64,000 nucleotides of DNA from Knoellia sinensis KCTC 19936 (GTDB lineage: Bacteria; Actinomycetota; Actinomycetes; Actinomycetales; Dermatophilaceae). The DNA lies in contig NZ_AVPJ01000008.1 in NCBI RefSeq assembly GCF_000768705.1, positions 62,001-126,000 on the forward strand, read 5' to 3'. Under the pieces are notes generated by a model. That model saw only the letters and a list, made by a program, of their open reading frames with translations, had not been told where the DNA came from and did no database searches. Positions 1 through 64,000 of this stretch are shown here, piece by piece. A program made the translations under genes and the position numbers. Position 1 is the stretch's first letter. Each line of letters opens with the position of its first letter.

Positions 1-584
1 ATGGCGAGCAGCGCGGCACCGAAGCCGAAGCCCTCGAGAACCTTGGGGGCCTCTGCCTTGTAGAGGAGGACGACGGTCGCGGCGCCGATGAGGCCGAGTC
101 CGACGGTCGCCATGCCGACGACACCACCGGTGCGGAACGCGATGCGCATGCCCTCGTCGCGACCGTTCTCACCGCGGGAGGCGGCGGCGACACGGACATT
201 GGCCTTCGTCGCGAGCTTCATGCCGAGGTAGCCGATCGAGGCCGAGAAGAGCGCCCCGACGATGAAGAAGCCGGAACGGCCGAGCTTCACACCCCAGTCG
301 GGAGCCGGCAGGAGGAGCAGCAGGCCGAAGACGAGGACGACGAAGATCCCCAGCGTCTTGAACTGACGGGTGAGATAGGCCTGAGCCCCCTCTTCGACCG
401 CGGCGCCGATCTCGCGCATCTTGTCGGTACCGGTGTCCGCACGCAGGACCTGCTGCCGGAAGACGAAGCCCATGACGAGGGCGATCGCGCCGATGACCGC
501 GACAGCGACCACGAGCGTGACGTTCGATCCGGTGAGGTCCAGCGTGGACGTCGCCTCGGCTGGCGCGAGAGCGAGTGCAGCCAT
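1..584 (-). CDS. hppA: Membrane-bound proton-pumping pyrophosphatase, N-terminal part (cut by window start)
   Basis: H(+)-translocating pyrophosphatase, an integral membrane protein that couples pyrophosphate hydrolysis to proton export. Only the first 194 codons lie in the window. They show the family's N-terminal layout: a helix (VVAVAVIGAIALVMGFVFR), the conserved cytoplasmic stretch EIGAAVEEGAQAYLTRQFKT, a second helix, then IGYLGMKLATKANVRVA and glycine-rich helices. The ATG at 584 follows a strong AGGAGG about 5 nt upstream. In many actinobacteria hppA sits beside a STAS gene, as here. The catalytic Asp-rich loops lie outside the window. Confidence 0.93.
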   Translation of the reverse strand, partial: MAALALAPAEATSTLDLTGSNVTLVVAVAVIGAIALVMGFVFRQQVLRADTGTDKMREIGAAVEEGAQAYLTRQFKTLGIFVVLVFGLLLLLPAPDWGVKLGRSGFFIVGALFSASIGYLGMKLATKANVRVAAASRGENGRDEGMRIAFRTGGVVGMATVGLGLIGAATVVLLYKAEAPKVLEGFGFGAALLA

Positions 585-663
585 TCCATCCTCCTTGACG
601 GGTGTGCGTCATCAACCGCCCGAGGATCGAGTGCCACAGGCAGACGCGGGGTGGACCTTACCC

Positions 664-713
664 GGTGACTCAGGTCACATGTGGGCGCCGGTCACGATGT
701 GACCGCCGTCACG
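664..713. promoter_or_regulatory. Two Crp/GlxR-type palindromes upstream of hppA
   Basis: Two matches to the Crp/GlxR consensus TGTGA-N6-TCACA lie between hppA and the STAS gene. One reads TGTGACCTGAGTCACC on the minus strand (664-679) and the other TGTGACCGCCGTCACG on the plus strand (698-713). A third dyad, GGTCAC-GAT-GTGACC, sits at 690-704. The cluster is 80-130 bp upstream of the hppA start and just downstream of the STAS stop codon, so hppA is the likely target. Binding is inferred from consensus only. Confidence 0.5.
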
Positions 714-740
714 CCTCGCCTCGGAGTGTCGGGAGACGAA

Positions 741-1133
741 TCAGGCAGAGACGCCGGGCTCGGCGACCGGTGCGTCGCTCGCCCCTTCGACCTGCACGCC
801 CTCGATCGCCGCGTCGACGCTCTCGTGAACCGGCAGCACACGGTCGAGTCCGGTGATCCCGAACAGGCGCAGGATCCGCTCGTTGGTGCACACCACTCGC
901 AGCCAGCCGTCGTCCAGCTTCTTGAGGACCTTGAGCCGGCCGACGAGCACTCCCAGGCCGGTCGAATCCAGGAATCCCACGTCCTCCAGGTCGACGACAA
1001 GCTGCGTCCGACCTGCGGCGATGCTCTCCTCGAGCGCAGAGCGCAGCTGGGGGGCGGTATAGACGTCGACTTCGCCCGACACCGTCACGATGGTGACGTC
1101 GTCGCGCTCACTGGTTGACACGGTCAGCTTCAC
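741..1133 (-). CDS. STAS-domain anti-sigma factor antagonist (RsbV/SpoIIAA-like)
   Basis: Small cytosolic partner-switching protein of 130 residues. In this family a conserved serine is phosphorylated by an anti-sigma kinase, and the unphosphorylated form releases a sigma factor. The signature FLDSTGLG is present with the acceptor serine at about residue 57, inside a typical STAS layout (beta strands near 1-27 and 44-50, helix from 58). A tail of about 15 residues (VEGASDAPVAEPGVSA) follows the domain. No kinase or sigma gene is adjacent, so the partner is unknown. The following gene is divergent. Confidence 0.9.
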   Translation of the reverse strand: MKLTVSTSERDDVTIVTVSGEVDVYTAPQLRSALEESIAAGRTQLVVDLEDVGFLDSTGLGVLVGRLKVLKKLDDGWLRVVCTNERILRLFGITGLDRVLPVHESVDAAIEGVQVEGASDAPVAEPGVSA

Positions 1134-1247
1134 AGCAGCCGGCTCCTTGCTCGTTGCTCACGCAATGCGAATGACTCGTGTGCCCGACCCCCTGCCAGCG
1201 TCCATGGGACGCGAAGACTGTCAGTGCACCGCATTACGGTAACGCGC

Positions 1248-3539
1248 ATGTCGTCATCTGCCGAGCCGACTGCGATTCTTGCCGCGCTGGCCGCGGGGGA
1301 TCGTGCTGGTCGCCTGCGCCATGTGGAGCACATCGCGGCGCGGCCGGCGCAGGTCTCGGAGTGGCCCGACTGGATCGCTCCGCAGGTCCTCTCGAGTCTG
1401 ACCGGCGGCGGTATCGCCCGCCCGTGGTCGCACCAGCGGGAGGCAATGGACCTCGCTCACCGTGGCTCCCACGTCGTGCTGTCGACCGGCACCGCGTCGG
1501 GCAAGAGCCTGGGCTACCTCGTGCCGGCCCTCACCGCAGTCCTCGACGGACTCGAGGCACCGACCGGTCGGGGCGCCACTGTCCTCTACGTCGCGCCGAC
1601 CAAGGCCCTGGCGGCCGACCAGCTCGCCCGCATCGAGGCGTTGGCGATCCCAGGGGTGCGCGCCGCGACCTACGACGGTGACACTCCGACCGACGAGCGG
1701 CGCTGGATCCGCGAGCACGCCAACGTCATCCTCACCAACCCCGACCTCCTCCACCACTCGATGCTGCCGGGTCACCAGCACTGGTCGCCGTTCCTCCGCG
1801 CGCTGCGCTACGTCGTCATCGACGAGTGCCACATCTATCGCGGCGTCTTCGGCTCCCACGTGTCGTCCGTGTTGCGTCGCTTGCGGCGGGTGGCGGGGCG
1901 CTACCGCTCCCAGCCGACGTTCGTGCTCGCCTCCGCGACCGTGAGTCACCCAGCGGCCCACGCCACTTCCTTGATCGGTATGCCGGTCAGTCCCGTCGAG
2001 ATCGACGGCTCACCTCGCGAGGCGCTCACCTTCGCCCTCTGGGAGCCACCGACGATCGACGAGTCGCGTCGGTCGGCGACGACCGAGGCCGCCGAGCTGC
2101 TGGCCGAACTCGTGGACCGCAACGTCCAGACGCTGGCCTTCGCGAGGTCGCGGGCCGGCGTGGAGGCGTTGGCCTCGTCCGCGAGGCGACGGCTCGGGCA
2201 GGTGGGCGGAACTCCGGAGGCGACGATCGCGGCATACAGGGGCGGTTATCTTCCGCAGGAGCGGCGCGAACTCGAACGCGCGCTGCGTGAAGGCGACCTG
2301 CGCGGACTCGCGGCGACGAACGCGCTCGAGCTGGGCGTCGACATCAGCGGACTCGACGCGGTGCTCATGGCGGGGTGGCCCGGTCGCCGGGCGAACCTCT
2401 GGCAGCAGGCGGGGCGCGCTGGGCGATCGGGGCGCGAGTCGCTGGCGGTGTTCGTGGCGGCGGACGACCCGCTCGACACCTATCTCCTGGACCATCCGGA
2501 AGCCATCTTCGGTGCGCCCATCGAGTCGACCGTCATGGATCCCTCCAATCCCCACGTGCTCGCCCCGCATCTTGCCGCGGCCGCTCACGAGCTGCCGCTG
2601 ACCGAGGCGGACCTGCCGATGTTCGGCACCGGCGCGCGCGGTGTCGTCGACCTGCTCGTCGAGCGCGGCATCCTCCGACGGCGACCCACCGGATGGTTCT
2701 GGGCCCGCGAGGACCGACCTGGCGACCACGTGAACCTGCGCGGCACGACCGATGTCGTGTCGATCGTCGAACGTCGCAGCGGGCGGGTGCTCGGGACGAT
2801 CGACGAGGCGTCAGCCCACGCGCAGGTGCACACGGGTGCCGTCCACGTGCACCAGGGCGACACGTTCGTCGTCACCGACCTCGACCTGGACCACGGGGCA
2901 GCCACGGTGGTGCGAGGAGACCCCGGATGGAGCACCCACGCCCAGTCGCGCAGTTCGTTCGAGATCGTCAGCGCTCGGCGCGTCGAGCAGTGGGGTGAGA
3001 TCGAGGTGAGTTTCGGGACGGTCCGCGTCACGACGCAGGTGACGTCGTTCCTTCGCCGGCTCCCCTCCGGCGAAGTGCTCGGCACCCACCCCCTCGACCT
3101 GCCCGAACGGTCCCTGGTGACCCGCGGAGTGTGGTGGACGATGCCCCTCGATCTGCTCGAGGAGGCCGGGATCGAGGAGGCCCAGGTGCCGGGCGCGGCC
3201 CATGCTGCCGAGCACGCCGCCATCGGGATGCTGCCGTTGGTAGCGACATCGGACCGGTGGGACGTCGGCGGCGTGTCGACCGACCAGCACCCGGACACGG
3301 GGCTGCCGACGATCATGGTCTACGACGGCTATCCCGGCGGGGCCGGCTTCGCCGAGCGGGCGCACGGGGCGTTCGGTGAGTGGATCGAGGCGACACGAGA
3401 CGCGGTGGCCCGGTGTCGGTGCGAGCGAGGATGCCCGTCCTGCGTGCAGTCACCGAAGTGCGGCAATGGCAACGAGCCGCTCGACAAGGCCAGGGCGATC
3501 CGACTGCTCGACCTCGTCCTCATGTCCCGACCCGCCTGA
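1248..3539 (+). CDS. DEAD/DEAH-box helicase with C-terminal four-cysteine DUF1998 domain (MrfA-like)
   Basis: Superfamily 2 helicase of 763 residues. Motif I (TGTASGKS, residues 80-87), a DECH box near 191, SAT (LASATVS) and motif VI (QQAGRAGRSGR, near 384) are all visible. The C-terminus carries a DUF1998-type metal site, C-R-C-E-R-G-C-P-S-C followed by K-C-G-N-G-N (about residues 723-739). This order matches Bacillus MrfA and yeast Hrq1-like proteins, implicated in repair of mitomycin-type lesions. A role in DNA repair here is inferred from the family. The start was set at 1248 because TACGGT at 1235-1240 is a -10 box 7 nt upstream, making the mRNA leaderless. Confidence 0.9.
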   Translation: MSSSAEPTAILAALAAGDRAGRLRHVEHIAARPAQVSEWPDWIAPQVLSSLTGGGIARPWSHQREAMDLAHRGSHVVLSTGTASGKSLGYLVPALTAVLDGLEAPTGRGATVLYVAPTKALAADQLARIEALAIPGVRAATYDGDTPTDERRWIREHANVILTNPDLLHHSMLPGHQHWSPFLRALRYVVIDECHIYRGVFGSHVSSVLRRLRRVAGRYRSQPTFVLASATVSHPAAHATSLIGMPVSPVEIDGSPREALTFALWEPPTIDESRRSATTEAAELLAELVDRNVQTLAFARSRAGVEALASSARRRLGQVGGTPEATIAAYRGGYLPQERRELERALREGDLRGLAATNALELGVDISGLDAVLMAGWPGRRANLWQQAGRAGRSGRESLAVFVAADDPLDTYLLDHPEAIFGAPIESTVMDPSNPHVLAPHLAAAAHELPLTEADLPMFGTGARGVVDLLVERGILRRRPTGWFWAREDRPGDHVNLRGTTDVVSIVERRSGRVLGTIDEASAHAQVHTGAVHVHQGDTFVVTDLDLDHGAATVVRGDPGWSTHAQSRSSFEIVSARRVEQWGEIEVSFGTVRVTTQVTSFLRRLPSGEVLGTHPLDLPERSLVTRGVWWTMPLDLLEEAGIEEAQVPGAAHAAEHAAIGMLPLVATSDRWDVGGVSTDQHPDTGLPTIMVYDGYPGGAGFAERAHGAFGEWIEATRDAVARCRCERGCPSCVQSPKCGNGNEPLDKARAIRLLDLVLMSRPA

Positions 3540-3583
3540 GGCGCCGCGAGGAGTGGGACGCCGCGAGCGATGCATCAATTGGC

Positions 3584-3611
3584 GAACCGACCACCCATCG
3601 GTGGTCGGTTC
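3584..3611 (+). terminator. Perfect hairpin terminator after the helicase gene
   Basis: GAACCGACCACC (3584-3595), loop CATC, then the exact complement GGTGGTCGGTTC (3600-3611). It begins 44 nt after the helicase stop codon. There is no T-run, as is common in high-GC actinobacteria. Confidence 0.7.
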
Positions 3612-3751
3612 ACCCATTCTTGGCTCGCTCGGCGCCACCCCTCACGCGGTGTCGCCCTGACACCCCGGACCCACCCCCTTTCTTGGGTCGGAGACACGAC
3701 AGGCGGCTCTCATCAGGCCCAATGGCGCCCGTTCGCGCTAGCCTCCGAAGG

Positions 3752-4321
3752 GTGATCATCCTCGGACTCATCCTCGTCCTGCTCGCCGTCGCTGCCGGGA
3801 TCCTCCTCTTCGAGGGCACGTCTCAGCTGACCGACGGAGTCGACATCGACGTGCTCGGCGGCTCCATCAGCCTGCCGCCGCTCGCGCTCCTGCTCACCGG
3901 CGCCGCAGTCATCACGGTCTTCTGGCTCGGTTGGGTGCTCCTGCGCATGGGGATCAAGCGCAGCGCCCGCAAGCGCCGCGAGGCCAAGGAGGAGGCCGAG
4001 CTCGCCGAGCAGCGTCGCCTCGAGGACGAGCGCCGCATGCAGGAGGAGTTCGCGCAGCGCGAGCGCCAGCTCGCCGAAGAGCGTCGACAGCACGAGCAGG
4101 AGGCTGCCGCCCTGCGCCGGCAGTCGGAGGAACAGCACCTGTCCACCGAGGAGGCACGCCGCCGCGCCGAGATCGCCGAGGAGCAGGCCGCCGAGGCAGC
4201 CCAGTCACAGCGGACCCAGCAGATGCCTCAGGTTCCGCAGCAGGCCCCTCAGCCCCCACGGGGACCGGGCAACGTCGACGGACCGGGCAACGCTGACGGA
4301 CCTCGCGCGCCCCGCGGCTGA
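3752..4321 (+). CDS. Membrane protein with two TM helices and a charged coiled-coil tail
   Basis: Function unknown. From the GTG at 3752 the 189-residue protein has two hydrophobic helices (VIILGLILVLLAVAAGILLF, and a second around residues 50-70 beginning PPLALLLTGAAVITVFWLGW). A highly charged region of about 85 residues follows, rich in E, R, Q and A heptads (RRLEDERRMQEEFAQRERQL), typical of a long coiled coil. The tail is Gln/Pro/Gly-rich. TAGCCT at 3739-3744 lies 7 nt before the GTG, supporting a leaderless start. An in-frame ATG at 3722 is possible but has no signal. It probably acts as a membrane-anchored scaffold (inference). Confidence 0.75.
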   Translation: MIILGLILVLLAVAAGILLFEGTSQLTDGVDIDVLGGSISLPPLALLLTGAAVITVFWLGWVLLRMGIKRSARKRREAKEEAELAEQRRLEDERRMQEEFAQRERQLAEERRQHEQEAAALRRQSEEQHLSTEEARRRAEIAEEQAAEAAQSQRTQQMPQVPQQAPQPPRGPGNVDGPGNADGPRAPRG

Positions 4322-4347
4322 CGGCACCGTGGGCGGCGGGACCGCGT

Positions 4348-4749
4348 TCAGCTGACGATGCCGCGCCTCGCGTTCCATTTCTGGGCGCCGGAGTAGGCGT
4401 CAGCCATGGACCACACCCAGGCCACGAAGGCGATGGGGAAGCCGATCAGGATGAGCATCAGCGGGAACGACACGAGCCACGCCAAGAGGAACGCCACACC
4501 GGCGGTTGCGTTGCCGTTCATGAACTGGCCCAACCCCGGGATGAAGAAGGACCCGAGCAGTGCGAGGGCGGGGCTCTTCGGGGCCACGACCGTGCCCGTG
4601 ACCGCCGTGTGAGCGTAGGGCTGGACCGCCTGGACGGCGGCATACCCCTGTGACCCGGGTGCGATCTGGTCAGTCCACGCCCCACCGTCCCAGAAGCGCT
4701 GAGAACCGTCCTGCTGTTGATACCACCCTGCTTGGACCCCTGACGTCAT
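4348..4749 (-). CDS. DUF2510-TM2 domain membrane protein
   Basis: A 133-residue protein with an N-terminal DUF2510 module (AGWYQQQDGSQRFWDGGAWT, residues 7-26), a short linker, then a TM2-like pair of membrane helices (about residues 60-120, with FFIPGLGQF and IAFVAWVWSMADAYSGAQK). Both domains are common in actinobacterial membrane proteins of unknown role. The ATG overlaps the stop codon of the upstream TadE-locus gene (ATGA), so translation may be coupled. TAGGGT five nt upstream could also drive a leaderless message. Confidence 0.8.
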   Translation of the reverse strand: MTSGVQAGWYQQQDGSQRFWDGGAWTDQIAPGSQGYAAVQAVQPYAHTAVTGTVVAPKSPALALLGSFFIPGLGQFMNGNATAGVAFLLAWLVSFPLMLILIGFPIAFVAWVWSMADAYSGAQKWNARRGIVS

Positions 4750-5186
4750 GGCCCGACCCTAGGGTGCGACGGGTCGATGGCGAGGTCGTTTGCGGAGACC
4801 TGGCCCGCGGGACCCGCCTTGGCCGACGCCACCGCGTGGTCCGGGATGCCGGGCCAGCCCAGCGCGACGGCCCGTCGGGCACCCACCGTCACGGTCTCAC
4901 CGACACCCAGCGAGCAGTGCACCAGGTCGGCACCGTTGTCGCGGGCCACTGCACCCGCACGTGCGCACGGATCGACCTCACCCGCTTGGAGAGCCCCAGC
5001 GGCGGCGAGTGCGGCCAGGTCCGCGGCGGTCCGGGCGTAATGTGCTGCCGCAGCCGCGGAACCAACGAGGAGCCCCGCGACGGCGCCGCTGACCAGAACC
5101 CCCGTCGCGGCCAAGACGAGCACCGAGCCCGCACCCCGTTCGCCGCGCACCAGCGGCCAGAATGCTGACGCGTTGGCCATCGTCAC
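4746..5186 (-). CDS. Rv3654c/TadE-like pilus-locus membrane protein
   Basis: A 146-residue protein at the 3' end of the Tad-like locus. It has a short basic N-terminus containing RGERGAGSVLVLAATGVLVS, one hydrophobic helix, then an Ala-rich extracytoplasmic domain. This layout matches the Rv3654c-type helicase/secretion-neighbourhood TadE-like proteins of actinobacteria, probably minor pseudopilins. GTG at 5186 overlaps the TadE stop codon (GTGA) and has AGG 7 nt upstream, so it is preferred over the ATG at 5180. Confidence 0.7.
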   Translation of the reverse strand: MTMANASAFWPLVRGERGAGSVLVLAATGVLVSGAVAGLLVGSAAAAAHYARTAADLAALAAAGALQAGEVDPCARAGAVARDNGADLVHCSLGVGETVTVGARRAVALGWPGIPDHAVASAKAGPAGQVSANDLAIDPSHPRVGP

Positions 5187-5548
5187 CGGACGACCTCGGG
5201 CACAGCCCAACCGACACCGTGCGGTCGGGTGCTGAGGCCCAGAACCGCGAGAACGGTCGGCACGTCGGCACTCACCTCAGCGCCGACTCTTTTGGCCCCC
5301 ACGGTGAGTTCAACGCGTGCGCCCTCGGGCGCGTGCGCGGCGACTTCGGTGCGGACGCGATCCACGGGCTCACCACGAGCCAGCAGCCGGGCGCCCACGC
5401 GAGCAGCGTCGATGCAGCGCAGGTGATCGGTGACGGCCTGAACGCCGGACAGCCCGAGCGTCAGCACGAGCACGAGAGCCGGCAGGGCGACGGCGATCTC
5501 CGCCGTCACCATGCCGGCCTCTCGGTGCCGGACAGGGCCTTGGGTCAC
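5183..5548 (-). CDS. TadE-like pseudopilin
   Basis: A 121-residue TadE family protein, a minor pilin-like component of Tad/Flp pili. It has the short leader REAGMVTAEIAVALPALVLV in which a Gly-Met-Val-Thr-Ala-Glu pattern precedes the single hydrophobic helix, matching prepilin processing with the mature Glu+5. The rest is a periplasmic-side domain with a conserved Asp-Ala-Ala-Arg segment (CIDAARVGARLLARGE). The GTG at 5548 overlaps the upstream pilin stop codon (GTGA), so the genes are translationally coupled. Confidence 0.82.
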   Translation of the reverse strand: MTQGPVRHREAGMVTAEIAVALPALVLVLTLGLSGVQAVTDHLRCIDAARVGARLLARGEPVDRVRTEVAAHAPEGARVELTVGAKRVGAEVSADVPTVLAVLGLSTRPHGVGWAVPEVVR

Positions 5549-5739
5549 GCGCCCGTGCCGAGTGCGGCCGTGATCACCTTGGCCAGAGCCGCCTTCACCG
5601 GCTCGGACCGGACGACGAGCATGAGCACTGCGGCGAACGCACACGCGGCGAGGGTGCCCACGGCATACTCCGCCGTGGTCATGCCCGCCTCGGAACGGGA
5701 CTTGAGAGCGGTCCATCGACGTGAAAGATGCTGTGTCAC
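5545..5739 (-). CDS. DUF4244 Flp-type pilin
   Basis: A 64-residue pilin-like protein. The sequence SRSEAGMTTAEYAVGTLAAC contains the prepilin peptidase motif (Gly before Met-Thr-Thr-Ala-Glu-Tyr) and runs straight into a hydrophobic helix, as in Flp major pilins. DUF4244 proteins are regularly encoded beside TadE and TadA-C genes in actinobacteria. The short C-terminus (VRSEPVKAALAKVITAALGT) is amphipathic. It is probably the major subunit of the pilus or secretion apparatus encoded here. No prepilin peptidase gene is visible in the window. Confidence 0.82.
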   Translation of the reverse strand: MTQHLSRRWTALKSRSEAGMTTAEYAVGTLAACAFAAVLMLVVRSEPVKAALAKVITAALGTGA

Positions 5740-5944
5740 AACGAAACTCCTCGATCAGTGCGGGGCTTCTCCCCACCTGCCAAGAGTTCAGCGGACACCG
5801 CGCAGGACCGCCAGACCGACTCTGCCGAACTGTGGATGAACCACGCGACGGGGCGGGCCTGTGGACAACCCACCCTCGTGGGACGTCAGCGTGAAGGGTC
5901 GCTACAGCGACCGTCGACGCTGACGTTGCGGCACGGACTGAACG

Positions 5945-6691
5945 TCAGCGGACCTCGGCGATGGCCACGAAGTTCGAGACCCGATGACCATCCGGGCGGT
6001 AGCCGTCATCGTCGTCGCACGTGATGAGGGCGATCCGACGAACCGACGAGTTTCCGCCCCAGACGACGGCGTCGCGGCTCACGGCCTCCTTCGTGGCGAC
6101 CCGTGTCGCCGTGACCGTGTAGACGCGTGGCTGGCCCTGGGCATCGACGACGGTGACCTTGTCGCCGCGATCGATGTCCTGAAGGTTGTAGAAGACGTCG
6201 GGTCGCTCGCCGTTGACGACGTGACCGGCGATCACTGCGGTGCCGACCTCACCGGGCCGCACCCGCCCGTAGCCGCTGACCCAGCCCAGGACGCCCGACG
6301 CCGGGTTGACGACGCCGTTGACGGCTCGAACGCGCTGCAGCCTGCCACTCACGTCGATGCTCGACGCGGCGAACGCCATGGGTTCGGCCCCGACCGTCGC
6401 AGTGGTGGTGGTGGTTCGGGGCGACGCCGTAGCGCTCTTGGTCGGCATCCGGTCGGACGGCGATGCGGTCGGCGCGGGCGCGGAGGTCGTGCTGCTCTGG
6501 GAATCCGTGGATGCCGCTGCAGACCGAGCGACCGACGGCTGGCTGTCTCCCCAGTGCAGCACTGACAGGACGACTGCCAAGGCCAGCGCCACGACAGCGC
6601 CGACCAGTGGTGTGAACGGACGCAAGCGGTGGGCGGGACCCGTCGGCCCCGCCCACCTCTCGAAGAGCTCACGCATGAGTTTTCGCGTCAC
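5945..6691 (-). CDS. Class F-type sortase
   Basis: A transpeptidase that attaches surface proteins to the cell wall. The 248-residue protein has an N-terminal membrane anchor (about 28-45), a Ser/Thr/Pro-rich spacer (50-100) and a sortase domain with all three catalytic residues: His157 in AGHVVNG, Cys225 in LITCDDD and Arg237 in GHRVSNF. The compact domain and TLXTC-like signature suit actinobacterial class E/F enzymes. Start is uncertain: GTG at 6691 directly abuts GAGGAG, and ATG at 6676 has GAGGAG 14 nt upstream. The next gene upstream, a repeat-rich secreted protein, is the obvious candidate substrate. Confidence 0.88.
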   Translation of the reverse strand: MTRKLMRELFERWAGPTGPAHRLRPFTPLVGAVVALALAVVLSVLHWGDSQPSVARSAAASTDSQSSTTSAPAPTASPSDRMPTKSATASPRTTTTTATVGAEPMAFAASSIDVSGRLQRVRAVNGVVNPASGVLGWVSGYGRVRPGEVGTAVIAGHVVNGERPDVFYNLQDIDRGDKVTVVDAQGQPRVYTVTATRVATKEAVSRDAVVWGGNSSVRRIALITCDDDDGYRPDGHRVSNFVAIAEVR

Positions 6692-6709
6692 TCCTCATGT
6701 GCGTAGCGA

Positions 6710-7312
6710 TCAGTTCTGAGCCTTGCGGCGCAGGGCGGCACCGGCCAGGCCGAGCGCGCCGAGGGCAGCAGCGCCACCGAGCACGGCCGGCGACGTGCCG
6801 TTCGACTCGACGACGTCGGTCTCGACGATCGGGCCCTTGGGCTCCTCGGGCTTGTTGGGCTCCTCGGGCTTGTTGGGCTCCTCGGGGTTCTCCGGCTCCT
6901 CCGGGTTCTCGGGCTCCTCGGGGTTCTCCGGCTCCTCCGGCTCCTCGGGCAGGTCGCCGTCGCAGGTGATGATGTGCGAGATGTCCTTGCCGTCCTCGGT
7001 CTCGAGGACGTCGCCCTTCTCGACGAACTCGTAGAGCGTGTTCGGGTCGCCCTCGCTGCTCTGCTCGGAACCGGCCTTGAGCACGACGAGCAGGTAGTCC
7101 GCATCCGCCGTCCACTCCGAGGTCTTGAGACCCTCGTCGTGGATCTTGGTGCACTCGGCGTTCTCGACGCCCTCCCCGGTGAGGAGCGCCTCCCAGTACG
7201 CCGGGTGGTTGGGGTTGTCGGTGTTGGACTCGGCCGTGGCCGTCGCGGCGAAGCCGACGGACAGCAGGCCAGCAGCGCAGAGCGCGGCGGCGCTGCGCGA
7301 GAGGGTGGTCAT
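6710..7312 (-). CDS. Secreted Pro/Glu-repeat surface protein, probable sortase partner
   Basis: A 200-residue secreted protein. A signal peptide (MTTLSRSAAALCAAGLLSVG, cleavage after ATA-AES) is followed by an exported domain of about 95 residues with two cysteines (ECTKIHD and IITCDGD), a wall-spanning Glu-Glu-Pro repeat (PEEPENPEEPENPEEPNKP), and a C-terminal sorting-type tail: hydrophobic helix AVLGGAAALGALGLAGAAL then RRKAQN. No LPXTG or LAXTG is visible before the helix (the site reads ESNGTSP), so the recognition motif is non-canonical or lost. The start at 7312 has GAGGAG about 13 nt upstream. An upstream in-frame ATG at 7336 lacks a signal. Confidence 0.8.
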   Translation of the reverse strand: MTTLSRSAAALCAAGLLSVGFAATATAESNTDNPNHPAYWEALLTGEGVENAECTKIHDEGLKTSEWTADADYLLVVLKAGSEQSSEGDPNTLYEFVEKGDVLETEDGKDISHIITCDGDLPEEPEEPENPEEPENPEEPENPEEPNKPEEPNKPEEPKGPIVETDVVESNGTSPAVLGGAAALGALGLAGAALRRKAQN

Positions 7313-7517
7313 ACGCACAGGGAATCTCCTCGTCATTCCGGGCTTTGCCGGCGGTGCTCAACAGGGATCGCCGCGACCGACGGTCGGGCAGAGGACAGGG
7401 AAGCCCCTGCGCCTTCGTCGCGAAGATAGAGGATGGGCGGTGGGCACGGAAGCACCGGGGCGAAAGTGATGCCATCCCGAGTCCATGAATTGGCCCACAC
7501 GGGCTACGCCGCACTGG
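7313..7517. other. Gap between surface-protein gene and tadC
   Basis: About 205 bp with no convincing gene. It holds the Shine-Dalgarno region of the surface-protein gene and its presumed promoter. No clear -10/-35 pair or hairpin was recognised. Confidence 0.4.
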
Positions 7518-8132
7518 CTACCCCGCACTCAGGGTGGATCGCGCGAGGTGGAGCACGACCGGCACGACTGTCGTCCCGATGAAGCCAGGCAGGAAGCATG
7601 CCCCCAGGGGCAGGACGAGCAGAACCCCTGCACGCAGCACGGCTGCTTCGACCCGGGAGCCCTCCTCGCGCCGCATGCGTTCGGCAGCCGCCAGAACGAC
7701 ACCGGCCGGCGCCGCACCCGAGCGCTCCGCTGCCTGCCACGCGAGGGCCGCGGGCTGCCACTCAGCACCGACGTGGGCCCAGGCCGTCGCCGAGTCCTGC
7801 CCCCACCTGTGAGCACTCGCGACGACGCGCAGTTGGTGCCCAATCGGTCCGGGAACGTGCTGCGCGACAGCTTCCAGCGCCTCGACTGGACCGAGACCGG
7901 CACGGAGGACGAGGCCGCACAGGACGAGCGCATCGGCCGCATCGTCGACCGTTGCCGTCGCGTCGCCCTCACGTTCGCCGCCCTCACGTTCGCCGCCCTC
8001 ACGTTCGCCGCGCTCACGTTCGCATCCAGCCCGTATGCCGTCCGCCCCTGGTGCGCCAGCCCGGACCGGTCCGTGTCGAGCGGGCCACACCCACACGGCC
8101 ACGGCTACGAGCAACAAGGCCACGAGCAGCAT
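7518..8132 (-). CDS. TadC-like type II secretion F-domain membrane protein
   Basis: Inner-membrane platform protein of the Tad pilus assembly system, 204 residues. It has an N-terminal helix (LLVALLLVAVAVWVW), a cytoplasmic T2SSF-type helical domain (about 65-165: ADALVLCGLVLRAGLGPVEA, AAERSGAAPAG) and a C-terminal membrane segment (LLVLPLGACFLPGFIGTTVV). The linker at residues 36-56 is a tandem GEREG repeat. ATG at 8132 immediately follows the tadB stop codon. It is shorter than proteobacterial TadC, which is normal for actinobacterial homologues. Confidence 0.82.
   Translation of the reverse strand: MLLVALLLVAVAVWVWPARHGPVRAGAPGADGIRAGCERERGEREGGEREGGEREGDATATVDDAADALVLCGLVLRAGLGPVEALEAVAQHVPGPIGHQLRVVASAHRWGQDSATAWAHVGAEWQPAALAWQAAERSGAAPAGVVLAAAERMRREEGSRVEAAVLRAGVLLVLPLGACFLPGFIGTTVVPVVLHLARSTLSAG
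7967..8026 (-). repeat. In-frame 15-bp tandem repeat inside tadC
   Basis: About four copies of a 15-bp unit (CCCTCACGTTCGCCG on the plus strand, the last with one change) at roughly 7969-8024. Fifteen bp equals five codons, so copy-number change would add or remove GEREG units in the cytoplasmic linker without a frameshift. Confidence 0.85.
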
Positions 8133-8927
8133 TCAGCCCACCTCCGACGGCCGGAGGGCCCGGTGCAGGACCGTGCGCGACCACCACCAGCCGAGCGCCG
8201 TGAGCGCCAGGCCGCCGACGACGGCGATCAGGGCCGCCGGGTTGCCGTAGACGGTTCTCACCGGCAGTCCGAGGACGAGTGTCACCAGGGGTCCTGCGAG
8301 AGGCAGGAGCGTGAGCAGCCACATCGAGGCTCTCGGCCCTGCCGCCAGGACCGCCCGCCGATCGCCACTGGCGGCTCGCTCCCGGAGCACGTCTGCCGAG
8401 GTCCGTGCCGCGGGTGCGGCAGCCACGCCGAACTCGTCAGTGAGCTGCCAGGCAGCAGCGAGGAAGGCCAGGTCGGGGTCCTCGCGAGCTGCATCCCCCA
8501 GGCAGGCACCGACGGAGCCGCCATGGCGCTGGGCCTCCACGAGCCGGTCGCCAAGGGCGAGGAGCTCCGGCCGGGCCCTGGCCACGTCCACCTCGCAGGC
8601 CAGGCGAGCCGCCTCGACCGCGGGCAGCCCGGCGTCCAGTCCGACCGCCGACAACTCGGCGAAGTCGGACACCCAGCCTGCCGTTCGTCGCCCGAATCGC
8701 AGCTCCCTCGTGAGTGCCGATCGGGCACGAGCCACCAGGTCGCACACCACCGGACCAACGCCCGGCTGACTCCCCCACCGGCCGGTCGTCGCCGCTCCCG
8801 CACTCGCCGGTCGGGCGCGCGGCCACAGCACGCCGGCCAACACGACCAGCATCACGAGGGTGCCGAGAACGGTGGAGCCGGCGTCGTGCGCCAGCCCAGC
8901 CGCGGCGTACGCCTTGATCCAGGTCAC
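8133..8927 (-). CDS. TadB-like type II secretion F-domain membrane protein
   Basis: A 264-residue platform protein of the pilus assembly system. It has an N-terminal membrane helix (VLGTLVMLVVLAGVLW, about 20-35), a cytoplasmic T2SSF domain (about 90-200, including FAELSAVGLDAGLPAVEAAR and the paired RAASGDRRAVLAAG), then two C-terminal helices (MWLLTLLPLAGPLVTLVLGL and ALIAVVGGLALTALGWWW). The ATG overlaps the TadA stop codon (ATGA), so it is co-translated with the ATPase, its expected partner. Confidence 0.85.
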   Translation of the reverse strand: MTWIKAYAAAGLAHDAGSTVLGTLVMLVVLAGVLWPRARPASAGAATTGRWGSQPGVGPVVCDLVARARSALTRELRFGRRTAGWVSDFAELSAVGLDAGLPAVEAARLACEVDVARARPELLALGDRLVEAQRHGGSVGACLGDAAREDPDLAFLAAAWQLTDEFGVAAAPAARTSADVLRERAASGDRRAVLAAGPRASMWLLTLLPLAGPLVTLVLGLPVRTVYGNPAALIAVVGGLALTALGWWWSRTVLHRALRPSEVG

Positions 8928-10111
8928 GCGACGTCCTCCGGCGCGGAGGGAGCGACCTGGCGGACCAAGTCGTCGAAGCGGTCAGCGCCGGGGCCGCGCC
9001 GCACCTCGAACCCAGGGGCGGCCCCACCGAGGGCTTCCACCACCCAGGCTTCGTCGACCACCACTTCCCTGCCCGTCCACCGGGTCACCCCGACTGCTCG
9101 GACGAACCGCAACGGCCCCACCCGGGTCACGTCGATCACGACCTGGACCGCGCCCCGGAGCTGGGCATGGACGACGTCGCGACCGAGCCCCGCGAGCGCC
9201 CCCAGCGCCTCGAGCCGAGCTGGCGTCTCTTCAAGACCGTTGGCATGGAGGGTCCCGGCCCCTCCGTCGTGCCCCGTGTTGAGTGCAGCCAGCAGTTCAC
9301 GCACCTCCGGACCGCGCACTTCACCGACCACCAGCCGATCGGGCCTCATGCGCAGTGCCTGCCGGACGAGGTCGACCATGGTCACCGCACCGGCGCCCTC
9401 GACGTTGGGCATGCGCCCCTGGAGGCGCACGACGTGCGGGTGGGCGGGTGCCAGTTCACGCACGTCCTCGACGATGACGACGCGTTCGTGAGCGGGGCAC
9501 TCCGAGAGCAGCGCCCCCAGGACCGTCGTCTTGCCGGCACCCGTCCCTCCGACGACCAGGAATGACAAGCGTGCCCGCACGACTCGCCGCAAGGCGTCGG
9601 CCATCTCTCCACCCACCGCACCCAGTCGGACCAGGCCGTCGACACCGACCGGCTGCTGCCGGGGCACCCGCAGACTCAGGTGCGTGCCCGCTTCGGCGAG
9701 CGGCGGCAGGATCGCGTGAAGGCGCACCCCTCCGGGCAGAACCCCGTCGACCCACGGCTGCGATTCGTCGAGCCGTCGACGCGCCAAGCCGGCCAGCCGC
9801 GTCGCGAGTGACCGCGCGTCGCTCGCGCTCATGACAACGCCGGTGTCCTGCACGCCATCACCCTGATCGACCCACACCGAACCGTCCCCGTTGACGAGGA
9901 CGTCGGTCACCCCGCGTCGGGTCACCCACGGCTCGAGCGGGCCAAAACCCAGCACACGCTCGCGCAGCTCTTCACCCGCTGCCGCAGCTCCCACGTCGCC
10001 GAGCTCGACGATCCCCTGGGTCAGTTCGGCGATGAGCGACTCATCAGGCCCGCGCCCGTCACGGATGGCGGCCTCCACGCCTGGCCAGGGCGTGCCGTCA
10101 CCCGAGGTCAT
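8924..10111 (-). CDS. tadA: TadA/CpaF-family secretion ATPase
   Basis: Hexameric cytoplasmic ATPase powering Tad pilus assembly, 395 residues. Visible motifs are Walker A GGTGAGKTT, the Asp box EDVRELAP, Walker B-type RPDRLVVGEVRGPEV and the His box GTLHANG, in the usual PilB/CpaF order. The preceding N-terminal domain carries the typical TDVLVNGDGSVWVDQG segment. The ATG at 10111 overlaps the stop codon of the CpaE-like gene (ATGA). Upstream in-frame codons would intrude into that gene and were rejected. Confidence 0.92.
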   Translation of the reverse strand: MTSGDGTPWPGVEAAIRDGRGPDESLIAELTQGIVELGDVGAAAAGEELRERVLGFGPLEPWVTRRGVTDVLVNGDGSVWVDQGDGVQDTGVVMSASDARSLATRLAGLARRRLDESQPWVDGVLPGGVRLHAILPPLAEAGTHLSLRVPRQQPVGVDGLVRLGAVGGEMADALRRVVRARLSFLVVGGTGAGKTTVLGALLSECPAHERVVIVEDVRELAPAHPHVVRLQGRMPNVEGAGAVTMVDLVRQALRMRPDRLVVGEVRGPEVRELLAALNTGHDGGAGTLHANGLEETPARLEALGALAGLGRDVVHAQLRGAVQVVIDVTRVGPLRFVRAVGVTRWTGREVVVDEAWVVEALGGAAPGFEVRRGPGADRFDDLVRQVAPSAPEDVA

Positions 10112-10887
10112 GCCACCTTCTCCGCGGCTGCCCGCTCGCGTGCATCGAGGTCGTCCATGAGGTCCAGCACCACGCGATCTGCGTTCTCGCGCAGGCTTCC
10201 CCGAAGTCCGGGCCACTCGCCGCGCTCACCGTCGCGTCGCACCCGGGGGTCGTCGCGCAGGTGCGCGAGATGCGCCATGCCGAGATGCTCGACCAAGACC
10301 TCCACATCGGCGGTCGCCGACCGCCTCGACCGCGTCACGAGGCCGACCCGCCCCCTGCCTCCGCCGCGGCCATCTGACCCAGTGCCTCCCGATCCCCCGG
10401 CCTCGAGTCCCGCGAGCAACGCCTCCGTGTCCGCCACCTGGCGAGCCCGCACACCTGACACCACCTGCACGACATCGGCCTCCGCGACGACCCGCCGGCC
10501 CAGAGCAGTGCGCGCCGCCGCGCCGACATCGACGACGACCGGCACGGAGCCACGCAAGGAGCCCAGCACGTCGAGCACGACAGAATCCGCGACGTCACCC
10601 CCGCGCCCACCGGCCGACAGGACCGGCACTTCCCCGTGGGGCAGGGCCGACACCAGCCGCGAACAGGACGTCACCCCTCGCAGTCGAGCAAGGTCGGGCC
10701 AGCGCAGACCTGGCACGTGCTCAGTCCCGCAGGTCATGTCGAGCCCTCCACCGTGCACGTGTCCGTCCACGAGAACGCACTCACCCAGGTGCAGAGACAG
10801 CCGGCGGGCGAGGGCCGCGGCCCACGTCGAGGCGCCCAGCCCGCCGCTGGCACCGAGCACGACCAGGAGAGGAGTCTGCGAGTTCAT
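10108..10887 (-). CDS. CpaE-like/septum-site-determining-type P-loop protein
   Basis: A MinD/ParA-superfamily protein of 259 residues that heads the Tad-like operon. It has a deviant Walker A (VVLGASGGLGASTWAAAL) near the N-terminus and an ECVLVDGHVHGGGLDMT segment resembling the MinD switch region. The usual signature lysine in KGGVGKT is absent, so ATP turnover may be weak. In actinobacterial pilus loci this gene (often called ssd or CpaE-like) precedes tadA and is thought to localise the machinery. ATG at 10887; no classical Shine-Dalgarno sequence was recognised. Confidence 0.82.
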   Translation of the reverse strand: MNSQTPLLVVLGASGGLGASTWAAALARRLSLHLGECVLVDGHVHGGGLDMTCGTEHVPGLRWPDLARLRGVTSCSRLVSALPHGEVPVLSAGGRGGDVADSVVLDVLGSLRGSVPVVVDVGAAARTALGRRVVAEADVVQVVSGVRARQVADTEALLAGLEAGGSGGTGSDGRGGGRGRVGLVTRSRRSATADVEVLVEHLGMAHLAHLRDDPRVRRDGERGEWPGLRGSLRENADRVVLDLMDDLDARERAAAEKVA

Positions 10888-11007
10888 GCACCCGACGGTG
10901 CCGCCCGAGAACCTGGCCCACCACCCCTGCGAGGAGATCTGTGGACGAGCGCGACGGCATACGAGGGCCTGTGGACAACGCGCCCACGAAACCGGAGGAG
11001 AAAAGGC

Positions 11008-11041
11008 GACGGCCCCGGTCGGGGGGGAGGACCGGGGCCGT
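11008..11041 (-). terminator. Strong intrinsic terminator, minus-strand orientation
   Basis: Perfect 13-bp inverted repeat GACGGCCCCGGTC / GACCGGGGCCGTC with a short G-rich loop. Read on the minus strand it is followed by GCCTTTTCTCC, a short U-tract. It therefore separates upstream minus-strand transcription from the pilus operon, whose promoter should lie between 10888 and 11008. Confidence 0.78.
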
Positions 11042-11455
11042 CGGGTGGGCCGAGCTCCGGGGGGGAGAAGCCGGACCACCCTTCGCTACAACCCCGAGGG
11101 GGAGCGATGAGTACATCGTTGCCGATGGATCGATCCCGTGCAACATAAACACGAAAACTCAACGAAATTTGGTCAGTGCATGGCTCCAACGGGCGAGACA
11201 ACGGGCCAGTCACGACGATGACGCCCCTACGAGAGGGGCGTCATCCGCCGCGAGCACTCGGGGCGACCAAGCGTGCATGTTCCTTGCCGTCGTACCGGGT
11301 CAAGCCCGAACAGACCGGTCCATCAGTGGACTGCCCGCGCGTGGGTACCCGTTGCGTCTCACGGTTGTTCTCTGGTCGGCCGGTTCCCCGAGGGGCCTGT
11401 CCGATGCCTCCTGTCTACTCCCCTGCGGAGGCCACTTCAAGACTTGACTTTTGGC
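11042..11455. other. Intergenic region with a 12-bp hairpin, downstream of the Fic-like gene
   Basis: No convincing gene. At 11217-11245 there is a perfect hairpin, GATGACGCCCCT-ACGAG-AGGGGCGTCATC, that probably terminates the Fic-like gene. Around 11130-11170 the sequence is unusually AT-rich for this genome (ACATAAACACGAAAACTCAA), which could be a promoter region. I could not assign a gene or small RNA to it. Confidence 0.45.
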
Positions 11456-12304
11456 TCAGCTGAGGCGTCCGGCGAGGACGGCGTCGGCGATCCGCTCACC
11501 CTCCTGCGCACCCGCCACGATGGCGTCGCAACTGTGCGCCAACCACAGACCGACGCCTGCGGCGTCACCCCTGACGTATGCCGTGAGCCCACCGAAATAC
11601 GCCGGCCCACCTCCCGCTCCGTGCCCCACTTCGGGCACCGCGACGCCGGTCGGGTCGAGGCCGCCAGCCTGGATGACGGCCCGCTCGACGGCGCGGGCGA
11701 CGACGCCGTTGCCACGCGTGAAGGGACGCGCCGTGATGATCTCGGCGTGGGCTACGGCAGCGACGATGGGGACCGGGAGGGAGGCGGCGCCGGCGAGGAG
11801 TTCGACGACGCGCTGGAGGCGGTCCCGCGCCTCGGCGGCCGATGGGGCAGGACTGATCTCGAGGAACTCGCGGCTGTCCTCACCGTCCTTGCGCGGACGG
11901 CCGAGCTCGTCGTCGGGGACCAGCCCGGCGGCCGCCGCGGTGTGGAGACGGGCCAGTGCCTGCATCGGCGCGTTGAGGACGACCGGGCCGAGGCGCTCGG
12001 TCTCGGCGGTCGCGGCGAGGACCCCGCGCATGACCTGCTCGACGGGGTCGGGATCGTCGTGCCAGGTGACGGCTCCACGCATGAGGTCGCGCACGATCTC
12101 GACGGAGAGGCGCGCGCCGTCGAGCTCACCGCTGGCGCGGGCCCCCCGGACGCGGGACTCAGCCGCTGCCTCGGGGATACGGCGACGCAGGGCGTTGTGC
12201 CAGCGCAGCTGGGTGCAGGCCTCGCGGGCGGCGTCGACCTTCTCGGAGATGCCCGGAAGTGCGGCGAGCGCGGCGACGGAGCTTTGGATTTCGTTCTGCG
12301 ACAA
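11456..12304 (-). CDS. Fic/DOC-family protein with a degenerate active-site motif
   Basis: A 282-residue protein with Fic-like architecture. The family motif HPFx(D/E)GNGRxxR is recognisable but altered: RPFTRGNGVVAR, with Arg in place of the catalytic His and Val in place of the first Arg. AMP transfer by the canonical mechanism is therefore unlikely. The preceding helix (PIVAAVAHAEIITA) matches the Fic core. It starts with TTG at 12304, 12 nt after the thioesterase stop codon, with GAGGTT upstream. Degenerate Fic proteins of this type are widely conserved in actinobacteria, suggesting a structural or different catalytic role (inference). Confidence 0.78.
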   Translation of the reverse strand: MSQNEIQSSVAALAALPGISEKVDAAREACTQLRWHNALRRRIPEAAAESRVRGARASGELDGARLSVEIVRDLMRGAVTWHDDPDPVEQVMRGVLAATAETERLGPVVLNAPMQALARLHTAAAAGLVPDDELGRPRKDGEDSREFLEISPAPSAAEARDRLQRVVELLAGAASLPVPIVAAVAHAEIITARPFTRGNGVVARAVERAVIQAGGLDPTGVAVPEVGHGAGGGPAYFGGLTAYVRGDAAGVGLWLAHSCDAIVAGAQEGERIADAVLAGRLS

Positions 12305-12316
12305 GGGAACTGAACC

Positions 12317-13126
12317 TCAGGAGGGGACGGGGGCGGACGGCATACGGACGCCTGCGAGCTGGCGGGACTGGGCCACGACGTGGTCGCGGGAGTCCCAGAT
12401 GACGGCGTCCTCCTCGAAGAGTCCGCCGATGACGTTGCGGGTGGTGATGCGCATGCGCAGCCAGCCGGGCTCCGGGCGTGAGCGAACGTGACCGGAGAAG
12501 GCGATCGTGGGCGCCCATCCAAGGGCGCCGAAGGTGAACGTCACCGGCGGCAGCGCGTCGAGGAAGAACGGCAGCGACAGGACGTCGGGTTCGCGGCCGT
12601 CGGCGAAGCGGATCCAGGCGCGCATCTCGCCGTCGTGGGCTGGCTGACCGATGGCCCAGCCGACGGTGGCGGGGTCGATGCGCATGTCGAGGCGGTCGAG
12701 GAGGCGGATCTTCTCGGCGAACCCACCCCGGGAGGCGGGGACGCAGAGTTCGGGGTCCGGGAGCTCCGGCGGAGCCTCTTGGAGGTGGACGGGTTCGGCG
12801 TTGGCGTCGAGGTCGGCGAAGGTCGCCGTGTGACGCACGCACGGGGTGCCGCCCTGGCTGATCGTGACCTCGGCCGTGGAGAACGACCGGCCGGTTCGCA
12901 GGATCTGGGTCTCGACGTGTGCCGGGCCGGGCTGGGCGGCCGCGAGGAAGGTCGTGCTGAAGGCGACCGGGTCCGCGTGGCTGCCGGCGGCGTCGAGGGC
13001 GTCTGACGCGGCCTTCGTCGCCAGGGACATGAGGACTCCCCCGTTGACGGCCTCGCCGATGACCCAGCCGTCGGTGAGTTCGGCGGTGCCGTCGGTGAGG
13101 CGGATGGCGGCGTCGAACTCACTCAT
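12317..13126 (-). CDS. TesB-like acyl-CoA thioesterase (double hotdog)
   Basis: Predicted cytosolic acyl-CoA thioesterase, 269 residues. The N-terminal hotdog contains GWVIGEAVNGGVLMSLATKA, the pattern of the 4HBT_3 family. A second hotdog follows from about residue 140 (PPVTFTFGALGWAPTIAFSG). The start at 13126 is supported by TACGCT exactly 7 nt upstream with no Shine-Dalgarno sequence. It is transcribed with the Fic-like gene and could release free fatty acids from CoA near the beta-oxidation block. Substrate unknown. Confidence 0.8.
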   Translation of the reverse strand: MSEFDAAIRLTDGTAELTDGWVIGEAVNGGVLMSLATKAASDALDAAGSHADPVAFSTTFLAAAQPGPAHVETQILRTGRSFSTAEVTISQGGTPCVRHTATFADLDANAEPVHLQEAPPELPDPELCVPASRGGFAEKIRLLDRLDMRIDPATVGWAIGQPAHDGEMRAWIRFADGREPDVLSLPFFLDALPPVTFTFGALGWAPTIAFSGHVRSRPEPGWLRMRITTRNVIGGLFEEDAVIWDSRDHVVAQSRQLAGVRMPSAPVPS

Positions 13127-13234
13127 GAACCCGAGCGTATGCCGTGTCTTCCCGTCCGCAGCGCGGGTGTGGCCCGGGCCGCAGTGGTGACGCATCTGAG
13201 TCGAGTCTGGGTCACTTCATCGCTCTCGCCGGTC

Positions 13235-13296
13235 ATGACGCGGAAGTTGTCGGATGTCGCGGATATTGCCGCGTCCTGTGACGACTTCCGCGTCAT
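13235..13296. promoter_or_regulatory. Large inverted repeat upstream of the LytS-type kinase promoter
   Basis: Two 17-bp arms, ATGACGCGGAAGTTGTC (13235-13251) and GACGACTTCCGCGTCAT (13280-13296), match at 16 of 17 positions. Between them is an inner dyad CGCGG...CCGCG. The right arm ends 24 nt before the -10 box TAGCCT (13321-13326), placing it next to the -35 region of the kinase gene. It looks like an operator or activator site. The cognate protein is unknown; the LytTR regulator at 37.7 kb is one candidate. Confidence 0.6.
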
Positions 13297-13333
13297 CGGC
13301 TCGCGCAGGGTCCCGGCGCCTAGCCTTGCGGGC

Positions 13334-14527
13334 ATGACGGCGTCGTTCCATGTCCCCACTGCTGTGGTCGTGGCGGGGGCGATGCTGCTGCTCGGCCTCG
13401 GCGTGTGGCTCGCGGGGCGGGGTCGACGCCGGGGATTCCTGTCGACGGTGGATCGGGTCACCTACTCGACGCTCCACACGGCGTCACTGGCCTCGCGCCA
13501 CCTCGCCGACGGCCTGACGCCCGAGTCCGCCGAGCGAGCCGGCAAACACCTCCTCGCCATCCTGGGCGCGAGGTCCGTTGCGATCTGCGACGGCAGCGGA
13601 TTGCTCGCGTGGACCGGTCCGGGCGACCACCACGCGCCCGACGCCTACGACCACGCGGAGCCGACACGCACGTCGGGCAGCCCGTCGGTCCTCGGCACCG
13701 ACACGATCACCTGCCCCTCCCCCGACTGCCCCGTGCGCGCTGCGGTCACGGCTCCACTCATTGCCGACGGGCGCGTGGTGGGGACGCTCACGGCATACGC
13801 CCCCACCGCCTCGGCGGGGCTGGCACAGGCGACCGGCGAGCTGGCCCGCTGGGTGTCCGCCGAACTCGATGTCGCCGAGTTGGGGCGGGCACGCACCCGC
13901 GCCATGGAGGCTGAGCTCCGTGCGCTGCGGGCCCAGATCAGCCCGCACTTCATCTACAACTCCCTCGGCGCCATCGCGTCGTTCGTCCGGACCGACCCCG
14001 AGCGGGCGCGGGAGCTGCTGCTCGAGTTCGCCGACTTCACGCGCTATGCGCTCCGCCAGGGCGGGTCGTTCACGACGCTCGCGGAGGAGCTGCGCAACGT
14101 CGAGCGCTACCTCGTCCTGGAGCAGGCGCGCTTCGGTGATCGGTTGCAGGTGTCGCTCCTCATCGCGCCCGAGGTGCTGCCCGTACGCGTGCCCTACCTG
14201 GCGGTGCAACCGTTGGTGGAGAACGCAGTTCGCCACGGCCTCGCCTCCAAGGAGGGTGTCGGGCACGTGACGATCACCGCGTCGGACCAGGGTTCGGAGG
14301 CCGAGATCTCGATCGACGACGACGGCGTGGGGGCGTCACCGGAGGCGGTGCAGCGGATCCTCGACGGGCAGTCCCGCGCCGACTCCGTGGGCCTCGGCAA
14401 TGTCGACGCCCGGCTGCGGCAGGTCTATGGAGACGACTTCGGGCTCGTCGTCGAGACGGCCGAGGGCGCGGGGACCAAGGTCAGCTTCCGAGTGCCGAAG
14501 TACGCCCCCGGCGTCCACTCCGAGTGA
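13334..14527 (+). CDS. LytS/YehU-type sensor histidine kinase
   Basis: Two-component sensor of 397 residues. It has one N-terminal TM helix (VVVAGAMLLLGLGVWLAG), a GAF-like sensor domain (about 35-185, with a possible metal or thiol site CPSPDCPVR), then the His_kinase signature QISPHFIYNSLGAI (phospho-His near 203) and an ATPase domain (PLVENAVRHG; SIDDDGVG; GLGNVDARL). The start is leaderless: TAGCCT lies 7 nt upstream of the ATG. No response regulator is adjacent. In related genomes such kinases pair with LytTR regulators and acetate-type symporters, a set found here at 37.7-40.4 kb. Confidence 0.9.
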   Translation: MTASFHVPTAVVVAGAMLLLGLGVWLAGRGRRRGFLSTVDRVTYSTLHTASLASRHLADGLTPESAERAGKHLLAILGARSVAICDGSGLLAWTGPGDHHAPDAYDHAEPTRTSGSPSVLGTDTITCPSPDCPVRAAVTAPLIADGRVVGTLTAYAPTASAGLAQATGELARWVSAELDVAELGRARTRAMEAELRALRAQISPHFIYNSLGAIASFVRTDPERARELLLEFADFTRYALRQGGSFTTLAEELRNVERYLVLEQARFGDRLQVSLLIAPEVLPVRVPYLAVQPLVENAVRHGLASKEGVGHVTITASDQGSEAEISIDDDGVGASPEAVQRILDGQSRADSVGLGNVDARLRQVYGDDFGLVVETAEGAGTKVSFRVPKYAPGVHSE

Positions 14528-14589
14528 GCTCGACTTCGTGCCCGATTGGGACGGCGAGCGCCAGCGAGTTGTCCCGATCGCCCAAAACG

Positions 14590-14630
14590 CCGGTATGCCG
14601 GCCGCGCACGATGCGCGGCCGGCATACCGG
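14590..14630. terminator. Perfect bidirectional hairpin between kinase and fadB
   Basis: CCGGTATGCCGGCCGCGC (14590-14607), loop ACGAT, then its exact 18-bp complement (14613-14630). It separates two convergent genes and incorporates the genome's over-represented CGGCATAC motif in both arms. A weaker dyad (GATTGGGAC...GTCCCGATC) lies just to the left. Confidence 0.8.
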
Positions 14631-14648
14631 ATTGTTCTGGGTGACCGA

Positions 14649-16817
14649 TCAGGCGGCTTGCGCCTCGGCACGCGCGACGAGCGACGCGGGCGGGGTGAAC
14701 TGCGGACCGTAGCGGTCGGCGAGCTCACGCGCCCGGGCCACGAAGCCCGCGACGCCACCGGGGTAGCCCTCGACGTACTGCACGACACCACCGGTCCACG
14801 CCGGGAAGCCGATGCCGAGGATGGAGCCGATGTTGGCGTCCTCGACGCTGCGCAGCACGCCCTCGTCGAAGCACTTCACCGTCTCGATGGCCTCGGCGAA
14901 GAGCATGCGCTCCTTGATGTCCTCGAAGGGGATCTCCTTGGTGCCCGACCCGAAGTGCTCAGCCAGGCCCGGCCACAGACCGGTGCGCTTGCCGTCCTCG
15001 TAGTCGTAGAAGCCCGCACCGGCGGCCTTGCCCTTGCGGCCGAACTCCTCGAGCATGCGGTCGAGGACGGCGTATGCCGGGTGCTCGAAGTAGGTGTCGC
15101 CCTTGCCGTCCTCGACGAGGCCCTTCTTGGTCGCCTTCTGGATCCGGCTCATCGTCTCGAAGTGGAGTTCGTCCGAGAGCTGGAGCGGGGCGGCCGGGTA
15201 GCCGGCCTGAAGACCGGCCTGCTCGACCGACGCCGCGGAGACACCCTCGGCGACCATCGCCTGGGCCTCGTTGAGGAAGGTCCCGATGACCCGGCTCGTG
15301 AAGAACCCGCGGCTGTCGTTGACGACGATCGGGGTCTTCTTGATCTGCTGGGCGATGTCGAACGCCTTGGCCAGCGTGGCGTCACTCGTCTTCTCGCCCG
15401 CGATGATCTCGAGGAGCGGCATCTTGTCGACCGGCGAGAAGAAGTGCAGCCCGATGAAGTCCTCGGGACGCTTGACGCCCTCGGCAAGACCGGTGATCGG
15501 CAGCGACGAGGTGTTCGATCCGAGGACGGCGCCCTCGGCGAGGAACGGCTCGATCTCCTGGAAGACCTTGTGCTTGAGTTCGACGCTCTCGAAGACGGCC
15601 TCGATGACGAGGTCGACACCGGTGAAGTCACTCGGCTCCGCGCTCGGCTTGATCTGCGCGAGGAGCGCCTCGCCGGCCTCCTGCGTCATCTTGCCCCGGG
15701 TGACGGCCTTCTCGACGAGCGCCGCCGAGTAGCCCTTGCCGCGCTCGGCGTTCTCGAGGGAGACGTCCTTGAGGACGACCTCCATGCCACCCTTGGCGCA
15801 GACGAAGGCGATGGCCGCGCCCATCATGCCGGCACCGAGGATGCCGACCTTTGTGGCGACGTGCTTGTCGTGGCCCTGCGGACGACTCGCGCCCGAGTTG
15901 ATCGCCTGCATGTCGAAGAAGAACGCCTTGATCATGTTCTTGCTCACCTGGCCGGTGATGAGGGACACGAGGTAGCGCGTCTCGATGTCGAGAGCCGTGT
16001 CAATGTCGACCTGCGCCCCCTCGACGGCAGCGGACAGGATCGCGCGCGGAGCCGGGTAGTTCGCACCCTTGAGCTGCTTGCGCAGGTTGGCCGGGAACGC
16101 CGGGAGGTTCGCCGCGAAGGCCGGGTTCGACGGGGTGCCGCCGGGGATCTTGTAGCCCTTGACGTCCCACGGCGCGACGGCCTCGGGGTTGGCGGCGATC
16201 CAGGCCTTGGCGGCCGGGAGCAACTCCTCGACAGACCCCACCACCGAGTCGACGAGGCCGAGTTCCTTGGCCTGGGCCGGGCGGTATTTCTGGCCCTGGC
16301 CGAGCACCTTCATCACGGCGTCGACGATGCCGAGCATGCGGGTGACGCGGGTGACGCCGCCACCGCCGGGCAGGAGGCCGAGGGTGACCTCGGGGAGGCC
16401 GACCTGGGCGCCGGGGACGTCGGCGATGATCCGGTGGTGGGCCGCGAGGGCGATCTCGAGGCCACCACCGAGGGCGGCACCGTTGATGGCGGCGACGACG
16501 GGCTTCCCGAGGGTCTCGAGCGCACGCAGCTGGCGCTTGATCTCGGTGACCTGGTCATAGAGGTCCTGCGCGCGGTCGGGGCCCGCGGCATACATGTCCT
16601 TGAGGTCACCGCCGGCGAAGAAGGTCTTCTTCGCGGAGGTGATGATGACGCCGGTCAGGTCGTCCTTCTCGGCGAGGACGCGCTCGACGGCCTTGCCCAT
16701 CGAGGCGACGTATGCCGCGTTCATGGTGTTCGCGGACTGGCTCGGGTCGTCCATGGTGAGGACGACGACGCCGTCGGCGTCCTTGTCCCAGCGGATGGTG
16801 TTTTCGTGTTCGGTCAC
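14649..16817 (-). CDS. fadB: Trifunctional-type enoyl-CoA hydratase / 3-hydroxyacyl-CoA dehydrogenase
   Basis: Beta-oxidation enzyme of 722 residues that hydrates enoyl-CoA and oxidises the 3-hydroxyacyl-CoA with NAD+. The N-terminal crotonase half (1-190) shows the oxyanion-hole segment FFAGGDLKDMYA and ALGGGLEIALA. The dehydrogenase half starts with a Rossmann motif KVGILGAGMMGAAIAFVCA near residue 320 and has FIGLHFFSPVDKMPLLEII with the catalytic His. Two C-terminal 3HCDH domains follow. It lies 58 bp downstream of the thiolase gene; together they form the classical FadA-FadB complex. Confidence 0.95.
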   Translation of the reverse strand: MTEHENTIRWDKDADGVVVLTMDDPSQSANTMNAAYVASMGKAVERVLAEKDDLTGVIITSAKKTFFAGGDLKDMYAAGPDRAQDLYDQVTEIKRQLRALETLGKPVVAAINGAALGGGLEIALAAHHRIIADVPGAQVGLPEVTLGLLPGGGGVTRVTRMLGIVDAVMKVLGQGQKYRPAQAKELGLVDSVVGSVEELLPAAKAWIAANPEAVAPWDVKGYKIPGGTPSNPAFAANLPAFPANLRKQLKGANYPAPRAILSAAVEGAQVDIDTALDIETRYLVSLITGQVSKNMIKAFFFDMQAINSGASRPQGHDKHVATKVGILGAGMMGAAIAFVCAKGGMEVVLKDVSLENAERGKGYSAALVEKAVTRGKMTQEAGEALLAQIKPSAEPSDFTGVDLVIEAVFESVELKHKVFQEIEPFLAEGAVLGSNTSSLPITGLAEGVKRPEDFIGLHFFSPVDKMPLLEIIAGEKTSDATLAKAFDIAQQIKKTPIVVNDSRGFFTSRVIGTFLNEAQAMVAEGVSAASVEQAGLQAGYPAAPLQLSDELHFETMSRIQKATKKGLVEDGKGDTYFEHPAYAVLDRMLEEFGRKGKAAGAGFYDYEDGKRTGLWPGLAEHFGSGTKEIPFEDIKERMLFAEAIETVKCFDEGVLRSVEDANIGSILGIGFPAWTGGVVQYVEGYPGGVAGFVARARELADRYGPQFTPPASLVARAEAQAA

Positions 16818-16875
16818 GTCAAAGTTCCTTTGAATTGCGTTGCAGCAGAAGGGATGAGGGGCTCGAGGCCGCAGA

Positions 16876-18084
<1,209 letters not shown>

Positions 18085-18205
18085 GATCTTTTCCTTCTCG
18101 ATTCGCATGCCGTGATCTGTGGTCGGCACAGTGTGCGGGGTATGCCGTGTGTTCCGCTGCGGTGCGGGTCACGTTGGGCGGTGGCTGGGTTTTCCTGCGT
18201 GGGGC

Positions 18206-19366
18206 TCAGCGTTGGAGGGAGCGGGCGATGAGCTCCTTCATCACCTCGTTGGCGCCGGCGAGGATGCGCAGCACCCTCACATCAGCGTAGATGTGGGAGA
18301 TGGGGTACTCGGACATGTATCCGTAGCCGCCGAAGAGCTGGAGGCACCGGTCGGCGACCTCTGTGGCGCGGTCGGTGATCCAGTACTTCGCCATGGAGGC
18401 GGTGGGCGTGTCGAGGTTGCCGGCGACGTGCTGGACGATGCAGTCGTCGAGGAAGACACGACCGATGCGGGCGATCGTCGCGACCTCCGCGAGTTCGAAG
18501 CGGGTGTTCTGGAGCGCGAACAGCGGGGCACCGAAGGCCTTGCGGTCCTGGGTGTAGTCGACGGTCAGCGCGACGGCCTTCTCGATGGCGGACTGCGCGA
18601 TGACGGCCGTGAGCAGCCGCTCCTGCGGGAGTTGCTGCATGAGCTGGTAGAAGCCCTGGCCTTCAGTGCCACCCAGAAGGTTGGATGCGGGGACTCGGAG
18701 CTCGTCGAAGAAGAGCTCGGCGGTGTCCTGGCCCTTCTGGCCGAGCTTGTCGAGGTTGCGGCCGCGGGTGAAGCCGGGTGTGTCGTCGTCGACCTCGGCG
18801 AGGATGAGCGAGAGGCCTTTGGCACCGGGTTCGTCACCGGTGCGGGCGACGATGACGACGGCGTCGCAGAGGATGCCGTTGGAGATGAAGGTCTTCGAGC
18901 CGGAGATGAGGTAGTCGTCGCCATCGCGCACGGCCCGGGTCTGGATGGCCTGGAGGTCGGAGCCGGTGCCCGGCTCGGTCATGGCGATGGACAGGACCCA
19001 CTCACCGGAGCAGACCTTGGGGAGCCACGCCTTCTTCTGCTCCTCGGTCGCATAGGCGAGGAGGTAGTGGGCGACGATGCCGATGTCGACGGCGAAACCC
19101 ATGGCGGTGTCGCCCGCGCGGCCCTGCTCCTCGAGCAGGACGGCCTCGTGGGCGAAGGTGCCGCCGCCACCGCCGTACTCCTCGGGGATGGACATGCCGA
19201 GAAGGCCGAGCTCGCCGGCCTTGTTGTAGAGGTCGCGGTTGGCGTGGCCCTGGGCGACGTGCTTCTCGGCGTGGGGCAGGACCTCCTTGGTGAAGTAGGT
19301 CGCGGCGAGCTCGCGGACGGACTCCAGTTCGTCGTCGCTCCAGCGGGGGCGGGCGGTGAGGGTCAC
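18206..19366 (-). CDS. Acyl-CoA dehydrogenase
   Basis: FAD-dependent first step of beta-oxidation, 386 residues. Typical segments are present: SIAMTEPGTGSDLQAIQTRA, SGSKTFISNGILCDAVVIVA, DRKAFGAPLFALQNTRFELA and LQLFGGYGYMSEYPI. The C-terminal position that carries the catalytic Glu in short-chain enzymes (YEGT) reads LAGA, so the base probably sits elsewhere, as in long-chain and isovaleryl enzymes. GTG at 19366 overlaps the stop codon of the tetR gene (GTGA), making it part of the TetR-headed operon. Confidence 0.92.
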   Translation of the reverse strand: MTLTARPRWSDDELESVRELAATYFTKEVLPHAEKHVAQGHANRDLYNKAGELGLLGMSIPEEYGGGGGTFAHEAVLLEEQGRAGDTAMGFAVDIGIVAHYLLAYATEEQKKAWLPKVCSGEWVLSIAMTEPGTGSDLQAIQTRAVRDGDDYLISGSKTFISNGILCDAVVIVARTGDEPGAKGLSLILAEVDDDTPGFTRGRNLDKLGQKGQDTAELFFDELRVPASNLLGGTEGQGFYQLMQQLPQERLLTAVIAQSAIEKAVALTVDYTQDRKAFGAPLFALQNTRFELAEVATIARIGRVFLDDCIVQHVAGNLDTPTASMAKYWITDRATEVADRCLQLFGGYGYMSEYPISHIYADVRVLRILAGANEVMKELIARSLQR

Positions 19367-20052
19367 GGGGTCTTCTCCGACTGTGTTTTGGGTGTGACGG
19401 TGTTGGGGGCGGCGGTGTTGGGTGTGACGGTGTCGGGGACGGCGGTGGTGGGCGTGCCGTTCAGCACCTCGGTGACGACGGTCCTGAGGATGCGGGCCAG
19501 GAGGTCGTGGACCTCGTCCCGAGTGAGGCTTCCCTCGCGGATCCACTCTCGGATGGCGCCCTTGGCGAGCGCGCCGTAGGACCGCCCGATGCCCCGCGCT
19601 CGGTCGGAGTCGACGACTGCGGGGTCGACACCGAGGAGGGTGAGCAGTCGGCGGGCGGCGATGTCGTCGGCCTCGATGAGCAGCGCCTCGACCTCGGGGT
19701 CGTCACCGACCCCCTCAGCACCGGCCACGGCCACGAAGGTCCGGCCGTGCTCCGACACCATGTCGAGGAGCCAGGTGACGCAGCCGGCGATCCGCGCCTC
19801 GAGCGAGTCGGGCACGCCGTCGGGCAGGGCCATGCGCGGGACGATGAGCATCTCGCGGACGACCTCGACATAGAGTCCGCGCTTCGTCCCGAAGTAGTGG
19901 TGGAGCAGACCTCGGGTCACGCCGGCGGCGGTCGCGATCTCGGTCGTCGACACCGCGGCATACGGACGTTCTCCGAAGAGCTCGATGGCACAGGCGAGGA
20001 TCTGTTCGCGCCGTTTGTCGGGCTCGAGCCGAGCGCGGGTGACGGTGCTCAT
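19363..20052 (-). CDS. TetR-family regulator of the fatty-acid block
   Basis: A 229-residue repressor-type protein. The N-terminal HTH is clear (EIATAAGVTRGLLHHYFGTK, residues 38-57). The ligand domain ends near 200 and is followed by a low-complexity tail of Thr/Pro/Asn/Ala repeats (TPNTAAPNTVTPKT) encoded by a 30-bp DNA repeat. Translation is coupled to the upstream hydratase (TGATG overlap) and to the downstream dehydrogenase (GTGA). Its probable operator is the palindrome at 20907-20931. An acyl-CoA ligand is likely from context. Confidence 0.88.
   Translation of the reverse strand: MSTVTRARLEPDKRREQILACAIELFGERPYAAVSTTEIATAAGVTRGLLHHYFGTKRGLYVEVVREMLIVPRMALPDGVPDSLEARIAGCVTWLLDMVSEHGRTFVAVAGAEGVGDDPEVEALLIEADDIAARRLLTLLGVDPAVVDSDRARGIGRSYGALAKGAIREWIREGSLTRDEVHDLLARILRTVVTEVLNGTPTTAVPDTVTPNTAAPNTVTPKTQSEKTP
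19391..19460 (-). repeat. 30-bp repeat encoding the TetR tail
   Basis: A unit starting GGTGTGACGG recurs at 19391 and 19421 with a partial third copy at about 19451 (period 30 bp, about 2.3 copies). Ten codons per unit keep the frame, so the C-terminal extension can lengthen or shorten without affecting the overlapping dehydrogenase start. Confidence 0.75.
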
Positions 20053-20891
20053 CAGTCGTGCCAGGGCAGGTGGTCGGGCTGGTCGGTCGAGACCCGCAGC
20101 GGGAAGACCGGGTCCCGCCGCTCGAGGAAGGACAGCACGCCCTCGTGGGCGTCCTTGCTCGTCGCGCAGCCGGCGATGAGGCGGGAGTCGAGGGCGAAGG
20201 CGGCGTCCGGCGAGTCGGCCGAGCCGACCTCTCGGACGGCCCGGCGGATGACCGCCATGGACACCGGGGAGCTCAGCGTCGCCAGCTGGGCGGCGACCTC
20301 GGTTGCGCGGGCGAGCACCTCGTCCGGGGCGACGAGTTCGTTGACGAGACCGGTGGCGAGCGCCTCGTCGGCGGTGATGAGGCGGCCGGTGAGCAGCCAC
20401 TCGAGCGCGCGGCCCTGGCCGACGATGCGCGGGAGGTACCAACTCGAGCCGCCCTCGGGGAAGATGCCGCGTCGGGCGAAGACGAAGCCGAAGCGCGAGT
20501 CGGTCGACGCGATGCGGATATCGGCGGCCAGTTGGAGGGTGGAGCCCACGCCGACGGCAGCGCCGCGCGAGGCCGTGACGACCGGCTTGTGCATGCGGTG
20601 GAGGACGCTCGTCGCCCTGGTGGCCGGCTCGACCCACGCACCACTGTCGGCGCCATCGGTGACGTCGAGACGGCCACCGCTGAGGTCGGCGCCGACGCAG
20701 AAGTCGGTTCCGGCGCCCGTCAGGACGACCGCACGCACGGCGTCATCGGCGTCGACGTCGCGGAGCGCGAGCGCCAACTCGTCGGCCATCTGGATCGTGT
20801 AGCCGTTGCGCGCCTCGGGGCGATTCAGCGTGACGGTGGCGATCGCGTCGGTGACGTCGACCGCGACCTGTTCGTAGGACTCCGATGTCAT
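20052..20891 (-). CDS. Enoyl-CoA hydratase/isomerase family protein
   Basis: Crotonase-fold enzyme of 279 residues. It has the two oxyanion-hole regions (AGTDFCVGADLSGG and RGAAVGVGSTLQLAADIRIA) and the C-terminal helix typical of the family. The second catalytic acid position reads IFPEGGSSWYLPRIVG, which retains Glu, but the first (ALGGGLE-like in fadB) is replaced, so it may be an isomerase or act on an unusual substrate. First gene of the operon hydratase-tetR-acyl-CoA dehydrogenase. Its ATG at 20891 is 16 bp from the TetR palindrome. Confidence 0.88.
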   Translation of the reverse strand: MTSESYEQVAVDVTDAIATVTLNRPEARNGYTIQMADELALALRDVDADDAVRAVVLTGAGTDFCVGADLSGGRLDVTDGADSGAWVEPATRATSVLHRMHKPVVTASRGAAVGVGSTLQLAADIRIASTDSRFGFVFARRGIFPEGGSSWYLPRIVGQGRALEWLLTGRLITADEALATGLVNELVAPDEVLARATEVAAQLATLSSPVSMAVIRRAVREVGSADSPDAAFALDSRLIAGCATSKDAHEGVLSFLERRDPVFPLRVSTDQPDHLPWHD

Positions 20892-20906
20892 GTGAACATT
20901 CGAACC

Positions 20907-20931
20907 GACTATTGACAGTCTGTCAATAGTC
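20907..20931. promoter_or_regulatory. Perfect TetR-type operator between divergent fatty-acid genes
   Basis: GACTATTGACAG (20907-20918), one central T, then CTGTCAATAGTC (20920-20931): a perfect 12+1+12 palindrome. It lies between the divergent hydratase (start 20891) and aldehyde dehydrogenase (start 20948) genes. CAGGCT at 20935-20940 could serve as the -10 box of the plus-strand gene. The TetR regulator encoded two genes away is the natural ligand. Confidence 0.85.
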
Positions 20932-20947
20932 GAGCAGGCTCTCCGCC

Positions 20948-22537
20948 ATGACAGGCATCACAGGGCTCGCCAACGGCGTCGAGGTCTCCGCTGCGAACGC
21001 CGCTGGGGCGTCCCCCTTGGAGGGCGGTCCAGCACCGGACAGGCAAGGGGACACAGTCGGATCGTCACCGAATTCCGTTCTCAACAGCCTCAATCCGGCG
21101 GATGGCGCCGTCGTTGCGACCTTGGACGCCGACGACGTGTCATCGGTCAGGGCGAAGGTCGCCCGAGGTCGCCAGACGCAGCCGTGGTGGGCCGGCCAGG
21201 AGCCGTCGGCACGGGCCGCCGCACTCGGAGCGTGGCGGCGACACATCTGGGCGCGGCACGCCGAACTCGCCGACCTCATCCACGCAGAGAACGGCAAGCC
21301 CATCGACGACGCGATCATCGAGATCGCACTCACGGTCGAGCACCTCCAGTGGGCCGAGACGCACGCCAAGAAGGCCCTCGCCTCTCGCAAGCTGAACCCC
21401 GGCGCGCTCTTCGCCAACCACAGCGCGCGCGTGGAATACGTGCCGCTCGGCGTCGTCGGTGTCATCAGCCCGTGGAACTACCCGCTCTACGCACCCAACA
21501 GCGGGGTGTCCGCGGCCCTCGTCGCCGGCAACACGGTCGTCCTCAAGCCGAGCGAATACACGCCTGCGGTCGCGCGGTGGTACGTCGACGCATTCGCGAG
21601 AGCGAACCCCCAGCTGCCACCCGGCATACTCCAGATCGTCGTCGGAGACGGCGCCATCGGCGCCGAGGTCACGCGGGCCGGCGTCGACAAGATCGTGTTC
21701 ACCGGATCGACGGCCACCGGCCGACGGATCATGGCCCAGGCCGCCGAGACGCTCACGCCCGTCCTGCTCGAGTGCGGCGGCAAGGATCCCGTCATCGTCG
21801 CGGCCGACGCCGACCCTGCTGCGGCAGCCCGGGCCGTCGCCTGGGGCGCGTTCACCAATGGCGGGCAGACGTGTGTCGGCGTCGAGCGCGTCTATGTCCT
21901 TCGGGAGGTGCGCGACCGGTTCATCGACGCGCTCCTCCATGAGCTCAAGGGCATCCGCCCGGGCGCCGGGCGTGGTGCCGCCTATGGCGCGATGACGATG
22001 CCCTCGCAGGTCGACGTTGTGCGTCGACACGTCGAGGCCGCAGGTGCGGCGGGAGGCACCTTCCTCGTCGGCGGGCCCGAGTCGGTCGGGGAGCGCTTCA
22101 TCGAGCCGATCGTCGTCCTGGACGCCGACGAGGACAGCGCGTGTGTGCGCGAGGAGACCTTTGGCCCGATGGTGACGATCAAGACGGTCGACACCCTCGA
22201 CGAGGCCGTGGCCCTCGCCAACGACAGCGACTACGCCTTATCGGCCTCGGTGTTCTCGCGCCGGAGCGGCGACGCCATCGCAGCCCGACTGCGCGCCGGA
22301 CAGGTCTCGATCAACACCGTGATCGCGTTCGCCGGCATGGGCTCCGCGCCCATGGGTGGCGTCGGCGGCAGTGGCTTCGGGCGCGTCCACGGGGTCGACG
22401 GCCTCCATGAGTTCGTGAGGCCTCGCAGCACCGTGAAGCAGGACTTCGGCGTGCCCGGTTTCGACCTCATCACCCTGCGCCGGGCGAGTCACGTCCTCCC
22501 CCTCATGAAGCGGGTCCTGGCCAAGCGTCACTCCTGA
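20948..22537 (+). CDS. Aldehyde dehydrogenase
   Basis: NAD(P)-dependent oxidation of an aldehyde to the acid, 529 residues. The fold signatures are SPWNYPLYAPNSGVSAALVA, VFTGSTATGRRI, the catalytic Glu in LLECGGKDP and the nucleophile Cys in NGGQTCVGVERVYV, followed by EETFGPMV and the C-terminal oligomerisation strand. About 45 extra residues precede the usual start of the fold. The ATG at 20948 has CAGGCT 7 nt upstream. Context (divergent from beta-oxidation genes, followed by fadD) suggests it oxidises fatty aldehydes to feed FadD. Confidence 0.92.
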   Translation: MTGITGLANGVEVSAANAAGASPLEGGPAPDRQGDTVGSSPNSVLNSLNPADGAVVATLDADDVSSVRAKVARGRQTQPWWAGQEPSARAAALGAWRRHIWARHAELADLIHAENGKPIDDAIIEIALTVEHLQWAETHAKKALASRKLNPGALFANHSARVEYVPLGVVGVISPWNYPLYAPNSGVSAALVAGNTVVLKPSEYTPAVARWYVDAFARANPQLPPGILQIVVGDGAIGAEVTRAGVDKIVFTGSTATGRRIMAQAAETLTPVLLECGGKDPVIVAADADPAAAARAVAWGAFTNGGQTCVGVERVYVLREVRDRFIDALLHELKGIRPGAGRGAAYGAMTMPSQVDVVRRHVEAAGAAGGTFLVGGPESVGERFIEPIVVLDADEDSACVREETFGPMVTIKTVDTLDEAVALANDSDYALSASVFSRRSGDAIAARLRAGQVSINTVIAFAGMGSAPMGGVGGSGFGRVHGVDGLHEFVRPRSTVKQDFGVPGFDLITLRRASHVLPLMKRVLAKRHS

Positions 22538-22628
22538 CCTCCCTGCCATCCCGCCTCCCTGCAGTTCCGCGCTCCCTGCCGTTCCGCGCTCCCACTCCCA
22601 CTCCCAACGCACCGAAAAGGCACCCCTC

Positions 22629-24413
22629 ATGGCACACCCGACCACCTGGCCCCGGACCCTGACCGAGGCCTTCCAGAAGACCGCCGCCGCGAACCCGACC
22701 AAGCTCGCGCTCATCCCCACCGCCGACGCCGCCCCCGTCACCTGGGGCGAGTGGGCCGCCCGCGCGGAGAAGTGCGCCGGCGGTCTCGCCGCCCTCGGCG
22801 TCCAGCACGGCGACACGGTCGGCATCATGCTCACCAACCGGCCCGAGTTCCACATCGTCGACGCGGCCGCGATGCACCTCGGCGCAGCGGCCTTCTCCGT
22901 CTACAACACCAACCCGGCCGAGGTCATCGCCCACCAGTTCGGCAACGCCGGCAACCGCGTCGTCATCACCGAGAAGGCGTTCCTCCCGATCGTCCGCGCG
23001 GCCATCTCGCAGGGCGGCCAGGTCGAGCACGTCGTGGTCATCGACGGCGACGACACCGACGCGGGCAGCGACGTGATCACCCTCGCGCAGCTCGAGTCGA
23101 GCACCCCGGCGGAGTTCGACTTCGCCGCTGCGTGGCAGGCGGTTCAGCCCGACGACGTGCTGACGATCATCTACACGTCGGGCACGACCGGCATGCCCAA
23201 GGGTGTCGAACTGACGCACAACAACCTCATCTCCAACATCCGCGGCACCGCCGAGACCCTGCCGCAGGACCTGCGCGTCCTCTCCTACCTCCCCGACGCG
23301 CACATCGTGAACCGCTACCTCTGCCAGTACGCACCGATGCTCCTCGGTGGCGAGGTCCACACCCTCGCCAACGGCAAGCTTCTCGTCGACGCCCTCAAGC
23401 AGGTGCGCCCCACCTTCTTCGTCGGCGTGCCCCAGGTCTGGTACAAGGTGAAGGCCGGCATCGAGGCCAAGCTCGCTGCCGAGGAAGGCGCCAAGGGACG
23501 CCTCGTCAACTGGGCAGTCGACACGGGCAAGCGCTTCGTCCGCCACGAGTCCGACGGCACGCCCGTCCCCGGTAAGCTCGCCTTCCAGCACAAGGTCGCC
23601 GAGAAGCTCCTTCACAAGATCCGCGAGGCGGCCGGACTCGACCAGCTCTTCACCGCATTCACCGGCGCAGCCCCCATCGCCCCCGAGGCGCTCGAATACA
23701 TCGCGGCATTGGGCGTTCCGATCATCGAAGGCTGGGGCATGTCGGAGGTCTCGGCGGTCGCGACCTTCAACCGTCACGGCCACCGCAAGTTCGGCACGGT
23801 GGGCCCGGCGACACCCGGGATCCAGATCGCCCTCGCGGAGGACGGTGAGGTCCTCGTCAAGGGTCCGAGCGTCATGCCCGGCTACCGCGGAGATGCCGAG
23901 AAGACGGCCGAGACGATCGACGCGGACGGCTGGCTCCACACCGGTGACATCGGCGTGCTCGACGAGGACTCGCACCTGCGGATCGTCGACCGCAAGAAGG
24001 AGATCATCATCAGCACTGGCGGCAAGAACATGTCGCCGAGCCAGATCGAGGGTGCGCTGCGCGTGGCCCTCCCGATCCTCGGAGCGGCCGTCGCGATCGG
24101 CGACGCCCGCCCCTACATCACCGCGCTGCTCACCCTCGACCCCGACGCCGCCGCGGCGTTCGCGGCCAAGCACGGGATAGCCAACGCCTCGATCGCGGAA
24201 CTCTCCGCCAACTCGTTGGTGCGCGAGCACATCGAGGCGGGCGTCGCGGCGGCCAACAAGAACCTGTCCAAGGTCGAACAGGTGCAGTACTGGTCACTCC
24301 TCCCCACCACCTGGGAACCCGGTGGCGACGAGCTCACCCCCACGATGAAGCTCAAGCGTGGCCCGATCACGTCGAAGTACTCCGACGTCATCGAGAGCAA
24401 CTACTCCCGCTGA
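22629..24413 (+). CDS. fadD: Long-chain fatty acid-CoA ligase
   Basis: AMP-forming acyl-CoA synthetase, 594 residues, that activates fatty acids. The P-loop (IIYTSGTTGMPKGVELTHNN, near residue 180), the A5-type motif (EGWGMSEVSAVATFN), the A7 motif (GWLHTGDIG) and A8 (IVDRKKEIIISTGGKNMSPS) are present. The length and C-terminal segment (KLKRGPITSKYSDVIESNY) match bacterial FACS/FadD15-like enzymes. It follows the aldehyde dehydrogenase by 91 bp, and a hairpin at 24451-24480 terminates it. Confidence 0.93.
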   Translation: MAHPTTWPRTLTEAFQKTAAANPTKLALIPTADAAPVTWGEWAARAEKCAGGLAALGVQHGDTVGIMLTNRPEFHIVDAAAMHLGAAAFSVYNTNPAEVIAHQFGNAGNRVVITEKAFLPIVRAAISQGGQVEHVVVIDGDDTDAGSDVITLAQLESSTPAEFDFAAAWQAVQPDDVLTIIYTSGTTGMPKGVELTHNNLISNIRGTAETLPQDLRVLSYLPDAHIVNRYLCQYAPMLLGGEVHTLANGKLLVDALKQVRPTFFVGVPQVWYKVKAGIEAKLAAEEGAKGRLVNWAVDTGKRFVRHESDGTPVPGKLAFQHKVAEKLLHKIREAAGLDQLFTAFTGAAPIAPEALEYIAALGVPIIEGWGMSEVSAVATFNRHGHRKFGTVGPATPGIQIALAEDGEVLVKGPSVMPGYRGDAEKTAETIDADGWLHTGDIGVLDEDSHLRIVDRKKEIIISTGGKNMSPSQIEGALRVALPILGAAVAIGDARPYITALLTLDPDAAAAFAAKHGIANASIAELSANSLVREHIEAGVAAANKNLSKVEQVQYWSLLPTTWEPGGDELTPTMKLKRGPITSKYSDVIESNYSR

Positions 24414-24450
24414 CGTCCGACCGCTTCGCGGAGAACCACCACCGGGTATG

Positions 24451-24480
24451 CCGGCCGCCCCAGTCCCGGGGTGGCCGGCA
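24451..24480 (+). terminator. Hairpin after fadD
   Basis: GCCGGCC-G-CCCC and GGGG-T-GGCCGGC pair with one bulge, starting about 40 nt after the fadD stop codon. The left arm overlaps a CGGCATAC-type motif (GGTATGCCGG). Confidence 0.65.
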
Positions 24481-24506
24481 CCGTTGCGTCTGGGCCCCGT
24501 ACCAAA

Positions 24507-24925
24507 CCGTCCAATTGGGTGAGTTCGGTACGCACGCGAAACGGACGGCATACCCGCCTGTCCGTGCGGAACCGTCCAATTGGGTGAGTTCGGTACGGCA
24601 GGTGAGCGGACGGCATACCCGCCTGTCCGTGCGGAACCGTCCAATTGGGTGAGTTCGGTACGGCAGGTGAGCGGACGGCATACCCGCCTGTCCGTGCGGA
24701 ACCGTCCAATTGGGTGAGTTCGGTACGGCAGGTGAGCGGACGGCATACCCGCCTGTCCGTGCGGAACCGTCCAATTGGGTGAGTTCGGTACGGCAGGTGA
24801 GCGGACGGCATACCCGCCTGTCCGTGCGGAACCGTCCAATTGGGTGAGTTCGGTACGGCAGGTGAGCGGACGGCATACCCGCCTGTCCGTGCGGAACCGT
24901 CCAATTGGGTGAGTTCGGTACGTTC
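24507..24925. repeat. Seven-copy tandem repeat of 65-bp period
   Basis: The core CCGTCCAATTGGGTGAGTTC recurs at 24507, 24572, 24637, 24702, 24767, 24832 and 24897, exactly 65 bp apart. The middle copies are essentially identical; the first and last diverge at their outer edges. Each full unit also carries a weak dyad (CGGAC...GTCCG) enclosing GGCATAC and ends with GTGCGGAA. Reading frames through it are artificial repeats of one peptide and have no start signal, so it is taken as non-coding. It lies between the convergent fadD and tetR genes. Confidence 0.95.
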
Positions 24926-24952
24926 AGGCGACTTCGCCGTGAAGCCCGGGGG

Positions 24953-25576
24953 TCAGGGGTGGGCGGGGGCGGGGTCGGGGGACGGGACGCCGGTGAGCAT
25001 CGGGGTGAGGAAGCGGCGGGCCACCCGCTCGATGGCGTCGTCGTCCTCACTGTCGAGCACGGCATGCGGCGTGAGGATGAAGGAGTGGGCGAGCCTCACG
25101 ACGATCTCGGCCCGGGCCAGGACATCGTCCTCGTCGACGGCGACCGAACCGTCGCCGCGGAGCAACTCCGCCGCCACGTCGATGGCCGCCAGGAGAATCG
25201 GTGATCCGTTGACCGTGAGCAGCGTCAGGACAGTGTCGGGTTCGAGGGTCATGACCCGCTGGAGCAGCTGGTTGTCCCGCAGACCGCGCATCATCGCGAC
25301 GAACGCGGCGACGACGCGCCCCGCGTCACCCGTGCTCGGGTCGGCAACCGATGCCGCGAGCCGGATGGAGTCGAAAAGTCGGCTCGCATCACGCATGACG
25401 ACCGCCGTGACCAGTTCGTCCTTGGAGCCGATCCGCCGATAGACGGTCACGCGGTCGATTCCGGCCCGCTTGGCGACCTCCCCGACCGAGGCCCGACGGA
25501 TCCCGAGGTCCAGGAAGGCCATGCGGGCTGCATCCAGGAGGGCGTCGTCCTCGTGGGACGTCACGTGTGCGGTCAT
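24953..25576 (-). CDS. TetR-family regulator of the monooxygenase operon
   Basis: A 207-residue TetR protein with a clear HTH (VGEVAKRAGIDRVTVYRRIG, about 31-50). The ligand-binding domain has no motif I can assign. It is transcribed divergently from the five-gene hydrolase/monooxygenase operon, with inverted TGCAACA/TGTTGCA half-sites in the 81-bp gap. It therefore probably represses that operon and itself. In the mycobacterial mymA operon this role is taken by an AraC-type protein (VirS). Confidence 0.88.
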   Translation of the reverse strand: MTAHVTSHEDDALLDAARMAFLDLGIRRASVGEVAKRAGIDRVTVYRRIGSKDELVTAVVMRDASRLFDSIRLAASVADPSTGDAGRVVAAFVAMMRGLRDNQLLQRVMTLEPDTVLTLLTVNGSPILLAAIDVAAELLRGDGSVAVDEDDVLARAEIVVRLAHSFILTPHAVLDSEDDDAIERVARRFLTPMLTGVPSPDPAPAHP

Positions 25577-25595
25577 GAGCTCACTTTACCCTTGA

Positions 25596-25622
25596 TGCAA
25601 CATTGCAACACCAATTGTTGCA
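25596..25622. promoter_or_regulatory. Probable operator: TGCAACA half-sites
   Basis: TGCAACA occurs twice in direct orientation (25596-25602 and 25604-25610), followed after 5 bp by the inverted copy TGTTGCA (25616-25622). The -10-like TACGCT of the plus-strand operon is at 25626-25631, so a bound TetR dimer would cover the promoter. Confidence 0.72.
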
Positions 25623-25657
25623 CTGTACGCTCGGTAGCCAGACGAAAGGAACGGTCA

Positions 25658-26575
25658 ATGACGACCCAGTCCCCCGCCTCAAGAGAGACGTCAGTGGAAG
25701 GCGCGCACACGGCATACGCCGAAGAAGCCCTCGCGATCAGGCCACGCAACGTGAGCTTCGACTGGTCGAGCGTGCCCTTCCACTACGTGCCGACCGACGC
25801 CTACGCGACGCACTTCTGGAACGTCATGCACCTCGTCCTCCCCGAGGGTGAGCGTGCGATGGCCGACGTCCTCGGGCGGGCCCTCGACCAGATCGAGGAC
25901 CCGCGGCTCAAGGAGGAGCTCATCGGCTTCATCGGCCAGGAGGAGACGCACGCGAGTTCGCACGAGTCGTTCCGTCACTACCTCGAGGCGCACGGCGTCG
26001 ACATCCCGCGCGTCACGGGCGTCATGGCCCAGATCATGGACAAGATCTTCGGCGAGCACGACCTCACGGGCCGCGCGGCCGATGCGTGGTTCAAGGAGCG
26101 CCTCGGCCTGTATGCGGCGGCCGAGCACTTCACCGCCGTCGTCGGCGAGTGGCTCATCGACAACGCCGAGTTCGACCGCGTCGGCGTCGACCCGACGATG
26201 CTCGACCTGCTCCGCTGGCACGGCGCGGAGGAGATGGAGCACCGCAACGTCGCGTTCGACGTCTATCAATACGTCGACGGCGGCTACGCCCGGCGCGTCC
26301 GCACCGCGATCGTCGCGAGCGCCGGCCTGCTCACGCTGTGGCTGTGGGCTTCCCGCTTCCTCTATGTCAACGACCCGCGCATCGAGCGCCCGCGCCGCCC
26401 CATGCCGCTCGCCTTCATCCGGTCGGCCCGCCGCGGCCTCATCCCCGGCATCGGCTTCGTGCTGCGCGAGATCCCGCCCTACGTCCGACGCGACTTCCAC
26501 CCGTCGAAGATGGGCCCGATCGACAAGGCCGTGCGCTACCTCGCCAACTCCCCCGCCGCCCGAGACGCCGCATGA
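25658..26575 (+). CDS. Predicted metal-dependent hydrolase, ferritin-like (PF10118 type)
   Basis: A 305-residue protein with two diiron-type clusters: GQEETHASSHESF near residue 90 and EEMEHRNVAFDVYQY near 190. Both are EExxH-like helices characteristic of the family named 'metal-dependent hydrolase'. A hydrophobic stretch (TAIVASAGLLTLWLWASRF) suggests membrane association. The ATG at 25658 has AAAGGA 7 nt upstream. First gene of an operon in which every later start overlaps the previous stop codon. Given the oxidative partners downstream, a diiron oxygenase role is also possible. Confidence 0.82.
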   Translation: MTTQSPASRETSVEGAHTAYAEEALAIRPRNVSFDWSSVPFHYVPTDAYATHFWNVMHLVLPEGERAMADVLGRALDQIEDPRLKEELIGFIGQEETHASSHESFRHYLEAHGVDIPRVTGVMAQIMDKIFGEHDLTGRAADAWFKERLGLYAAAEHFTAVVGEWLIDNAEFDRVGVDPTMLDLLRWHGAEEMEHRNVAFDVYQYVDGGYARRVRTAIVASAGLLTLWLWASRFLYVNDPRIERPRRPMPLAFIRSARRGLIPGIGFVLREIPPYVRRDFHPSKMGPIDKAVRYLANSPAARDAA

Positions 26576-27714
26576 CCACTCCGCGCGGCGCGTCGCTCGC
26601 GGCCTCCCGCACGGTCGCCGCTGCCGCAGCCACCACACCCAGCCGAACGCTGCGGACGCTGGGACGAGCCGCCCACCAGTACCCCCGCGTGGTCACGTCC
26701 GACCGCTGGGCCGCCAAGGTCGACAGGTCCGACCCGCAGCGACGCGACGGCTACGACCTCAGCCTCGTCATCGCGGCCAAGGAGATCGTCGCCGGTGACG
26801 TCGCGGTCTTCACCTTCGCCGCACCCACCGGTGGCGTGCTCCCCGCGTGGAGTCCCGGCGCTCACGTCGACGTCCTGCTCCCCCGCCCCGACGGCTCGAC
26901 CCTCATGCGGCAGTACTCGCTCAACGGCGACCCCGCCGACCGCACCCATTGGCGGATCGCGGTGCGCCGCATCGATCCTGCGGCCGGTGGTGGCGGCGGC
27001 TCGGTCGCGATGCACGCCCTCGAGGTCGGGGACCGCGTGACCCTGCGCGGACCGCGCAACGCCTTCAACTTCGTCAGCGGGACGGCCTACCGTTTCGTCG
27101 CTGGTGGCATCGGGATCACGCCCATCCTTCCGATGGTCCGCGCGGCTGCCGCTGCCGGTGCCGACTGGACCCTTGTGTATGCCGGCCGCTCCCGTTCGTC
27201 GATGCCGTTCGTCGACGAGTTGGTCGCCCTCGACTCGGCCCGGGTGACGATTCACACCGACGACGAGGAGGGCCAGCCCGACACGGCTGCGCTCCTCCAG
27301 GACCTGGGCGACGACACGGCCGTGTATCTCTGCGGGCCGTCGCCGATGATCGACGCCGCCCGCGCGCTCATCCCGCCTCGTGTGCCCGATGCGTCGCTGC
27401 GCGGGGTGTCGTTGCACACCGAGCGCTTCTCGCCGCCGCCTGTCGTCGGCGGGCGGCCGTTCTCCGTGACGTTGGCCCGCACGGGTGCAACCGTCGAGGT
27501 GGCGGCCGACGAGTCGGCGCTGGCCGCGATCCAGCGGGTCCTCCCTGACGTGCGCTACTCGTGCAAGCAGGGTTTCTGCGGGTCGTGCGAAGTGGGTGTC
27601 CTCAAGGGCTCCATCGAACACCGCGGGTCGTCGATGCGTGCCGTCGACGGCGCCGACTCGATGCTCGTGTGCGTCTCCCGCGCGGAGGGCGACGCGTTGG
27701 TCGTGGACTTGTGA
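26572..27714 (+). CDS. Ferredoxin-type oxidoreductase (FMN/FAD, NAD and C-terminal [2Fe-2S])
   Basis: A 380-residue electron-transfer protein of the phthalate dioxygenase reductase type. In order it has a flavin domain with RQYSLNG (the RxYS flavin motif, near residue 118), a nucleotide-binding domain (GGIGITPILPMV; YLCGPSPMID) and a C-terminal plant-type ferredoxin domain with cysteines in CKQGFCGSCEVG and a final Cys in MLVCVSRA. It would pass electrons from NAD(P)H to an oxygenase, probably the first gene product. ATGA overlap with the preceding gene. Confidence 0.92.
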   Translation: MTTPRGASLAASRTVAAAAATTPSRTLRTLGRAAHQYPRVVTSDRWAAKVDRSDPQRRDGYDLSLVIAAKEIVAGDVAVFTFAAPTGGVLPAWSPGAHVDVLLPRPDGSTLMRQYSLNGDPADRTHWRIAVRRIDPAAGGGGGSVAMHALEVGDRVTLRGPRNAFNFVSGTAYRFVAGGIGITPILPMVRAAAAAGADWTLVYAGRSRSSMPFVDELVALDSARVTIHTDDEEGQPDTAALLQDLGDDTAVYLCGPSPMIDAARALIPPRVPDASLRGVSLHTERFSPPPVVGGRPFSVTLARTGATVEVAADESALAAIQRVLPDVRYSCKQGFCGSCEVGVLKGSIEHRGSSMRAVDGADSMLVCVSRAEGDALVVDL

Positions 27715-29291
27715 GCGAGACGACGAGGAGCATTGCACCACAACGCTCCTCGACTCCGCGGCCGCTGCCCGATCACGTCCGCGTCGCCGTCATCGGCGCC
27801 GGCTTCGGTGGCCTCGGGGCAGCGATTCGGCTTCGTCAGGAGGGCCACGACGACTTCGTCGTCCTCGAGAAGGGTGACGACGTTGGCGGCACCTGGTGGT
27901 GGAACACCTATCCGGGCGCACAGTGCGACATCCCGTCGGTCCTCTACTCCTTCTCCTTCGCGCCCAAGCCGGACTGGAGTCGTCTCTACCCGCTGCAGGA
28001 GGAGCTCCAGTCCTACCTCCACGAGTGCGTCGAGCGGTTCGGAGTCGGGGACCACCTCCACCTCCGCACCGAGATGCTCGACGCGGCGTGGGACGAGAAC
28101 TCACAGGTCTGGCGCATCGAGACGAGCCGCGGGTCCCTCACGGCGTCGGTTCTGGTCGCCGCCACCGGACCCTTCTCCGAGGCGTCCATTCCGGACCTGC
28201 CGGGGATCGACACTTTCCAGGGCGAGGCCTTCCACTCCATGCACTGGCGGCACGACCTCGACCTCGAAGGGAAGCGGATCGGCGTCATCGGCACGGGGGC
28301 CTCTGCGGTCCAGTTCATCCCCCAACTGCAGCCGCTGGCTGATCGACTCACCGTGTTCCAGCGGACTGCGACGTGGATCCTCCCTCACCCGGACCGTCCC
28401 GTACCGCCGCGAGCGCAGCGCCTCTTCGCCCGGTGGGGCGCTCCGCAGCGCGCCATGCGCCTCGGGTGGGAGCTGGTCCAGGAGGCGATGGTCCCGGGCT
28501 TCGTGTGGTGGCCGCCGTTGCAGAAGGGCCTCGAGCTGACCGCTCGCTGGCACCTGCGCCGACAGGTCGCCGACCGAGACCTGCGCGCACAGCTTCGTCC
28601 CGGATACGCCGTCGGGTGCAAGCGACCGACCTTCTCCAACTCGTACTACCCCGCATTGGCGTCCGAGAACGTCACCGTCACCGGCTCGGGGATCGACCGG
28701 GTCACGACCCACGGCATCGTCACGGCCGACGGCACCTTGCACGAGCTCGACGTCATCGTCTATGGCACCGGCTTCCGGATCACGGGCAACTCGGGCTTCG
28801 CCCGCCTGCGCGGTCGTGACGGTCGGACTCTCGCGGAGCATTGGGCGGGCGGTGAGCCCCGCACCGATCTCGGCACGGCGGTCACCGGCTTCCCCAACAT
28901 GCTCATGCTCCTCGGCCCGAACTCGGTGACCTACACCTCTCAGGTCGTCACCATCGAGGCCCAGGTCGAGTACCTCCTCGAGACCCTGCGCGTCCTCGAC
29001 CAGCACGACCTCGCCAGCCTCGAGGTGACGACGAGCGCGCAGGCGTCCTTCGTCGAGTGGATCTCGCGCGGCTTGGCGCGCTCGGTGTGGAACACCGGCG
29101 GGTGCGCCAGCTACTACCTCAGCCCGACCGGCTTCAACTTCACGTTCTGGCCGGGCTTCGCCCGCGGCTTCAAGCGCCGGATGCAGCGCGTCGAGCTGGC
29201 CGACCACGCCGTCGTCGAGGCGCGTGCCGTTCCCGGCGCCCTGAGCCCCACTGCAACCCGCGCGACCGTCGAAAGGCTGGCCCACCGATGA
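27711..29291 (+). CDS. Baeyer-Villiger-type flavin monooxygenase (MymA/EthA-like)
   Basis: FAD- and NADPH-dependent monooxygenase of 526 residues. It shows the FAD Rossmann motif VIGAGFGGLGAAIRLRQ, GGTWWWNTYPGAQCD, the BVMO fingerprint FQGEAFHSMHW (FxGxxxHxxxW) and a second dinucleotide motif IGVIGTGASAVQ. Such enzymes insert oxygen next to ketones or oxygenate sulfur; the substrate is unknown. GTG at 27711 overlaps the previous stop codon (GTGA). Neighbouring SDR and esterase genes suggest an alcohol-ketone-ester-hydrolysis sequence. Confidence 0.92.
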   Translation: MSETTRSIAPQRSSTPRPLPDHVRVAVIGAGFGGLGAAIRLRQEGHDDFVVLEKGDDVGGTWWWNTYPGAQCDIPSVLYSFSFAPKPDWSRLYPLQEELQSYLHECVERFGVGDHLHLRTEMLDAAWDENSQVWRIETSRGSLTASVLVAATGPFSEASIPDLPGIDTFQGEAFHSMHWRHDLDLEGKRIGVIGTGASAVQFIPQLQPLADRLTVFQRTATWILPHPDRPVPPRAQRLFARWGAPQRAMRLGWELVQEAMVPGFVWWPPLQKGLELTARWHLRRQVADRDLRAQLRPGYAVGCKRPTFSNSYYPALASENVTVTGSGIDRVTTHGIVTADGTLHELDVIVYGTGFRITGNSGFARLRGRDGRTLAEHWAGGEPRTDLGTAVTGFPNMLMLLGPNSVTYTSQVVTIEAQVEYLLETLRVLDQHDLASLEVTTSAQASFVEWISRGLARSVWNTGGCASYYLSPTGFNFTFWPGFARGFKRRMQRVELADHAVVEARAVPGALSPTATRATVERLAHR

Positions 29292-30169
29292 GCCGTCACA
29301 CCCTGGCCGATCGCCACGCCCTCGTCACGGGCGCTGGCCGTGGCATCGGCGCGGCTGTCGCGACCGAACTCGTGCGCCGCGGCGCCCAGGTCGCCGTGGT
29401 CGACCGGGATCCCGACGCGGTGGCCGACACCGTCGCGGCGCTCGGCCCCCACGCCACAGGACTCGTCGCCGACGTGCGCGACCGGGACGCCATGGCCGAG
29501 GCCGTGACCGAGGCGCAGCGTCGACTCGGCGGACTCGACACCGTGATCGCCAACGCCGGCATCACGCCGCCACCGGCGAGCGTGCGGACCATCGACCCCG
29601 ACGACTTCCAGCGGGTGCTCGACGTCAACATCACCGGCGTCTTCAACACCGTCCGTCCGGCGCTCGACAGCGTCATCGCCAGCGGCGGGCACGTGCACCT
29701 GGTCGCGTCGGCGGCTTCGTTCGCGCCCGGCGTCGGTGGCGCGGCCTACATGATGAGCAAGGCCGCGGTGGAACAGTTCGGCCGAGCCCTGCGCCTCGAG
29801 CTCGCAGGTCAGGGCGCCACCGTTGGCACGACCTACTTCGGCGTCGTCGACACCGACATGGCGCGCGAGACGCTCGTCGACAACCCCCTCGGCCCGCGCA
29901 TCAACGGACTGCTCAAGTGGCCGCTCAGCCAGCAGATCACGGCCGAACACGCGGCCCGAGTCCTTGTCGATGCCGTGGCCCGCCGGAAGCCTCGATCCAT
30001 CACCCCCTGGGGATGGGCGCCCTATGCGGCCCTGCGCGGTCTGGTGAACCCGGTCATCGACGCGTCCCTCAGCCGGTCCAGGACCATCCACGAACTCCTC
30101 CGTGACGTCGAGCAGCAAAACGTCGAGCTCAACGCGTCCCGCCGATCCGCGCAACCGGATCCGCGATGA
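29288..30169 (+). CDS. Short-chain dehydrogenase/reductase (SadH-like)
   Basis: NAD(P)-dependent oxidoreductase of 293 residues. TGAGRGIG cofactor motif near residue 15, NAG (VIANAGI) and the catalytic Ser/Tyr/Lys (VASAAS; AAYMMSKAA). A C-terminal extension of about 60 residues beyond the core (GLLKWPLSQQITAEHAARVL) is typical of the mycobacterial SadH group. It likely oxidises the secondary alcohol whose ketone feeds the monooxygenase. ATGA overlap upstream and downstream. Confidence 0.9.
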   Translation: MSRHTLADRHALVTGAGRGIGAAVATELVRRGAQVAVVDRDPDAVADTVAALGPHATGLVADVRDRDAMAEAVTEAQRRLGGLDTVIANAGITPPPASVRTIDPDDFQRVLDVNITGVFNTVRPALDSVIASGGHVHLVASAASFAPGVGGAAYMMSKAAVEQFGRALRLELAGQGATVGTTYFGVVDTDMARETLVDNPLGPRINGLLKWPLSQQITAEHAARVLVDAVARRKPRSITPWGWAPYAALRGLVNPVIDASLSRSRTIHELLRDVEQQNVELNASRRSAQPDPR

Positions 30170-31749
30170 CACACCCGCAGCCGAGCCGTCGGGCCCGCGC
30201 GCTCTATCGGGCCGCACCACGCGTGCTGCGGCCGACGCTACAGCGGACTCGGCCCTCCGGAGTCCCCCTCGCAGTGCTGCGCGGCGCGTTCGACGGCCTG
30301 GGCCGGGTCCTCACCTCGCCGCACGTGGGAGCCGAACCCGGCACGGGGTACGAGCCCGTCGACACCTTCGGCCCCGAGGGTGAGACCGTCCGTGGCGAAT
30401 GGGTCGTCGCTCCCTCGGCCCAAGACCGTGACCCCCGCGACGGCGTCATCGTCTGGTTCCACGGTGGCGGCTACCTCCTCTCCTCACCCGGCAACGCACG
30501 CGCGGTGACGTCGACGCTCAGCCAGCTGGCCGGCATACCCGTGTTCGCGGTGGACTATCGCCGAGCACCGGAGAACCCCTACCCGGCAGCGTTCGACGAC
30601 GCCCTCGCGGTGAGCCGCTGGATGGGCCGGGCGGGTGTCGCGATGGATCGCGTTGTCCTTGCGGGCGATTCGGCTGGTGCGCACCTCGCGCTGTCACTCG
30701 CCATCCACCTCGCGGCCCGCGGCGAGGAGACCCCCGCCGCCCTTGCGCTGCACTCTCCCGTGCTTGATCCGCTGGGGTCGCCCGCTGATTCCCGTATGCC
30801 GTCCGCCCGCCCGCCGCTCTTGGCCCAGGACCCGCTCATGCCACCGGAGTTCGCGCGTCGAGCAGCGATCTCGTTCCTCGACGGCATCGCGGCCGACGAC
30901 CCACGAATCGCCGTGCTGAACGCTCCGGACGACGTGATCGCCGCCCTTCCGCCCGTCCTGACGATGGTGGGCGAGACCGAACTGTTCCGCACGGACGCTG
31001 AACGTCTCCGCGACCGCTTGACCGACGCCCAGGTCGCCAACGACCTGCACGTCGTGCCAGGGGTCGTGCACAGCTGGATCACCTACGGGCGGGCCATGCC
31101 GGAGAGCCTTCACGCCATCGAGGTGACGGTTGCCTTCACCCGGACCCATCTCGGACGTCCGCACGTCGATGGCCCGGACGCGCTGGGCGCCGGCGCCACC
31201 CGCTCGACCTCCCCCACTCCACGCACCCTGACTCCCCGATCGGAGACCTACGTGAGCCGCTGGCACAACCTTGAGCCCGTCGACGACGAGTTCCTCCTGT
31301 CCGCCCCCGTGAGGATCGTCCACACCCTCGACACCAACGCTTCCGTCGACGAGTTGTGGGCGGCGCTCGAGGCCGACGACGCGATCGTCTCGTGGAGCCC
31401 CGTCGTGACCGGCTCGGACTGGCCTCGGCCCCACGGCATCGGGTCCGTGCGCACGGTGACGATCGGCGGCATCGCCACCGTCCGCGAGCGCTTCTACCGG
31501 TGGGACGAGAAGGAGCGCATGACCTTCGGCGTCGCCCAGACGAGCGTGCCTGGGATTCGGCGCATGGGTGAGGACTACGTCGTCACCGAGACCGCCAGCG
31601 GCTCGCGCCTGGTGTGGACGGTGGCGATCGAGCCGTCGCGGCTTCCCGGTCCGGCCACGGGTCTCGTCGTCGCTGGTCTGCGCACAGCCGTGGGGCAGCT
31701 CGCCGCCGGCCTCGAGCGCCGACTGCGCGCCTCAGAGCGAGCGTTCTAA
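30166..31749 (+). CDS. Esterase (HSL-type alpha/beta hydrolase) fused to SRPBCC domain
   Basis: A 527-residue two-domain protein. The N-terminal half (1-325) is a hormone-sensitive-lipase-type esterase with oxyanion-hole HGGGYLLS, nucleophile GDSAGAH and the acid/His region VVPGVVHSWITYG. After a Ser/Thr/Pro linker (about 340-362) a START/SRPBCC-like domain (370-515) follows, with IVHTLDTNASVDELWAAL. The two parts are usually separate genes. An internal in-frame GTG at about 31253 preceded by GGAG could also yield the C-terminal domain alone. As the last gene of the operon, it would hydrolyse the ester made by the monooxygenase. Confidence 0.87.
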   Translation: MTHPQPSRRARALYRAAPRVLRPTLQRTRPSGVPLAVLRGAFDGLGRVLTSPHVGAEPGTGYEPVDTFGPEGETVRGEWVVAPSAQDRDPRDGVIVWFHGGGYLLSSPGNARAVTSTLSQLAGIPVFAVDYRRAPENPYPAAFDDALAVSRWMGRAGVAMDRVVLAGDSAGAHLALSLAIHLAARGEETPAALALHSPVLDPLGSPADSRMPSARPPLLAQDPLMPPEFARRAAISFLDGIAADDPRIAVLNAPDDVIAALPPVLTMVGETELFRTDAERLRDRLTDAQVANDLHVVPGVVHSWITYGRAMPESLHAIEVTVAFTRTHLGRPHVDGPDALGAGATRSTSPTPRTLTPRSETYVSRWHNLEPVDDEFLLSAPVRIVHTLDTNASVDELWAALEADDAIVSWSPVVTGSDWPRPHGIGSVRTVTIGGIATVRERFYRWDEKERMTFGVAQTSVPGIRRMGEDYVVTETASGSRLVWTVAIEPSRLPGPATGLVVAGLRTAVGQLAAGLERRLRASERAF

Positions 31750-32002
31750 CTGTCGGCTTCGCTCCAAGTGTCGGGGATCGTGTGCGTCAGCAGGGAGCGA
31801 CTTTGAGACGAACTCCGGCCGATTCGCTGGATTCTGAGACGCGCTCAACGGAGGAGTCTGGGCCCAGCCGTCCTGCCCAGTCCGTCTGAGGCGAGTGGGC
31901 AATTCCGCCCAGACAACGCTCCGGGGGGCCAGGGCAGTCTCACGCACATGCCGATGTCCGCTCGTTCCCCCAGGGCGAAAGGTCCGCTGCGATACTGCGC
32001 AG
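31750..32002. other. Gap between the monooxygenase operon and the accessory island
   Basis: About 250 bp without a supported gene. It contains a weak hairpin (TGGGC-AATTC-CGCCCA near 31888) and, at its right edge, the GATACT -10 box of the next gene. It marks the change from conserved metabolic genes to small unassigned cassettes. Confidence 0.4.
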
Positions 32003-32455
32003 GTGATGGAGCAACCAGAGGATCAATTTCTCAATCGCCACCCTGAATACGCCGTCGCCCTGATGTGTCTTATGGCCCTGGCGTTCGGTTTCTTGCTCGT
32101 CAGGACGGTCCACTGGCGCAGAGACCGCGAGGCTTACGTTAAGCAGGCCGGACGGCTGCAGGCGATGAGCATTTATCATCCATCCCAGGCATACGCCCGT
32201 GGGTTGGTAGCGCTGGGATGGCCGATCTACGTCGGCTTCCTCCTGATTTTCGGGCTTGGGCTGTGGGACAACCTGTTTCACAGGAGCTTCGACGGGGCAG
32301 GCTGGATTCTGGTCGCGTCAATTGTCTCCATCTGGGCGGGCCTGATCCTCCCGTACTTCTACTGGCCACGAGTGGCCATGCCGCCCCACGCACGAGGAGA
32401 CATGTCGCCGTTCCAGGTTCGCAGATTGCGTCGTCAGAGGAAACGCGGGCACTGA
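32003..32455 (+). CDS. Small membrane protein of unknown function
   Basis: A 150-residue protein I do not recognise. It has three probable TM helices: AVALMCLMALAFGFLLV, PIYVGFLLIFGLGLW and GWILVASIVSIWAGLILPYF, with a basic C-terminus (QVRRLRRQRKRGH). GATACT lies 6 nt upstream of the GTG at 32003, suggesting a leaderless start (ATG at 32006 is equally possible). Codon choice includes more A/T-ending codons than the flanking metabolic genes, as for others in this island. Confidence 0.65.
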   Translation: MMEQPEDQFLNRHPEYAVALMCLMALAFGFLLVRTVHWRRDREAYVKQAGRLQAMSIYHPSQAYARGLVALGWPIYVGFLLIFGLGLWDNLFHRSFDGAGWILVASIVSIWAGLILPYFYWPRVAMPPHARGDMSPFQVRRLRRQRKRGH

Positions 32456-32521
32456 GAACAGGCTCCGGCACACGGCTCTCGGGCAGCGGATCGGACGACG
32501 ATGCGTCCTAAATTGCTGCTC

Positions 32522-32986
32522 TCAGCGCGCGTCAGTTTGTAGTGCGGCGGCTGCAGCCTCGAGCGTTGAACCGCCGTGTCTCTGCGTTTCCAGCGAGCCA
32601 GCGACCACCTCCGCCACGCACTCCTTTAACGGCGCGATGTAGTGGTCGAGGAAGTCAAAGCGTCGCTGGTCGTGTGATGGATGGACAGAGTTCTGAACGG
32701 TCAACGCACGAATGCGGGAGCTCCTCTCAACCAAGCCGAGCCATCGGACATCGCTCAGGCCGGAGTGCCAAAGCGGGTGGCCACTAATCGATTCGTCATT
32801 AGGCGCGGTTAGGGCGGCAAACTCGACGCGTCGCCAGAAGAGGACGAGCGGGCGCTGGTCGGCGTCGTCGGGGTGAGCGCGCACAGCGAGCGTCGTTCGA
32901 CCCGAGTCATCACTCACCATCACCGCCTCCGGGACGTTGGGTTCCCACTGGACTCGGATGCCGCTCTCAACCACACGCTCGCCCAT
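32522..32986 (-). CDS. Unassigned small protein of the immunity-like cassette run
   Basis: A 154-residue soluble protein with no family I recognise. It is Trp- and Arg-rich in the centre (PLVLFWRRVEFAALTAP; DVRWLGLVERSSRIRALTVQ) and ends in a helical tail. TAGATT is 7 nt upstream of the ATG, so it has its own leaderless promoter. Its setting among short, separately promoted, mixed-strand genes suggests an immunity- or antitoxin-type cassette, which is an inference. Confidence 0.6.
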   Translation of the reverse strand: MGERVVESGIRVQWEPNVPEAVMVSDDSGRTTLAVRAHPDDADQRPLVLFWRRVEFAALTAPNDESISGHPLWHSGLSDVRWLGLVERSSRIRALTVQNSVHPSHDQRRFDFLDHYIAPLKECVAEVVAGSLETQRHGGSTLEAAAAALQTDAR

Positions 32987-33054
32987 GCTGATGAATCTAG
33001 CCAGAGCGTCGCCGATCCGCCCTCTTCTGCCGCGATGGGCGCGCTCCTACTCGA

Positions 33055-33391
33055 TCAGCGATCCCAGAGAAAGCCGCTGTCCGGAACGAGACCGCTTCGG
33101 ATGAAGGTGATCAGTTCGTCCACCGCGACGTCGAGATCCTCGACTTCGCAGCGCGTAGACCTTCTCCATTCGACGATCGTCTGCCAGCCGAATGACTCCA
33201 CCGTCCGCCTCGCCGCTCACCCAGACAACAAGGTCGCCGATATGGGTCGGGCTCTCGAAGGTGATGTGCGACGCCGGCTTCGGGGTCTGCGTCGCTTCCG
33301 AAGGCTCGCCGCACACGACCCCGAGGTCCGCCCAGTCAGGAGCTCGGGCAGCGAACGCAGGCCCAAGCTGCGCGAGGTCGTAAGCGGTCAC
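33055..33391 (-). pseudogene. Frameshifted immunity-like gene
   Basis: The first part reads well in one frame from the GTG at 33391 (PASHITFESPTHIGDLVVWVSGEAD), a pattern like small Imm-type proteins. Past about 33215 that frame degenerates into Arg/Ser-rich sequence to a stop at 33047. Another frame there gives a plausible ending: TVESFGWQTIVEWRRS, then CEVEDLDVAVDELITFI and SGLVPDSGFLWDR with a stop at 33055. A 1-nt indel between about 33140 and 33215 would join them to give roughly 110 residues. It may be a real lesion or a sequencing error. GACACT 6 nt upstream supports the start. Confidence 0.68.
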
Positions 33392-33465
33392 GGGTCCAGT
33401 GTCACCGAATCCGTGCTGTCATGCCGCACCTCGCGCGTGATGACGGGTCGGACTAGCCTCGATCT

Positions 33466-33747
33466 GTGTCCGCCAAGTCCGACCGTCAAGTTGCGCGCGA
33501 GGTCGTCGGGGCCTATCACGAGGGCCAGTTGGCTGCGTTGGTGGATCGAGTGGGCGGCGCGATAGACGACTTCCGGGAAGGCCAGCTGGATGCCTTCGGG
33601 GTCGACCATCTTCTGTTCCAGTACTCTCGCGCGGCGAAGGAACTGTGGAAGTTCTGCAACCTCGGCACTCCAGAGATCAGAGCCAGGATCATCCGGGATC
33701 AGCCAGCCGTGGATTGGTGGGAACGCGGAGTTCCAAGGAGACGTTGA
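33466..33747 (+). CDS. Small unassigned helical protein
   Basis: A 93-residue protein, mostly alpha-helical (EVVGAYHEGQLAALVDRVGG; FGVDHLLFQYSRAAKELWKF). I recall similar actinobacterial hypothetical proteins but no function. TAGCCT is 6 nt upstream of the GTG at 33466, a textbook leaderless start. It is a single-gene unit in the cassette run. Confidence 0.65.
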   Translation: MSAKSDRQVAREVVGAYHEGQLAALVDRVGGAIDDFREGQLDAFGVDHLLFQYSRAAKELWKFCNLGTPEIRARIIRDQPAVDWWERGVPRRR

Positions 33748-33858
33748 CGCCCAGCGCGAACGGCCTCGAATCGGCCCGCTCATGATCGCAGATCGCGGAT
33801 GCCGATTTGCGGGTCAGCGGACAGAGGTCGCGCTCCTCGGCCGGACTAGAGTCCCGGC

Positions 33859-34185
33859 ATGCCCCTGACGCTCGACAACATCGAAGGGGAGTTTCTCAGG
33901 AGATTCCCAGATGTGGCCGCCGCCGTCCGAGAGGACGCTGGCATGGACCCAGCCGGCCGGGTGGACTGGGTGCTTCGCCACTACGTCATGCCCAATGCCA
34001 TCGACAACCGCGATGCGCTACGCGAGGTCTTCGATTGGATCGAGCGATTGATGCAGTCCCAGGACCCCCTCGTGGAGTACTGGCGGGACGTGCGCCTCCT
34101 TGGCCGCACCCTTGCTTCGCCGGAGTGGACAGCGATCGCTGAGGCATATGAGGGCCCGTTGCTGGCAGGTCACTGGGGACGCTAG
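33859..34185 (+). CDS. Small unassigned acidic protein, immunity-like
   Basis: A 108-residue acidic helical protein (DNIEGEFLRRFPDVAAAVRE; IERLMQSQDPLVEYWRDVRL). Size and composition resemble polymorphic-toxin immunity proteins, but no specific family is recognised. TAGAGT sits 6 nt upstream of the ATG. It is followed by the motif CGCATCTGCCGCTGAT shared with the next cassette. Confidence 0.62.
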   Translation: MPLTLDNIEGEFLRRFPDVAAAVREDAGMDPAGRVDWVLRHYVMPNAIDNRDALREVFDWIERLMQSQDPLVEYWRDVRLLGRTLASPEWTAIAEAYEGPLLAGHWGR

Positions 34186-34252
34186 GCGCGGCGATCCAGT
34201 CGCACGCATCTGCCGCTGATCGGGTGAGATGCCATCGTGCAACTATTGCGCG

Positions 34253-34729
34253 GTGAGCGATGGGTCCCTGAGCGTCTATCGGAGATCGGACGGCTACTAC
34301 CTGGTCGCCTCGGCGCAGACCACCGCGGGAGTCTGGCTGGACGTCGCTGAGCCGCCGGGGCTGCTGAGCAGGGCTGCCGATGCGGCGCAACTGGGAGGTG
34401 AGGTGTTGGATCGCCTGACCCAGCGCCGGCCGACCGTCCTCCACCCGCGGCCTGAGGAATGGGCAGAGGTGACCCGAGGCGGCGTCACCCCGGTCGTGAC
34501 GGCAGCCAAGGTTCGCAGCTGGCGAGCGTTCGTCACGACGGCCACGCTGGTCGTTGTGGACCGGGCCAACCAGACGTTTTCGGTCTCCCCGATGAAGGCG
34601 CTGCCCAAGCCGCGGGGGGCGTTTGAGCCGGTCCTCGACAACGAGACAAAATTGCGGTCTCCCTCGGCGGAGAGCCTTGGAGGTGCGATCCTCCAGGCAT
34701 TCGATGCGGTCGAGCACACGCACAAGTAG
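34253..34729 (+). CDS. Unassigned protein, possible immunity protein
   Basis: A 158-residue soluble alpha/beta protein (LSVYRRSDGYYLVASAQTTA; WRAFVTTATLVVVDRANQTF) without an assignable family. The layout (N-terminal beta strands, central helix AADAAQLGGEVLDRL, C-terminal strands) is compatible with Imm- or CdiI-type proteins. GTG at 34253 was chosen; AACTAT 6 nt upstream is a possible -10 box. An earlier ATG at 34229 cannot be excluded. Confidence 0.6.
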   Translation: MSDGSLSVYRRSDGYYLVASAQTTAGVWLDVAEPPGLLSRAADAAQLGGEVLDRLTQRRPTVLHPRPEEWAEVTRGGVTPVVTAAKVRSWRAFVTTATLVVVDRANQTFSVSPMKALPKPRGAFEPVLDNETKLRSPSAESLGGAILQAFDAVEHTHK

Positions 34730-34772
34730 CGTCCGCATCTGCCGCTGATTGAGTGGTTCGATCACCCTGCCG

Positions 34773-35111
34773 CTAGTCGAGATTCCGGTAGCGCCACCAG
34801 CCGGCTCCTTCCGGCGCGAAAGGGGATGGCGTGGTTGCCTGCCGGAACCTCTCATCCAGCGCCTGAACGCGCTTGGAGATGCGCGCGCCGCGCCTCCCTC
34901 CGCGAAGGATCAGGGCCTCGAGTTGATCGCGCGCGTCGAGCCCGTCCTCACCGTCGCATTGTGGGCAGCCCGTGACGTGTGCGGCGATTCCCGCCTCAGC
35001 ACGCCTGACGATGCGTTCCCAGTCGCGCAGAAGGCCCGCGGTCCAGAGTCCGTTGGTGTTCCTGGCGGCACGGGGTCGGCTAGGTACGCCGCGTGAATCA
35101 GATCGAGTCAT
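34773..35111 (-). CDS. Unassigned small protein with a CPxC pair
   Basis: A 112-residue basic protein containing AHVTGCPQCDGEDG, a single zinc-knuckle-like cysteine pair, between helical segments (LLRDWERIVRRAEAGIAAHV; RDQLEALILRGGRRGARISK). It ends with an aromatic tail (GAGWWRYRNLD). Family not recognised. Start ATG at 35111; the promoter signal is weak. Confidence 0.5.
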   Translation of the reverse strand: MTRSDSRGVPSRPRAARNTNGLWTAGLLRDWERIVRRAEAGIAAHVTGCPQCDGEDGLDARDQLEALILRGGRRGARISKRVQALDERFRQATTPSPFAPEGAGWWRYRNLD

Positions 35112-35242
35112 GTCGAGCGCCGTATCGTGGCGCGATCCCGGTGAGGTTCGAACAGGTTAGATCCGCTCAGACGGGAGCGCTACGCCAAACGCCCGCATCT
35201 GCCGCGATCCGTTCCTTTGCCGATGAGCGGGCGAGCCAGCCC

Positions 35243-35545
35243 TCACCTCTCGGGGCAGAACCGAAGAGCGACCCTTACACGGTCGCCCACCTGCATCCGC
35301 TCCACGAGGGCGAGCATCTCTGCCCGCTCGTCGGGGGCGAGCGGCTGCTCGTCCTCGCTCAGCACGTCCGCCATCTGTTCGAGGGCGAGCCCGAGTTCGT
35401 TTGCGTCGATGGACTCGGCGATCAGAGTGATGTCTTTCCCCGGGAGCCGATCGTCCAGGCGGACGAGAAGGCCGTGCAGTTGCCCGGCGATCTCCTCGTA
35501 GTACGCACGATCCACCCGGTGATAGTGCCAGACCAAACGACTCAC
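35243..35545 (-). CDS. MafI-family-like immunity protein
   Basis: A 100-residue acidic protein. The core, RLPGKDITLIAESIDANELG then ALEQMADVLSEDEQPLAP and a C-terminal helix EMLALVERMQVGDRVRV, matches the pattern of MafI-type immunity proteins, in which a short Glu-rich helix ('id..E..lAL..ladwl.E...pl') is diagnostic. MafI neutralises secreted MafB-type polymorphic toxins. No toxin gene is visible nearby, so this would be an orphan immunity gene. It lies 18 nt downstream of the next gene and is probably co-transcribed with it. Confidence 0.65.
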   Translation of the reverse strand: MSRLVWHYHRVDRAYYEEIAGQLHGLLVRLDDRLPGKDITLIAESIDANELGLALEQMADVLSEDEQPLAPDERAEMLALVERMQVGDRVRVALRFCPER

Positions 35546-35563
35546 AGGCCGCGTTCCGCGTGG

Positions 35564-36070
35564 TCATGGCGATGAGCCGTCGCGGCTCCACCTGAGCGCG
35601 ACATGGCTTCGCACGGTGTCACGCATTTCCTGCTCGACCGCAGCGCGTGCCTGTGGTGTGGTCTCGTGATCCCTCCGGTCCAGCATCGTGACCAGTGCCC
35701 GGTCCAACGGCCCTTGGTCGTTCCACGTCGGGATCTGAACGTAGAAGAGTCCCTCGAAGTTGTGGAGGGGCAGGCCCAGATAGCCGAAGGCCCGCAGGAG
35801 GACCTGATACTCGTTCTGCTCGTCATCGGGTTGTGGCACGTCGATGCCGTGCTCTGCGAGCATCTCGCGGACGGGCTGCTCAGCATCGCTGACCCAGGAA
35901 TCACGGGCCAGCGTGGCGACCGCGACCGTACCTGCTCCTTCCACACCTGAGGCCACCATGTCCTCGGCGAGCCCCACGGCCATGTCCACGTCCAGCCCCG
36001 TCGGCAGAATGAAGTCAACCGCCACTCGGTGGAGGCGATCCTCGAAGGCGGTGGTCGCGTTGGCGCTCAC
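35564..36070 (-). CDS. Unassigned acidic protein upstream of the MafI-like gene
   Basis: A 168-residue acidic, mainly helical protein (GLDVDMAVGLAEDMVASGVE; ALVTMLDRRDHETTPQARAA). I do not recognise the family. GTG at 36070 has CAGGAT 6 nt upstream. Co-oriented with the MafI-like gene, it may be another immunity protein or part of the same response unit (inference). Confidence 0.62.
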   Translation of the reverse strand: MSANATTAFEDRLHRVAVDFILPTGLDVDMAVGLAEDMVASGVEGAGTVAVATLARDSWVSDAEQPVREMLAEHGIDVPQPDDEQNEYQVLLRAFGYLGLPLHNFEGLFYVQIPTWNDQGPLDRALVTMLDRRDHETTPQARAAVEQEMRDTVRSHVALRWSRDGSSP

Positions 36071-36164
36071 AGCGGGATCCTGTCATCCGAACGCACTCAT
36101 TAGCCTCGATCCGCATCGTGCCGATGAGAGCGCGCTCCCAGCGTGCTGACTACTCTTCGCAGAC

Positions 36165-36380
36165 ATGACGGCGACTCAGTGCCCACGGTGCGGTCAGGGC
36201 TCAGTCCAGCGGCACGTCTTCAAGGCAACAGGGAAATACATCCGGGTCTGTGACGAGTGTGAGGCTGTCTGGCCCGACGATGGAGTCCTCGATCCACATG
36301 GCTTCGAGGACTTCGAAGCGTTCGCGAGCCAGCGAGGCGGCGCTGGAAGGTGGGACGAGTTGTCCCCGGCCAAGCACTGA
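36165..36380 (+). CDS. Small zinc-ribbon protein
   Basis: A 71-residue protein with two CxxC knuckles, CPRCG (residues 6-10) and CDECEAVW (29-36), that should bind one zinc ion. The rest is acidic (PDDGVLDPHGFEDFEAFA). TACTCT lies 8 nt upstream of the ATG. Small zinc-ribbon proteins of this type often travel with immunity cassettes; function unknown. Confidence 0.7.
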   Translation: MTATQCPRCGQGSVQRHVFKATGKYIRVCDECEAVWPDDGVLDPHGFEDFEAFASQRGGAGRWDELSPAKH

Positions 36381-36839
36381 CCCAACGTCCGATCATGCCG
36401 CGTTGAGCGTTCAGTTCGCCGATCGTGGAGTGCGTCGACCGCGCAGCCCTGGTGGGCCGTGGCCTCGGCCGGGCGCTGGTCGACGACCTGGTGGGCTGTC
36501 CGCGCCCGCTGGGACGGCTGGCCATCCGGCGTGCGTCGTGGCTCGGCCGCGGCGTCTGGCAGACGGCCTGTTCCACAGCCGTTGCTGACCGTGCCTGAAC
36601 CCGCGAGGAGCTCGGCGGCTCGACGAGCGCGATGGCACATCGAAGTTCTGGTCGAGCGCGAGATCCTGGTGCCGCACGGCCAGAAGCGCGCAACGCGACC
36701 CACCGGGCACTGGGACGTGTGATGCGTGTGCTGGACCGGGCCTGACGGCGGTTGAGGACGTGGCTGACTATCCACGAAAAACGCAACAATCGTGCTTACG
36801 AATTGTGTTTTTGGTGTTTGGAGTGAGACACTGGTCGAC
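36381..36839. other. Gene-poor stretch with possible remnants and an AT-rich promoter dyad
   Basis: No convincing gene. Reading frames here are open but show no family, and fragments such as GRGLGRALVDDL are too short to identify. At 36777-36812 an AT-rich imperfect dyad (AAAACGCAACAAT...AATTGTGTTTT) precedes the HTH gene and looks like its operator. The rest could be decayed mobile or island DNA. Confidence 0.45.
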
Positions 36840-37355
36840 ATGTCGCCCATGACTGACACCCGCACCGAGCAGTTGCTCACCACCGGTGAAGCGGCCAAGC
36901 TCTTGGGTTCGTCGCGCCAGCACGTGGTCAACCTGTGCGAGTCGGGCGACCTGCCGTTCCTGACCGTCGGCAAGCACCGCCGCCTGCGCCGCGAGGATGT
37001 GGAGGAGGCGCGAGCGCGCACTACCCGCTCGAACCGCGCGGATCGGCGCAGTCGATGGCTGAACATCGCGGTCGCGGGCGAGCTCGTGCGAGACCCGGAC
37101 GCCGTGCTGGAGCGCGCACGCACGAACCTCGCGCTGCTCCAGAGCCGGCACCCCCGAGGCCGTGGCGCGATGTGGCTGAGCGAGTGGGAGAAGCTGCTCA
37201 ACGGCCCGATCGAGGACGTCCTCGACGTGCTCACCTCGCAGACCCCGCGGTCGCGCGAGCTACGTGCGAACTCTCCATTCGCAGGTGTGCTAAGCAGCGA
37301 GGCGCGCGAGCAGGCGCTGCTCGCGTTCCAGACCCACCGGCACTCCCGGGTCTGA
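36840..37355 (+). CDS. Excisionase-type HTH protein, likely antitoxin of a nucleotidyltransferase pair
   Basis: A 171-residue protein with an N-terminal HTH_17/excisionase-fold domain (TTGEAAKLLGSSRQHVVNLC, then FLTVGKHRRLRREDV) and a helical C-terminal domain (SEWEKLLNGPIEDVLDVLTS). This arrangement matches HTH proteins encoded immediately before AbiEii/DUF6036-type nucleotidyltransferase toxins. GACACT is 7 nt upstream of the ATG, and an AT-rich dyad upstream suggests autoregulation. Its TGA overlaps the next ATG (TGATG). Confidence 0.75.
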   Translation: MSPMTDTRTEQLLTTGEAAKLLGSSRQHVVNLCESGDLPFLTVGKHRRLRREDVEEARARTTRSNRADRRSRWLNIAVAGELVRDPDAVLERARTNLALLQSRHPRGRGAMWLSEWEKLLNGPIEDVLDVLTSQTPRSRELRANSPFAGVLSSEAREQALLAFQTHRHSRV

Positions 37356-37639
37356 TGAAGCGCGATCAGCTGGCCCACATCCTGCGCGCTGCGGCTCGCA
37401 TCGCCAACGACGACGAGGTCATCGTGATCGGCAGCCAGGCGATCCTGGGGTCGTTCGACGAGGACGACCTGCCCGAGCCGGCCTACTTCTTCCTCAACAC
37501 GTGGGGTGTCGGCGGCATCGCCAGCTGCCAGCCCCTCGCCCACGTCATCGGTGGCCCGGCGAGCGATCCGCGTGCCGCTGCACGCCACGCCGTCGACATC
37601 GTCCTCGACGGGATGCGCACACCCCACACCACCGCCTGA
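37355..37639 (+). pseudogene. Chimeric remnant: nucleotidyltransferase N-terminus joined to a TetR-like C-terminus
   Basis: The first 41 or so residues (KRDQLAHILRAAARIANDDE, then EVIVIGSQAILGSFDED) match the N-terminus of DUF6036/AbiEii-type nucleotidyltransferases. The expected catalytic continuation (a D-x-D segment) is missing. From about 37480 the frame continues into a sequence ending RAAARHAVDIVLDGMR, which resembles the last helix of TetR regulators. The 94-residue product thus looks like a deletion junction, leaving the HTH antitoxin without a complete toxin and a TetR gene without its DNA-binding part. A hairpin at 37642-37660 follows. Confidence 0.65.
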
Positions 37640-37641
37640 CT

Positions 37642-37660
37642 CTGGGCTGATCCAGCCCAG
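37642..37660 (+). terminator. Short hairpin before the LytTR gene
   Basis: CTGGGCT (37642-37648), GATCC loop, AGCCCAG (37654-37660). It sits just after the truncated gene and 11 nt before the LytTR -10 box. Confidence 0.5.
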
Positions 37661-37683
37661 CATCGGTGGTTATCCTCGACCTC

Positions 37684-38484
37684 ATGGCCAATGTCGGCTC
37701 CCTGCGTGCCCTCGTCGTCGACGACGAACTCCCCGCCCTCTCCGAAGTCCGCTACCTGCTGCACTCCGATGACCGGATCGGCGAGGTCCTGACGGCGACG
37801 AACGGCACCGAAGCCCTGCAGATGCTGGAGGACCACGACGTCGACGTCATCTTCAGCGACATCTCGATGCCGGGGCTGGATGGCATGGCCTTGGGGCGAG
37901 TGCTGGCGCGCTTCGTGGACCCGCCACAGCTGGTCTTCGTCACCGCTCACGATCAGCACGCGGTCGACGCATTCGCCCTCGACGCAACGGATTACGTCAT
38001 GAAGCCCGTGCGCAGCGAGCGTCTCGCCGAAGCCGTCCGTCGCGTCGTGGCCAAGCAGGACGAGGCCGGTATGCCGTCCGCCCCCGTTGCCGAGTCCGGC
38101 TCAGCTTCCGGTGGGGGTGCCTCTTCGAACGGCGCGCCGGTCGAGGACGAGACGATCCCGGTGGAGTTGGGCGGGGTCACGCGCTTCGTCTCCCGCTCGC
38201 AGATCCGGTGGGTGGAGGCGTCGGGCGACTATGCGCGACTGCACACTGAGGGCGGCAGCCACCTGGTGCGCGTGCCCTTGGCATCGCTCGAGGAGCGTTG
38301 GGGCACAGCCGGATTCGTCCGCATCCACCGTTCCACCCTGGTCGCACTCCCACACGTCACCGAGGTCCGCATGGACCACGGGAGGTGCTCGGTCGTCATC
38401 GGTGACGTGGAGTTGCAGGTGAGCAGACGGCATACCAAGGAATTGAGGGACGTCCTCCTGAGGCGACCCGGCAGCGGAAGCTGA
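37684..38484 (+). CDS. LytTR-family response regulator
   Basis: DNA-binding response regulator of 266 residues. The receiver domain (1-125) has the acidic pair VVDDE, the phospho-acceptor Asp in IFSDISMPGLDG, the Thr/Lys switch (FVTAHD; VMKPV). After a Gly/Ser-rich linker the LytTR domain (about 160-262) shows RFVSRSQIRWVEASGDYARL and FVRIHRSTLVALPHV. TATCCT lies 7 nt upstream of the ATG (leaderless). It is coupled (TGATG) to a small membrane protein and a symporter gene, so it probably controls solute uptake. The kinase at 13.3 kb is the only LytS-type sensor in the window. Confidence 0.92.
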   Translation: MANVGSLRALVVDDELPALSEVRYLLHSDDRIGEVLTATNGTEALQMLEDHDVDVIFSDISMPGLDGMALGRVLARFVDPPQLVFVTAHDQHAVDAFALDATDYVMKPVRSERLAEAVRRVVAKQDEAGMPSAPVAESGSASGGGASSNGAPVEDETIPVELGGVTRFVSRSQIRWVEASGDYARLHTEGGSHLVRVPLASLEERWGTAGFVRIHRSTLVALPHVTEVRMDHGRCSVVIGDVELQVSRRHTKELRDVLLRRPGSGS

Positions 38485-38879
38485 TGGCGCCCGAGCGGTC
38501 CGGGGTGCCTGCGCGGGTGCGGGTGACGAGTTCGCGGCGTGGGGCGATGCCGGCGCGGACGCGGGCGCTGGCGACGGACATCGACGAGCAGACGGGGATC
38601 GGCGACGTCTATCTCGAGGGGCTGCGGCGGGCGCAGTTGCGGCTCGCCCTGACGGTGCTGGCGCTCATGGCTGCGGCGATCGGCGGGTTCCCGGTGCTGC
38701 TCGCGCTCATCCCGACGACACGGACGATGACCGTGGCAGGGATTCCGTTGCCGTGGCTCGTGCTCGGGGTGCTCGTCTATCCGGCGGCGTGGCTGCTCGC
38801 GCGGGGGTATGTGCGGCAGGCGGAGCGGTTCGAGGCGGAGTTCGCGGCGATCGTCGAGGCGGGGCGCGACGATGGCTGA
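38484..38879 (+). CDS. Small two-TM membrane protein, symporter companion
   Basis: A 131-residue protein with a basic N-terminus and two TM helices (LTVLALMAAAIGGFPVLLAL; LVLGVLVYPAAWLLARGYV), then the amphipathic tail RQAERFEAEFAAIVEAGRDD. Its position and topology match DUF485-like proteins encoded before ActP-type symporters (YjcH of E. coli is the analogue). Start overlaps the LytTR stop codon, and its stop overlaps the symporter start by 8 nt. Confidence 0.75.
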   Translation: MAPERSGVPARVRVTSSRRGAMPARTRALATDIDEQTGIGDVYLEGLRRAQLRLALTVLALMAAAIGGFPVLLALIPTTRTMTVAGIPLPWLVLGVLVYPAAWLLARGYVRQAERFEAEFAAIVEAGRDDG

Positions 38880-40404
38880 CACGTTGTCGGTGCTCGCGAT
38901 CGCGCTGGTGTGCCTGACGACGGTGGTGGTCGGCGGTCTGGGGCTGCGGCTGTCGCGGCGGACGTCGGACTTCTATGTGGCCGGGCGGACGGTGTCGCCG
39001 CGGCTGAACGCGAGTGCGATCTCGGGCGAATACCTGTCTGCCGCTTCGTTTTTGGGTGTCGCCGGGCTGATCTATGGCCAGGGCGTGGACATGCTGTGGC
39101 TGCCGGTGGGCTACACGCTCGGGTATGTCGTGCTGCTCGTCATGGTGGCGGCGCCGATGCGGCGGTCGGGGGCGTATACGTTGCCCGACTTCGCCGAGGC
39201 GCGGCTCGGGTCAGTCGTGATGCGGCGGATCGCGGCGGTACTCGTCGTGGGCATCGGGTGGCTGTATCTCGTGCCGCAGTTCCAGGGTGCGGGGTTGGCG
39301 CTGGCGCTGGTGACGGGGGCGCCGCGGTGGGTGGGCGCTCTGATCGTGGCGGTCGTTGTGGCGGCGGCGGTGGGGGCCGGCGGGATGCGGTCGATCACGT
39401 TCGTGCAGGCGATGCAGTACTGGATCAAGTTGACGTGCTTGGCCGTGCCGGCATTCGTGCTGCTGGCGTTGTGGGCGCGGTCTGGGGGCGGGATGCCGGA
39501 GGTGTCGGCGTCGTGGGCGTTGCCCTTTGAGGGCGGGGGGTCGGACGAACACCCTTGGTATCGCACGGCATCGATGATGCTGGCGTTGTGTCTCGGGACG
39601 ATGGGGTTGCCGCACGTGTTGGTGCGCTACTACACGAATCCGGACGGGGTGGCGGCGCGGCGGACGACGGTTTCGGTCGTGGCGCTCTTGGGGATGTTCT
39701 ATCTGATTCCACCCGTGTATGCCGTCCTCGGCCGTCTGCACTTGCCGTCACTTCCCGAGGGGGTGAGTGCCGACACGCTTGTGTTGCGACTGCCCGGGTT
39801 TGTGGTGTCCGGACTGGGCGGGGATGTGTTGACGGCGATGGTCGCTGGTGGGGCTTTTGCTGCCCTGCTGTCGACGGCGTCGGGGCTGGCGATGTCGGTG
39901 ACGGGCGTGCTGCACCAGGAGTTCCTGAGGCCGCGGCTGACTCGGTTGACTGGTGGGGATGCGTTCGGGTTTGGCGGGTTCCGGCTGGCTGCCGTGGCGG
40001 CCGTGGTGGTGCCGTTCTTCGTGGCCTTCTTCGTCGAGCAGGTGGGGATCGCGACGACTGTGGGGTTTGCGTTCTCGTTGGCTGCGGCGACGTTTGCGCC
40101 GCTGCTGATACTCGGGGTGTGGTGGCGGCGGTTGTCGCGGGCGGGTGCCGTGGCGGGGCTCGTGGTGGGGGCTGTGGCGGCGACGTCAGCGGCGCTGACT
40201 GTGTTTGTGGCTGGGCCTTTGGAGGGGTGGCCGGGGGCGTTGCTGGCGAATCCGGCGGCGTGGTGCACACCCCTAGCCTTCGCCACGATGGTGATCGTGT
40301 CCCTGGCGACGCCGGCATCAATCCCCCGCGACACCGCGCGCCTGATGGTCCGTCTCCACACCCCCGAGCAAGTTCACCTAGCCAGATCCCGCGTCCCCGA
40401 CTAG
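38872..40404 (+). CDS. Sodium:solute (acetate-type) symporter
   Basis: SSS-family transporter of 510 residues with about 13 TM helices, using Na+ or H+ to import a small carboxylate such as acetate or pyruvate. The family signature regions SGEYLSAASFLGVAGLIYGQG, GGGMRSIT-like AGGMRSITFVQAMQYW and AGGAFAALLSTASGLAMSVT are present, and LGTMGLPHVLVRYYTNPDG is typical of ActP/MctC. The upstream LytTR regulator and small membrane protein complete the usual regulated uptake unit. Substrate not proven. Confidence 0.9.
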   Translation: MADTLSVLAIALVCLTTVVVGGLGLRLSRRTSDFYVAGRTVSPRLNASAISGEYLSAASFLGVAGLIYGQGVDMLWLPVGYTLGYVVLLVMVAAPMRRSGAYTLPDFAEARLGSVVMRRIAAVLVVGIGWLYLVPQFQGAGLALALVTGAPRWVGALIVAVVVAAAVGAGGMRSITFVQAMQYWIKLTCLAVPAFVLLALWARSGGGMPEVSASWALPFEGGGSDEHPWYRTASMMLALCLGTMGLPHVLVRYYTNPDGVAARRTTVSVVALLGMFYLIPPVYAVLGRLHLPSLPEGVSADTLVLRLPGFVVSGLGGDVLTAMVAGGAFAALLSTASGLAMSVTGVLHQEFLRPRLTRLTGGDAFGFGGFRLAAVAAVVVPFFVAFFVEQVGIATTVGFAFSLAAATFAPLLILGVWWRRLSRAGAVAGLVVGAVAATSAALTVFVAGPLEGWPGALLANPAAWCTPLAFATMVIVSLATPASIPRDTARLMVRLHTPEQVHLARSRVPD

Positions 40405-40561
40405 AAGTGCTTGCCTGTCGTCCGTTGGCAAACAGGCCACGGACGCGAGTGACTCTCAGCCAGTGCGCACGCAGCCCGGTTCCCGACTCACCGCACATGC
40501 ACTGAGCCCCTGTCGGCGATCGTGACTAGGCTCCCGCTGAACCTTCAACAGATTGGCAACC

Positions 40562-43465
40562 ATGACCAGCCAACGGCTCCTCAGTGACGTTGTCGCGGCA
40601 CTTGGGTACCGCGACTCCACCGGATACGTCGAGCGCACACATGAGCCTGGTTCACGTGACTTCATATGGAGAGACCTTCAAGAGAAGTGCGGGATTGACT
40701 CGGCCTACTTCCAAGGCGCCATTCCGGTGGTCGCCTTCACTGCCGCAGAGTCACGTTCTGCGGCACTCCTCACTCAGCGGCGCCTATGGAACTACGGGCG
40801 GGTTCCGGTCTTGCTTGCGGCCACCCCCAATGAGGTCCTCGCCCTCAGTTGCAACACCGTAGCCACGGATCAGAATGCTGAGTCTGCTCTTATGGGCCGA
40901 GCCGAAAGCGGCCAGGAACTTGCCCGCGTCCTGCGCGATTTCACTCGATACAGCGTGGAGACCGGGAGGTTGACTGAACGTCACGAGAGTCGCCTCGACA
41001 GACGGAACCGGGTGGACGCCTCCCTTCTTCGGAATCTGAAACAGCTCAAGGCGCGGCTGCTTCGTTCCGGAGTCACTGAGACCGAAATCGAGCCTCTCCT
41101 GGGAAGCTCCATCTTTGTTCGCTATCTTGAGGATCGGGATATTCTTCGCGCAGAAGACCTCGCGGATCTTGGGCAGCCTGGGTCGTTGGTATCGGCGTTT
41201 GACAGCGGCTGGGAGGTTTCCGCTTCGTTCTTCAACGCAATGGCCGATCACTTTAACGGAGATGTCTTTCAACGAACTGTATCGACAGGACCAATTCCGC
41301 AAGGAGCACTGGACGTTCTCAGCGACTTTTTTCGAGCCACCGACCTGGAATCGGGCCAGCACTCCTTATGGCCATACGACTTTGGAATAATTCCACCAGA
41401 ACTCATCAGTTCAATATATGAACAGCTTCTCATCGAGAAACAGAAAACTGACGCTGCATACTATACGCCTCGACACGTAGTGGATATCGTCCTAGATGAG
41501 GTCCTCACCCCTGAGACTCTCGTGGACGGGGAGGAAATCAGGATACTGGACCCAGCGTGCGGCTCGGGGATATTTCTCACTGAAGCATTCCGGCGGCTTG
41601 TGTACTACCGATCAGTGGGTCGAGAACGTGCACCCACTTTCGCGAGCCTCTCGCGTATGCTCAGCGAGTCGATCTTCGGCATTGACCGCAACGATGACGC
41701 CGTCGGAGTTACGGCGTTCGGCCTGTACTTAGCCCTGCTTGAGCACGTCGATCCGCGGACCATCTGGCTCACGGCGCGACTTCCAGAACTAATTGGAACA
41801 AACCTCGTGGTTTCTGATTTCTTCGAGGACAACCGCCTTGCAAACATTAAGTTCGATGTCATCGTGGGAAATCCGCCTTGGCAGAGTCGCTTGTCGAAGG
41901 CCTCTTCAGAGTACCTGCGGCGGGCTGGCCGGGTGGCACCCGACAAGCAAATCGCCGTCGCCTTCGTTTGGCGCGCAACGGAGATGCTCACCGATACTGG
42001 ATTCATAGGTTTCGTACTTCCGGCCAAGACAATTCTTCACAACAGAGTTGGGCCCGCGGATCGCTTCCGGCTTGAGTTCTTCTCAAAACTAGACGTCCAC
42101 ACCGTTATCGACCTTTCCCCATTGCGAAAGGAGCTTTTCGGAGCGGCGTCAAGCCCAGCCGCAATTGTAATATTCAGCCATGACACCAGAACTCCCGTTT
42201 CGAGTGACACACTTCTGCACGTTTCGCCCCGCCGCACACCTATTTCGCAGATTGTGGACGGGATTGTAATCCCCCAGCATAATATTCAGCAGATCTCACG
42301 TTCAGTGGCCGCCCAAGATCCCTCCATTTGGAAGACACTACTGTGGGGCAACACGGACGACGTCGCCCTGGTCCGCCATATGCGAGAGACCTTTATGTCT
42401 CTTACCGACACTGTCGAGCGCCGGAAGTGGCATCGTGGAGCGGGATATCAACTCGTCGGCGGTGACGAGAACGACGCCTCTCACCTCGTCGATCTTCCAC
42501 AAATCGCAACGGCGGACTTCCGTCCGATGGCTCTCCCGGTGAAGACCTCCGCACCTGTTACGGCACGCGTCATGCACCGACCTCGCGACACCGAAATCTA
42601 CTCAGGTCCGCATATATTGATGCGCAAGGGCTTCAAGGATTTTCCCGAAGCTTCGTTCATTCCATTCGACGCGGCTTTTACGGACGGGCTCTTCGCTATT
42701 GCGGCCGGTCCCGACGACAAGCAACTACTCCAGGCGATCGCCGGTGTGCTCAACTCGTCCGTGGCGCGATATTGGTTCCTCATGACTGCAAGTTCTTGGG
42801 GTGTTGAGAGGGAGCAGTTGCATTACCGCGAGTGGATGAGCCTCCCGGTGCCGGCCCTCCACAGGGAAGACGCCCGCGCCTTGGCCGAGATAGTTCAGAA
42901 TTCCTTGGCCGGCGCACCTGAGGAGTCTTGGCGCTCCCGTTTGGACGAAATTGTTGAAAGAGCGTATGGCCTCACAGAGCCCGAGCGGCAACTCCTCCGA
43001 GATGCACTCACCATCCGCTGGTCTGAACTTCATCAAGGATGGCGGTCCGAGGCGTATTCCCCGCCTGACAACGTGCACTACGCACGGTACGCGGAGTCGC
43101 TGAGCCACCAGTTGGAGTTGCTTGAGCTTGGACAGTGGAAGTGCTCAATGACAGAACGCTCGGCGGGATTTGTGATGCTCACCTGCGAGAATCGAGAGTC
43201 GGCAATATCAGCAAGTCAGGACGACGGGGCATTCTCGGTCACCCAGCTCCTGGGCGATATTTCTCAAACCCATAATGAGTGGCTCTCAACGGCGACGATC
43301 ATCGAACCTCAGGCGGTCGTGCTTGATGGAGTCTCTGTCCACCTCATAAAGCCCGATCGCTTGACGTGTTGGCCAATGAGTGCGACGAAGCGCGACGCCG
43401 CAGATGTGTTCGGCGCCCTCCTTACCGGCGACGTTGAAGACCGGGGGCGGGTTGACGATGCTTGA
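40562..43465 (+). CDS. Large N6-adenine DNA methyltransferase (Eco57I/type IIG-like)
   Basis: A 967-residue protein. An N-terminal module (about 1-150, with GAIPVVAFTAAESRSAALLT then RRLWNYGRVPVLLAATPNE) is followed by helices, then an N6-adenine methyltransferase core: motif I LDPACGSGIFL (near 328), motif IV VGNPPW (near 433) and a target-recognition-like C-terminal half. No PD-(D/E)XK motif was recognised within it, but the next gene, overlapping by 8 nt, has one. Codon use is clearly more AT-rich than flanking genes. TAGGCT at 40526-40531 gives a short leader to the ATG at 40562. Probable restriction-modification or related defence enzyme. Confidence 0.85.
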   Translation: MTSQRLLSDVVAALGYRDSTGYVERTHEPGSRDFIWRDLQEKCGIDSAYFQGAIPVVAFTAAESRSAALLTQRRLWNYGRVPVLLAATPNEVLALSCNTVATDQNAESALMGRAESGQELARVLRDFTRYSVETGRLTERHESRLDRRNRVDASLLRNLKQLKARLLRSGVTETEIEPLLGSSIFVRYLEDRDILRAEDLADLGQPGSLVSAFDSGWEVSASFFNAMADHFNGDVFQRTVSTGPIPQGALDVLSDFFRATDLESGQHSLWPYDFGIIPPELISSIYEQLLIEKQKTDAAYYTPRHVVDIVLDEVLTPETLVDGEEIRILDPACGSGIFLTEAFRRLVYYRSVGRERAPTFASLSRMLSESIFGIDRNDDAVGVTAFGLYLALLEHVDPRTIWLTARLPELIGTNLVVSDFFEDNRLANIKFDVIVGNPPWQSRLSKASSEYLRRAGRVAPDKQIAVAFVWRATEMLTDTGFIGFVLPAKTILHNRVGPADRFRLEFFSKLDVHTVIDLSPLRKELFGAASSPAAIVIFSHDTRTPVSSDTLLHVSPRRTPISQIVDGIVIPQHNIQQISRSVAAQDPSIWKTLLWGNTDDVALVRHMRETFMSLTDTVERRKWHRGAGYQLVGGDENDASHLVDLPQIATADFRPMALPVKTSAPVTARVMHRPRDTEIYSGPHILMRKGFKDFPEASFIPFDAAFTDGLFAIAAGPDDKQLLQAIAGVLNSSVARYWFLMTASSWGVEREQLHYREWMSLPVPALHREDARALAEIVQNSLAGAPEESWRSRLDEIVERAYGLTEPERQLLRDALTIRWSELHQGWRSEAYSPPDNVHYARYAESLSHQLELLELGQWKCSMTERSAGFVMLTCENRESAISASQDDGAFSVTQLLGDISQTHNEWLSTATIIEPQAVVLDGVSVHLIKPDRLTCWPMSATKRDAADVFGALLTGDVEDRGRVDDA

Positions 43466-44111
43466 CCGCGCACTAGATCGCGTTTCTGGCCGCGTCTCCA
43501 TAAGGATTCACGAGCGGGCAGTGCGGAGGCTCCCCGAGTTGGCTGTTGGTCTCATCGAAGCTGCGTTAGCGCGTTGGGAAGCGAATGATTGGCATACCTA
43601 CGATGAGTTGGAAGTCAACTGCACCGGCCAGTTGTATCGGTGGCTGCAGGAAGCGCGTCGAACCGAAGAACGATTCCACGTATTGGGGATACAGATCGAG
43701 CATGTGGTCCTGACCCCCGAGATGATGGAAGGGCTGACCTCGGTGGTGTCCGCTCAACGACCTGATCTCTATATCTCGGTTCAGGGAGGCGGAATTCACG
43801 TTGAGGCCAAAAGGTTGTTGAGCACGGGGCCATGGTGCCGTGATTATGTCAAGAAGGGCATGTCGAGGTTCGTGAGTTCCTCGTACGGCGCTGGTGAGGC
43901 GTTGGGGCTCATGATTGGATACGTCCAACAGCCAACCGGTCAGGACCTGCTCCCTCGAGTAAATGACTTTGTGAAGAGTCACCCGGCGATGGGTGCTACA
44001 CACCAACTACGAGGGCGCGCGCATGCACCCCGCGGGGCATGGCACGAGTCGACTCATGTTCGTGATTCCGACCTGCCCATCAATCTGGTTCACGTTTGGT
44101 TGACAATGTGA
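43458..44111 (+). CDS. PD-(D/E)XK nuclease-like partner of the methyltransferase
   Basis: A 217-residue protein. RPDLYISVQGGGIHVEAKRL (101-120) fits the PD-(D/E)XK pattern, with Pro102-Asp103, Glu116 and Lys118. Upstream, helices with Glu34 and a YDELEVNCTGQLYRWLQEA segment could supply the remaining active-site acid. Start overlaps the methyltransferase stop codon by 8 nt, so the two are co-translated. Predicted role: restriction endonuclease or effector nuclease of the pair. The motif is short, so the assignment rests on context as well. Confidence 0.65.
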   Translation: MLDRALDRVSGRVSIRIHERAVRRLPELAVGLIEAALARWEANDWHTYDELEVNCTGQLYRWLQEARRTEERFHVLGIQIEHVVLTPEMMEGLTSVVSAQRPDLYISVQGGGIHVEAKRLLSTGPWCRDYVKKGMSRFVSSSYGAGEALGLMIGYVQQPTGQDLLPRVNDFVKSHPAMGATHQLRGRAHAPRGAWHESTHVRDSDLPINLVHVWLTM

Positions 44112-44238
44112 GGTCAGAAGAACTATTTCGCGGCACCGAGCCCTATGGCGGCTCTTCACCGATGATTGTGGGGTGAACACAACGCGCCGGGGCGCGGGGT
44201 GAGAGCTGAATGGGTCGGGGCCCGTGAGGATCAGACCT

Positions 44239-44276
44239 GACTCGTGCCACTTGATCGGTCCCGAGTCGTGCCACTT
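44239..44276. repeat. Direct repeat, possible insertion-sequence end remnant
   Basis: GACTCGTGCCACTT (44239-44252) and GAGTCGTGCCACTT (44263-44276), 24 bp apart. Tandem short repeats of this kind are found at the termini of IS21-type elements, but no transposase gene or second end was found. The rest of the 236-bp gap between the convergent nuclease and STAND genes shows nothing else. Confidence 0.35.
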
Positions 44277-44347
44277 TAATGTGTTGGCGCAGTTTGGCTT
44301 GTCGGTGATAGATCATCGGAGACCACCAATGCATACAGATGGCGGCT

Positions 44348-47317
44348 CTACCAGTCGTGCGGGGATTCATGAATTTGACGCAGCAGCTCCGCCTCCGAGT
44401 CATCGAGAAGGCCCTGAACCAAAGCCGCTTGAAGTTGCTCTCCTAGCGCCACCTGCGCCTGCCCGAAATCCTCGCCCGCCGACACTTGAACAAGTAGGTC
44501 AGCAGCCGCGATCCGCGCCCCCACGTCGACGCCGAGACCAGCGGCCCCCGCGCCGCGTTTGGCCTCAACGATATGAGCTCGAGCTGCCTGGAAATCCGGT
44601 CGAAGGAGGTTGGCCAGATGAACGTGTCTGGTTACGGTCTCGGCGTGATCGGAACCCCACAGTCGATCCGCAATCGCAAGCGACTGTTCGAGGAGTGCCA
44701 CCCCTTCGTCGCGCATTCCATTCTCGAAGTATTCGAGCGCCAAGTTGTTGGTTACTGACGCGAGAACATGGGCTTCGATGTTCGCTGCAAGGCCCGCACT
44801 CAGCTCGGCCTCCATGGCGGCCAATAGTTCACCTGATGGCGCATCTGATAGCTGGGTTCTAAGTGAGTACGCATGGGCCCGAGCCCAAGTCGCATCCGGG
44901 TCACTCAGTCCACTCTCATCAATTACTCTGACGGCCGCATCGAAGCTTGCGATCGCCGAATCTGTCTCGCCCAATTCAACGTCCGCCTGGCCAACGTGCG
45001 TGTAACGACGCGCCAAGAGAACCGGTTCCGAACCTGCACGCTTTTGAAGCTTTGCAGATTCACTCGCGTGGAATCGCGCGGCCTCTCGTTCATTCAACCG
45101 CAGCAGGACATTCCCCAGATTGCTGTGCACTCTCGCCAGCCGCTCGTCCTCACCTAGCCGTTGGGCACTCGCCAAGGCGCGCTCTGCGGGTGATCTCGCT
45201 TCCTCGAAGCGTTGAAGGCGCAAGAGAATCTGAGCTCGGACTGACTCGACCGTTTCAATGAAGTCCTCGATCATCCATCGGTCCACTCCGTCGAACTCTT
45301 GCTCTAGCTCTCCGGGATCGAGAACTGCACTTGACGATTGGTCGTGAAGCCCGAACCTGTCCACCCACGGTCGAGCGGCTCGCTTCGCCTCGGCGACCTC
45401 CCGGAGCGCTCCATCGAGGGAACCGGCGTCCATCAGGGCCGAAGCGAGGGAGCGATGCACTAGCGCCTTGGTGTAAGCGTAGCCCTGCTCATCGGGGATC
45501 CGGGCAGCTGCAGATGCGAGTGCAGGCACAACTGCTGGGTTCGGAGAGCCGGCCAATATTAGAGCTGCGGTGATAGTGGCGGACACAACGTCGCCGGGGT
45601 CGTAAGTCGCGCGCATAATCTCACTCGTGAGGCGGTGCATTCGCAACCAGTCCTCGTCGAGTTCGATTAGACCAACGCGGCGGAGAGCCGCGAGATCCTC
45701 GTAGACGTCCGTGTCCTGCAGGATCTGGTGGCCCACTTTTAGGCTTCCACGCACAAATGACTCAACAGGAACTGGGGCGTCGCCGAACGACGAGAGGGCC
45801 AGCAGAGTAGCTGCAGCGAGGGGCCGCGTGCCAACCACGGACTCGATTGCCATTGTCACAGTAGCCAGGACGGAGACCGGGTGATCTGGCGCGTGCCCTT
45901 GGCCCATTAGGGCAGGCATGTTGCGCCGGAGTGCCGCGAGGTAGCGCTCTACAGGCATGGTGGTTTCTTGCATGTATCCGTTGGCCTGCCGGAGAGCCAG
46001 CGGCAGGCACCCCAACTCCTCAGCCAATTCATCAACGGCCGATAGATCCGGACTCATCAAGTCCTCGCTCAAGACGCTCCGAGCATCTGCCAGAGAAAGG
46101 GCCTGGATGCGCAGCCGCAGTGTCCCGCTGTTCCACGTCGGGGCGGTGGAAGTGATCAGCAGCCGCCCCGCGAGGTGCGACGGAAATCGCTTGGCAACGC
46201 TGCCCTCGTCTCGAGCGCCATCAAGCACCAACAGCCATCGCTCGTTCGCCTGAAGCCACGCATGTGCCGCCACTACGGGGTCACCCTCTTCAGACGCCCC
46301 CAGGATGCCCCGTCCGAGGGCCACCAGTGCAGCCTCGAACTCTTGATCACTGTGCATTGGGATCCACCACGCCAGTTCAATACCAGAACTCGTATCAGCT
46401 ATTGCACTGTGCGCCACTTCAGCGGCCAAGGCAGACTTGCCGACTCCGGGAATTCCATGTGCAACAGCGCACGATCCGGCGCCCCGAAGGCCGGCGACTA
46501 GCTTGGAAACTTCCTCCTGTCGACCCTCAAGGGCTCGAGGCCTTGGGGGGAGCGAACGCATCTTCGTAGGCTGCTGAGATTCTCCCGAGAAATCGGCAGG
46601 AGCGCCGTGGATTGAGCGTAGCAATGTGAATGTGAAGCGGGCCGCATTTGCCGCAGCAGTTGGTTGCGACCCGCCCGCGTCCGACTCGGCTTTACCTTCA
46701 AGAACATCGCTGATTCCCCGTATCACAAAGGAGCGTACGCCATCGCGGCGCCATGCAGCAGCCAATACCCCTAGCCCCTCCATGTCGACTGCCAGCGTGT
46801 CGTTGAAGCGCTCCCGAAGGAGTGCGGCCGTGTCGTCGCGCGTGGCGATAACGCGCTCGCCGGCTGCAATCGCGCCGATGAACGCGTAAGGGGGACCAAC
46901 GGGGTTCCAGTCCTCCCTGGCGATGTCCCGAGCCAGAGATACGATCGATGCGGTGGGCCGATAAACCTCTGGGCGGGAGTAGAAGCCGCCGTCGGTTTCC
47001 TTCCCAGCATGATAGCCGTAAACTTTGTCGGCCATTACAACGTCGCCCACTTGGGCGTCCTTGACTCCACCTCCAATTCCAACGAAGCCAATCAACTTAG
47101 GGCCCAGTTCCTGCATAGCCGCTGCGGCCACGACGGCGCTGGCCGCATTCCCCATGCCCGACTGAAGGACTGCGACCGAAACCCCTGACGCCCCAGGCAG
47201 GGACGCCAATCTGTATACCTCCCCAGAGGCCAGGGTCCGCCGCTCGTGACCCGACAGATGCGATAGCACCGCCGCAGCCTCCAGCTCAAGCGCGGTGAGA
47301 ATGACGACATCAACCAT
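44348..47317 (-). CDS. Nucleoside phosphorylase-NTPase (NB-ARC/STAND)-TPR protein, NLR-like
   Basis: A 989-residue three-domain protein. Residues 1-235 form a PNP/MTA-SAH nucleosidase-like domain with IGGGVKDAQVGDVVMAD, the purine/ribose motif AVDMEGLG (177-183) and catalytic-type Asp204 in RGISDVLEG. Residues 255-560 form a STAND NTPase: Walker A GIPGVGKS (288-295), Walker B LLVLDGARD, a sensor strand LLITS and GCLPLAL. About 600-989 is a TPR superhelix with repeated Ala/Leu helix pairs. In STAND sensors the repeats detect a trigger and the N-terminal domain is the effector; here that would be nucleotide or nucleoside cleavage. ATG at 47317 has GGGGGA 9 nt upstream. Convergent to the methyltransferase/nuclease pair. 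Confidence 0.88.
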   Translation of the reverse strand: MVDVVILTALELEAAAVLSHLSGHERRTLASGEVYRLASLPGASGVSVAVLQSGMGNAASAVVAAAAMQELGPKLIGFVGIGGGVKDAQVGDVVMADKVYGYHAGKETDGGFYSRPEVYRPTASIVSLARDIAREDWNPVGPPYAFIGAIAAGERVIATRDDTAALLRERFNDTLAVDMEGLGVLAAAWRRDGVRSFVIRGISDVLEGKAESDAGGSQPTAAANAARFTFTLLRSIHGAPADFSGESQQPTKMRSLPPRPRALEGRQEEVSKLVAGLRGAGSCAVAHGIPGVGKSALAAEVAHSAIADTSSGIELAWWIPMHSDQEFEAALVALGRGILGASEEGDPVVAAHAWLQANERWLLVLDGARDEGSVAKRFPSHLAGRLLITSTAPTWNSGTLRLRIQALSLADARSVLSEDLMSPDLSAVDELAEELGCLPLALRQANGYMQETTMPVERYLAALRRNMPALMGQGHAPDHPVSVLATVTMAIESVVGTRPLAAATLLALSSFGDAPVPVESFVRGSLKVGHQILQDTDVYEDLAALRRVGLIELDEDWLRMHRLTSEIMRATYDPGDVVSATITAALILAGSPNPAVVPALASAAARIPDEQGYAYTKALVHRSLASALMDAGSLDGALREVAEAKRAARPWVDRFGLHDQSSSAVLDPGELEQEFDGVDRWMIEDFIETVESVRAQILLRLQRFEEARSPAERALASAQRLGEDERLARVHSNLGNVLLRLNEREAARFHASESAKLQKRAGSEPVLLARRYTHVGQADVELGETDSAIASFDAAVRVIDESGLSDPDATWARAHAYSLRTQLSDAPSGELLAAMEAELSAGLAANIEAHVLASVTNNLALEYFENGMRDEGVALLEQSLAIADRLWGSDHAETVTRHVHLANLLRPDFQAARAHIVEAKRGAGAAGLGVDVGARIAAADLLVQVSAGEDFGQAQVALGEQLQAALVQGLLDDSEAELLRQIHESPHDW

Positions 47318-47595
47318 AGTCAATGGTCCCCCTTTCGATGAATTTTGCGGCATCACGAAATGACTTCGTCACAATTGAAGGTACATGCAGAACTGTTGAA
47401 CGACGGAAGCAATTCTGGATCAGACGGCTTCCTGTGGCGGAAGTTGGATATTTGGCAATCGTCCCCAAACCGGCCATCGGGCACCCCAGCTCAACGTAGT
47501 CATAAAGTGTCTGCGGCCTCACGTGGCCAAACCGGCCCTCGGCATGGCTGCCATTCGCTTGTGTTCTCAACGGGCGGCGGCCTGATCTGCACGGG
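47318..47595. other. Intergenic region upstream of the STAND gene
   Basis: About 280 bp, lower in GC than average, with no gene I can support. It should contain the STAND promoter; a small dyad ACGAA-ATGAC-TTCGT lies near 47356. The right half is likely the 3' flank of kbl. Confidence 0.4.
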
Positions 47596-48792
47596 TCACA
47601 ACGCTGATGAGCCCCGGGCGGACTGGAATGCGTCGACACAGCGCTTCACGTCTTCCTCAGAGTGGGCAGCAGACAACTGCACCCGGATTCGGGCCTTCCC
47701 ACGCGGCACCACCGGGAACGAGAACGGGATGACGTACACCCCATCCGCCAGCATCCGATCCGCGATCTCTCCAGCCAGCCGCGCCCCGTCCTCACCAGGG
47801 AACATCACCGGCGTGATCGGGTGCGACCCCGGCAGCACCTCGAACCCCGCCTCCTCCATCAACCGCCGGAACAGCGCAGTGTTCGCGGCCAACTGCTCCC
47901 GAGCCGACGACGACGAATCCACCATCTCCAGCGCCTTCAACGACCCCGCCACCACACCCGGCGCCACCGAGTTCGAGAACAGATACGGCCGCGACCGCTG
48001 ACGCAGCAGATCCACGATCTCCTGGTGCGCCGACACATACCCACCGGACGCCCCACCCAAGGCTTTCCCGAGAGTCCCCGTCACGATGTCGACGCGGTCC
48101 TGCACCCCGAACAGCTCCGGCGTACCCCGCCCATTCGGCCCGACGAACCCCACCGCGTGCGAGTCGTCCACCAGCACCAGGGCACCAAACTCGTCCGCCA
48201 GGTCGCAGATCTTGTCCAGCGGCGCATAGAACCCGTCCATCGAGAACACGCCATCGGTGACGATCACCTTGCGACGCGCCCCAGCAGCAACCGCCGCCTC
48301 CAACTGCGCCCGCAAATCCGCCATGTCGGCATTGCGATACCGATACCGCGCAGCCTTCGACAGCCGCACCCCATCGATGATCGACGCGTGGTTCAGCTCG
48401 TCGCTGATGATCGCGTCCTCGGCACCGAACAGCACCTCGAACACCCCACCATTCGCGTCGAAGCACGACGAATACAGGATCGTCGCCTCCATCGAGAGGA
48501 ACTCCGACAGCGCCTCCTCAAGCCGCGAATGCTGCGTCTGCGTCCCACAGATGAACCGCACCGACGCCATCCCAAAACCCCACTCGTCCAACGCATCCTT
48601 CGACGCCTGCACGACATCCGGGTGGTCCGCGAACCCCAGGTAGTTGTTCGCGCAGAAGTTCAGCGCCTCACCACCGCTGGTCCCGACGTGCGACGACTGC
48701 GGCGTCGTCAGCTCCCGCTCGCTCTTCCACAGCCCGGCCTCCTTGATCTCGGCCAGAGCGGAAGCAAGCTCGTCCTTCACAGACCCGTACAC
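47596..48792 (-). CDS. kbl: 2-amino-3-ketobutyrate CoA ligase
   Basis: PLP-dependent enzyme that converts 2-amino-3-ketobutyrate plus CoA to glycine and acetyl-CoA in threonine catabolism. The 398-residue length equals that of E. coli Kbl. Typical motifs are present: [14 protein letters not shown], the PLP-region [23 protein letters not shown] and the Schiff-base Lys in [20 protein letters not shown] at 48792 has AGAGG 6 nt upstream. The partner tdh gene is not adjacent but lies at 58.9 kb in this window. Confidence 0.94.
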
Positions 48793-48877
48793 GGCATACC
48801 TCTTCGTTTTCGTGCGTCGCAGACGCAAGCCAGCGTATGCCGTCCGCCCGCCTCCCAGCGCGCGGTACGTTCGCGGG

Positions 48878-49849
48878 GTGAGGGCTGCGGTCAACACCCG
48901 CTACGGCCCGCCCGAGGTGGTGCGCCTCGAGGAGGTCGAGCCACCGGTGCCCGGGCCGGGCGACGTCCTCGTGCGCGTGCGGGCCACGACGGTGAACCGC
49001 ACCGACTGCGCCTACCGGGCCGCCCACCCGTTCTTCATGCGGACCATGACCGGCCTGAGCGCGCCGAAGCGGACGATTCTCGGCACGGAGTACGCCGGCG
49101 AGGTCACCGGTGTCGGCTCGAGCGTCACGACGTTCGCGGTGGGTGAGCGCGTGTTCGGCTACTGCGAGGGCACGTTCGGCGCGCACGCCGAGCAACTCGT
49201 CGCCGCCGCCGCCAGCATGATCGCGAAGACACCCGAGGGCGTCACCGACATCAGCGCGGCAGCTGCGACGGAGGGCTCGCACTACGCCAGGTCCGCGATC
49301 ACACGAGGCGGCGTGCGGGCGGGTCAGCGCGTCCTCGTCAACGGCGCAACGGGTGGAATCGGTTCTGCCGCAGTCCAATTGCTCAGGGCGCTGGGTGCTG
49401 AGGTCACCGCTGTATGTGCTGGCGAGCACTTCGACCTCGTCCGTGGACTCGGTGCCACCGACGTCGTCGACTACTCGATCGAGGACTTCACCCGACTCGA
49501 CGAGCGGTTCGACGTCGTCATCGATGCCGTCGGCAAGAGCACGTTCAGGCAGTGTCGTCACCTGCTCGAGCCGGGCGGCGTCTACATCTCGTCCGAGCTC
49601 GGGCCCGGCTGGCAGAACCTGCCGCTCGCGCTGATCGGGACGGCGACGCGCGGGCGGCGGCGTGTTGTCTTCCCCTACCCCGAGGAGGGCCAGCACGTCG
49701 TCGAGGAGATCCGCGATCACTTGGCGGTAGGAACGTTCCGCCCGGTCGTCGAGCGCACCTATCCGCTTGAAGACATCGTGGATGCCTACCGCTACGTCGA
49801 GTCGGGCGAGAAGATTGGCAACGTCGTCATCACCGTTGACCAGGACTGA
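48878..49849 (+). CDS. Medium-chain zinc-independent oxidoreductase (quinone reductase-like)
   Basis: A 323-residue MDR-superfamily protein with the GroES-like N-terminal domain ([20 protein letters not shown]) and a nucleotide-binding domain ([20 protein letters not shown], the NADPH motif). Zinc-site cysteines are lacking, as in quinone oxidoreductase/zeta-crystallin relatives. TACGTT lies 6 nt upstream of the GTG at 48878 (leaderless). Divergent from kbl. Substrate unknown. Confidence 0.88.
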
Positions 49850-49876
49850 GGACAGCTCGGTCCGAAGGAACCCGCC

Positions 49877-50542
49877 ATGGACCTCGAAGACCTCCGCGTG
49901 GCCATCTACACCTCGTTCGCCGAGACCGGTCTCGCGCCGGACGACGCGCAGTTGGCCGAGCAACTCGGCGCCAGCGAAGCCGAGGTGACCCAAGGCATGC
50001 GCGAACTCGCCGACGCCCGCCACCTCGCCCTCGACGACGACGGCGCCATCCTCATGGCTCACCCCTTCGCGACCATCCCGCTCGGCTACTCGGTCATGGG
50101 CAAGGACACGCTGTGGTGGGGCGGCTGCGCGTGGGACTCGTTCGCCCTCCCCCACCTCATCCCCGACCAGGCGCCGGTGCTCGTCGCCACCCGCTGCCCC
50201 AACTGCCACCGCCCGCTCGCCTGGGACGTCGGCACCGAAGCACCGCCGGCCGGCGACGAGATGGCGCACTTCCTCGTGCCGTCAGCGCACATGTGGGACG
50301 ACGTCGTCCACACGTGCAGCCACCAGAACCTCTTTTGCTCGGAGTCCTGCATCGACGACTGGCTCGAGCGCACTGGCAACGAGCGCGGCTACGTCATGGA
50401 CCTGCCGACCCTCTGGAACTTCGCCAAGGGCTGGTACGCGGGCCGACTCGACCACGGCTACGTCCGTCGCGAGCCCAGCGCGGCCAAGGACTACCTCCGC
50501 AGCGTCGGCCTCCACGGTCCCTTCTGGGGCCTCGACGACTGA
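49877..50542 (+). CDS. MerB-like organomercurial lyase family protein
   Basis: A 221-residue protein of the alkylmercury lyase family. After a winged-helix-like N-terminus (QLAEQLGASEAEVTQGMREL), the catalytic region WGGCAWDSFALPHL provides Cys84 and Asp87 (equivalents of MerB Cys96 and Asp99), and NLFCSESCIDDWL provides Cys154 and Cys158. An additional CPNC pair (107-110) is not part of classical MerB. No merA, merT or merR is nearby, and the gene is 27 bp downstream of the oxidoreductase, so its physiological role is uncertain. Confidence 0.82.
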   Translation: MDLEDLRVAIYTSFAETGLAPDDAQLAEQLGASEAEVTQGMRELADARHLALDDDGAILMAHPFATIPLGYSVMGKDTLWWGGCAWDSFALPHLIPDQAPVLVATRCPNCHRPLAWDVGTEAPPAGDEMAHFLVPSAHMWDDVVHTCSHQNLFCSESCIDDWLERTGNERGYVMDLPTLWNFAKGWYAGRLDHGYVRREPSAAKDYLRSVGLHGPFWGLDD

Positions 50543-50549
50543 CCCCCGG

Positions 50550-50632
50550 CCAACTTTTGCTCCCCATGAGGGGAGGTGCTCCACCCGGAGGCCTCATTTC
50601 CCTCCGGCCCCTCCATCAACCCTCCGGTCGCG
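50550..50632. repeat. Direct repeat, left copy, with hairpins
   Basis: About 83 bp closely matching 51042-51126. It starts CCAACTTTTGCTCCCC and contains CTCCCC-ATGA-GGGGAG, then CCGGAGG...CCTCCGG. Both hairpins could terminate the converging MerB-like and HicB-like genes. Confidence 0.8.
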
Positions 50633-50651
50633 CGGACCGAAGCCGTTGGCC

Positions 50652-50987
50652 TCAGCTCGCTGAGAGGCGCCGGACGATCAACTGGTTGATCGAGACGTTC
50701 TCCTCCGCGGCCTCGAGTGCGAGTCGTCGGTGCAGGGTCTCGCCAACGCGAAGGTTGAACTTCCCTGAGAACGATCGCTCGGACAGTGGGTCAGGGACGG
50801 ACTCCCCCTCGGCACGCATGTCTTCGATCGTGTCGGCGATGAGCGCCTCCAAGCCCTGGAGTGCCGCGACTTGGGTGTCTGCCAGCCACGACAGCGACGG
50901 GAACTCAAGGCAGGTCGCCACGAACTCCTCGTCCTCGACGGACCAGGTGACGCGGTAGGTGTAGTGGGCGATATCGGGACTCGTCAC
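50652..50987 (-). CDS. HicB-like solo antitoxin
   Basis: A 111-residue protein with a HicB-type partial RNase H fold (YTYRVTWSVEDEEFVATCLE, then LEFPSLSWLADTQVAALQGL) and a C-terminal ribbon-helix-helix (FNLRVGETLHRRLALEAAEE, then NVSINQLIVRRL). It should bind DNA and, in classical pairs, neutralise the HicA RNase. No HicA-like ORF exists on either side. GTG at 50987 has TACCAT 8 nt upstream. It is enclosed by two nearly identical direct repeats. Confidence 0.8.
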   Translation of the reverse strand: MTSPDIAHYTYRVTWSVEDEEFVATCLEFPSLSWLADTQVAALQGLEALIADTIEDMRAEGESVPDPLSERSFSGKFNLRVGETLHRRLALEAAEENVSINQLIVRRLSAS

Positions 50988-50994
50988 GGTCCAT

Positions 50995-51018
50995 GATGGT
51001 ACCACTGGCGGTACCACA
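50995..51018. promoter_or_regulatory. Probable HicB operator
   Basis: Two direct copies of GGTACCAC (plus strand) separated by TGGC, the first overlapping the TACCAT -10 box of the hicB-like gene. A ribbon-helix-helix protein could bind these paired sites and repress its own promoter. Confidence 0.5.
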
Positions 51019-51041
51019 AGACGAGTGAGCCGGGGCGAGCC

Positions 51042-51128
51042 CCAACTTTTGCTCCCCGTGAGGGGAGGTGCTGCATCCGGAGGGTTCATTTCCCTCCGGC
51101 CCCTTCAGGTTCCATCCGGTCGCCCGCG
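51042..51128. repeat. Direct repeat, right copy
   Basis: Begins CCAACTTTTGCTCCCC and differs from the left copy (50550-50632) at scattered positions, including the loop (GTGA instead of ATGA) and CATCCGGAGGGTTC in place of the left-hand sequence. It ends 28 nt before the lipoprotein start and would fold similarly. Confidence 0.8.
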
Positions 51129-51155
51129 ACTGCGCCTGTGGATAGGGTGAAACCC

Positions 51156-51575
51156 ATGCCTCGATTGCGCACGCCCGCAACCCTGCTCATCAGCGGAGCC
51201 GTCGCGCTCGGCCTGAGTGCCTGCAGTTCCGACGACCCTCCGGAGGCGACGCCCACCCCGACAGCCTCGGCCAGCGCGCCCTCACCGGCCGCAACGAACA
51301 GCGGCATCGTGCCCGACAACGTCTGGGCTGGCGTCATCAAGAGGGCAGTCCCTGTCCTGGCCGAGACTCCGGATGCGGAGATCGTCACCGCTGCCAAGAA
51401 GGTCTGCACGACGTTCGAGGCCGAACCGAACAAAGCATCGGCCACTGCGATCCTCAAGGACACCGAGACGACGTTGGAACTCGACACCGTCCAGGCCCGT
51501 GTCTTCGCTTCGGCCGCGATCACCCACTTCTGCACGGACCGCTCCGACGAATGGACCGAGGCCTCGATCGGATAG
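51156..51575 (+). CDS. DUF732-type lipoprotein
   Basis: A 139-residue secreted lipoprotein. Signal peptide with lipobox LSAC (Cys near residue 23), a Thr/Pro/Ala spacer, then a small domain with two cysteines (KKVCTTFEAEPN and ITHFCTDRSDEW) as in DUF732 proteins of actinobacteria. TAGGGT lies 7 nt upstream of the ATG. Function unknown; probably cell-envelope located. Confidence 0.8.
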   Translation: MPRLRTPATLLISGAVALGLSACSSDDPPEATPTPTASASAPSPAATNSGIVPDNVWAGVIKRAVPVLAETPDAEIVTAAKKVCTTFEAEPNKASATAILKDTETTLELDTVQARVFASAAITHFCTDRSDEWTEASIG

Positions 51576-51845
51576 CCGAGGGCCGAGCGAGCCAGACGTT
51601 GGTGGACGCATCACCCTTGGAAGGCACGCTCACCGATTGATGCATCGCTGGGGAGCCCTGCCGACCCAGCCCCGATCGAGCACCTTGCGCGGCGTCCCGG
51701 GCCCCAGCCGTTGCCGGGACGAGACCTCAGCCACGGCGAGGCGTCCCGCTCCTGTGCGAAAATGAGGCGGCCCACACGGGCAACACACGATCGTTCCCAC
51801 CTGTGGGACGTCTGAAGGTCGACGAACGACAGCTGGGAGCAGGAC
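51576..51845. other. Gap between lipoprotein and roadblock gene
   Basis: About 270 bp with no supported gene. Near its right end GGGAGCAGGAC serves as the Shine-Dalgarno region of the roadblock protein. No strong hairpin was found. Confidence 0.4.
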
Positions 51846-52805
51846 GTGGCGGACGGATTCCGCGTGTGGGGCAGGAAGAGCTCCAAGTCAGCACCAAAGG
51901 ATGACTTCTCGGCCTTCCTTCGGCCCGACCTCCCCTGGGCCGACGAGAGCACGGCTCCCGATGCGCCTGACGCAGCGGACCCGCAGCCCACCTCTGCGGA
52001 TGCCCACACGCCTGACATCGACGCCACGCGGCCACGCGCCTCACTGCCGGCACCTCCACCCCTGCCGCCGTCGGTTGTGACGACCGAGCCCGTGGTCACC
52101 CCGGAGGCGCCCTTCGCGTCAGACCCGGCCGCTGCACTGGCACTGGTCACGTCGGCCCTGCGCCACCTCGCGCCAGACGCGGCGCCAGAGCCGCACCTGA
52201 CTGAGTCGGAGCCTCGAGTCCCCCAGACACCGGCCGCCGAGCCGGTGTCCACACCGGAGCCACAGGTCACACCGCCAGAGGAGCCCCTGGCCGCAGCGGT
52301 GCCCGAGGTCGAGGTCGAACCGCTACCCGCACCCGTCGCCCCACCGGCCGAACCTCACCCAGCACCACAGGTCACACCACCGCCCACCCAGCCCACGCCG
52401 CCCACGCCCGCCCCAGCCCCCGAAAGGACCGAAGGACACATGACCCTCGACGAATCCATCCAGCAGCTCCTCGACATCGACGGTGCCACGGGCGTGGCGA
52501 TCATCGACTCCGAGTCGGGGATGGCGCTGGCTCAGGGCGGGAACCCCGGCTTCGACCTCGGGGTCGCCGCCGCGGGCAGCTCCAACGTCGTCCGCGCGCA
52601 GGTCGCCACGATGAAGGAGATCGGGGCCACCGAGGCGATCGACGACATCATGATCACGCTGGCGAACCAGTACCACCTCATCAACGTGCTCAACACCCCG
52701 ACCACGGAGGGGCTGTTCATCTACCTCGTCCTGGATCGCGTCGGCGCGAACCTCGCCCTGGCCCGCTTCCGGCTCGCGAGCGTCGCCAAGACCATCTCGA
52801 TCTGA
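51846..52805 (+). CDS. Roadblock/LC7-domain protein with long disordered N-terminus
   Basis: A 319-residue protein. Residues 1-198 are low-complexity, Pro/Ala/Glu-rich and probably disordered. Residues 199-319 form a roadblock/LC7 (MglB-like) domain (TLDESIQQLLDIDGATGVAI; EAIDDIMITLANQYHLINVL). Roadblock proteins regulate small GTPases or dimerise in signalling complexes; no GTPase gene is nearby. An ATG at 52440 with GAAAGGACCGAAGGACAC directly upstream could yield the roadblock domain alone. Start GTG at 51846. Confidence 0.82.
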   Translation: MADGFRVWGRKSSKSAPKDDFSAFLRPDLPWADESTAPDAPDAADPQPTSADAHTPDIDATRPRASLPAPPPLPPSVVTTEPVVTPEAPFASDPAAALALVTSALRHLAPDAAPEPHLTESEPRVPQTPAAEPVSTPEPQVTPPEEPLAAAVPEVEVEPLPAPVAPPAEPHPAPQVTPPPTQPTPPTPAPAPERTEGHMTLDESIQQLLDIDGATGVAIIDSESGMALAQGGNPGFDLGVAAAGSSNVVRAQVATMKEIGATEAIDDIMITLANQYHLINVLNTPTTEGLFIYLVLDRVGANLALARFRLASVAKTISI

Positions 52806-52819
52806 GGCTGCCCCACCGG

Positions 52820-52889
52820 CTTTGTGCCCCATTGGGACAGGGCCGCTGGGCCGAAGGCCCTCGACGCCCTGTCCCAATGGGGCACAAAG
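52820..52889. terminator. Perfect 24-bp-arm hairpin between converging genes
   Basis: CTTTGTGCCCCATTGGGACA plus GGGC (52820-52843) pairs exactly with 52866-52889; the 22-nt loop is itself weakly structured. It lies between the roadblock gene (+) and the ABC ATPase gene (-). The motif ATTGGGAC recurs at other such sites in the window. Confidence 0.82.
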
Positions 52890-52910
52890 TCGAGAGCTGG
52901 GAGGAGGCGA

Positions 52911-54386
52911 TCAGGCGCCGCGCGCCTGACGCTGCGTGACCTCTCCGTATGCCGCGTAGTCCATGACGATGTCCTCGTCCACCTCTGCGGGGTCGAGCAC
53001 CGCGACGATCTGACCGTCGTGGACGACGGCGACCCGGTCGCTGTGGGCCAGGAGCTCCTCGACGTTGCTCGCGAAGAACACCACCGACGTCCCGTCGTCG
53101 ACGAGGTCGCGGATCAGGCTGTGCACGCGGTCCTTGACGCCGACGTCGACGCCGCGGGTCGGGTGGTTCAGGACAATGACGTCGGCACCGCTGGCGAGGG
53201 TCTCGGCGACGGAGACCTTCTGGCGATCACCGCCGGAGAGGCTCTTCATCGGGCCCTGGATGTCCGACGTGGACAGCTCGAGGTGGTGCGCAACGGCAAC
53301 CGCATGCCGCAGGCGCGCCAGCTCGGTCTCACCCTTGGCGCCACTGGCGAGCAGGTCGGAGATCTTCTCGTCGTCCTGCAACGCGTTGGACGGGAGGTAG
53401 CGGATGCGGTCCCCCGCGTCGTGCAGGCTGCCGAGCTGCTCACCGTTGAGGTGCACCGAGCCGCTGGCGGACGGGCGGACGCCGGCAACGGCCTCGATGA
53501 GCTCATGGGCACCGGACTCACGAAGTCCGACGACGCCGAGCACCTCGCCCACGCGCAGGTCGACCGCAACGTCCTTCAGGCGCTTGCCGACGCTCAGCCC
53601 CTGGACGGCCAGTCGCACGTCGCCGAGAGGACCCTTGTCCCGGGCGGCTGCCGCACCGATGGGGCGCTGGAGCATCGCGTGCGCCAAGCCGTCAACCGTC
53701 GCCTCGCGCGCATCCACGACGGACACGATCTGGCCCTGGCGCATCACGGCGACGCGGTCGGAGATCGCGACGACCTCCTCGAGTCGGTGCGCGACATAGA
53801 GGACCGCGCAGCCGTGGTCGCGCAGGCGGCGCGCGGCGGCGTGGAGCTGGACGATGTCGATCTCGTGGAGCATCGAGCTCGCCTCGTCGAAGACGACGAG
53901 CTGCGCCTCCTCGGCGAGCACGCGCAGGACCTCGACGATGGCCTGCTCGGCCGGGTCGAGGGTGTCGGTGATGGCGTCGAGGTCGACCTCGAACTGGGTG
54001 CGAGCCATGACAGCCTTCGCAGGCTCCAGCAGCTCGGCGTGGGGGCGGCCGGCCATGAACGTGTGGCGATACATCGCCTCGGCGACGGTCTGACCGGCGG
54101 GCGACTCGAAGTCCTGCTCGATCACGCTGACGCCGGCCGCGCGCGCAGCGTCGACGGACTCGGGACGATAGAACTCGCCGGCAAGGTCGATCCGGCCGAG
54201 TTCAGGGCGCAGGATGCCGCTGAGCACCTGGATGAGCGTGGACTTGCCGGACCCGTTCTGCCCGATGAGTCCGACGATCTCTCCACGATGGATGGTCAGG
54301 TCCACGCCCTTGAGGACGTGCCGAACGCCGCGGTACTGGTGCACACCAGCCGCCTGGACGAGAACCTCCACTGTCCCTACCTTCAC
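52911..54386 (-). CDS. Sugar-type ABC transporter ATPase (RbsA/XylG-like)
   Basis: Double ATPase of 491 residues. NBD1 has Walker A GQNGSGKST, a signature-like LDPAEQAIVEVLRV and Walker B LVVFDEASSML. NBD2 has a degenerate P-loop (VVGLRESGAHELIE), intact signature LSGGDRQKVSVAETL and IVLNHPTRGVDVG, the asymmetry typical of the RbsA group. No permease or binding-protein gene lies beside it, so it is either an orphan or serves remote components. Start uncertain: GTG at 54386 or the GTG of VEVLVQ about 15 nt downstream. Confidence 0.85.
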   Translation of the reverse strand: MKVGTVEVLVQAAGVHQYRGVRHVLKGVDLTIHRGEIVGLIGQNGSGKSTLIQVLSGILRPELGRIDLAGEFYRPESVDAARAAGVSVIEQDFESPAGQTVAEAMYRHTFMAGRPHAELLEPAKAVMARTQFEVDLDAITDTLDPAEQAIVEVLRVLAEEAQLVVFDEASSMLHEIDIVQLHAAARRLRDHGCAVLYVAHRLEEVVAISDRVAVMRQGQIVSVVDAREATVDGLAHAMLQRPIGAAAARDKGPLGDVRLAVQGLSVGKRLKDVAVDLRVGEVLGVVGLRESGAHELIEAVAGVRPSASGSVHLNGEQLGSLHDAGDRIRYLPSNALQDDEKISDLLASGAKGETELARLRHAVAVAHHLELSTSDIQGPMKSLSGGDRQKVSVAETLASGADVIVLNHPTRGVDVGVKDRVHSLIRDLVDDGTSVVFFASNVEELLAHSDRVAVVHDGQIVAVLDPAEVDEDIVMDYAAYGEVTQRQARGA

Positions 54387-54540
54387 TCATGCCCTGCATT
54401 GGCCCGGGCCAGTGTGCCATTCCTCCCCGACATCGACGTCCAGAAAGGAGGCCTCGGAGCCGGTCTCCACCAAAACGAGACTGACCGGACGCCTGACGTG
54501 TGACGCGTCGCACACGCCGTCGTGCGGACACGCCGATGCG

Positions 54541-56685
54541 TCAGCTGCTGGACGCGAGTGTCGCCGTGTGCGGGGTGTCGTCCGCGGACGTACCCACGTG
54601 GATCGCGTACTCGCCCGCGACGGTCGCAAACCCGCCGGACGCGTAGTCCCACACCGAGAACGGGTGGTTCGTCGCCTCCGGATCGATCGTGATCGTCGCC
54701 GTCGCCGACTCGCCTGGCTCGACGAACACCTTCTGGAACCCCACGAGCCGCTTCGGCGGCTGCCCCTCGGACGGCACACCCACATAGACCTGCACGACCT
54801 CCGCGCCGGCCACCGAACCCGTGTTGGTCACCGTCGCCGACACGACCACCGGCGCATTCACCCCGTCCGCCGCCTCCACGACCACGTCATCGACGGAGAA
54901 CGTCGTGTACGACAACCCGAACCCGAACCCGAACAGCGGCTCGATCCCCTGCCCCTGGAACCAGCGATAGCCCATCTCCAAACCCTCGGAGTAGCGGATC
55001 ACCGGATAGCCAGCTCCCTCATCGGTGCCGGGATAGCGTTCCGGCTGGCCGGCATACAAAGTGTCGTTCTCCGACCGCGGATAGGTCGTGGGCACCTTGC
55101 CGGAGGGATTGACGACGCCGAAGAGGAGGTCGGCGACGACGTGCCCGTCCTCGCTCCCCTGGTTCCAGACCTCGAGGACGGCGGGGGCCGCGTCGATCCA
55201 CGGCATGAGGACGGGGTTGCCGTCCTTGAGCACGACGACGGTGTTGGGGTTGTTGCCGAGCAGTTCGGCGAGCATGCGGTTCTGGTCGCGCAGCATGTTG
55301 GCGTCCTTCTGGTCCGCGCCCTCGGTCGCGATGAGGCCAGCCATGAGCACGACGGCGTCGGCAGCCTTCGCGGCCTCCCTCGCCTCGTCGAGGTTGGAGA
55401 GGTCGTCCGCGACAGTCACCTTGGTGACGTCGGCGGACGATCCGAGACCGTCCAACACATCTCGTATGCCGTCCATCGGCTTCACGGTGTAGAGCGGGTC
55501 GACCTTGGACGAACCTCCACCACCCAGGCACGCCTCGTCGACGAAGTCCGACTGGCCGATGACGACGATCGAGCCGGTGTTCGGGTCCAACGGCAGGAGG
55601 TTGCCGTCGTTCTTGAGGAGCACCGCGAGCTGCGCCCCGATGTCGCGGGAGATGGCCCCGTGGCCCTTCGCATCGATCTCGCCCGGGTCGTAGGGGCGCT
55701 CGAACTGGCCGAACCGGAACATCTGCGTGTAGCGGCGGACGAGAGCCCGGTCGACGGTCTGGATCTCGAGGCTCGTGTCCTGAAGAGCGGCCTTGACGTT
55801 GTCCTCGTTGAGCCACTTCGCATCCGGCATCTCGTGGTCCATGCCCGCGTTGAGCGACCCGGCGGCGGAACGGCAGGACCAGAAGTCGGACTGCACGTAG
55901 CCCTCGAAGCCCCACTCGTCGCGCAGGATGTCGTGGAGCGTGTAGCGGTACTCGGTCGCGTAGACGCCGCGAATTCGGTTGTAGGAGCTCATGAACGCGG
56001 CGATGTCGGCGTCCTTGACGAGCATCTCGAACGGCAGCAGATAGAGCTCGCGCATGACGTGCTCGTCGATCTCGACGTTGGCACGGAAGCGTTCGTACTC
56101 CTGGTCGTTGAGGACGTAGTGCTTGCCCATGGCGATGATGTCGTGTGCCTGGATCGCCTTGGTGACCTCGACGCCCATGACGCCGGAGAGGTAGGGGTCC
56201 TCGGAGAAGTACTCGAAGTTGCGGCCGGCGATCGTGGTCCGGTGGAGGCACACGCCGGGGCCTTCGAGGACGTGCTGTCCAAGGGTGGCGGTCTCGGAGC
56301 CGATGATGTCGCCGTACTGCCGCGCGAGGTCCGCGTCGAAGCCGGCCGCGAGCGCGATCGTCATCGGGAGCGAGGTCGCCGGCGGGCTAGGGGTGCCGTC
56401 ACCCATGCCGACACCGACGGGGCCGTTGGTGATGCGGAAGCGGGGGATGCCGAGCTCGTCGATGGCGGCGACGTGCCGCTCGACCCGGAACTGGTCGGCG
56501 AGGTCGTCCAGGCCCTCGCCCGCCTCGGCGACCTGCGCGGAGGCGGCATAGATGTCGATGGTCTCCATCGCGCCGTGGAGTTGGGCGATCTTCTGCTCGA
56601 GAGTCATGCCCGCAACCAGCTTCTGGGCGCGCTCCCGTGGGCTGAGCGACTCGTCCTGCCACGGCTGCTGGGTTTCCACGGTCAT
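54541..56685 (-). CDS. Glycoside hydrolase family 3 (beta-glucosidase-type)
   Basis: A 714-residue intracellular GH3 enzyme without a signal peptide. It shows the N-terminal TIM-barrel motifs (GRNFEYFSEDPYLSGVMGVE; MGKHYVLNDQE), the nucleophile Asp in YVQSDFWSC, the second domain (LLKNDGNLLPLD; GLIATEGADQKD) and a C-terminal fibronectin-like domain (VVVSATVTNTGSVAGAEVVQ). ATG at 56685 overlaps the full-length transporter stop codon (ATGA). A GTG at 56679, 7 nt after GGAGG, may be the real start. It would hydrolyse sugars imported by the adjacent GPH transporter. Confidence 0.93.
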   Translation of the reverse strand: MTVETQQPWQDESLSPRERAQKLVAGMTLEQKIAQLHGAMETIDIYAASAQVAEAGEGLDDLADQFRVERHVAAIDELGIPRFRITNGPVGVGMGDGTPSPPATSLPMTIALAAGFDADLARQYGDIIGSETATLGQHVLEGPGVCLHRTTIAGRNFEYFSEDPYLSGVMGVEVTKAIQAHDIIAMGKHYVLNDQEYERFRANVEIDEHVMRELYLLPFEMLVKDADIAAFMSSYNRIRGVYATEYRYTLHDILRDEWGFEGYVQSDFWSCRSAAGSLNAGMDHEMPDAKWLNEDNVKAALQDTSLEIQTVDRALVRRYTQMFRFGQFERPYDPGEIDAKGHGAISRDIGAQLAVLLKNDGNLLPLDPNTGSIVVIGQSDFVDEACLGGGGSSKVDPLYTVKPMDGIRDVLDGLGSSADVTKVTVADDLSNLDEAREAAKAADAVVLMAGLIATEGADQKDANMLRDQNRMLAELLGNNPNTVVVLKDGNPVLMPWIDAAPAVLEVWNQGSEDGHVVADLLFGVVNPSGKVPTTYPRSENDTLYAGQPERYPGTDEGAGYPVIRYSEGLEMGYRWFQGQGIEPLFGFGFGLSYTTFSVDDVVVEAADGVNAPVVVSATVTNTGSVAGAEVVQVYVGVPSEGQPPKRLVGFQKVFVEPGESATATITIDPEATNHPFSVWDYASGGFATVAGEYAIHVGTSADDTPHTATLASSS

Positions 56686-58088
56686 GCCTCCTGCGTTGGG
56701 GATGGGTCCTGTGCTCGGTCTGGATCCTGCGATTCGGGGCCGTCGCCGCCGTCGTTGCCGGCTCGGCGCTCGGCGTTCTCGGCAACGATGCGGCGGAACA
56801 CCTGCTCGGTGAGTGGGTAGGTGACCATGACGAGGGCGGCACCGATCAGGGCGATCGCGGGGATTCCCCCGGCTGCCGTCCGCACGGCTGCTATCGCGCT
56901 GTCTGACTGCGTACTCGCGCCGGAGACCTAGCCACCAACGCCAATCGTGTATGCCGCGGCCGCACCTCCGATGCCCTGTCCCGCCTTGCGCGTGAACGAC
57001 AGGACGGAGTAGCTCGCGCCCTCGGCGCGCACCCCGCTGTTCCACTCGCCGTAGTCGACGGTGTCCGCCTGGAGCGCGAAGATCAGCGTGTTGAGCATCC
57101 CGAGCGGGATGCCGAGGAGCCCGTAGGCGGCGATGCCCAGGACGGGGGTCTCGGAGGGAGCGAGGGCCACACCCACGGCAGCGACGGCTCCGACGACGGC
57201 GGCGATGAGGTAGGTCTTCTTCTTCCCGATCGACGCGACCGCCTTGGGGACCAGGACTGCCGCGAGGAGCATGCCGGCGGTCTGGACGATGGTGAGCCAG
57301 ATGTAGTAACCGGAACTGCCAAGGACGTCGCGGGCGTAGTAGACGGCCACGGTCTGCAGGGTGAACATGCCGGTGAGGAAGATGATGGTCGCCGCACACA
57401 GGGTGAGGAGGGGGCGGTTGCGACGCAGCATCTCCGCCGTGTCCTTGGCGGTCACGGTGGCAGCGCGGCGCTGCACGGTCTCGCGCGAGGTGGAGAAGCA
57501 CCACAGATAGAGCGCGACACCGACGACGGCGAAGATCATCGTCGTGATCGTGAGGGACCGTTGCAGGTCTTCCGATCCGTCGATCTGCGGTGAGACGACG
57601 AGGGCGATGACGAGGATCGTCAGGCTCGCGGCTACTGACCGCGACATCGACAGCTTGGCGCGCTCGTCCGAGTCCTGGGTCATCACCGCGGCGAGCGACC
57701 CGTAGGGGATGTTGACGAAGCTGTAGACGAGCTGGAACAGGGCATAGCTGGCGTAGGCCCAGACCAGCGTCGCCGTCGCGCCCATCCCGCCCGGGATGCT
57801 GAAGAGCGCGACGAAGAGCACCATGAGCGGCACCGAGCCGAAGAGCAGGTAGGGCCGGAACCGTCCCCACTTCGTCGACGTCTTGTCGATGCGCGAGCCG
57901 GCGAACAGGTCGGTGACTCCGCCCCAGACCCGGACGACGAGGAACAGGGTGCCGGCAGCGGCCGCGCTGATCCCGGCGACGTCGGTGTAGTAGATGAGCA
58001 GGAAGGCCGAGGCCATCGAGAAGGTGAGGTTGTTCGCTGCGTCGCCGCCGGCATACCCGAGGTATTGCCCTCGAGTCAGTTCACTCAT
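56682..58088 (-). pseudogene. GPH-family sugar transporter interrupted by an in-frame amber codon
   Basis: Glycoside-pentoside-hexuronide cation symporter with 12-TM features (GYAGGDAANNLTFSMASAFL; FSIPGGMGATATLVWAYASY; WNSGVRAEGASYSVLSFTRK). It reads from ATG 58088 for 386 codons to TAG at 56928-56930 (GVGG-stop). The same frame then continues VSGASTQSDSAIAAVRTAAG and the typical final helix and tail (PLTEQVFRRIVAENAER) to TGA at 56682, which overlaps the GH3 ATG. The intact ORF would be about 468 residues, normal for the family. A single base (for example TAC to TAG) explains the lesion; sequencing error or readthrough are alternatives. Confidence 0.85.
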
Positions 58089-58747
58089 CGGTCGCCTCCC
58101 GCGTGGTCCTTCAAGCGCGCGCGGGCTGCCTCGACGATGAGCTCGACGCAGAGGTCCAGGTCGAGGGCTGTCGAATCGATCACGAGGTGATAGAACGATG
58201 GGTCCTCGCCATCGACCCCATAGACCTTGCTGACGTAGTCGCGCCGGGCCCGGTCTTCGAGCTTCTGCTGCTTCTCGGCCGAGACCGGGTCGATGCCCAG
58301 GATGTCCGCCCCCTGTCGTGCCCGCGCGTCGGCGGGTCCGCGGAGGTGGACGTGCAGCGCCCAGGGCACGTCCTGCAGGAGGACCATGCCGCCTCGACCG
58401 AGGACGACGCCGCCTGTCTTGCGGGTGCCCGCCACGACCGCCTCGATGTGGCCCCGGACGTCACGCTCCGAAAGATCGAGCCGCTCGAAGGAGCCACCGC
58501 CCTCGCCGGTGACCGTGGAAAGACGACTCAGACGGCCCCAGAACGTGGGCTGCCGACTGGCCTCGTCGTCGAGTTCGGCAACGGCCTTCTCCGACAGGCC
58601 CGTTCGCGACGCGACGGCCTGGGCGATGCTGCGATCGAAGAAGGGGACGCCCAGCCGCTCAGCGACCGCGGGCCCGACGACGCTGCCACCGGAGCCGAAC
58701 AGGGCTGCAACGGTGACGATCGGTCGCTGCTGGGGGGCCGCTCCCAT
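58085..58747 (-). CDS. Cytidylate kinase-like family protein
   Basis: A 220-residue P-loop kinase-like protein of the cytidylate kinase-like family (PF13189 type). It has an N-terminal nucleotide-binding segment, VTVAALFGSGGSVVGPAVAE, in place of a full Walker A, then ERLGVPFFDRSIAQAVASRT and GGVVLGRGGMVLLQD with a conserved Arg. Members often sit beside sugar transporters. First gene of a coupled operon; its stop overlaps the transporter start (ATGA). Substrate unknown, and a regulatory role is possible. Confidence 0.85.
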   Translation of the reverse strand: MGAAPQQRPIVTVAALFGSGGSVVGPAVAERLGVPFFDRSIAQAVASRTGLSEKAVAELDDEASRQPTFWGRLSRLSTVTGEGGGSFERLDLSERDVRGHIEAVVAGTRKTGGVVLGRGGMVLLQDVPWALHVHLRGPADARARQGADILGIDPVSAEKQQKLEDRARRDYVSKVYGVDGEDPSFYHLVIDSTALDLDLCVELIVEAARARLKDHAGGDR

Positions 58748-58806
58748 GCCTCCGGTCTATCAGGAATCTGGCGGCCCCGCCATCGCTCCGTGCCCCCACG
58801 CTCCGC

Positions 58807-58883
58807 GTCCCCAACTCACCGAATTCCTCGGTTCGGGACGGAGGGCCTGCGTCCCCAACCGAGGAATTCGGTGAGTTCGGGAC
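58807..58883. terminator. Long palindrome downstream of tdh
   Basis: AACTCACCGAATTCCTCGGTT is inexact only outside its 21-bp core (58813-58833), which pairs perfectly with 58857-58877; flanking GTCCC/GGGAC extends the stem with one mismatch. The sequence AATTCGGTGAGTTCGG strongly resembles the core of the 65-bp tandem repeats at 24.5 kb. Confidence 0.8.
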
Positions 58884-58895
58884 AGGCAGGTGCGG

Positions 58896-59936
58896 TCAGC
58901 TCCAGTCGAGGACGACCTTGCCGCACTCGCCCGAACGCGCGACCTCGAACGCCTTGGCCCAGTCCTCCGCCGGGAAGCGGTGCGTGATGACCGACTGCAC
59001 CGCCTTGCGCAGTTCGGGGCTGGTGGCGAGCATCGATCCCATGAGGTACCAGGTCTCGAACATCTCGCGCCCATAGATCCCGCGGATCGTGATCATGTGC
59101 GTGATGACGCGGCCCCAGTCGATGGGGTACGGGTCCTTCGGCAGTCCGAGCATCGCGACGCGAGCGCCGTGGTTGAGGTTGGCGAGCATGTCCTCGACGG
59201 CCTTCGGGGCGCCGGACATCTCGAGCCCGATGTCGAAGCCCTCGAGCATCCCGAGTTCCTTCTGGGCCCAGGCCAAGTCCTGACCCTGGGTCACGTTGAC
59301 GCACAGATCGGCACCGGCACCCCGCGCCAGGTCGAGGCGCGAGTCGCTCATGTCCGTGACAGCGATCCGCCGGGCACCCGCGTGACGAGCGATCGCCACG
59401 GCCATGACGCCGATCGGTCCGGCGCCCGTGACCACGACGTCCTCACCGACGACAGGCCACTGCAGCGTCGTGTGGGTCGCGTTGCCGAGCGGGTCGAAGA
59501 TCGCGCCCAGGTCGGGATCGAGATCGGCCGGCTGGACCCACGCGTTCATCGCGGGGATGACGACGTAGTCGGCGAAGGCACCGTCCCGATTGACGCCCAC
59601 GCCAACCGTCTTGATGCAGAGGTGACGACGCCCGGCCCGACAGTTGCGGCAGTTCCCGCAGATGAGGTGACCCTCGCCGGAGACGCGGTCGCCGACGGTG
59701 ATGTGGTCGACGAGGGAGCCGATCTCGACGACCTCGCCATAGAACTCATGCCCGATCGTCTGCGGGACGTTGACGACCGACGCGGCCCAGTCGTCCCACT
59801 GCTCGAGGTGGAGGTCCGTGCCGCAGAGCCCTGCTCGCAGCACGCGGATCTTGACGTCGGAGTCGCCACACTCGGGCTCCGGAACGTCGATGAGTTCAAG
59901 GCCGGGACCAGCGGTGGTCTTCACAAGTGCGCGCAC
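58896..59936 (-). CDS. tdh: L-threonine 3-dehydrogenase
   Basis: Zinc-dependent NAD+ enzyme, 346 residues, oxidising L-threonine to 2-amino-3-ketobutyrate, the substrate of Kbl. Catalytic zinc ligands are visible (GLCGTDLHLEQWDDW; GHEFYGEV), as is the structural zinc cluster (GHLICGNCRNCRAGRRHLC). Tdh-specific stretches such as VGVGVNRDGAFADYVVIPA and IRGIYGREMFETWYLM match the E. coli enzyme closely. GTG at 59936 with CATGAT 6 nt upstream suggests a leaderless start. Confidence 0.94.
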   Translation of the reverse strand: MRALVKTTAGPGLELIDVPEPECGDSDVKIRVLRAGLCGTDLHLEQWDDWAASVVNVPQTIGHEFYGEVVEIGSLVDHITVGDRVSGEGHLICGNCRNCRAGRRHLCIKTVGVGVNRDGAFADYVVIPAMNAWVQPADLDPDLGAIFDPLGNATHTTLQWPVVGEDVVVTGAGPIGVMAVAIARHAGARRIAVTDMSDSRLDLARGAGADLCVNVTQGQDLAWAQKELGMLEGFDIGLEMSGAPKAVEDMLANLNHGARVAMLGLPKDPYPIDWGRVITHMITIRGIYGREMFETWYLMGSMLATSPELRKAVQSVITHRFPAEDWAKAFEVARSGECGKVVLDWS

Positions 59937-59981
59937 GGCCCCATCATGCCGCGCCCAGACGCCGCGCCCACTCCACCCCTC

Positions 59982-60029
59982 TTGACGGGCTAACGTTGTT
60001 AGCCTTACGGTGGGCTAACAACGTTAGCC
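59982..60029 (+). promoter_or_regulatory. Promoter overlapped by two palindromic operators
   Basis: A -35 TTGACG (59982-59987) and -10 TACGGT (60006-60011) are spaced 18 bp apart. Two palindromes flank the -10: GGCTAAC-GTT-GTTAGCC (59988-60004) and GGCTAAC-AAC-GTTAGCC (60013-60029). Both have the same half-site, so a TetR dimer pair would block the promoter. The operon's own TetR (60560-61096) is the likely ligand. Confidence 0.85.
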
Positions 60030-60050
60030 ACCAAGGACAGGAGACCCGAT

Positions 60051-60563
60051 ATGAAGACCATGCTCATCACTCTCGCCGCCACCATCGCCCTCCTCGCCAT
60101 CGCGGCGATCGCCCTCCACCGCGAGCAGCGCCTCGAGCGCACTGTCGACATCGCCGCCCCACCCGAGAAGGTGTGGGAGGCACTCACGGACTTCACGGCA
60201 TACGGGGAATGGAATCCGTTCATCCGCGAATTGAGCGGCACCCCGGAAGCCGGCCAGAAGCTCACTGCCAGAATCCACCCGGCGGGCGGCAAGGCCATGA
60301 CGTTCACGCCGACCGTCCTCGCCGCCGAACCCGGCCGTGAGCTCCGATGGTTGGGGCGCGTCTTCGTCCCGCGCCTGCTGGACGGCGAGCACTCGTTCGT
60401 CATCGAGCCGACCGCGACAGGCAGCCGACTCACTCACGCGGAGGAGTTCCGGGGCGTCCTCGTCCCACTCGTCGGCAGTGCCCTCGACGTGGGCGATGAC
60501 TTCGACGCGATGAACGCGGCGCTCAAGGAGCGGGTCGAGGCCAGCGTTAGCATCGCTCGATGA
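60051..60563 (+). CDS. SRPBCC-domain protein with N-terminal membrane anchor
   Basis: A 170-residue protein. An N-terminal hydrophobic segment (MLITLAATIALLAIAAIAL) anchors it, followed by a START/Bet v1-like SRPBCC domain (ERTVDIAAPPEKVWEALTDF; EWNPFIRELSGTPEAGQKL) that typically binds a hydrophobic ligand. AGGAG lies 8 nt upstream of the ATG. It overlaps the tetR gene (ATGA) and is probably repressed by it. Ligand unknown. Confidence 0.85.
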   Translation: MKTMLITLAATIALLAIAAIALHREQRLERTVDIAAPPEKVWEALTDFTAYGEWNPFIRELSGTPEAGQKLTARIHPAGGKAMTFTPTVLAAEPGRELRWLGRVFVPRLLDGEHSFVIEPTATGSRLTHAEEFRGVLVPLVGSALDVGDDFDAMNAALKERVEASVSIAR

Positions 60564-61096
60564 CCCGAGCCGAGGAGTGTCCGGAGGAGTTCGACCCCAC
60601 GCGCCTCCTCACCCCTCGCGCCCGGGAGGTCCTCGAAGCGGCTCGCACGCTCCTCGAGCGCGACGGCTGGGCCGCCCTCACGATGCGCGCCCTCGCCGAC
60701 GAGCTCGGCATCGCGGCGCCCTCGCTCTACAAGCACTTCGCGAGCAAGGACGCGCTCAAGTCGCAGCTCGTGGCCGTGGGGCTCAAGGATTTCGGCGAGG
60801 CACTGCGGCCGGTGACCAGTGTGGCCGCGCTCGTGCGCCGCTATCGCGAAGTCGCCGGCGCCAACCCTGAGCTGTATCGCCTCGCCACCCACGGCCCCTT
60901 GGACCGGGACGCCTTGCCACCGGGGCTGGAGGACTGGTCGGGCAGCCCGTTTTTCGAGGCGACCGGCGAGCCCTATCGCGCCCAGGCTCTCTGGGCCGCT
61001 GTCCACGGCATGGTGATCCTCGAGCTCGACGGCCGGTTCCCCACCGGCAGCGCGCCCAAGGCGACCTGGGACGAGCTCGCCAACCACTTCAGCTGA
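60560..61096 (+). CDS. TetR-family regulator with WHG-type ligand domain
   Basis: A 178-residue regulator with the HTH (MRALADELGIAAPSLYKHFA, about 41-60) and the compact ligand-binding domain of the TetR_C_33/WHG group (ALWAAVHGMVILELDGRFP). It is translationally coupled to the SRPBCC gene and most likely binds the paired GGCTAAC palindromes upstream, forming a self-regulating two-gene unit. Confidence 0.9.
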   Translation: MTRAEECPEEFDPTRLLTPRAREVLEAARTLLERDGWAALTMRALADELGIAAPSLYKHFASKDALKSQLVAVGLKDFGEALRPVTSVAALVRRYREVAGANPELYRLATHGPLDRDALPPGLEDWSGSPFFEATGEPYRAQALWAAVHGMVILELDGRFPTGSAPKATWDELANHFS

Positions 61097-61101
61097 ACCA
61101 C

Positions 61102-61189
61102 GGCCGGTGGACATGCAGTAGTCCCCTCCCAGCCGGTGCCCCATGCTCGCCCACACCTGATCGGCGCGGCACTGCATGTCCGCCGGGCC
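61102..61189. terminator. Bidirectional long hairpin between tetR and the thioredoxin-like gene
   Basis: GGCCGGTGGACATGCAGT (61102-61119) pairs, with one bulge and one mismatch, with ACTGCATGTCCGCCGGGCC (61171-61189). The 51-nt interior is GC-rich. Confidence 0.75.
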
Positions 61190-61192
61190 GAC

Positions 61193-61498
61193 TCAGTTCC
61201 GCAGCACGTCGACCAGCTGATCGACCGTCGGAGCCCCGCTCAGACCACTCGGCGTGGCGTAGACCCGGCACGCCACCGCTGGCGAGGTACCCGGGCGGGC
61301 AAAGGGGTCGACACCATCGACGAGGACGGTGGGCGACCCCGTGAAGCCGAGCTGCTCGGCGTCCGCGATCGTCTCCACTTTCTCCTCGACAAGGGAGATG
61401 TCGGCGCCGGCCGCGTGAGCCGCTTCGTGCAGGCGGGACCGCACGATTGGCACGTTGGGGCAGTCGTCGATGTACTGAATCGTGACGGAGCGCGCCAT
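61193..61498 (-). CDS. Small thioredoxin-like protein (single-cysteine motif)
   Basis: A 101-residue thioredoxin-fold protein: VTIQYIDDCPNVPIVRSRLH, where the usual CxxC reads CPNV with only one cysteine, and the cis-Pro region GFTGSPTVLVDGVDPFA. A second cysteine occurs later (AVACRVYATP). It may bind metal or form mixed disulfides rather than catalyse classical exchange. ATG at 61498 overlaps the VKOR stop codon (TGATG). Confidence 0.82.
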   Translation of the reverse strand: MARSVTIQYIDDCPNVPIVRSRLHEAAHAAGADISLVEEKVETIADAEQLGFTGSPTVLVDGVDPFARPGTSPAVACRVYATPSGLSGAPTVDQLVDVLRN

Positions 61499-62145
61499 CA
61501 GATCACCGTGACCCAGTAGTCCCAGAACCGCACGGCGATGAGACCGGCGATGACCGCAAGCCAGAGCACGACGAGGGTCGGGGCATAGGCCGTGAGACCC
61601 CGCAGACGTGCAGGGACCGGGAGCTGGCCGGTGCTGACCAGGCGGGCAGTTGTCGCCACGAATGCGGTGATGGCCGCGACCCAGACGACCATGCAATAGG
61701 GGCACAGGGCGCCGATGCGATAGAGGCTCTGGAAGACCAGCCAGTGCACGAAGACCACGCCGAACGTCGTGCCGGCCTGAATGCCCCACCAGAACCACCT
61801 CGGCAGCGAGACCCGGGTCAGCAGGACGACACCGATGGTCAGCAGAACGGCGAATCCGGCCACCCCGAGGATGGGGTTCGGGAAGCCGAAGGCTGCGGCC
61901 TGGTCGGTGTTCATGACCGAACCGCACGAGAGCACCGGGTTGATGCTGCAGGTGGGGACGTACTCGGGGTCCTGGATGAGGGCGATCTTCTCCACGAGCA
62001 GGACGAACGCCGCGATCAACCCGACGGCGCCCGCCACGGTCAACGTCCACGCCGTACCTCGGCCGGACGTCAGGAGCGAGGTTGCCGGAGAGGTGTCGGC
62101 GGTGGCCTCGACCTTCCCTGCAGCCTCAGTCCGGGTCTCAGCCAT
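61498..62145 (-). CDS. Vitamin K epoxide reductase family protein
   Basis: A 215-residue membrane protein with four or five TM helices that reoxidises DsbA-type proteins using quinone. It has the shuttle cysteines (VPTCSINPVLSCGSV) and the active-site CPYC (RIGALCPYCMVVW). In actinobacteria VKOR replaces DsbB. Its ATG overlaps the 3' end of the dsbA-like gene by 8 nt, making a functional pair. Confidence 0.93.
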   Translation of the reverse strand: MAETRTEAAGKVEATADTSPATSLLTSGRGTAWTLTVAGAVGLIAAFVLLVEKIALIQDPEYVPTCSINPVLSCGSVMNTDQAAAFGFPNPILGVAGFAVLLTIGVVLLTRVSLPRWFWWGIQAGTTFGVVFVHWLVFQSLYRIGALCPYCMVVWVAAITAFVATTARLVSTGQLPVPARLRGLTAYAPTLVVLWLAVIAGLIAVRFWDYWVTVI

Positions 62146-62794
62146 TGAGTTCGGCGTCGATCTTGTCGTGGAAGTCCTGAACGGACGTGGGCTCGATCTG
62201 TGTGCCGTTGAGGAAGAAGGTGGGCGTGCCGTTCACACCGAGGTCGAGACCATCCTTGCGGTCGCGCTCGACTCGCTCAGTCGTTGCGGGGTCCGCGACG
62301 GCCTTGTCGTAGGCAGCCATGTCGAGACCCAGCTCCTGCGCGAAACCGCGGAACACCGATGCCTTCGACTCCTGCTGCTCACCCCAGGACTCCTGCGTCT
62401 CGTACATCTTGTTGTACATGTCCTCGAACTTTCCCTGCTGGGCGGCGGCCTCGACGGCGACGGCAGCATTGACCGAGTTCTTGTGGCCGCTGAGGGGGAA
62501 GTAGCGGACGACGAAGTCGACCTTGCCGTCGTACTTCTTGCGCAGGTCCTCCACGATCGGGTGGGCCATCTTGCAGGACTCGCACTCGAAGTCGAGGAAC
62601 TCTACGAAGGTGACCTTGCCCGTCCCTGCCGCGCCCAGACGGTGGCTGTCCTCGCGCACGAGCGCCTGGCTGGACGCACCGGCTGCCGAGCCGGAGGACT
62701 CGGGACTCTGCGCACGCTGGCTCAGGATGCCCGCCACGAAGGCGAGCAGCAGGACGACGACGACCGCTGCGGAGGCGATGGCATTGCGTTTCAC
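62138..62794 (-). CDS. DsbA-like membrane-anchored thiol oxidase
   Basis: A 218-residue exported thioredoxin-fold protein, anchored by the N-terminal helix (SAAVVVVLLLAFVAGIL). Active site CESC at residues 71-74 (FLDFECESCKMAH) and cis-Pro in GVNGTPTFFLNGTQ are present. It introduces disulfides in secreted proteins and is recharged by the VKOR encoded next. GTG at 62794 has GGAG 8 nt upstream. Confidence 0.92.
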   Translation of the reverse strand: MKRNAIASAAVVVVLLLAFVAGILSQRAQSPESSGSAAGASSQALVREDSHRLGAAGTGKVTFVEFLDFECESCKMAHPIVEDLRKKYDGKVDFVVRYFPLSGHKNSVNAAVAVEAAAQQGKFEDMYNKMYETQESWGEQQESKASVFRGFAQELGLDMAAYDKAVADPATTERVERDRKDGLDLGVNGTPTFFLNGTQIEPTSVQDFHDKIDAELNG

Positions 62795-62891
62795 GGGTTG
62801 TACTCCAGTGGGAAAGTGAGATGTGGAAGGGCGTCCAGAGAGGCGAACGGGTCGAGGTGCGGCCAAGTTCCGGACAGGTCTGGGTTCTGGG

Positions 62892-63239
62892 TCACGTGTC
62901 GGCCAGCAGCGCTGCGAGGTCTGACGGCACCGGCATGCGACTCATGAGCGGCACGGTGGCGCGACCCGTGTTGCCCTCGGGATAGCGGCCCAGGGCCGAC
63001 CCCGGCCCCGCGACGACGAGTCGAAGGACTTGTCCAGCCGCTTCTCGGCGGTCCCGCTCGCGCAGCGCCACGCGCAGCATCACTGCGTGGGCGCGGGTAT
63101 GGGGCCATGCCCAAGGCTGCGACAGGATGTGCGCCCGCTCGAGGGCGTACCACCGCGCCTCACTCGTTGCGGCTGCCCGGGCTTGGCTCAACTCCGCTTC
63201 GAAGGCTTCTCGGACCGTTGACGGCATGGCACGGCTCAT
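62892..63239 (-). CDS. DUF3703 family protein
   Basis: A 115-residue DUF3703 protein. It is helical (REAFEAELSQARAAATSEAR, then WYALERAHILSQPWAWPHTR) with conserved His residues and ends in the PSDLAALL segment. DUF3703 genes usually accompany heavy-metal resistance genes, including cation-efflux transporters, as here. ATG at 63239 overlaps the transporter's stop codon (ATGA). Confidence 0.8.
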   Translation of the reverse strand: MSRAMPSTVREAFEAELSQARAAATSEARWYALERAHILSQPWAWPHTRAHAVMLRVALRERDRREAAGQVLRLVVAGPGSALGRYPEGNTGRATVPLMSRMPVPSDLAALLADT

Positions 63240-64000
63240 CCCCGCTCCTCGTCCCGGACGGGCGGCCTCTGAAGCGTCAGCGCCACGGGCTCGCTCGCTC
63301 GCACGTCGGAGCCGGTCGCGCTGGGTGCGCTGGGGGCGCTGGGGGCGCTGGGGGCGCAGCAACCGTCAGAGCACGAAGCGGCTTCGTCGGCGACGGTGCC
63401 CGCTTCACCCGGCTGCCCCTCATGGGCGAAGGACAGCGCGGCTGGGGTGCAGCAGTCGTCACCCTGCCAGTTCTCCCAGCCCTCGCGGGCTGCGACGCCA
63501 GCGATGACGAGCGCGGCCAGCGGATCGGCCCACGACCACCCGAGCCAGGCGTTGAGGACGAGGCCGACGAGCAACACGGCTGACAGGTAGGTGCACAACA
63601 GCGTCTGCGTCCCGTCACCTTCGACGGACCTGGAGCCCAACTCGCGCCCGGTGCGCCGCTGCCACATGCTCAGGAACGGCATGACCGCCAAGGAGGCGAG
63701 GGCCAGTCCGATGCCCACGGGGCTTCCGTCCGGCTGGGCGCCCGTGAGGAGGGCGTGACCGGCCTCCACGGTGAGATAGGCGGCCAGGGCAAAGAAGGAG
63801 ATCGCGATGAGGCGTTGCGCCGTGCGCTCCCGGCTCTCCGGCAGTCGGTGGCGGAACTGCCACAGGATGATCAGACCTGAGGACACCTCGACGATCGAGT
63901 CGAGTCCAAACCCCACGAGGGCGGACGAACCCGCGATGTTGCCAGCGGTGATCGCGACGACGGCCTCGACGGTGTTGTAGGCCACGGAGGCTGCGGCCAG
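63236..64000 (-). CDS. Cation diffusion facilitator family transporter, C-terminal part (cut by window end)
   Basis: Membrane exporter of divalent metal ions; at least 254 residues are visible, the N-terminus lies beyond 64000. The CDF-type helix signatures appear (GFGLDSIVEVSSGLI; LVLNAWLGWSWADPLAALVI, with paired Asp/His-type metal sites). The C-terminal tail is cysteine-rich (DDCCTPAALS; ASCSDGCCAPSAPSAPSAPS) and contains a 9-bp tandem repeat (GGGGGCGCT units near 63320-63357). That tail may bind metal. Downstream DUF3703 supports a heavy-metal role. Confidence 0.88.
   Translation of the reverse strand: MAAASVAYNTVEAVVAITAGNIAGSSALVGFGLDSIVEVSSGLIILWQFRHRLPESRERTAQRLIAISFFALAAYLTVEAGHALLTGAQPDGSPVGIGLALASLAVMPFLSMWQRRTGRELGSRSVEGDGTQTLLCTYLSAVLLVGLVLNAWLGWSWADPLAALVIAGVAAREGWENWQGDDCCTPAALSFAHEGQPGEAGTVADEAASCSDGCCAPSAPSAPSAPSATGSDVRASEPVALTLQRPPVRDEERG

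What the first reader, a model, noticed from the sequence alone, without database searches (positions are those of the whole stretch)
32003..36380. Run of single-gene, mixed-strand cassettes resembling an immunity array
Nine short genes (71-168 residues; one frameshifted), many with their own leaderless promoter, include a MafI-like immunity gene, a zinc ribbon and several small acidic proteins. No toxin gene is present. This fits a collection of orphan immunity genes, possibly guarding against toxins of neighbours, acquired one by one.
Basis: partly seen in the sequence, partly recalled or inferred. Interest (0 to 1): 0.62.

Follow-up and report, generated by a model that had tools for sequence, protein, structure and literature searches.

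The report
Integron-like gene cassette array in actinobacteria
This stretch is a row of ten small genes with a copy of one short DNA site at each boundary; in related bacteria the same site and the same kinds of genes sit around a DNA-recombining enzyme, which points to an unrecognised actinobacterial counterpart of integrons, the gene-collecting platforms known from other bacteria.

Summary
The row of single-gene, mixed-strand cassettes is real: ten small ORFs at 32003-36380. Of 69 loci found with one site pattern, 26 of 35 actinobacterial ones hold a second site, against 0 of 34 from other phyla. In Nocardioides currus site orientation flips around a Xer-like tyrosine recombinase; relatives of it lie near such sites in other actinobacteria, one in the window's own genus. 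Single cassettes recur between species with similarity ending at sites (37 of 124 alignment ends, 8.0 expected). The recombinase is not IntI and the sites do not fold like attC. The window's genome shows no such recombinase at E<=1e-40, so this array resembles an integrase-less cluster. The 'immunity array' reading is only partly supported: one gene is MafI-family; cargo of related arrays is mixed. Recombination is inferred, not shown.

The parts
31937..31964 (-). site S1, left of g1 (first-core form, ...GGACATCGGCATGTGCG...)
   Evidence: PWM1 score 20.2, P<0.001 against resampled sequence
32003..32455 (+). g1, 150 aa, hydrophobic stretches, basic; no family
32502..32529 (-). site S2, worn (g1/g2)
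   Evidence: weakest site: score -1.4, P=0.07
32522..32986 (-). g2, 154 aa, no family
   Evidence: no plasmid relative
33018..33045 (-). site S3 (g2/g3), GCGGCAGAAGAGGGCG
   Evidence: PWM2 16.3, P<0.001
33047..33391 (-). g3, frame broken; weak relative beside a site in a Nocardioides array (L054, 36% over 59 aa)
33410..33437 (-). site S4 (g3/g4), TGCGGCATGACAGCACGG form
   Evidence: P=0.046
33466..33747 (+). g4, 93 aa; 58-64% identical relatives in Nocardioides loci, several beside sites, one on a Microbacterium plasmid (56%); beside the recombinase gene in G405 and G558
33788..33815 (-). site S5 (g4/g5), AATCGGCATCCGCG
   Evidence: PWM1 10.1, P=0.009
33859..34185 (+). g5, 108 aa, acidic, perhaps all-helical; weak DUF7674 hit below cut-off
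   Evidence: low-confidence model, pLDDT 63
34201..34228 (-). site S6 (g5/g6), GCGGCAGATGCGTGCG
   Evidence: PWM2 23.7, P<0.001
34229..34729 (+). g6, 166 aa, orphan in the genomes searched
   Evidence: 1 of 198 genomes, its own
34730..34757 (-). site S7 (g6/g7), GCGGCAGATGCGGACG
   Evidence: PWM2 22.7, P<0.001
34773..35111 (-). g7, 112 aa, basic, no family
35190..35231 (-). site S8 (g7/g8), full double-core site: CCCGCTCATCGGCA..GGATCGCGGCAGATGCGGGCG
   Evidence: PWM2 27.7, P<0.001
35243..35545 (-). g8, 100 aa, MafI-family immunity protein; 78% identical relative inside a site-bounded array in G012
35555..35582 (-). site S9, worn, g8/g9 boundary
   Evidence: PWM1 17.2
35564..36070 (-). g9, 168 aa, acidic, near-orphan
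36107..36134 (-). site S10 (g9/g10); 36088-36134 is 87% identical to the site 0.5 kb from the recombinase gene of same-genus genome G006
   Evidence: PWM1 11.5, P=0.002; blastn
36165..36380 (+). g10, 71 aa, zinc-ribbon-like
36386..36413 (-). site S11, right end: CAACGCGGCATGATCGGACG
   Evidence: PWM2 6.1, P=0.015
14530..37666 (.). 23-kb segment absent from 6 of 8 same-genus relatives, where the histidine kinase gene (ends 14527) adjoins the response-regulator gene; the array is at its right end

Best explanation
The region is a recombinase-dependent array of single-gene cassettes: an integron-like system of Actinobacteria that is neither IntI/attC nor rAID. Each cassette is one small gene, in either orientation and probably with its own promoter, plus a recombination site. 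The site holds one or two copies of a short core: CGGCA flanked by imperfect inverted arms of about 10 bp. A 308-aa Xer-like tyrosine recombinase, encoded in the platform of other genomes, is inferred to pair sites of the same orientation and so insert, excise and shuffle cassettes one at a time, which keeps the sites of an array on one strand. Tandem 32-34-bp site repeats would be empty cassettes or slippage products. The window's array has no recombinase gene beside it and several of its sites are worn, so it is probably a stranded, inactive or trans-served array delivered with the island it sits in. Shown: sites, common orientation, association with one recombinase subfamily, single-cassette matches ending at sites. 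Inferred: that this recombinase acts on these sites, and the route between genomes.
For: Window: best score on the minus strand at all ten boundaries tested, P<=0.05 at nine of ten, and a worn site at g8/g9. Class-wide pattern counts in 246 genomes, outliers picked by eye: forward/reverse 29/1 in G012, 24/1 in G230, 0/8 in G331, against 1/8, 6/6 and 4/3 for the reversed control. G012 has 27 site clusters on one strand over 19.5 kb. In 35 actinobacterial loci 82 of 88 neighbouring sites share a strand; 26 of 35 have a second site against 0 of 34 loci of other phyla; 25 of 35 against 0 of 34 with a PWM trained on G012 alone at threshold 12 (1 of 34 at threshold 10). 107 intervals of up to 2.2 kb between same-strand sites: median 607 bp, one ORF in 75, two in 21, three in 3, none in 8. 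Recombinase gene where site orientation flips in N. currus; same subfamily with sites nearby in two Kribbella loci, Nocardioides G405 and G558, G230 (flagged first by sites alone), G252 and same-genus G006. Of ten loci taken from the recombinase search without regard to sites, 7 have a site (score >=11) within 5 kb and 4 within 1 kb. Catalytic R, HxxR, H and Y kept in a 13-sequence alignment. Single-cassette matches with both ends at sites in both loci: L238/L136 86%, L054/L190 85%, L054/L178 90%. A g4 cassette on a Microbacterium plasmid is 85.8% identical over 365 bp to one in N. currus.
Against: No recombination was observed. The window's genome has no recombinase of this subfamily at E<=1e-40 (5 of 20 first-look candidates scored), and the G012 arrays have no Phage_integrase match within 40 kb. 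The pattern count of the window's own genome (0/4, control 3/1) is not unusual by itself, and some other genomes have skewed counts without follow-up (for example G212 9/0, control 4/12). Three of ten recombinase-found loci have no PWM site within 5 kb (L227, L233, L237); L237 and L231 have repeats with the same TGCCG core but other arms, so site and recombinase would have to co-diverge. The recombinase genes of L127, L227 and L228 look broken. 87 of 124 alignment ends are not near a detected site; each alignment was counted from both loci and g4-type cassettes make up many of them. Because sites are alike, alignments tend to extend to them. The PWM was trained on many of the loci it is tested on, except.
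Confidence: 0.82

Rival explanations
1. Orphan-immunity island: the selected function of the row is protection against toxins of neighbours, as in rAID of Bacteroidales; the sites are only the means of acquisition.
For: g8 is MafI-family; an OmdA (bacteriocin-protection by name) gene lies next to the g8 relative in G012; several acidic small proteins.
Against: MafI in 2 of 131 cassette proteins; the families shown for the rest are mixed enzymes and regulators, and many have none; two PADLOC families with one member each of 131; no toxin family among nine neighbours of four g8 relatives.
Confidence: 0.12
2. The intergenic repeats are regulatory or REP-like sequences (promoter, terminator or protein-binding sites) and the genes gathered by ordinary homologous or illegitimate recombination in a hot spot.
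For: Short GC-rich repeats with partial dyad symmetry occur in tandem; a window site ends directly before the g6 start codon.
Against: Same strand along an array although gene orientation is random (82 of 88 pairs; 57 same against 69 opposite), which a regulatory element would not give; association with one recombinase subfamily; single-gene alignment ends at sites; no excess folding.
Confidence: 0.1
3. A canonical integron remnant (a CALIN: attC cluster without integrase).
For: Same logic: single-gene cassettes, same-strand sites, a tyrosine recombinase in relatives. Tandem copies read CCTCAAC (reverse GTTGAGG) before GCGGCA, one base from the integron box RYYYAAC/GTTRRRY (motif recalled).
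Against: Recombinase 51-56 bits against the IntI model (cut-off 265); five sites fold no better than shuffles (z -1.56 to 0.17); gene orientation random; [quoted passage not shown]
Confidence: 0.03

Closest known systems
Chromosomal integrons / CALIN (IntI, attI, attC)
   Same: Array of mostly single-gene cassettes between recombination sites on one strand; tyrosine recombinase in a platform; sometimes arrays without recombinase; diverse small unknown cargo.
   Different: Recombinase not IntI by NCBIfam; site short and without excess single-strand folding; its consensus lacks the GTTRRRY box (recalled), though tandem copies come within one base of it; cassette genes point either way; hosts are Actinobacteria.
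rAID (recombinase-associated acquired interbacterial defence) islands of Bacteroidales
   Same: Predicted tyrosine recombinase, arrays of short genes, conserved intergenic motifs (definition from passages of PMC12247911); some immunity-like cargo.
   Different: rAID genes are co-oriented and predicted orphan immunity genes in Bacteroidales; here genes lie in both orientations, cargo is mixed, the phylum differs. The two recombinases and motifs were not compared.
Arm-less phage integrases (Brujita type) and the Y-integrases of Arthrobacter and Gordonia phages
   Same: Short tyrosine recombinase; the best Arthrobacter phage integrases listed are 45-47% identical to the N. currus enzyme.
   Different: Those integrate whole phages; here the inferred substrates are many short sites. 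Brujita's integrase itself was not compared; its properties come from passages of PMC7194413.
MafI immunity family (NF033691), for g8
   Same: Score above cut-off.
   Different: No mafB-like or other toxin family found beside it in the row or among nine neighbours of four relatives.

Membership tests
Integron | IntI integrase | tested here: not met
   TIGR02249 53.6, 51.3 and 55.7 bits for three recombinases of related platforms, cut-off 265; XerD model 113-121, cut-off 329.6. None of the subfamily in the window's genome at E<=1e-40.
Integron | attC sites that fold as single strands | tested here: not met
   Eight folds of five sites: z -1.56 to 0.17; one of the five (L101:8346-8396) is in the best tenth of its shuffles. 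No attC covariance model was run; Rfam gave nothing relevant.
Integron | Single-gene cassettes between same-strand sites | tested here: met
Integron | Cassette genes mostly co-oriented (recalled) | tested here: not met
   57 same, 69 opposite of 126 ORFs.
Integron | Recombination at attI/attC shown | not testable with these tools
   Needs experiment.
rAID | Predicted tyrosine recombinase beside the array | tested here: inconclusive
   Present in related arrays, none found in the window's array.
rAID | Co-oriented short genes | tested here: not met
   Five genes each way in the window; random in 126 ORFs.
rAID | Conserved intergenic motifs | tested here: met
   (a motif is present; not compared with the rAID motif).
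rAID | Genes homologous to toxin-linked immunity genes | tested here: inconclusive
   Only g8 by family; no toxin family among nine neighbours of four g8 relatives.
MafI family (g8) | NCBIfam NF033691 score over cut-off | tested here: met
   37.5 against 31.
MafI family (g8) | Encoded beside MafB toxin | tested here: not met
   No such family in the row.

The most novel reading that the evidence does not exclude
An independently evolved gene-capture system of Actinobacteria: a Xer-like, phage-integrase-related tyrosine recombinase collects promoter-bearing single-gene cassettes in either orientation through short double-stranded TGCCG-cored sites, whose arms co-diverge with the recombinase lineage. 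It would fill in Actinobacteria the role that integrons play elsewhere and move cassettes between orders and onto plasmids.
Probability: 0.65. Interest if true: 0.92.

Novelty: new variant of a known kind. Interest (0 to 1): 0.83.

Why it matters
[quoted passage not shown] A cassette system with another recombinase and another site would show that cassette banking arose more than once, would explain rows of orphan small genes in high-GC genomes, and gives a sequence tag with which cassettes (immunity, defence and unknown genes) can be mined. The short site and the phage-like recombinase also make a simple system to test and perhaps use as a tool.

Tried and rejected
Immunity array as the main reading: rejected as unsupported beyond g8. 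tRNA-linked island: no tRNA in the window. Known RNA element: Rfam gave only a weak sR32 match below its threshold. Canonical attC: no excess folding. Tyrosine recombinase near the G012 arrays: no Phage_integrase match within 40 kb. Viral-contig copies: 1, 0 and 0 hits in three IMG/VR scans; the single hit (L124) has no second-core PWM site. A faecal 'Bacteriophage sp.' scaffold with a 93% identical recombinase piece looks chimeric: GC 53%, truncated gene, no PWM sites; not used. Recombinases of 39-48% identity as a negative control: 1 of 8 loci with a site, but these may be the same system with diverged sites, so the control is soft. A core-permutation test gave clusters of four or more TGCCG-centred repeats in 10 of 22 recombinase loci against 1-8 for nine other cores; suggestive only, as TCGGC reached 8. 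Structures of g9 (pLDDT 42) and g5 (63): too poor to search. g9 in genome contigs: 118 pattern stretches, none a relative; g2, g8, g9 in plasmids: no match.

Dropped before counts: L149 (same contig as L054) from the alignment-end test; recombinase-overlapping alignments and those under 180 bp or 70% identity from the same test; 8 of its 70 alignments whose locus had fewer than two sites. Intervals over 2.2 kb and between opposite-strand sites from the interval count. The window's five automatically called ORFs were replaced by the ten curated ones in the family census. An earlier count said 7 of 8 relatives lack the 23-kb segment; one search shows 6 of 8.
Full report
Observation. The stretch 32003-36380 holds ten ORFs of 71-168 codons, five on each strand, at 60-68% GC next to 70% GC DNA on the left. 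One (g3) is broken. g8 is the only one above a curated family cut-off: MafI, 37.5 against 31 bits. The row lies at the right end of a 23-kb segment (14530-37666): in 6 of 8 same-genus genomes the flanking histidine kinase and response regulator genes are neighbours. The other genes scanned in that segment are mostly oxidoreductases, CoA ligases and hydrolases.

The missed feature. Three boundaries share GCGGCAGATGCG on one strand. A g8 relative (78%) in G012 (same order) lies between copies of the same element, four of them in tandem 32-bp repeats. In 246 genomes of the class, counts of GCGGCAGATNCGGGCG (one mismatch) are mostly near the reversed-pattern control; the outliers I followed, picked by eye, are G012 (29 forward, 1 reverse), G230 (24, 1) and G331 (0, 8); the window's own genome has 0 and 4, control 3 and 1. 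The G012 copies form clusters, the largest with 27 site clusters over 19.5 kb, all on one strand.

Anatomy of the site. Full sites read CGTCCGCTCATCGGCA, then 14-18 bases, then GCGGCAGATCCGGACG: two cores with CGGCA 22-26 bp apart, each with imperfect inverted arms. Tandem forms are single cores every 32-34 bp. A 28-position PWM built from 123 sequences of related loci, not the window, finds 4 sites at score >=8 in the 64-kb window, all in the array and on the minus strand. With a second PWM for the first core, the best score is on the minus strand at all ten boundaries tested and reaches P<=0.05 against resampled sequence (uncorrected) at nine; g1/g2 is P=0.07. A worn site also separates g8 and g9. 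The second PWM is less specific: at score >=10 it also hits 495, 2621 and five units of a tandem repeat at 24.6 kb.

Distribution. One exact-match pattern over the genome-contig collection gave 69 loci, which I sorted by record title: 35 actinobacterial (22 of them Nocardioides, 17 labels) and 34 other. A second, separate site occurs in 26 of 35 and 0 of 34; neighbouring sites share a strand in 82 of 88 pairs. With a PWM trained on G012 alone the figures are 25 of 35 and 0 of 34 at threshold 12 (1 of 34 at threshold 10).

Recombinase. In N. currus (L133) sites at 432-1474 are on the plus strand and those at 3162-5972 on the minus strand; between them is a 308-aa tyrosine recombinase gene (2165-3091, minus) with Pfam Phage_integrase 81 bits. 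Two further minus-strand sites lie at 154 and 413, so the left arm is not uniform. A class-wide search (394 genomes) gave 31 genomes with E<=1e-40, ten of them at 54% identity or more; further relatives lie in two Kribbella loci and in G006 of the window's own genus. G230, flagged first by its sites alone, has its recombinase gene 1.4 kb from the nearest site listed and 170 bp from the nearest PWM site. In the ten loci taken from the recombinase search without regard to sites (L227-L231, L233-L237; L229's locus had earlier been met through g4) a site of score >=11 lies within 5 kb in 7 and within 1 kb in 4; in eight loci with 39-48% identical enzymes, 1 of 8. The genes in L127, L227 and L228 look broken. 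In G006 the enzyme (70%) has a site 0.5 kb away that is 87% identical over 47 bp to window 36088-36134; this platform is about 9 kb beyond the region matching window 40.4 kb. In an alignment of 13 enzymes H250, R253, H276 and Y285 are invariant and R160 nearly so. The window's genome has no match at E<=1e-40; three of its eleven Phage_integrase matches were compared and are 32-42% identical.

Cassettes recur singly. In blastn between array loci of different genomes, alignments outside the recombinase end within 40 bp of a site in 37 of 124 cases, 8.0 expected by random placement. Each alignment is counted from both loci and g4-type cassettes are over-represented. The clearest pairs have both ends at sites in both loci: L238:4087-4389 with L136 (86%), L054:1743-2087 with L190 (85%), L054:2068-3339 with L178 (90%). 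A g4 cassette on a Microbacterium plasmid is 85.8% identical over 365 bp to one in N. currus. Sites are alike, so alignments can extend into them, and 87 of 124 ends are not explained by a detected site.

Cargo and orientation. In 23 loci, 107 intervals of up to 2.2 kb between same-strand sites have a median of 607 bp; ORFs per interval are 0 (8), 1 (75), 2 (21), 3 (3); 57 ORFs point with the site and 69 against it; median 120 aa (ORFs from my own GC-frame caller). Families in 131 proteins: Glyoxalase 3, GNAT 2, AAA_33 2, ECF sigma 2, RTX repeats 2 (also the NCBIfam RTX hemolysin model), HAD, NUDIX, OmdA, DUF4279, an IS110-type transposase and others, MafI 2; the listing shows the first 25 of 63 Pfam and of 391 NCBIfam families.

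How it most likely works (inferred). A Xer-like recombinase joins short duplex sites in the same orientation. Intermolecular events between an array and an excised cassette circle would insert a cassette with its site; intramolecular events would excise it. Because the site and not the gene sets orientation, sites stay on one strand while genes, with their own promoters, can lie either way. The N. currus recombinase is 45-47% identical to the best Arthrobacter phage integrases. For the Brujita integrase, an actinobacteriophage enzyme not compared here, a paper describes no arm-type sites and no directionality factor (passages of PMC7194413): a plausible ancestry for such a system. Other recombinase loci have repeats with the same TGCCG core but different arms: about 17 tandem 34-bp copies in G247, eight dispersed ones in G466.

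Comparison with the known. Integrons: same logic, but enzyme and site fail the tests and genes are not co-oriented. rAID: shares recombinase, short genes and intergenic motifs, but rAID genes are co-oriented, immunity-centred and in Bacteroidales (passages of PMC12247911). I file it under neither; it is a new variant of recombinase-built gene-cassette arrays. Not-in-print check: in the listings of paper searches (the top 3 to 25 titles each) and of the site-word search 124 (4 papers, unrelated by title) I saw no description of it; subscription papers and preprints outside the library were not seen.

Verdict. The cassette array is real and of high interest; an immunity function is unproven for nine of the ten genes and rests on family membership for g8; the recombination step is the decisive untested link.

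Noticed in passing
window 24505-24922: 6.4 near-perfect tandem copies of a 65-bp unit between an AMP-ligase gene and a minus-strand ORF; each full copy holds TACGGCAGGTGAGCGGACGG, and five score 12.6 with the first-core PWM. May be an unrelated repeat.
   Followed up: partly
window 36792-37640: HTH_17 gene followed by a short ORF that looks like a truncated nucleotidyltransferase running into what resembles a TetR C-terminal remnant (both names recalled, not tested): a mosaic junction just before the conserved response regulator.
   Followed up: no
window 40553-47356: Low-GC stretch (56-62%) with an Eco57I-type DNA methyltransferase ORF of 970 codons, probably a restriction-modification island. 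In G006 the recombinase platform occupies the corresponding interval.
   Followed up: no
L229/L053 (G405) and L228 (G558): A g4-family gene lies directly beside the recombinase gene in two Nocardioides genomes (82-85% DNA identity over both genes), whereas g4 is a plain cassette elsewhere; it might be an accessory gene of the platform.
   Followed up: partly
L232 (G230) 11832-12410 and L231 (G247) 14808-15399: About 17-18 head-to-tail copies of a 34-bp site unit within a few kb of the recombinase gene, CRISPR-like in regularity but without spacers: empty cassettes or slippage?
   Followed up: partly
L248 (MT837522.1): Unverified faecal 'Bacteriophage sp.' scaffold ends in a truncated recombinase gene 93% identical to that of Nocardioides currus; probably a chimeric assembly.
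   Followed up: yes
window 14530-37666: A 23-kb segment with mostly metabolic genes (FadB-like, aldehyde dehydrogenase, AMP-ligase, FMO-like, SDR, alpha/beta hydrolase) splits a histidine-kinase/response-regulator pair that is adjacent in six of eight relatives.
   Followed up: partly
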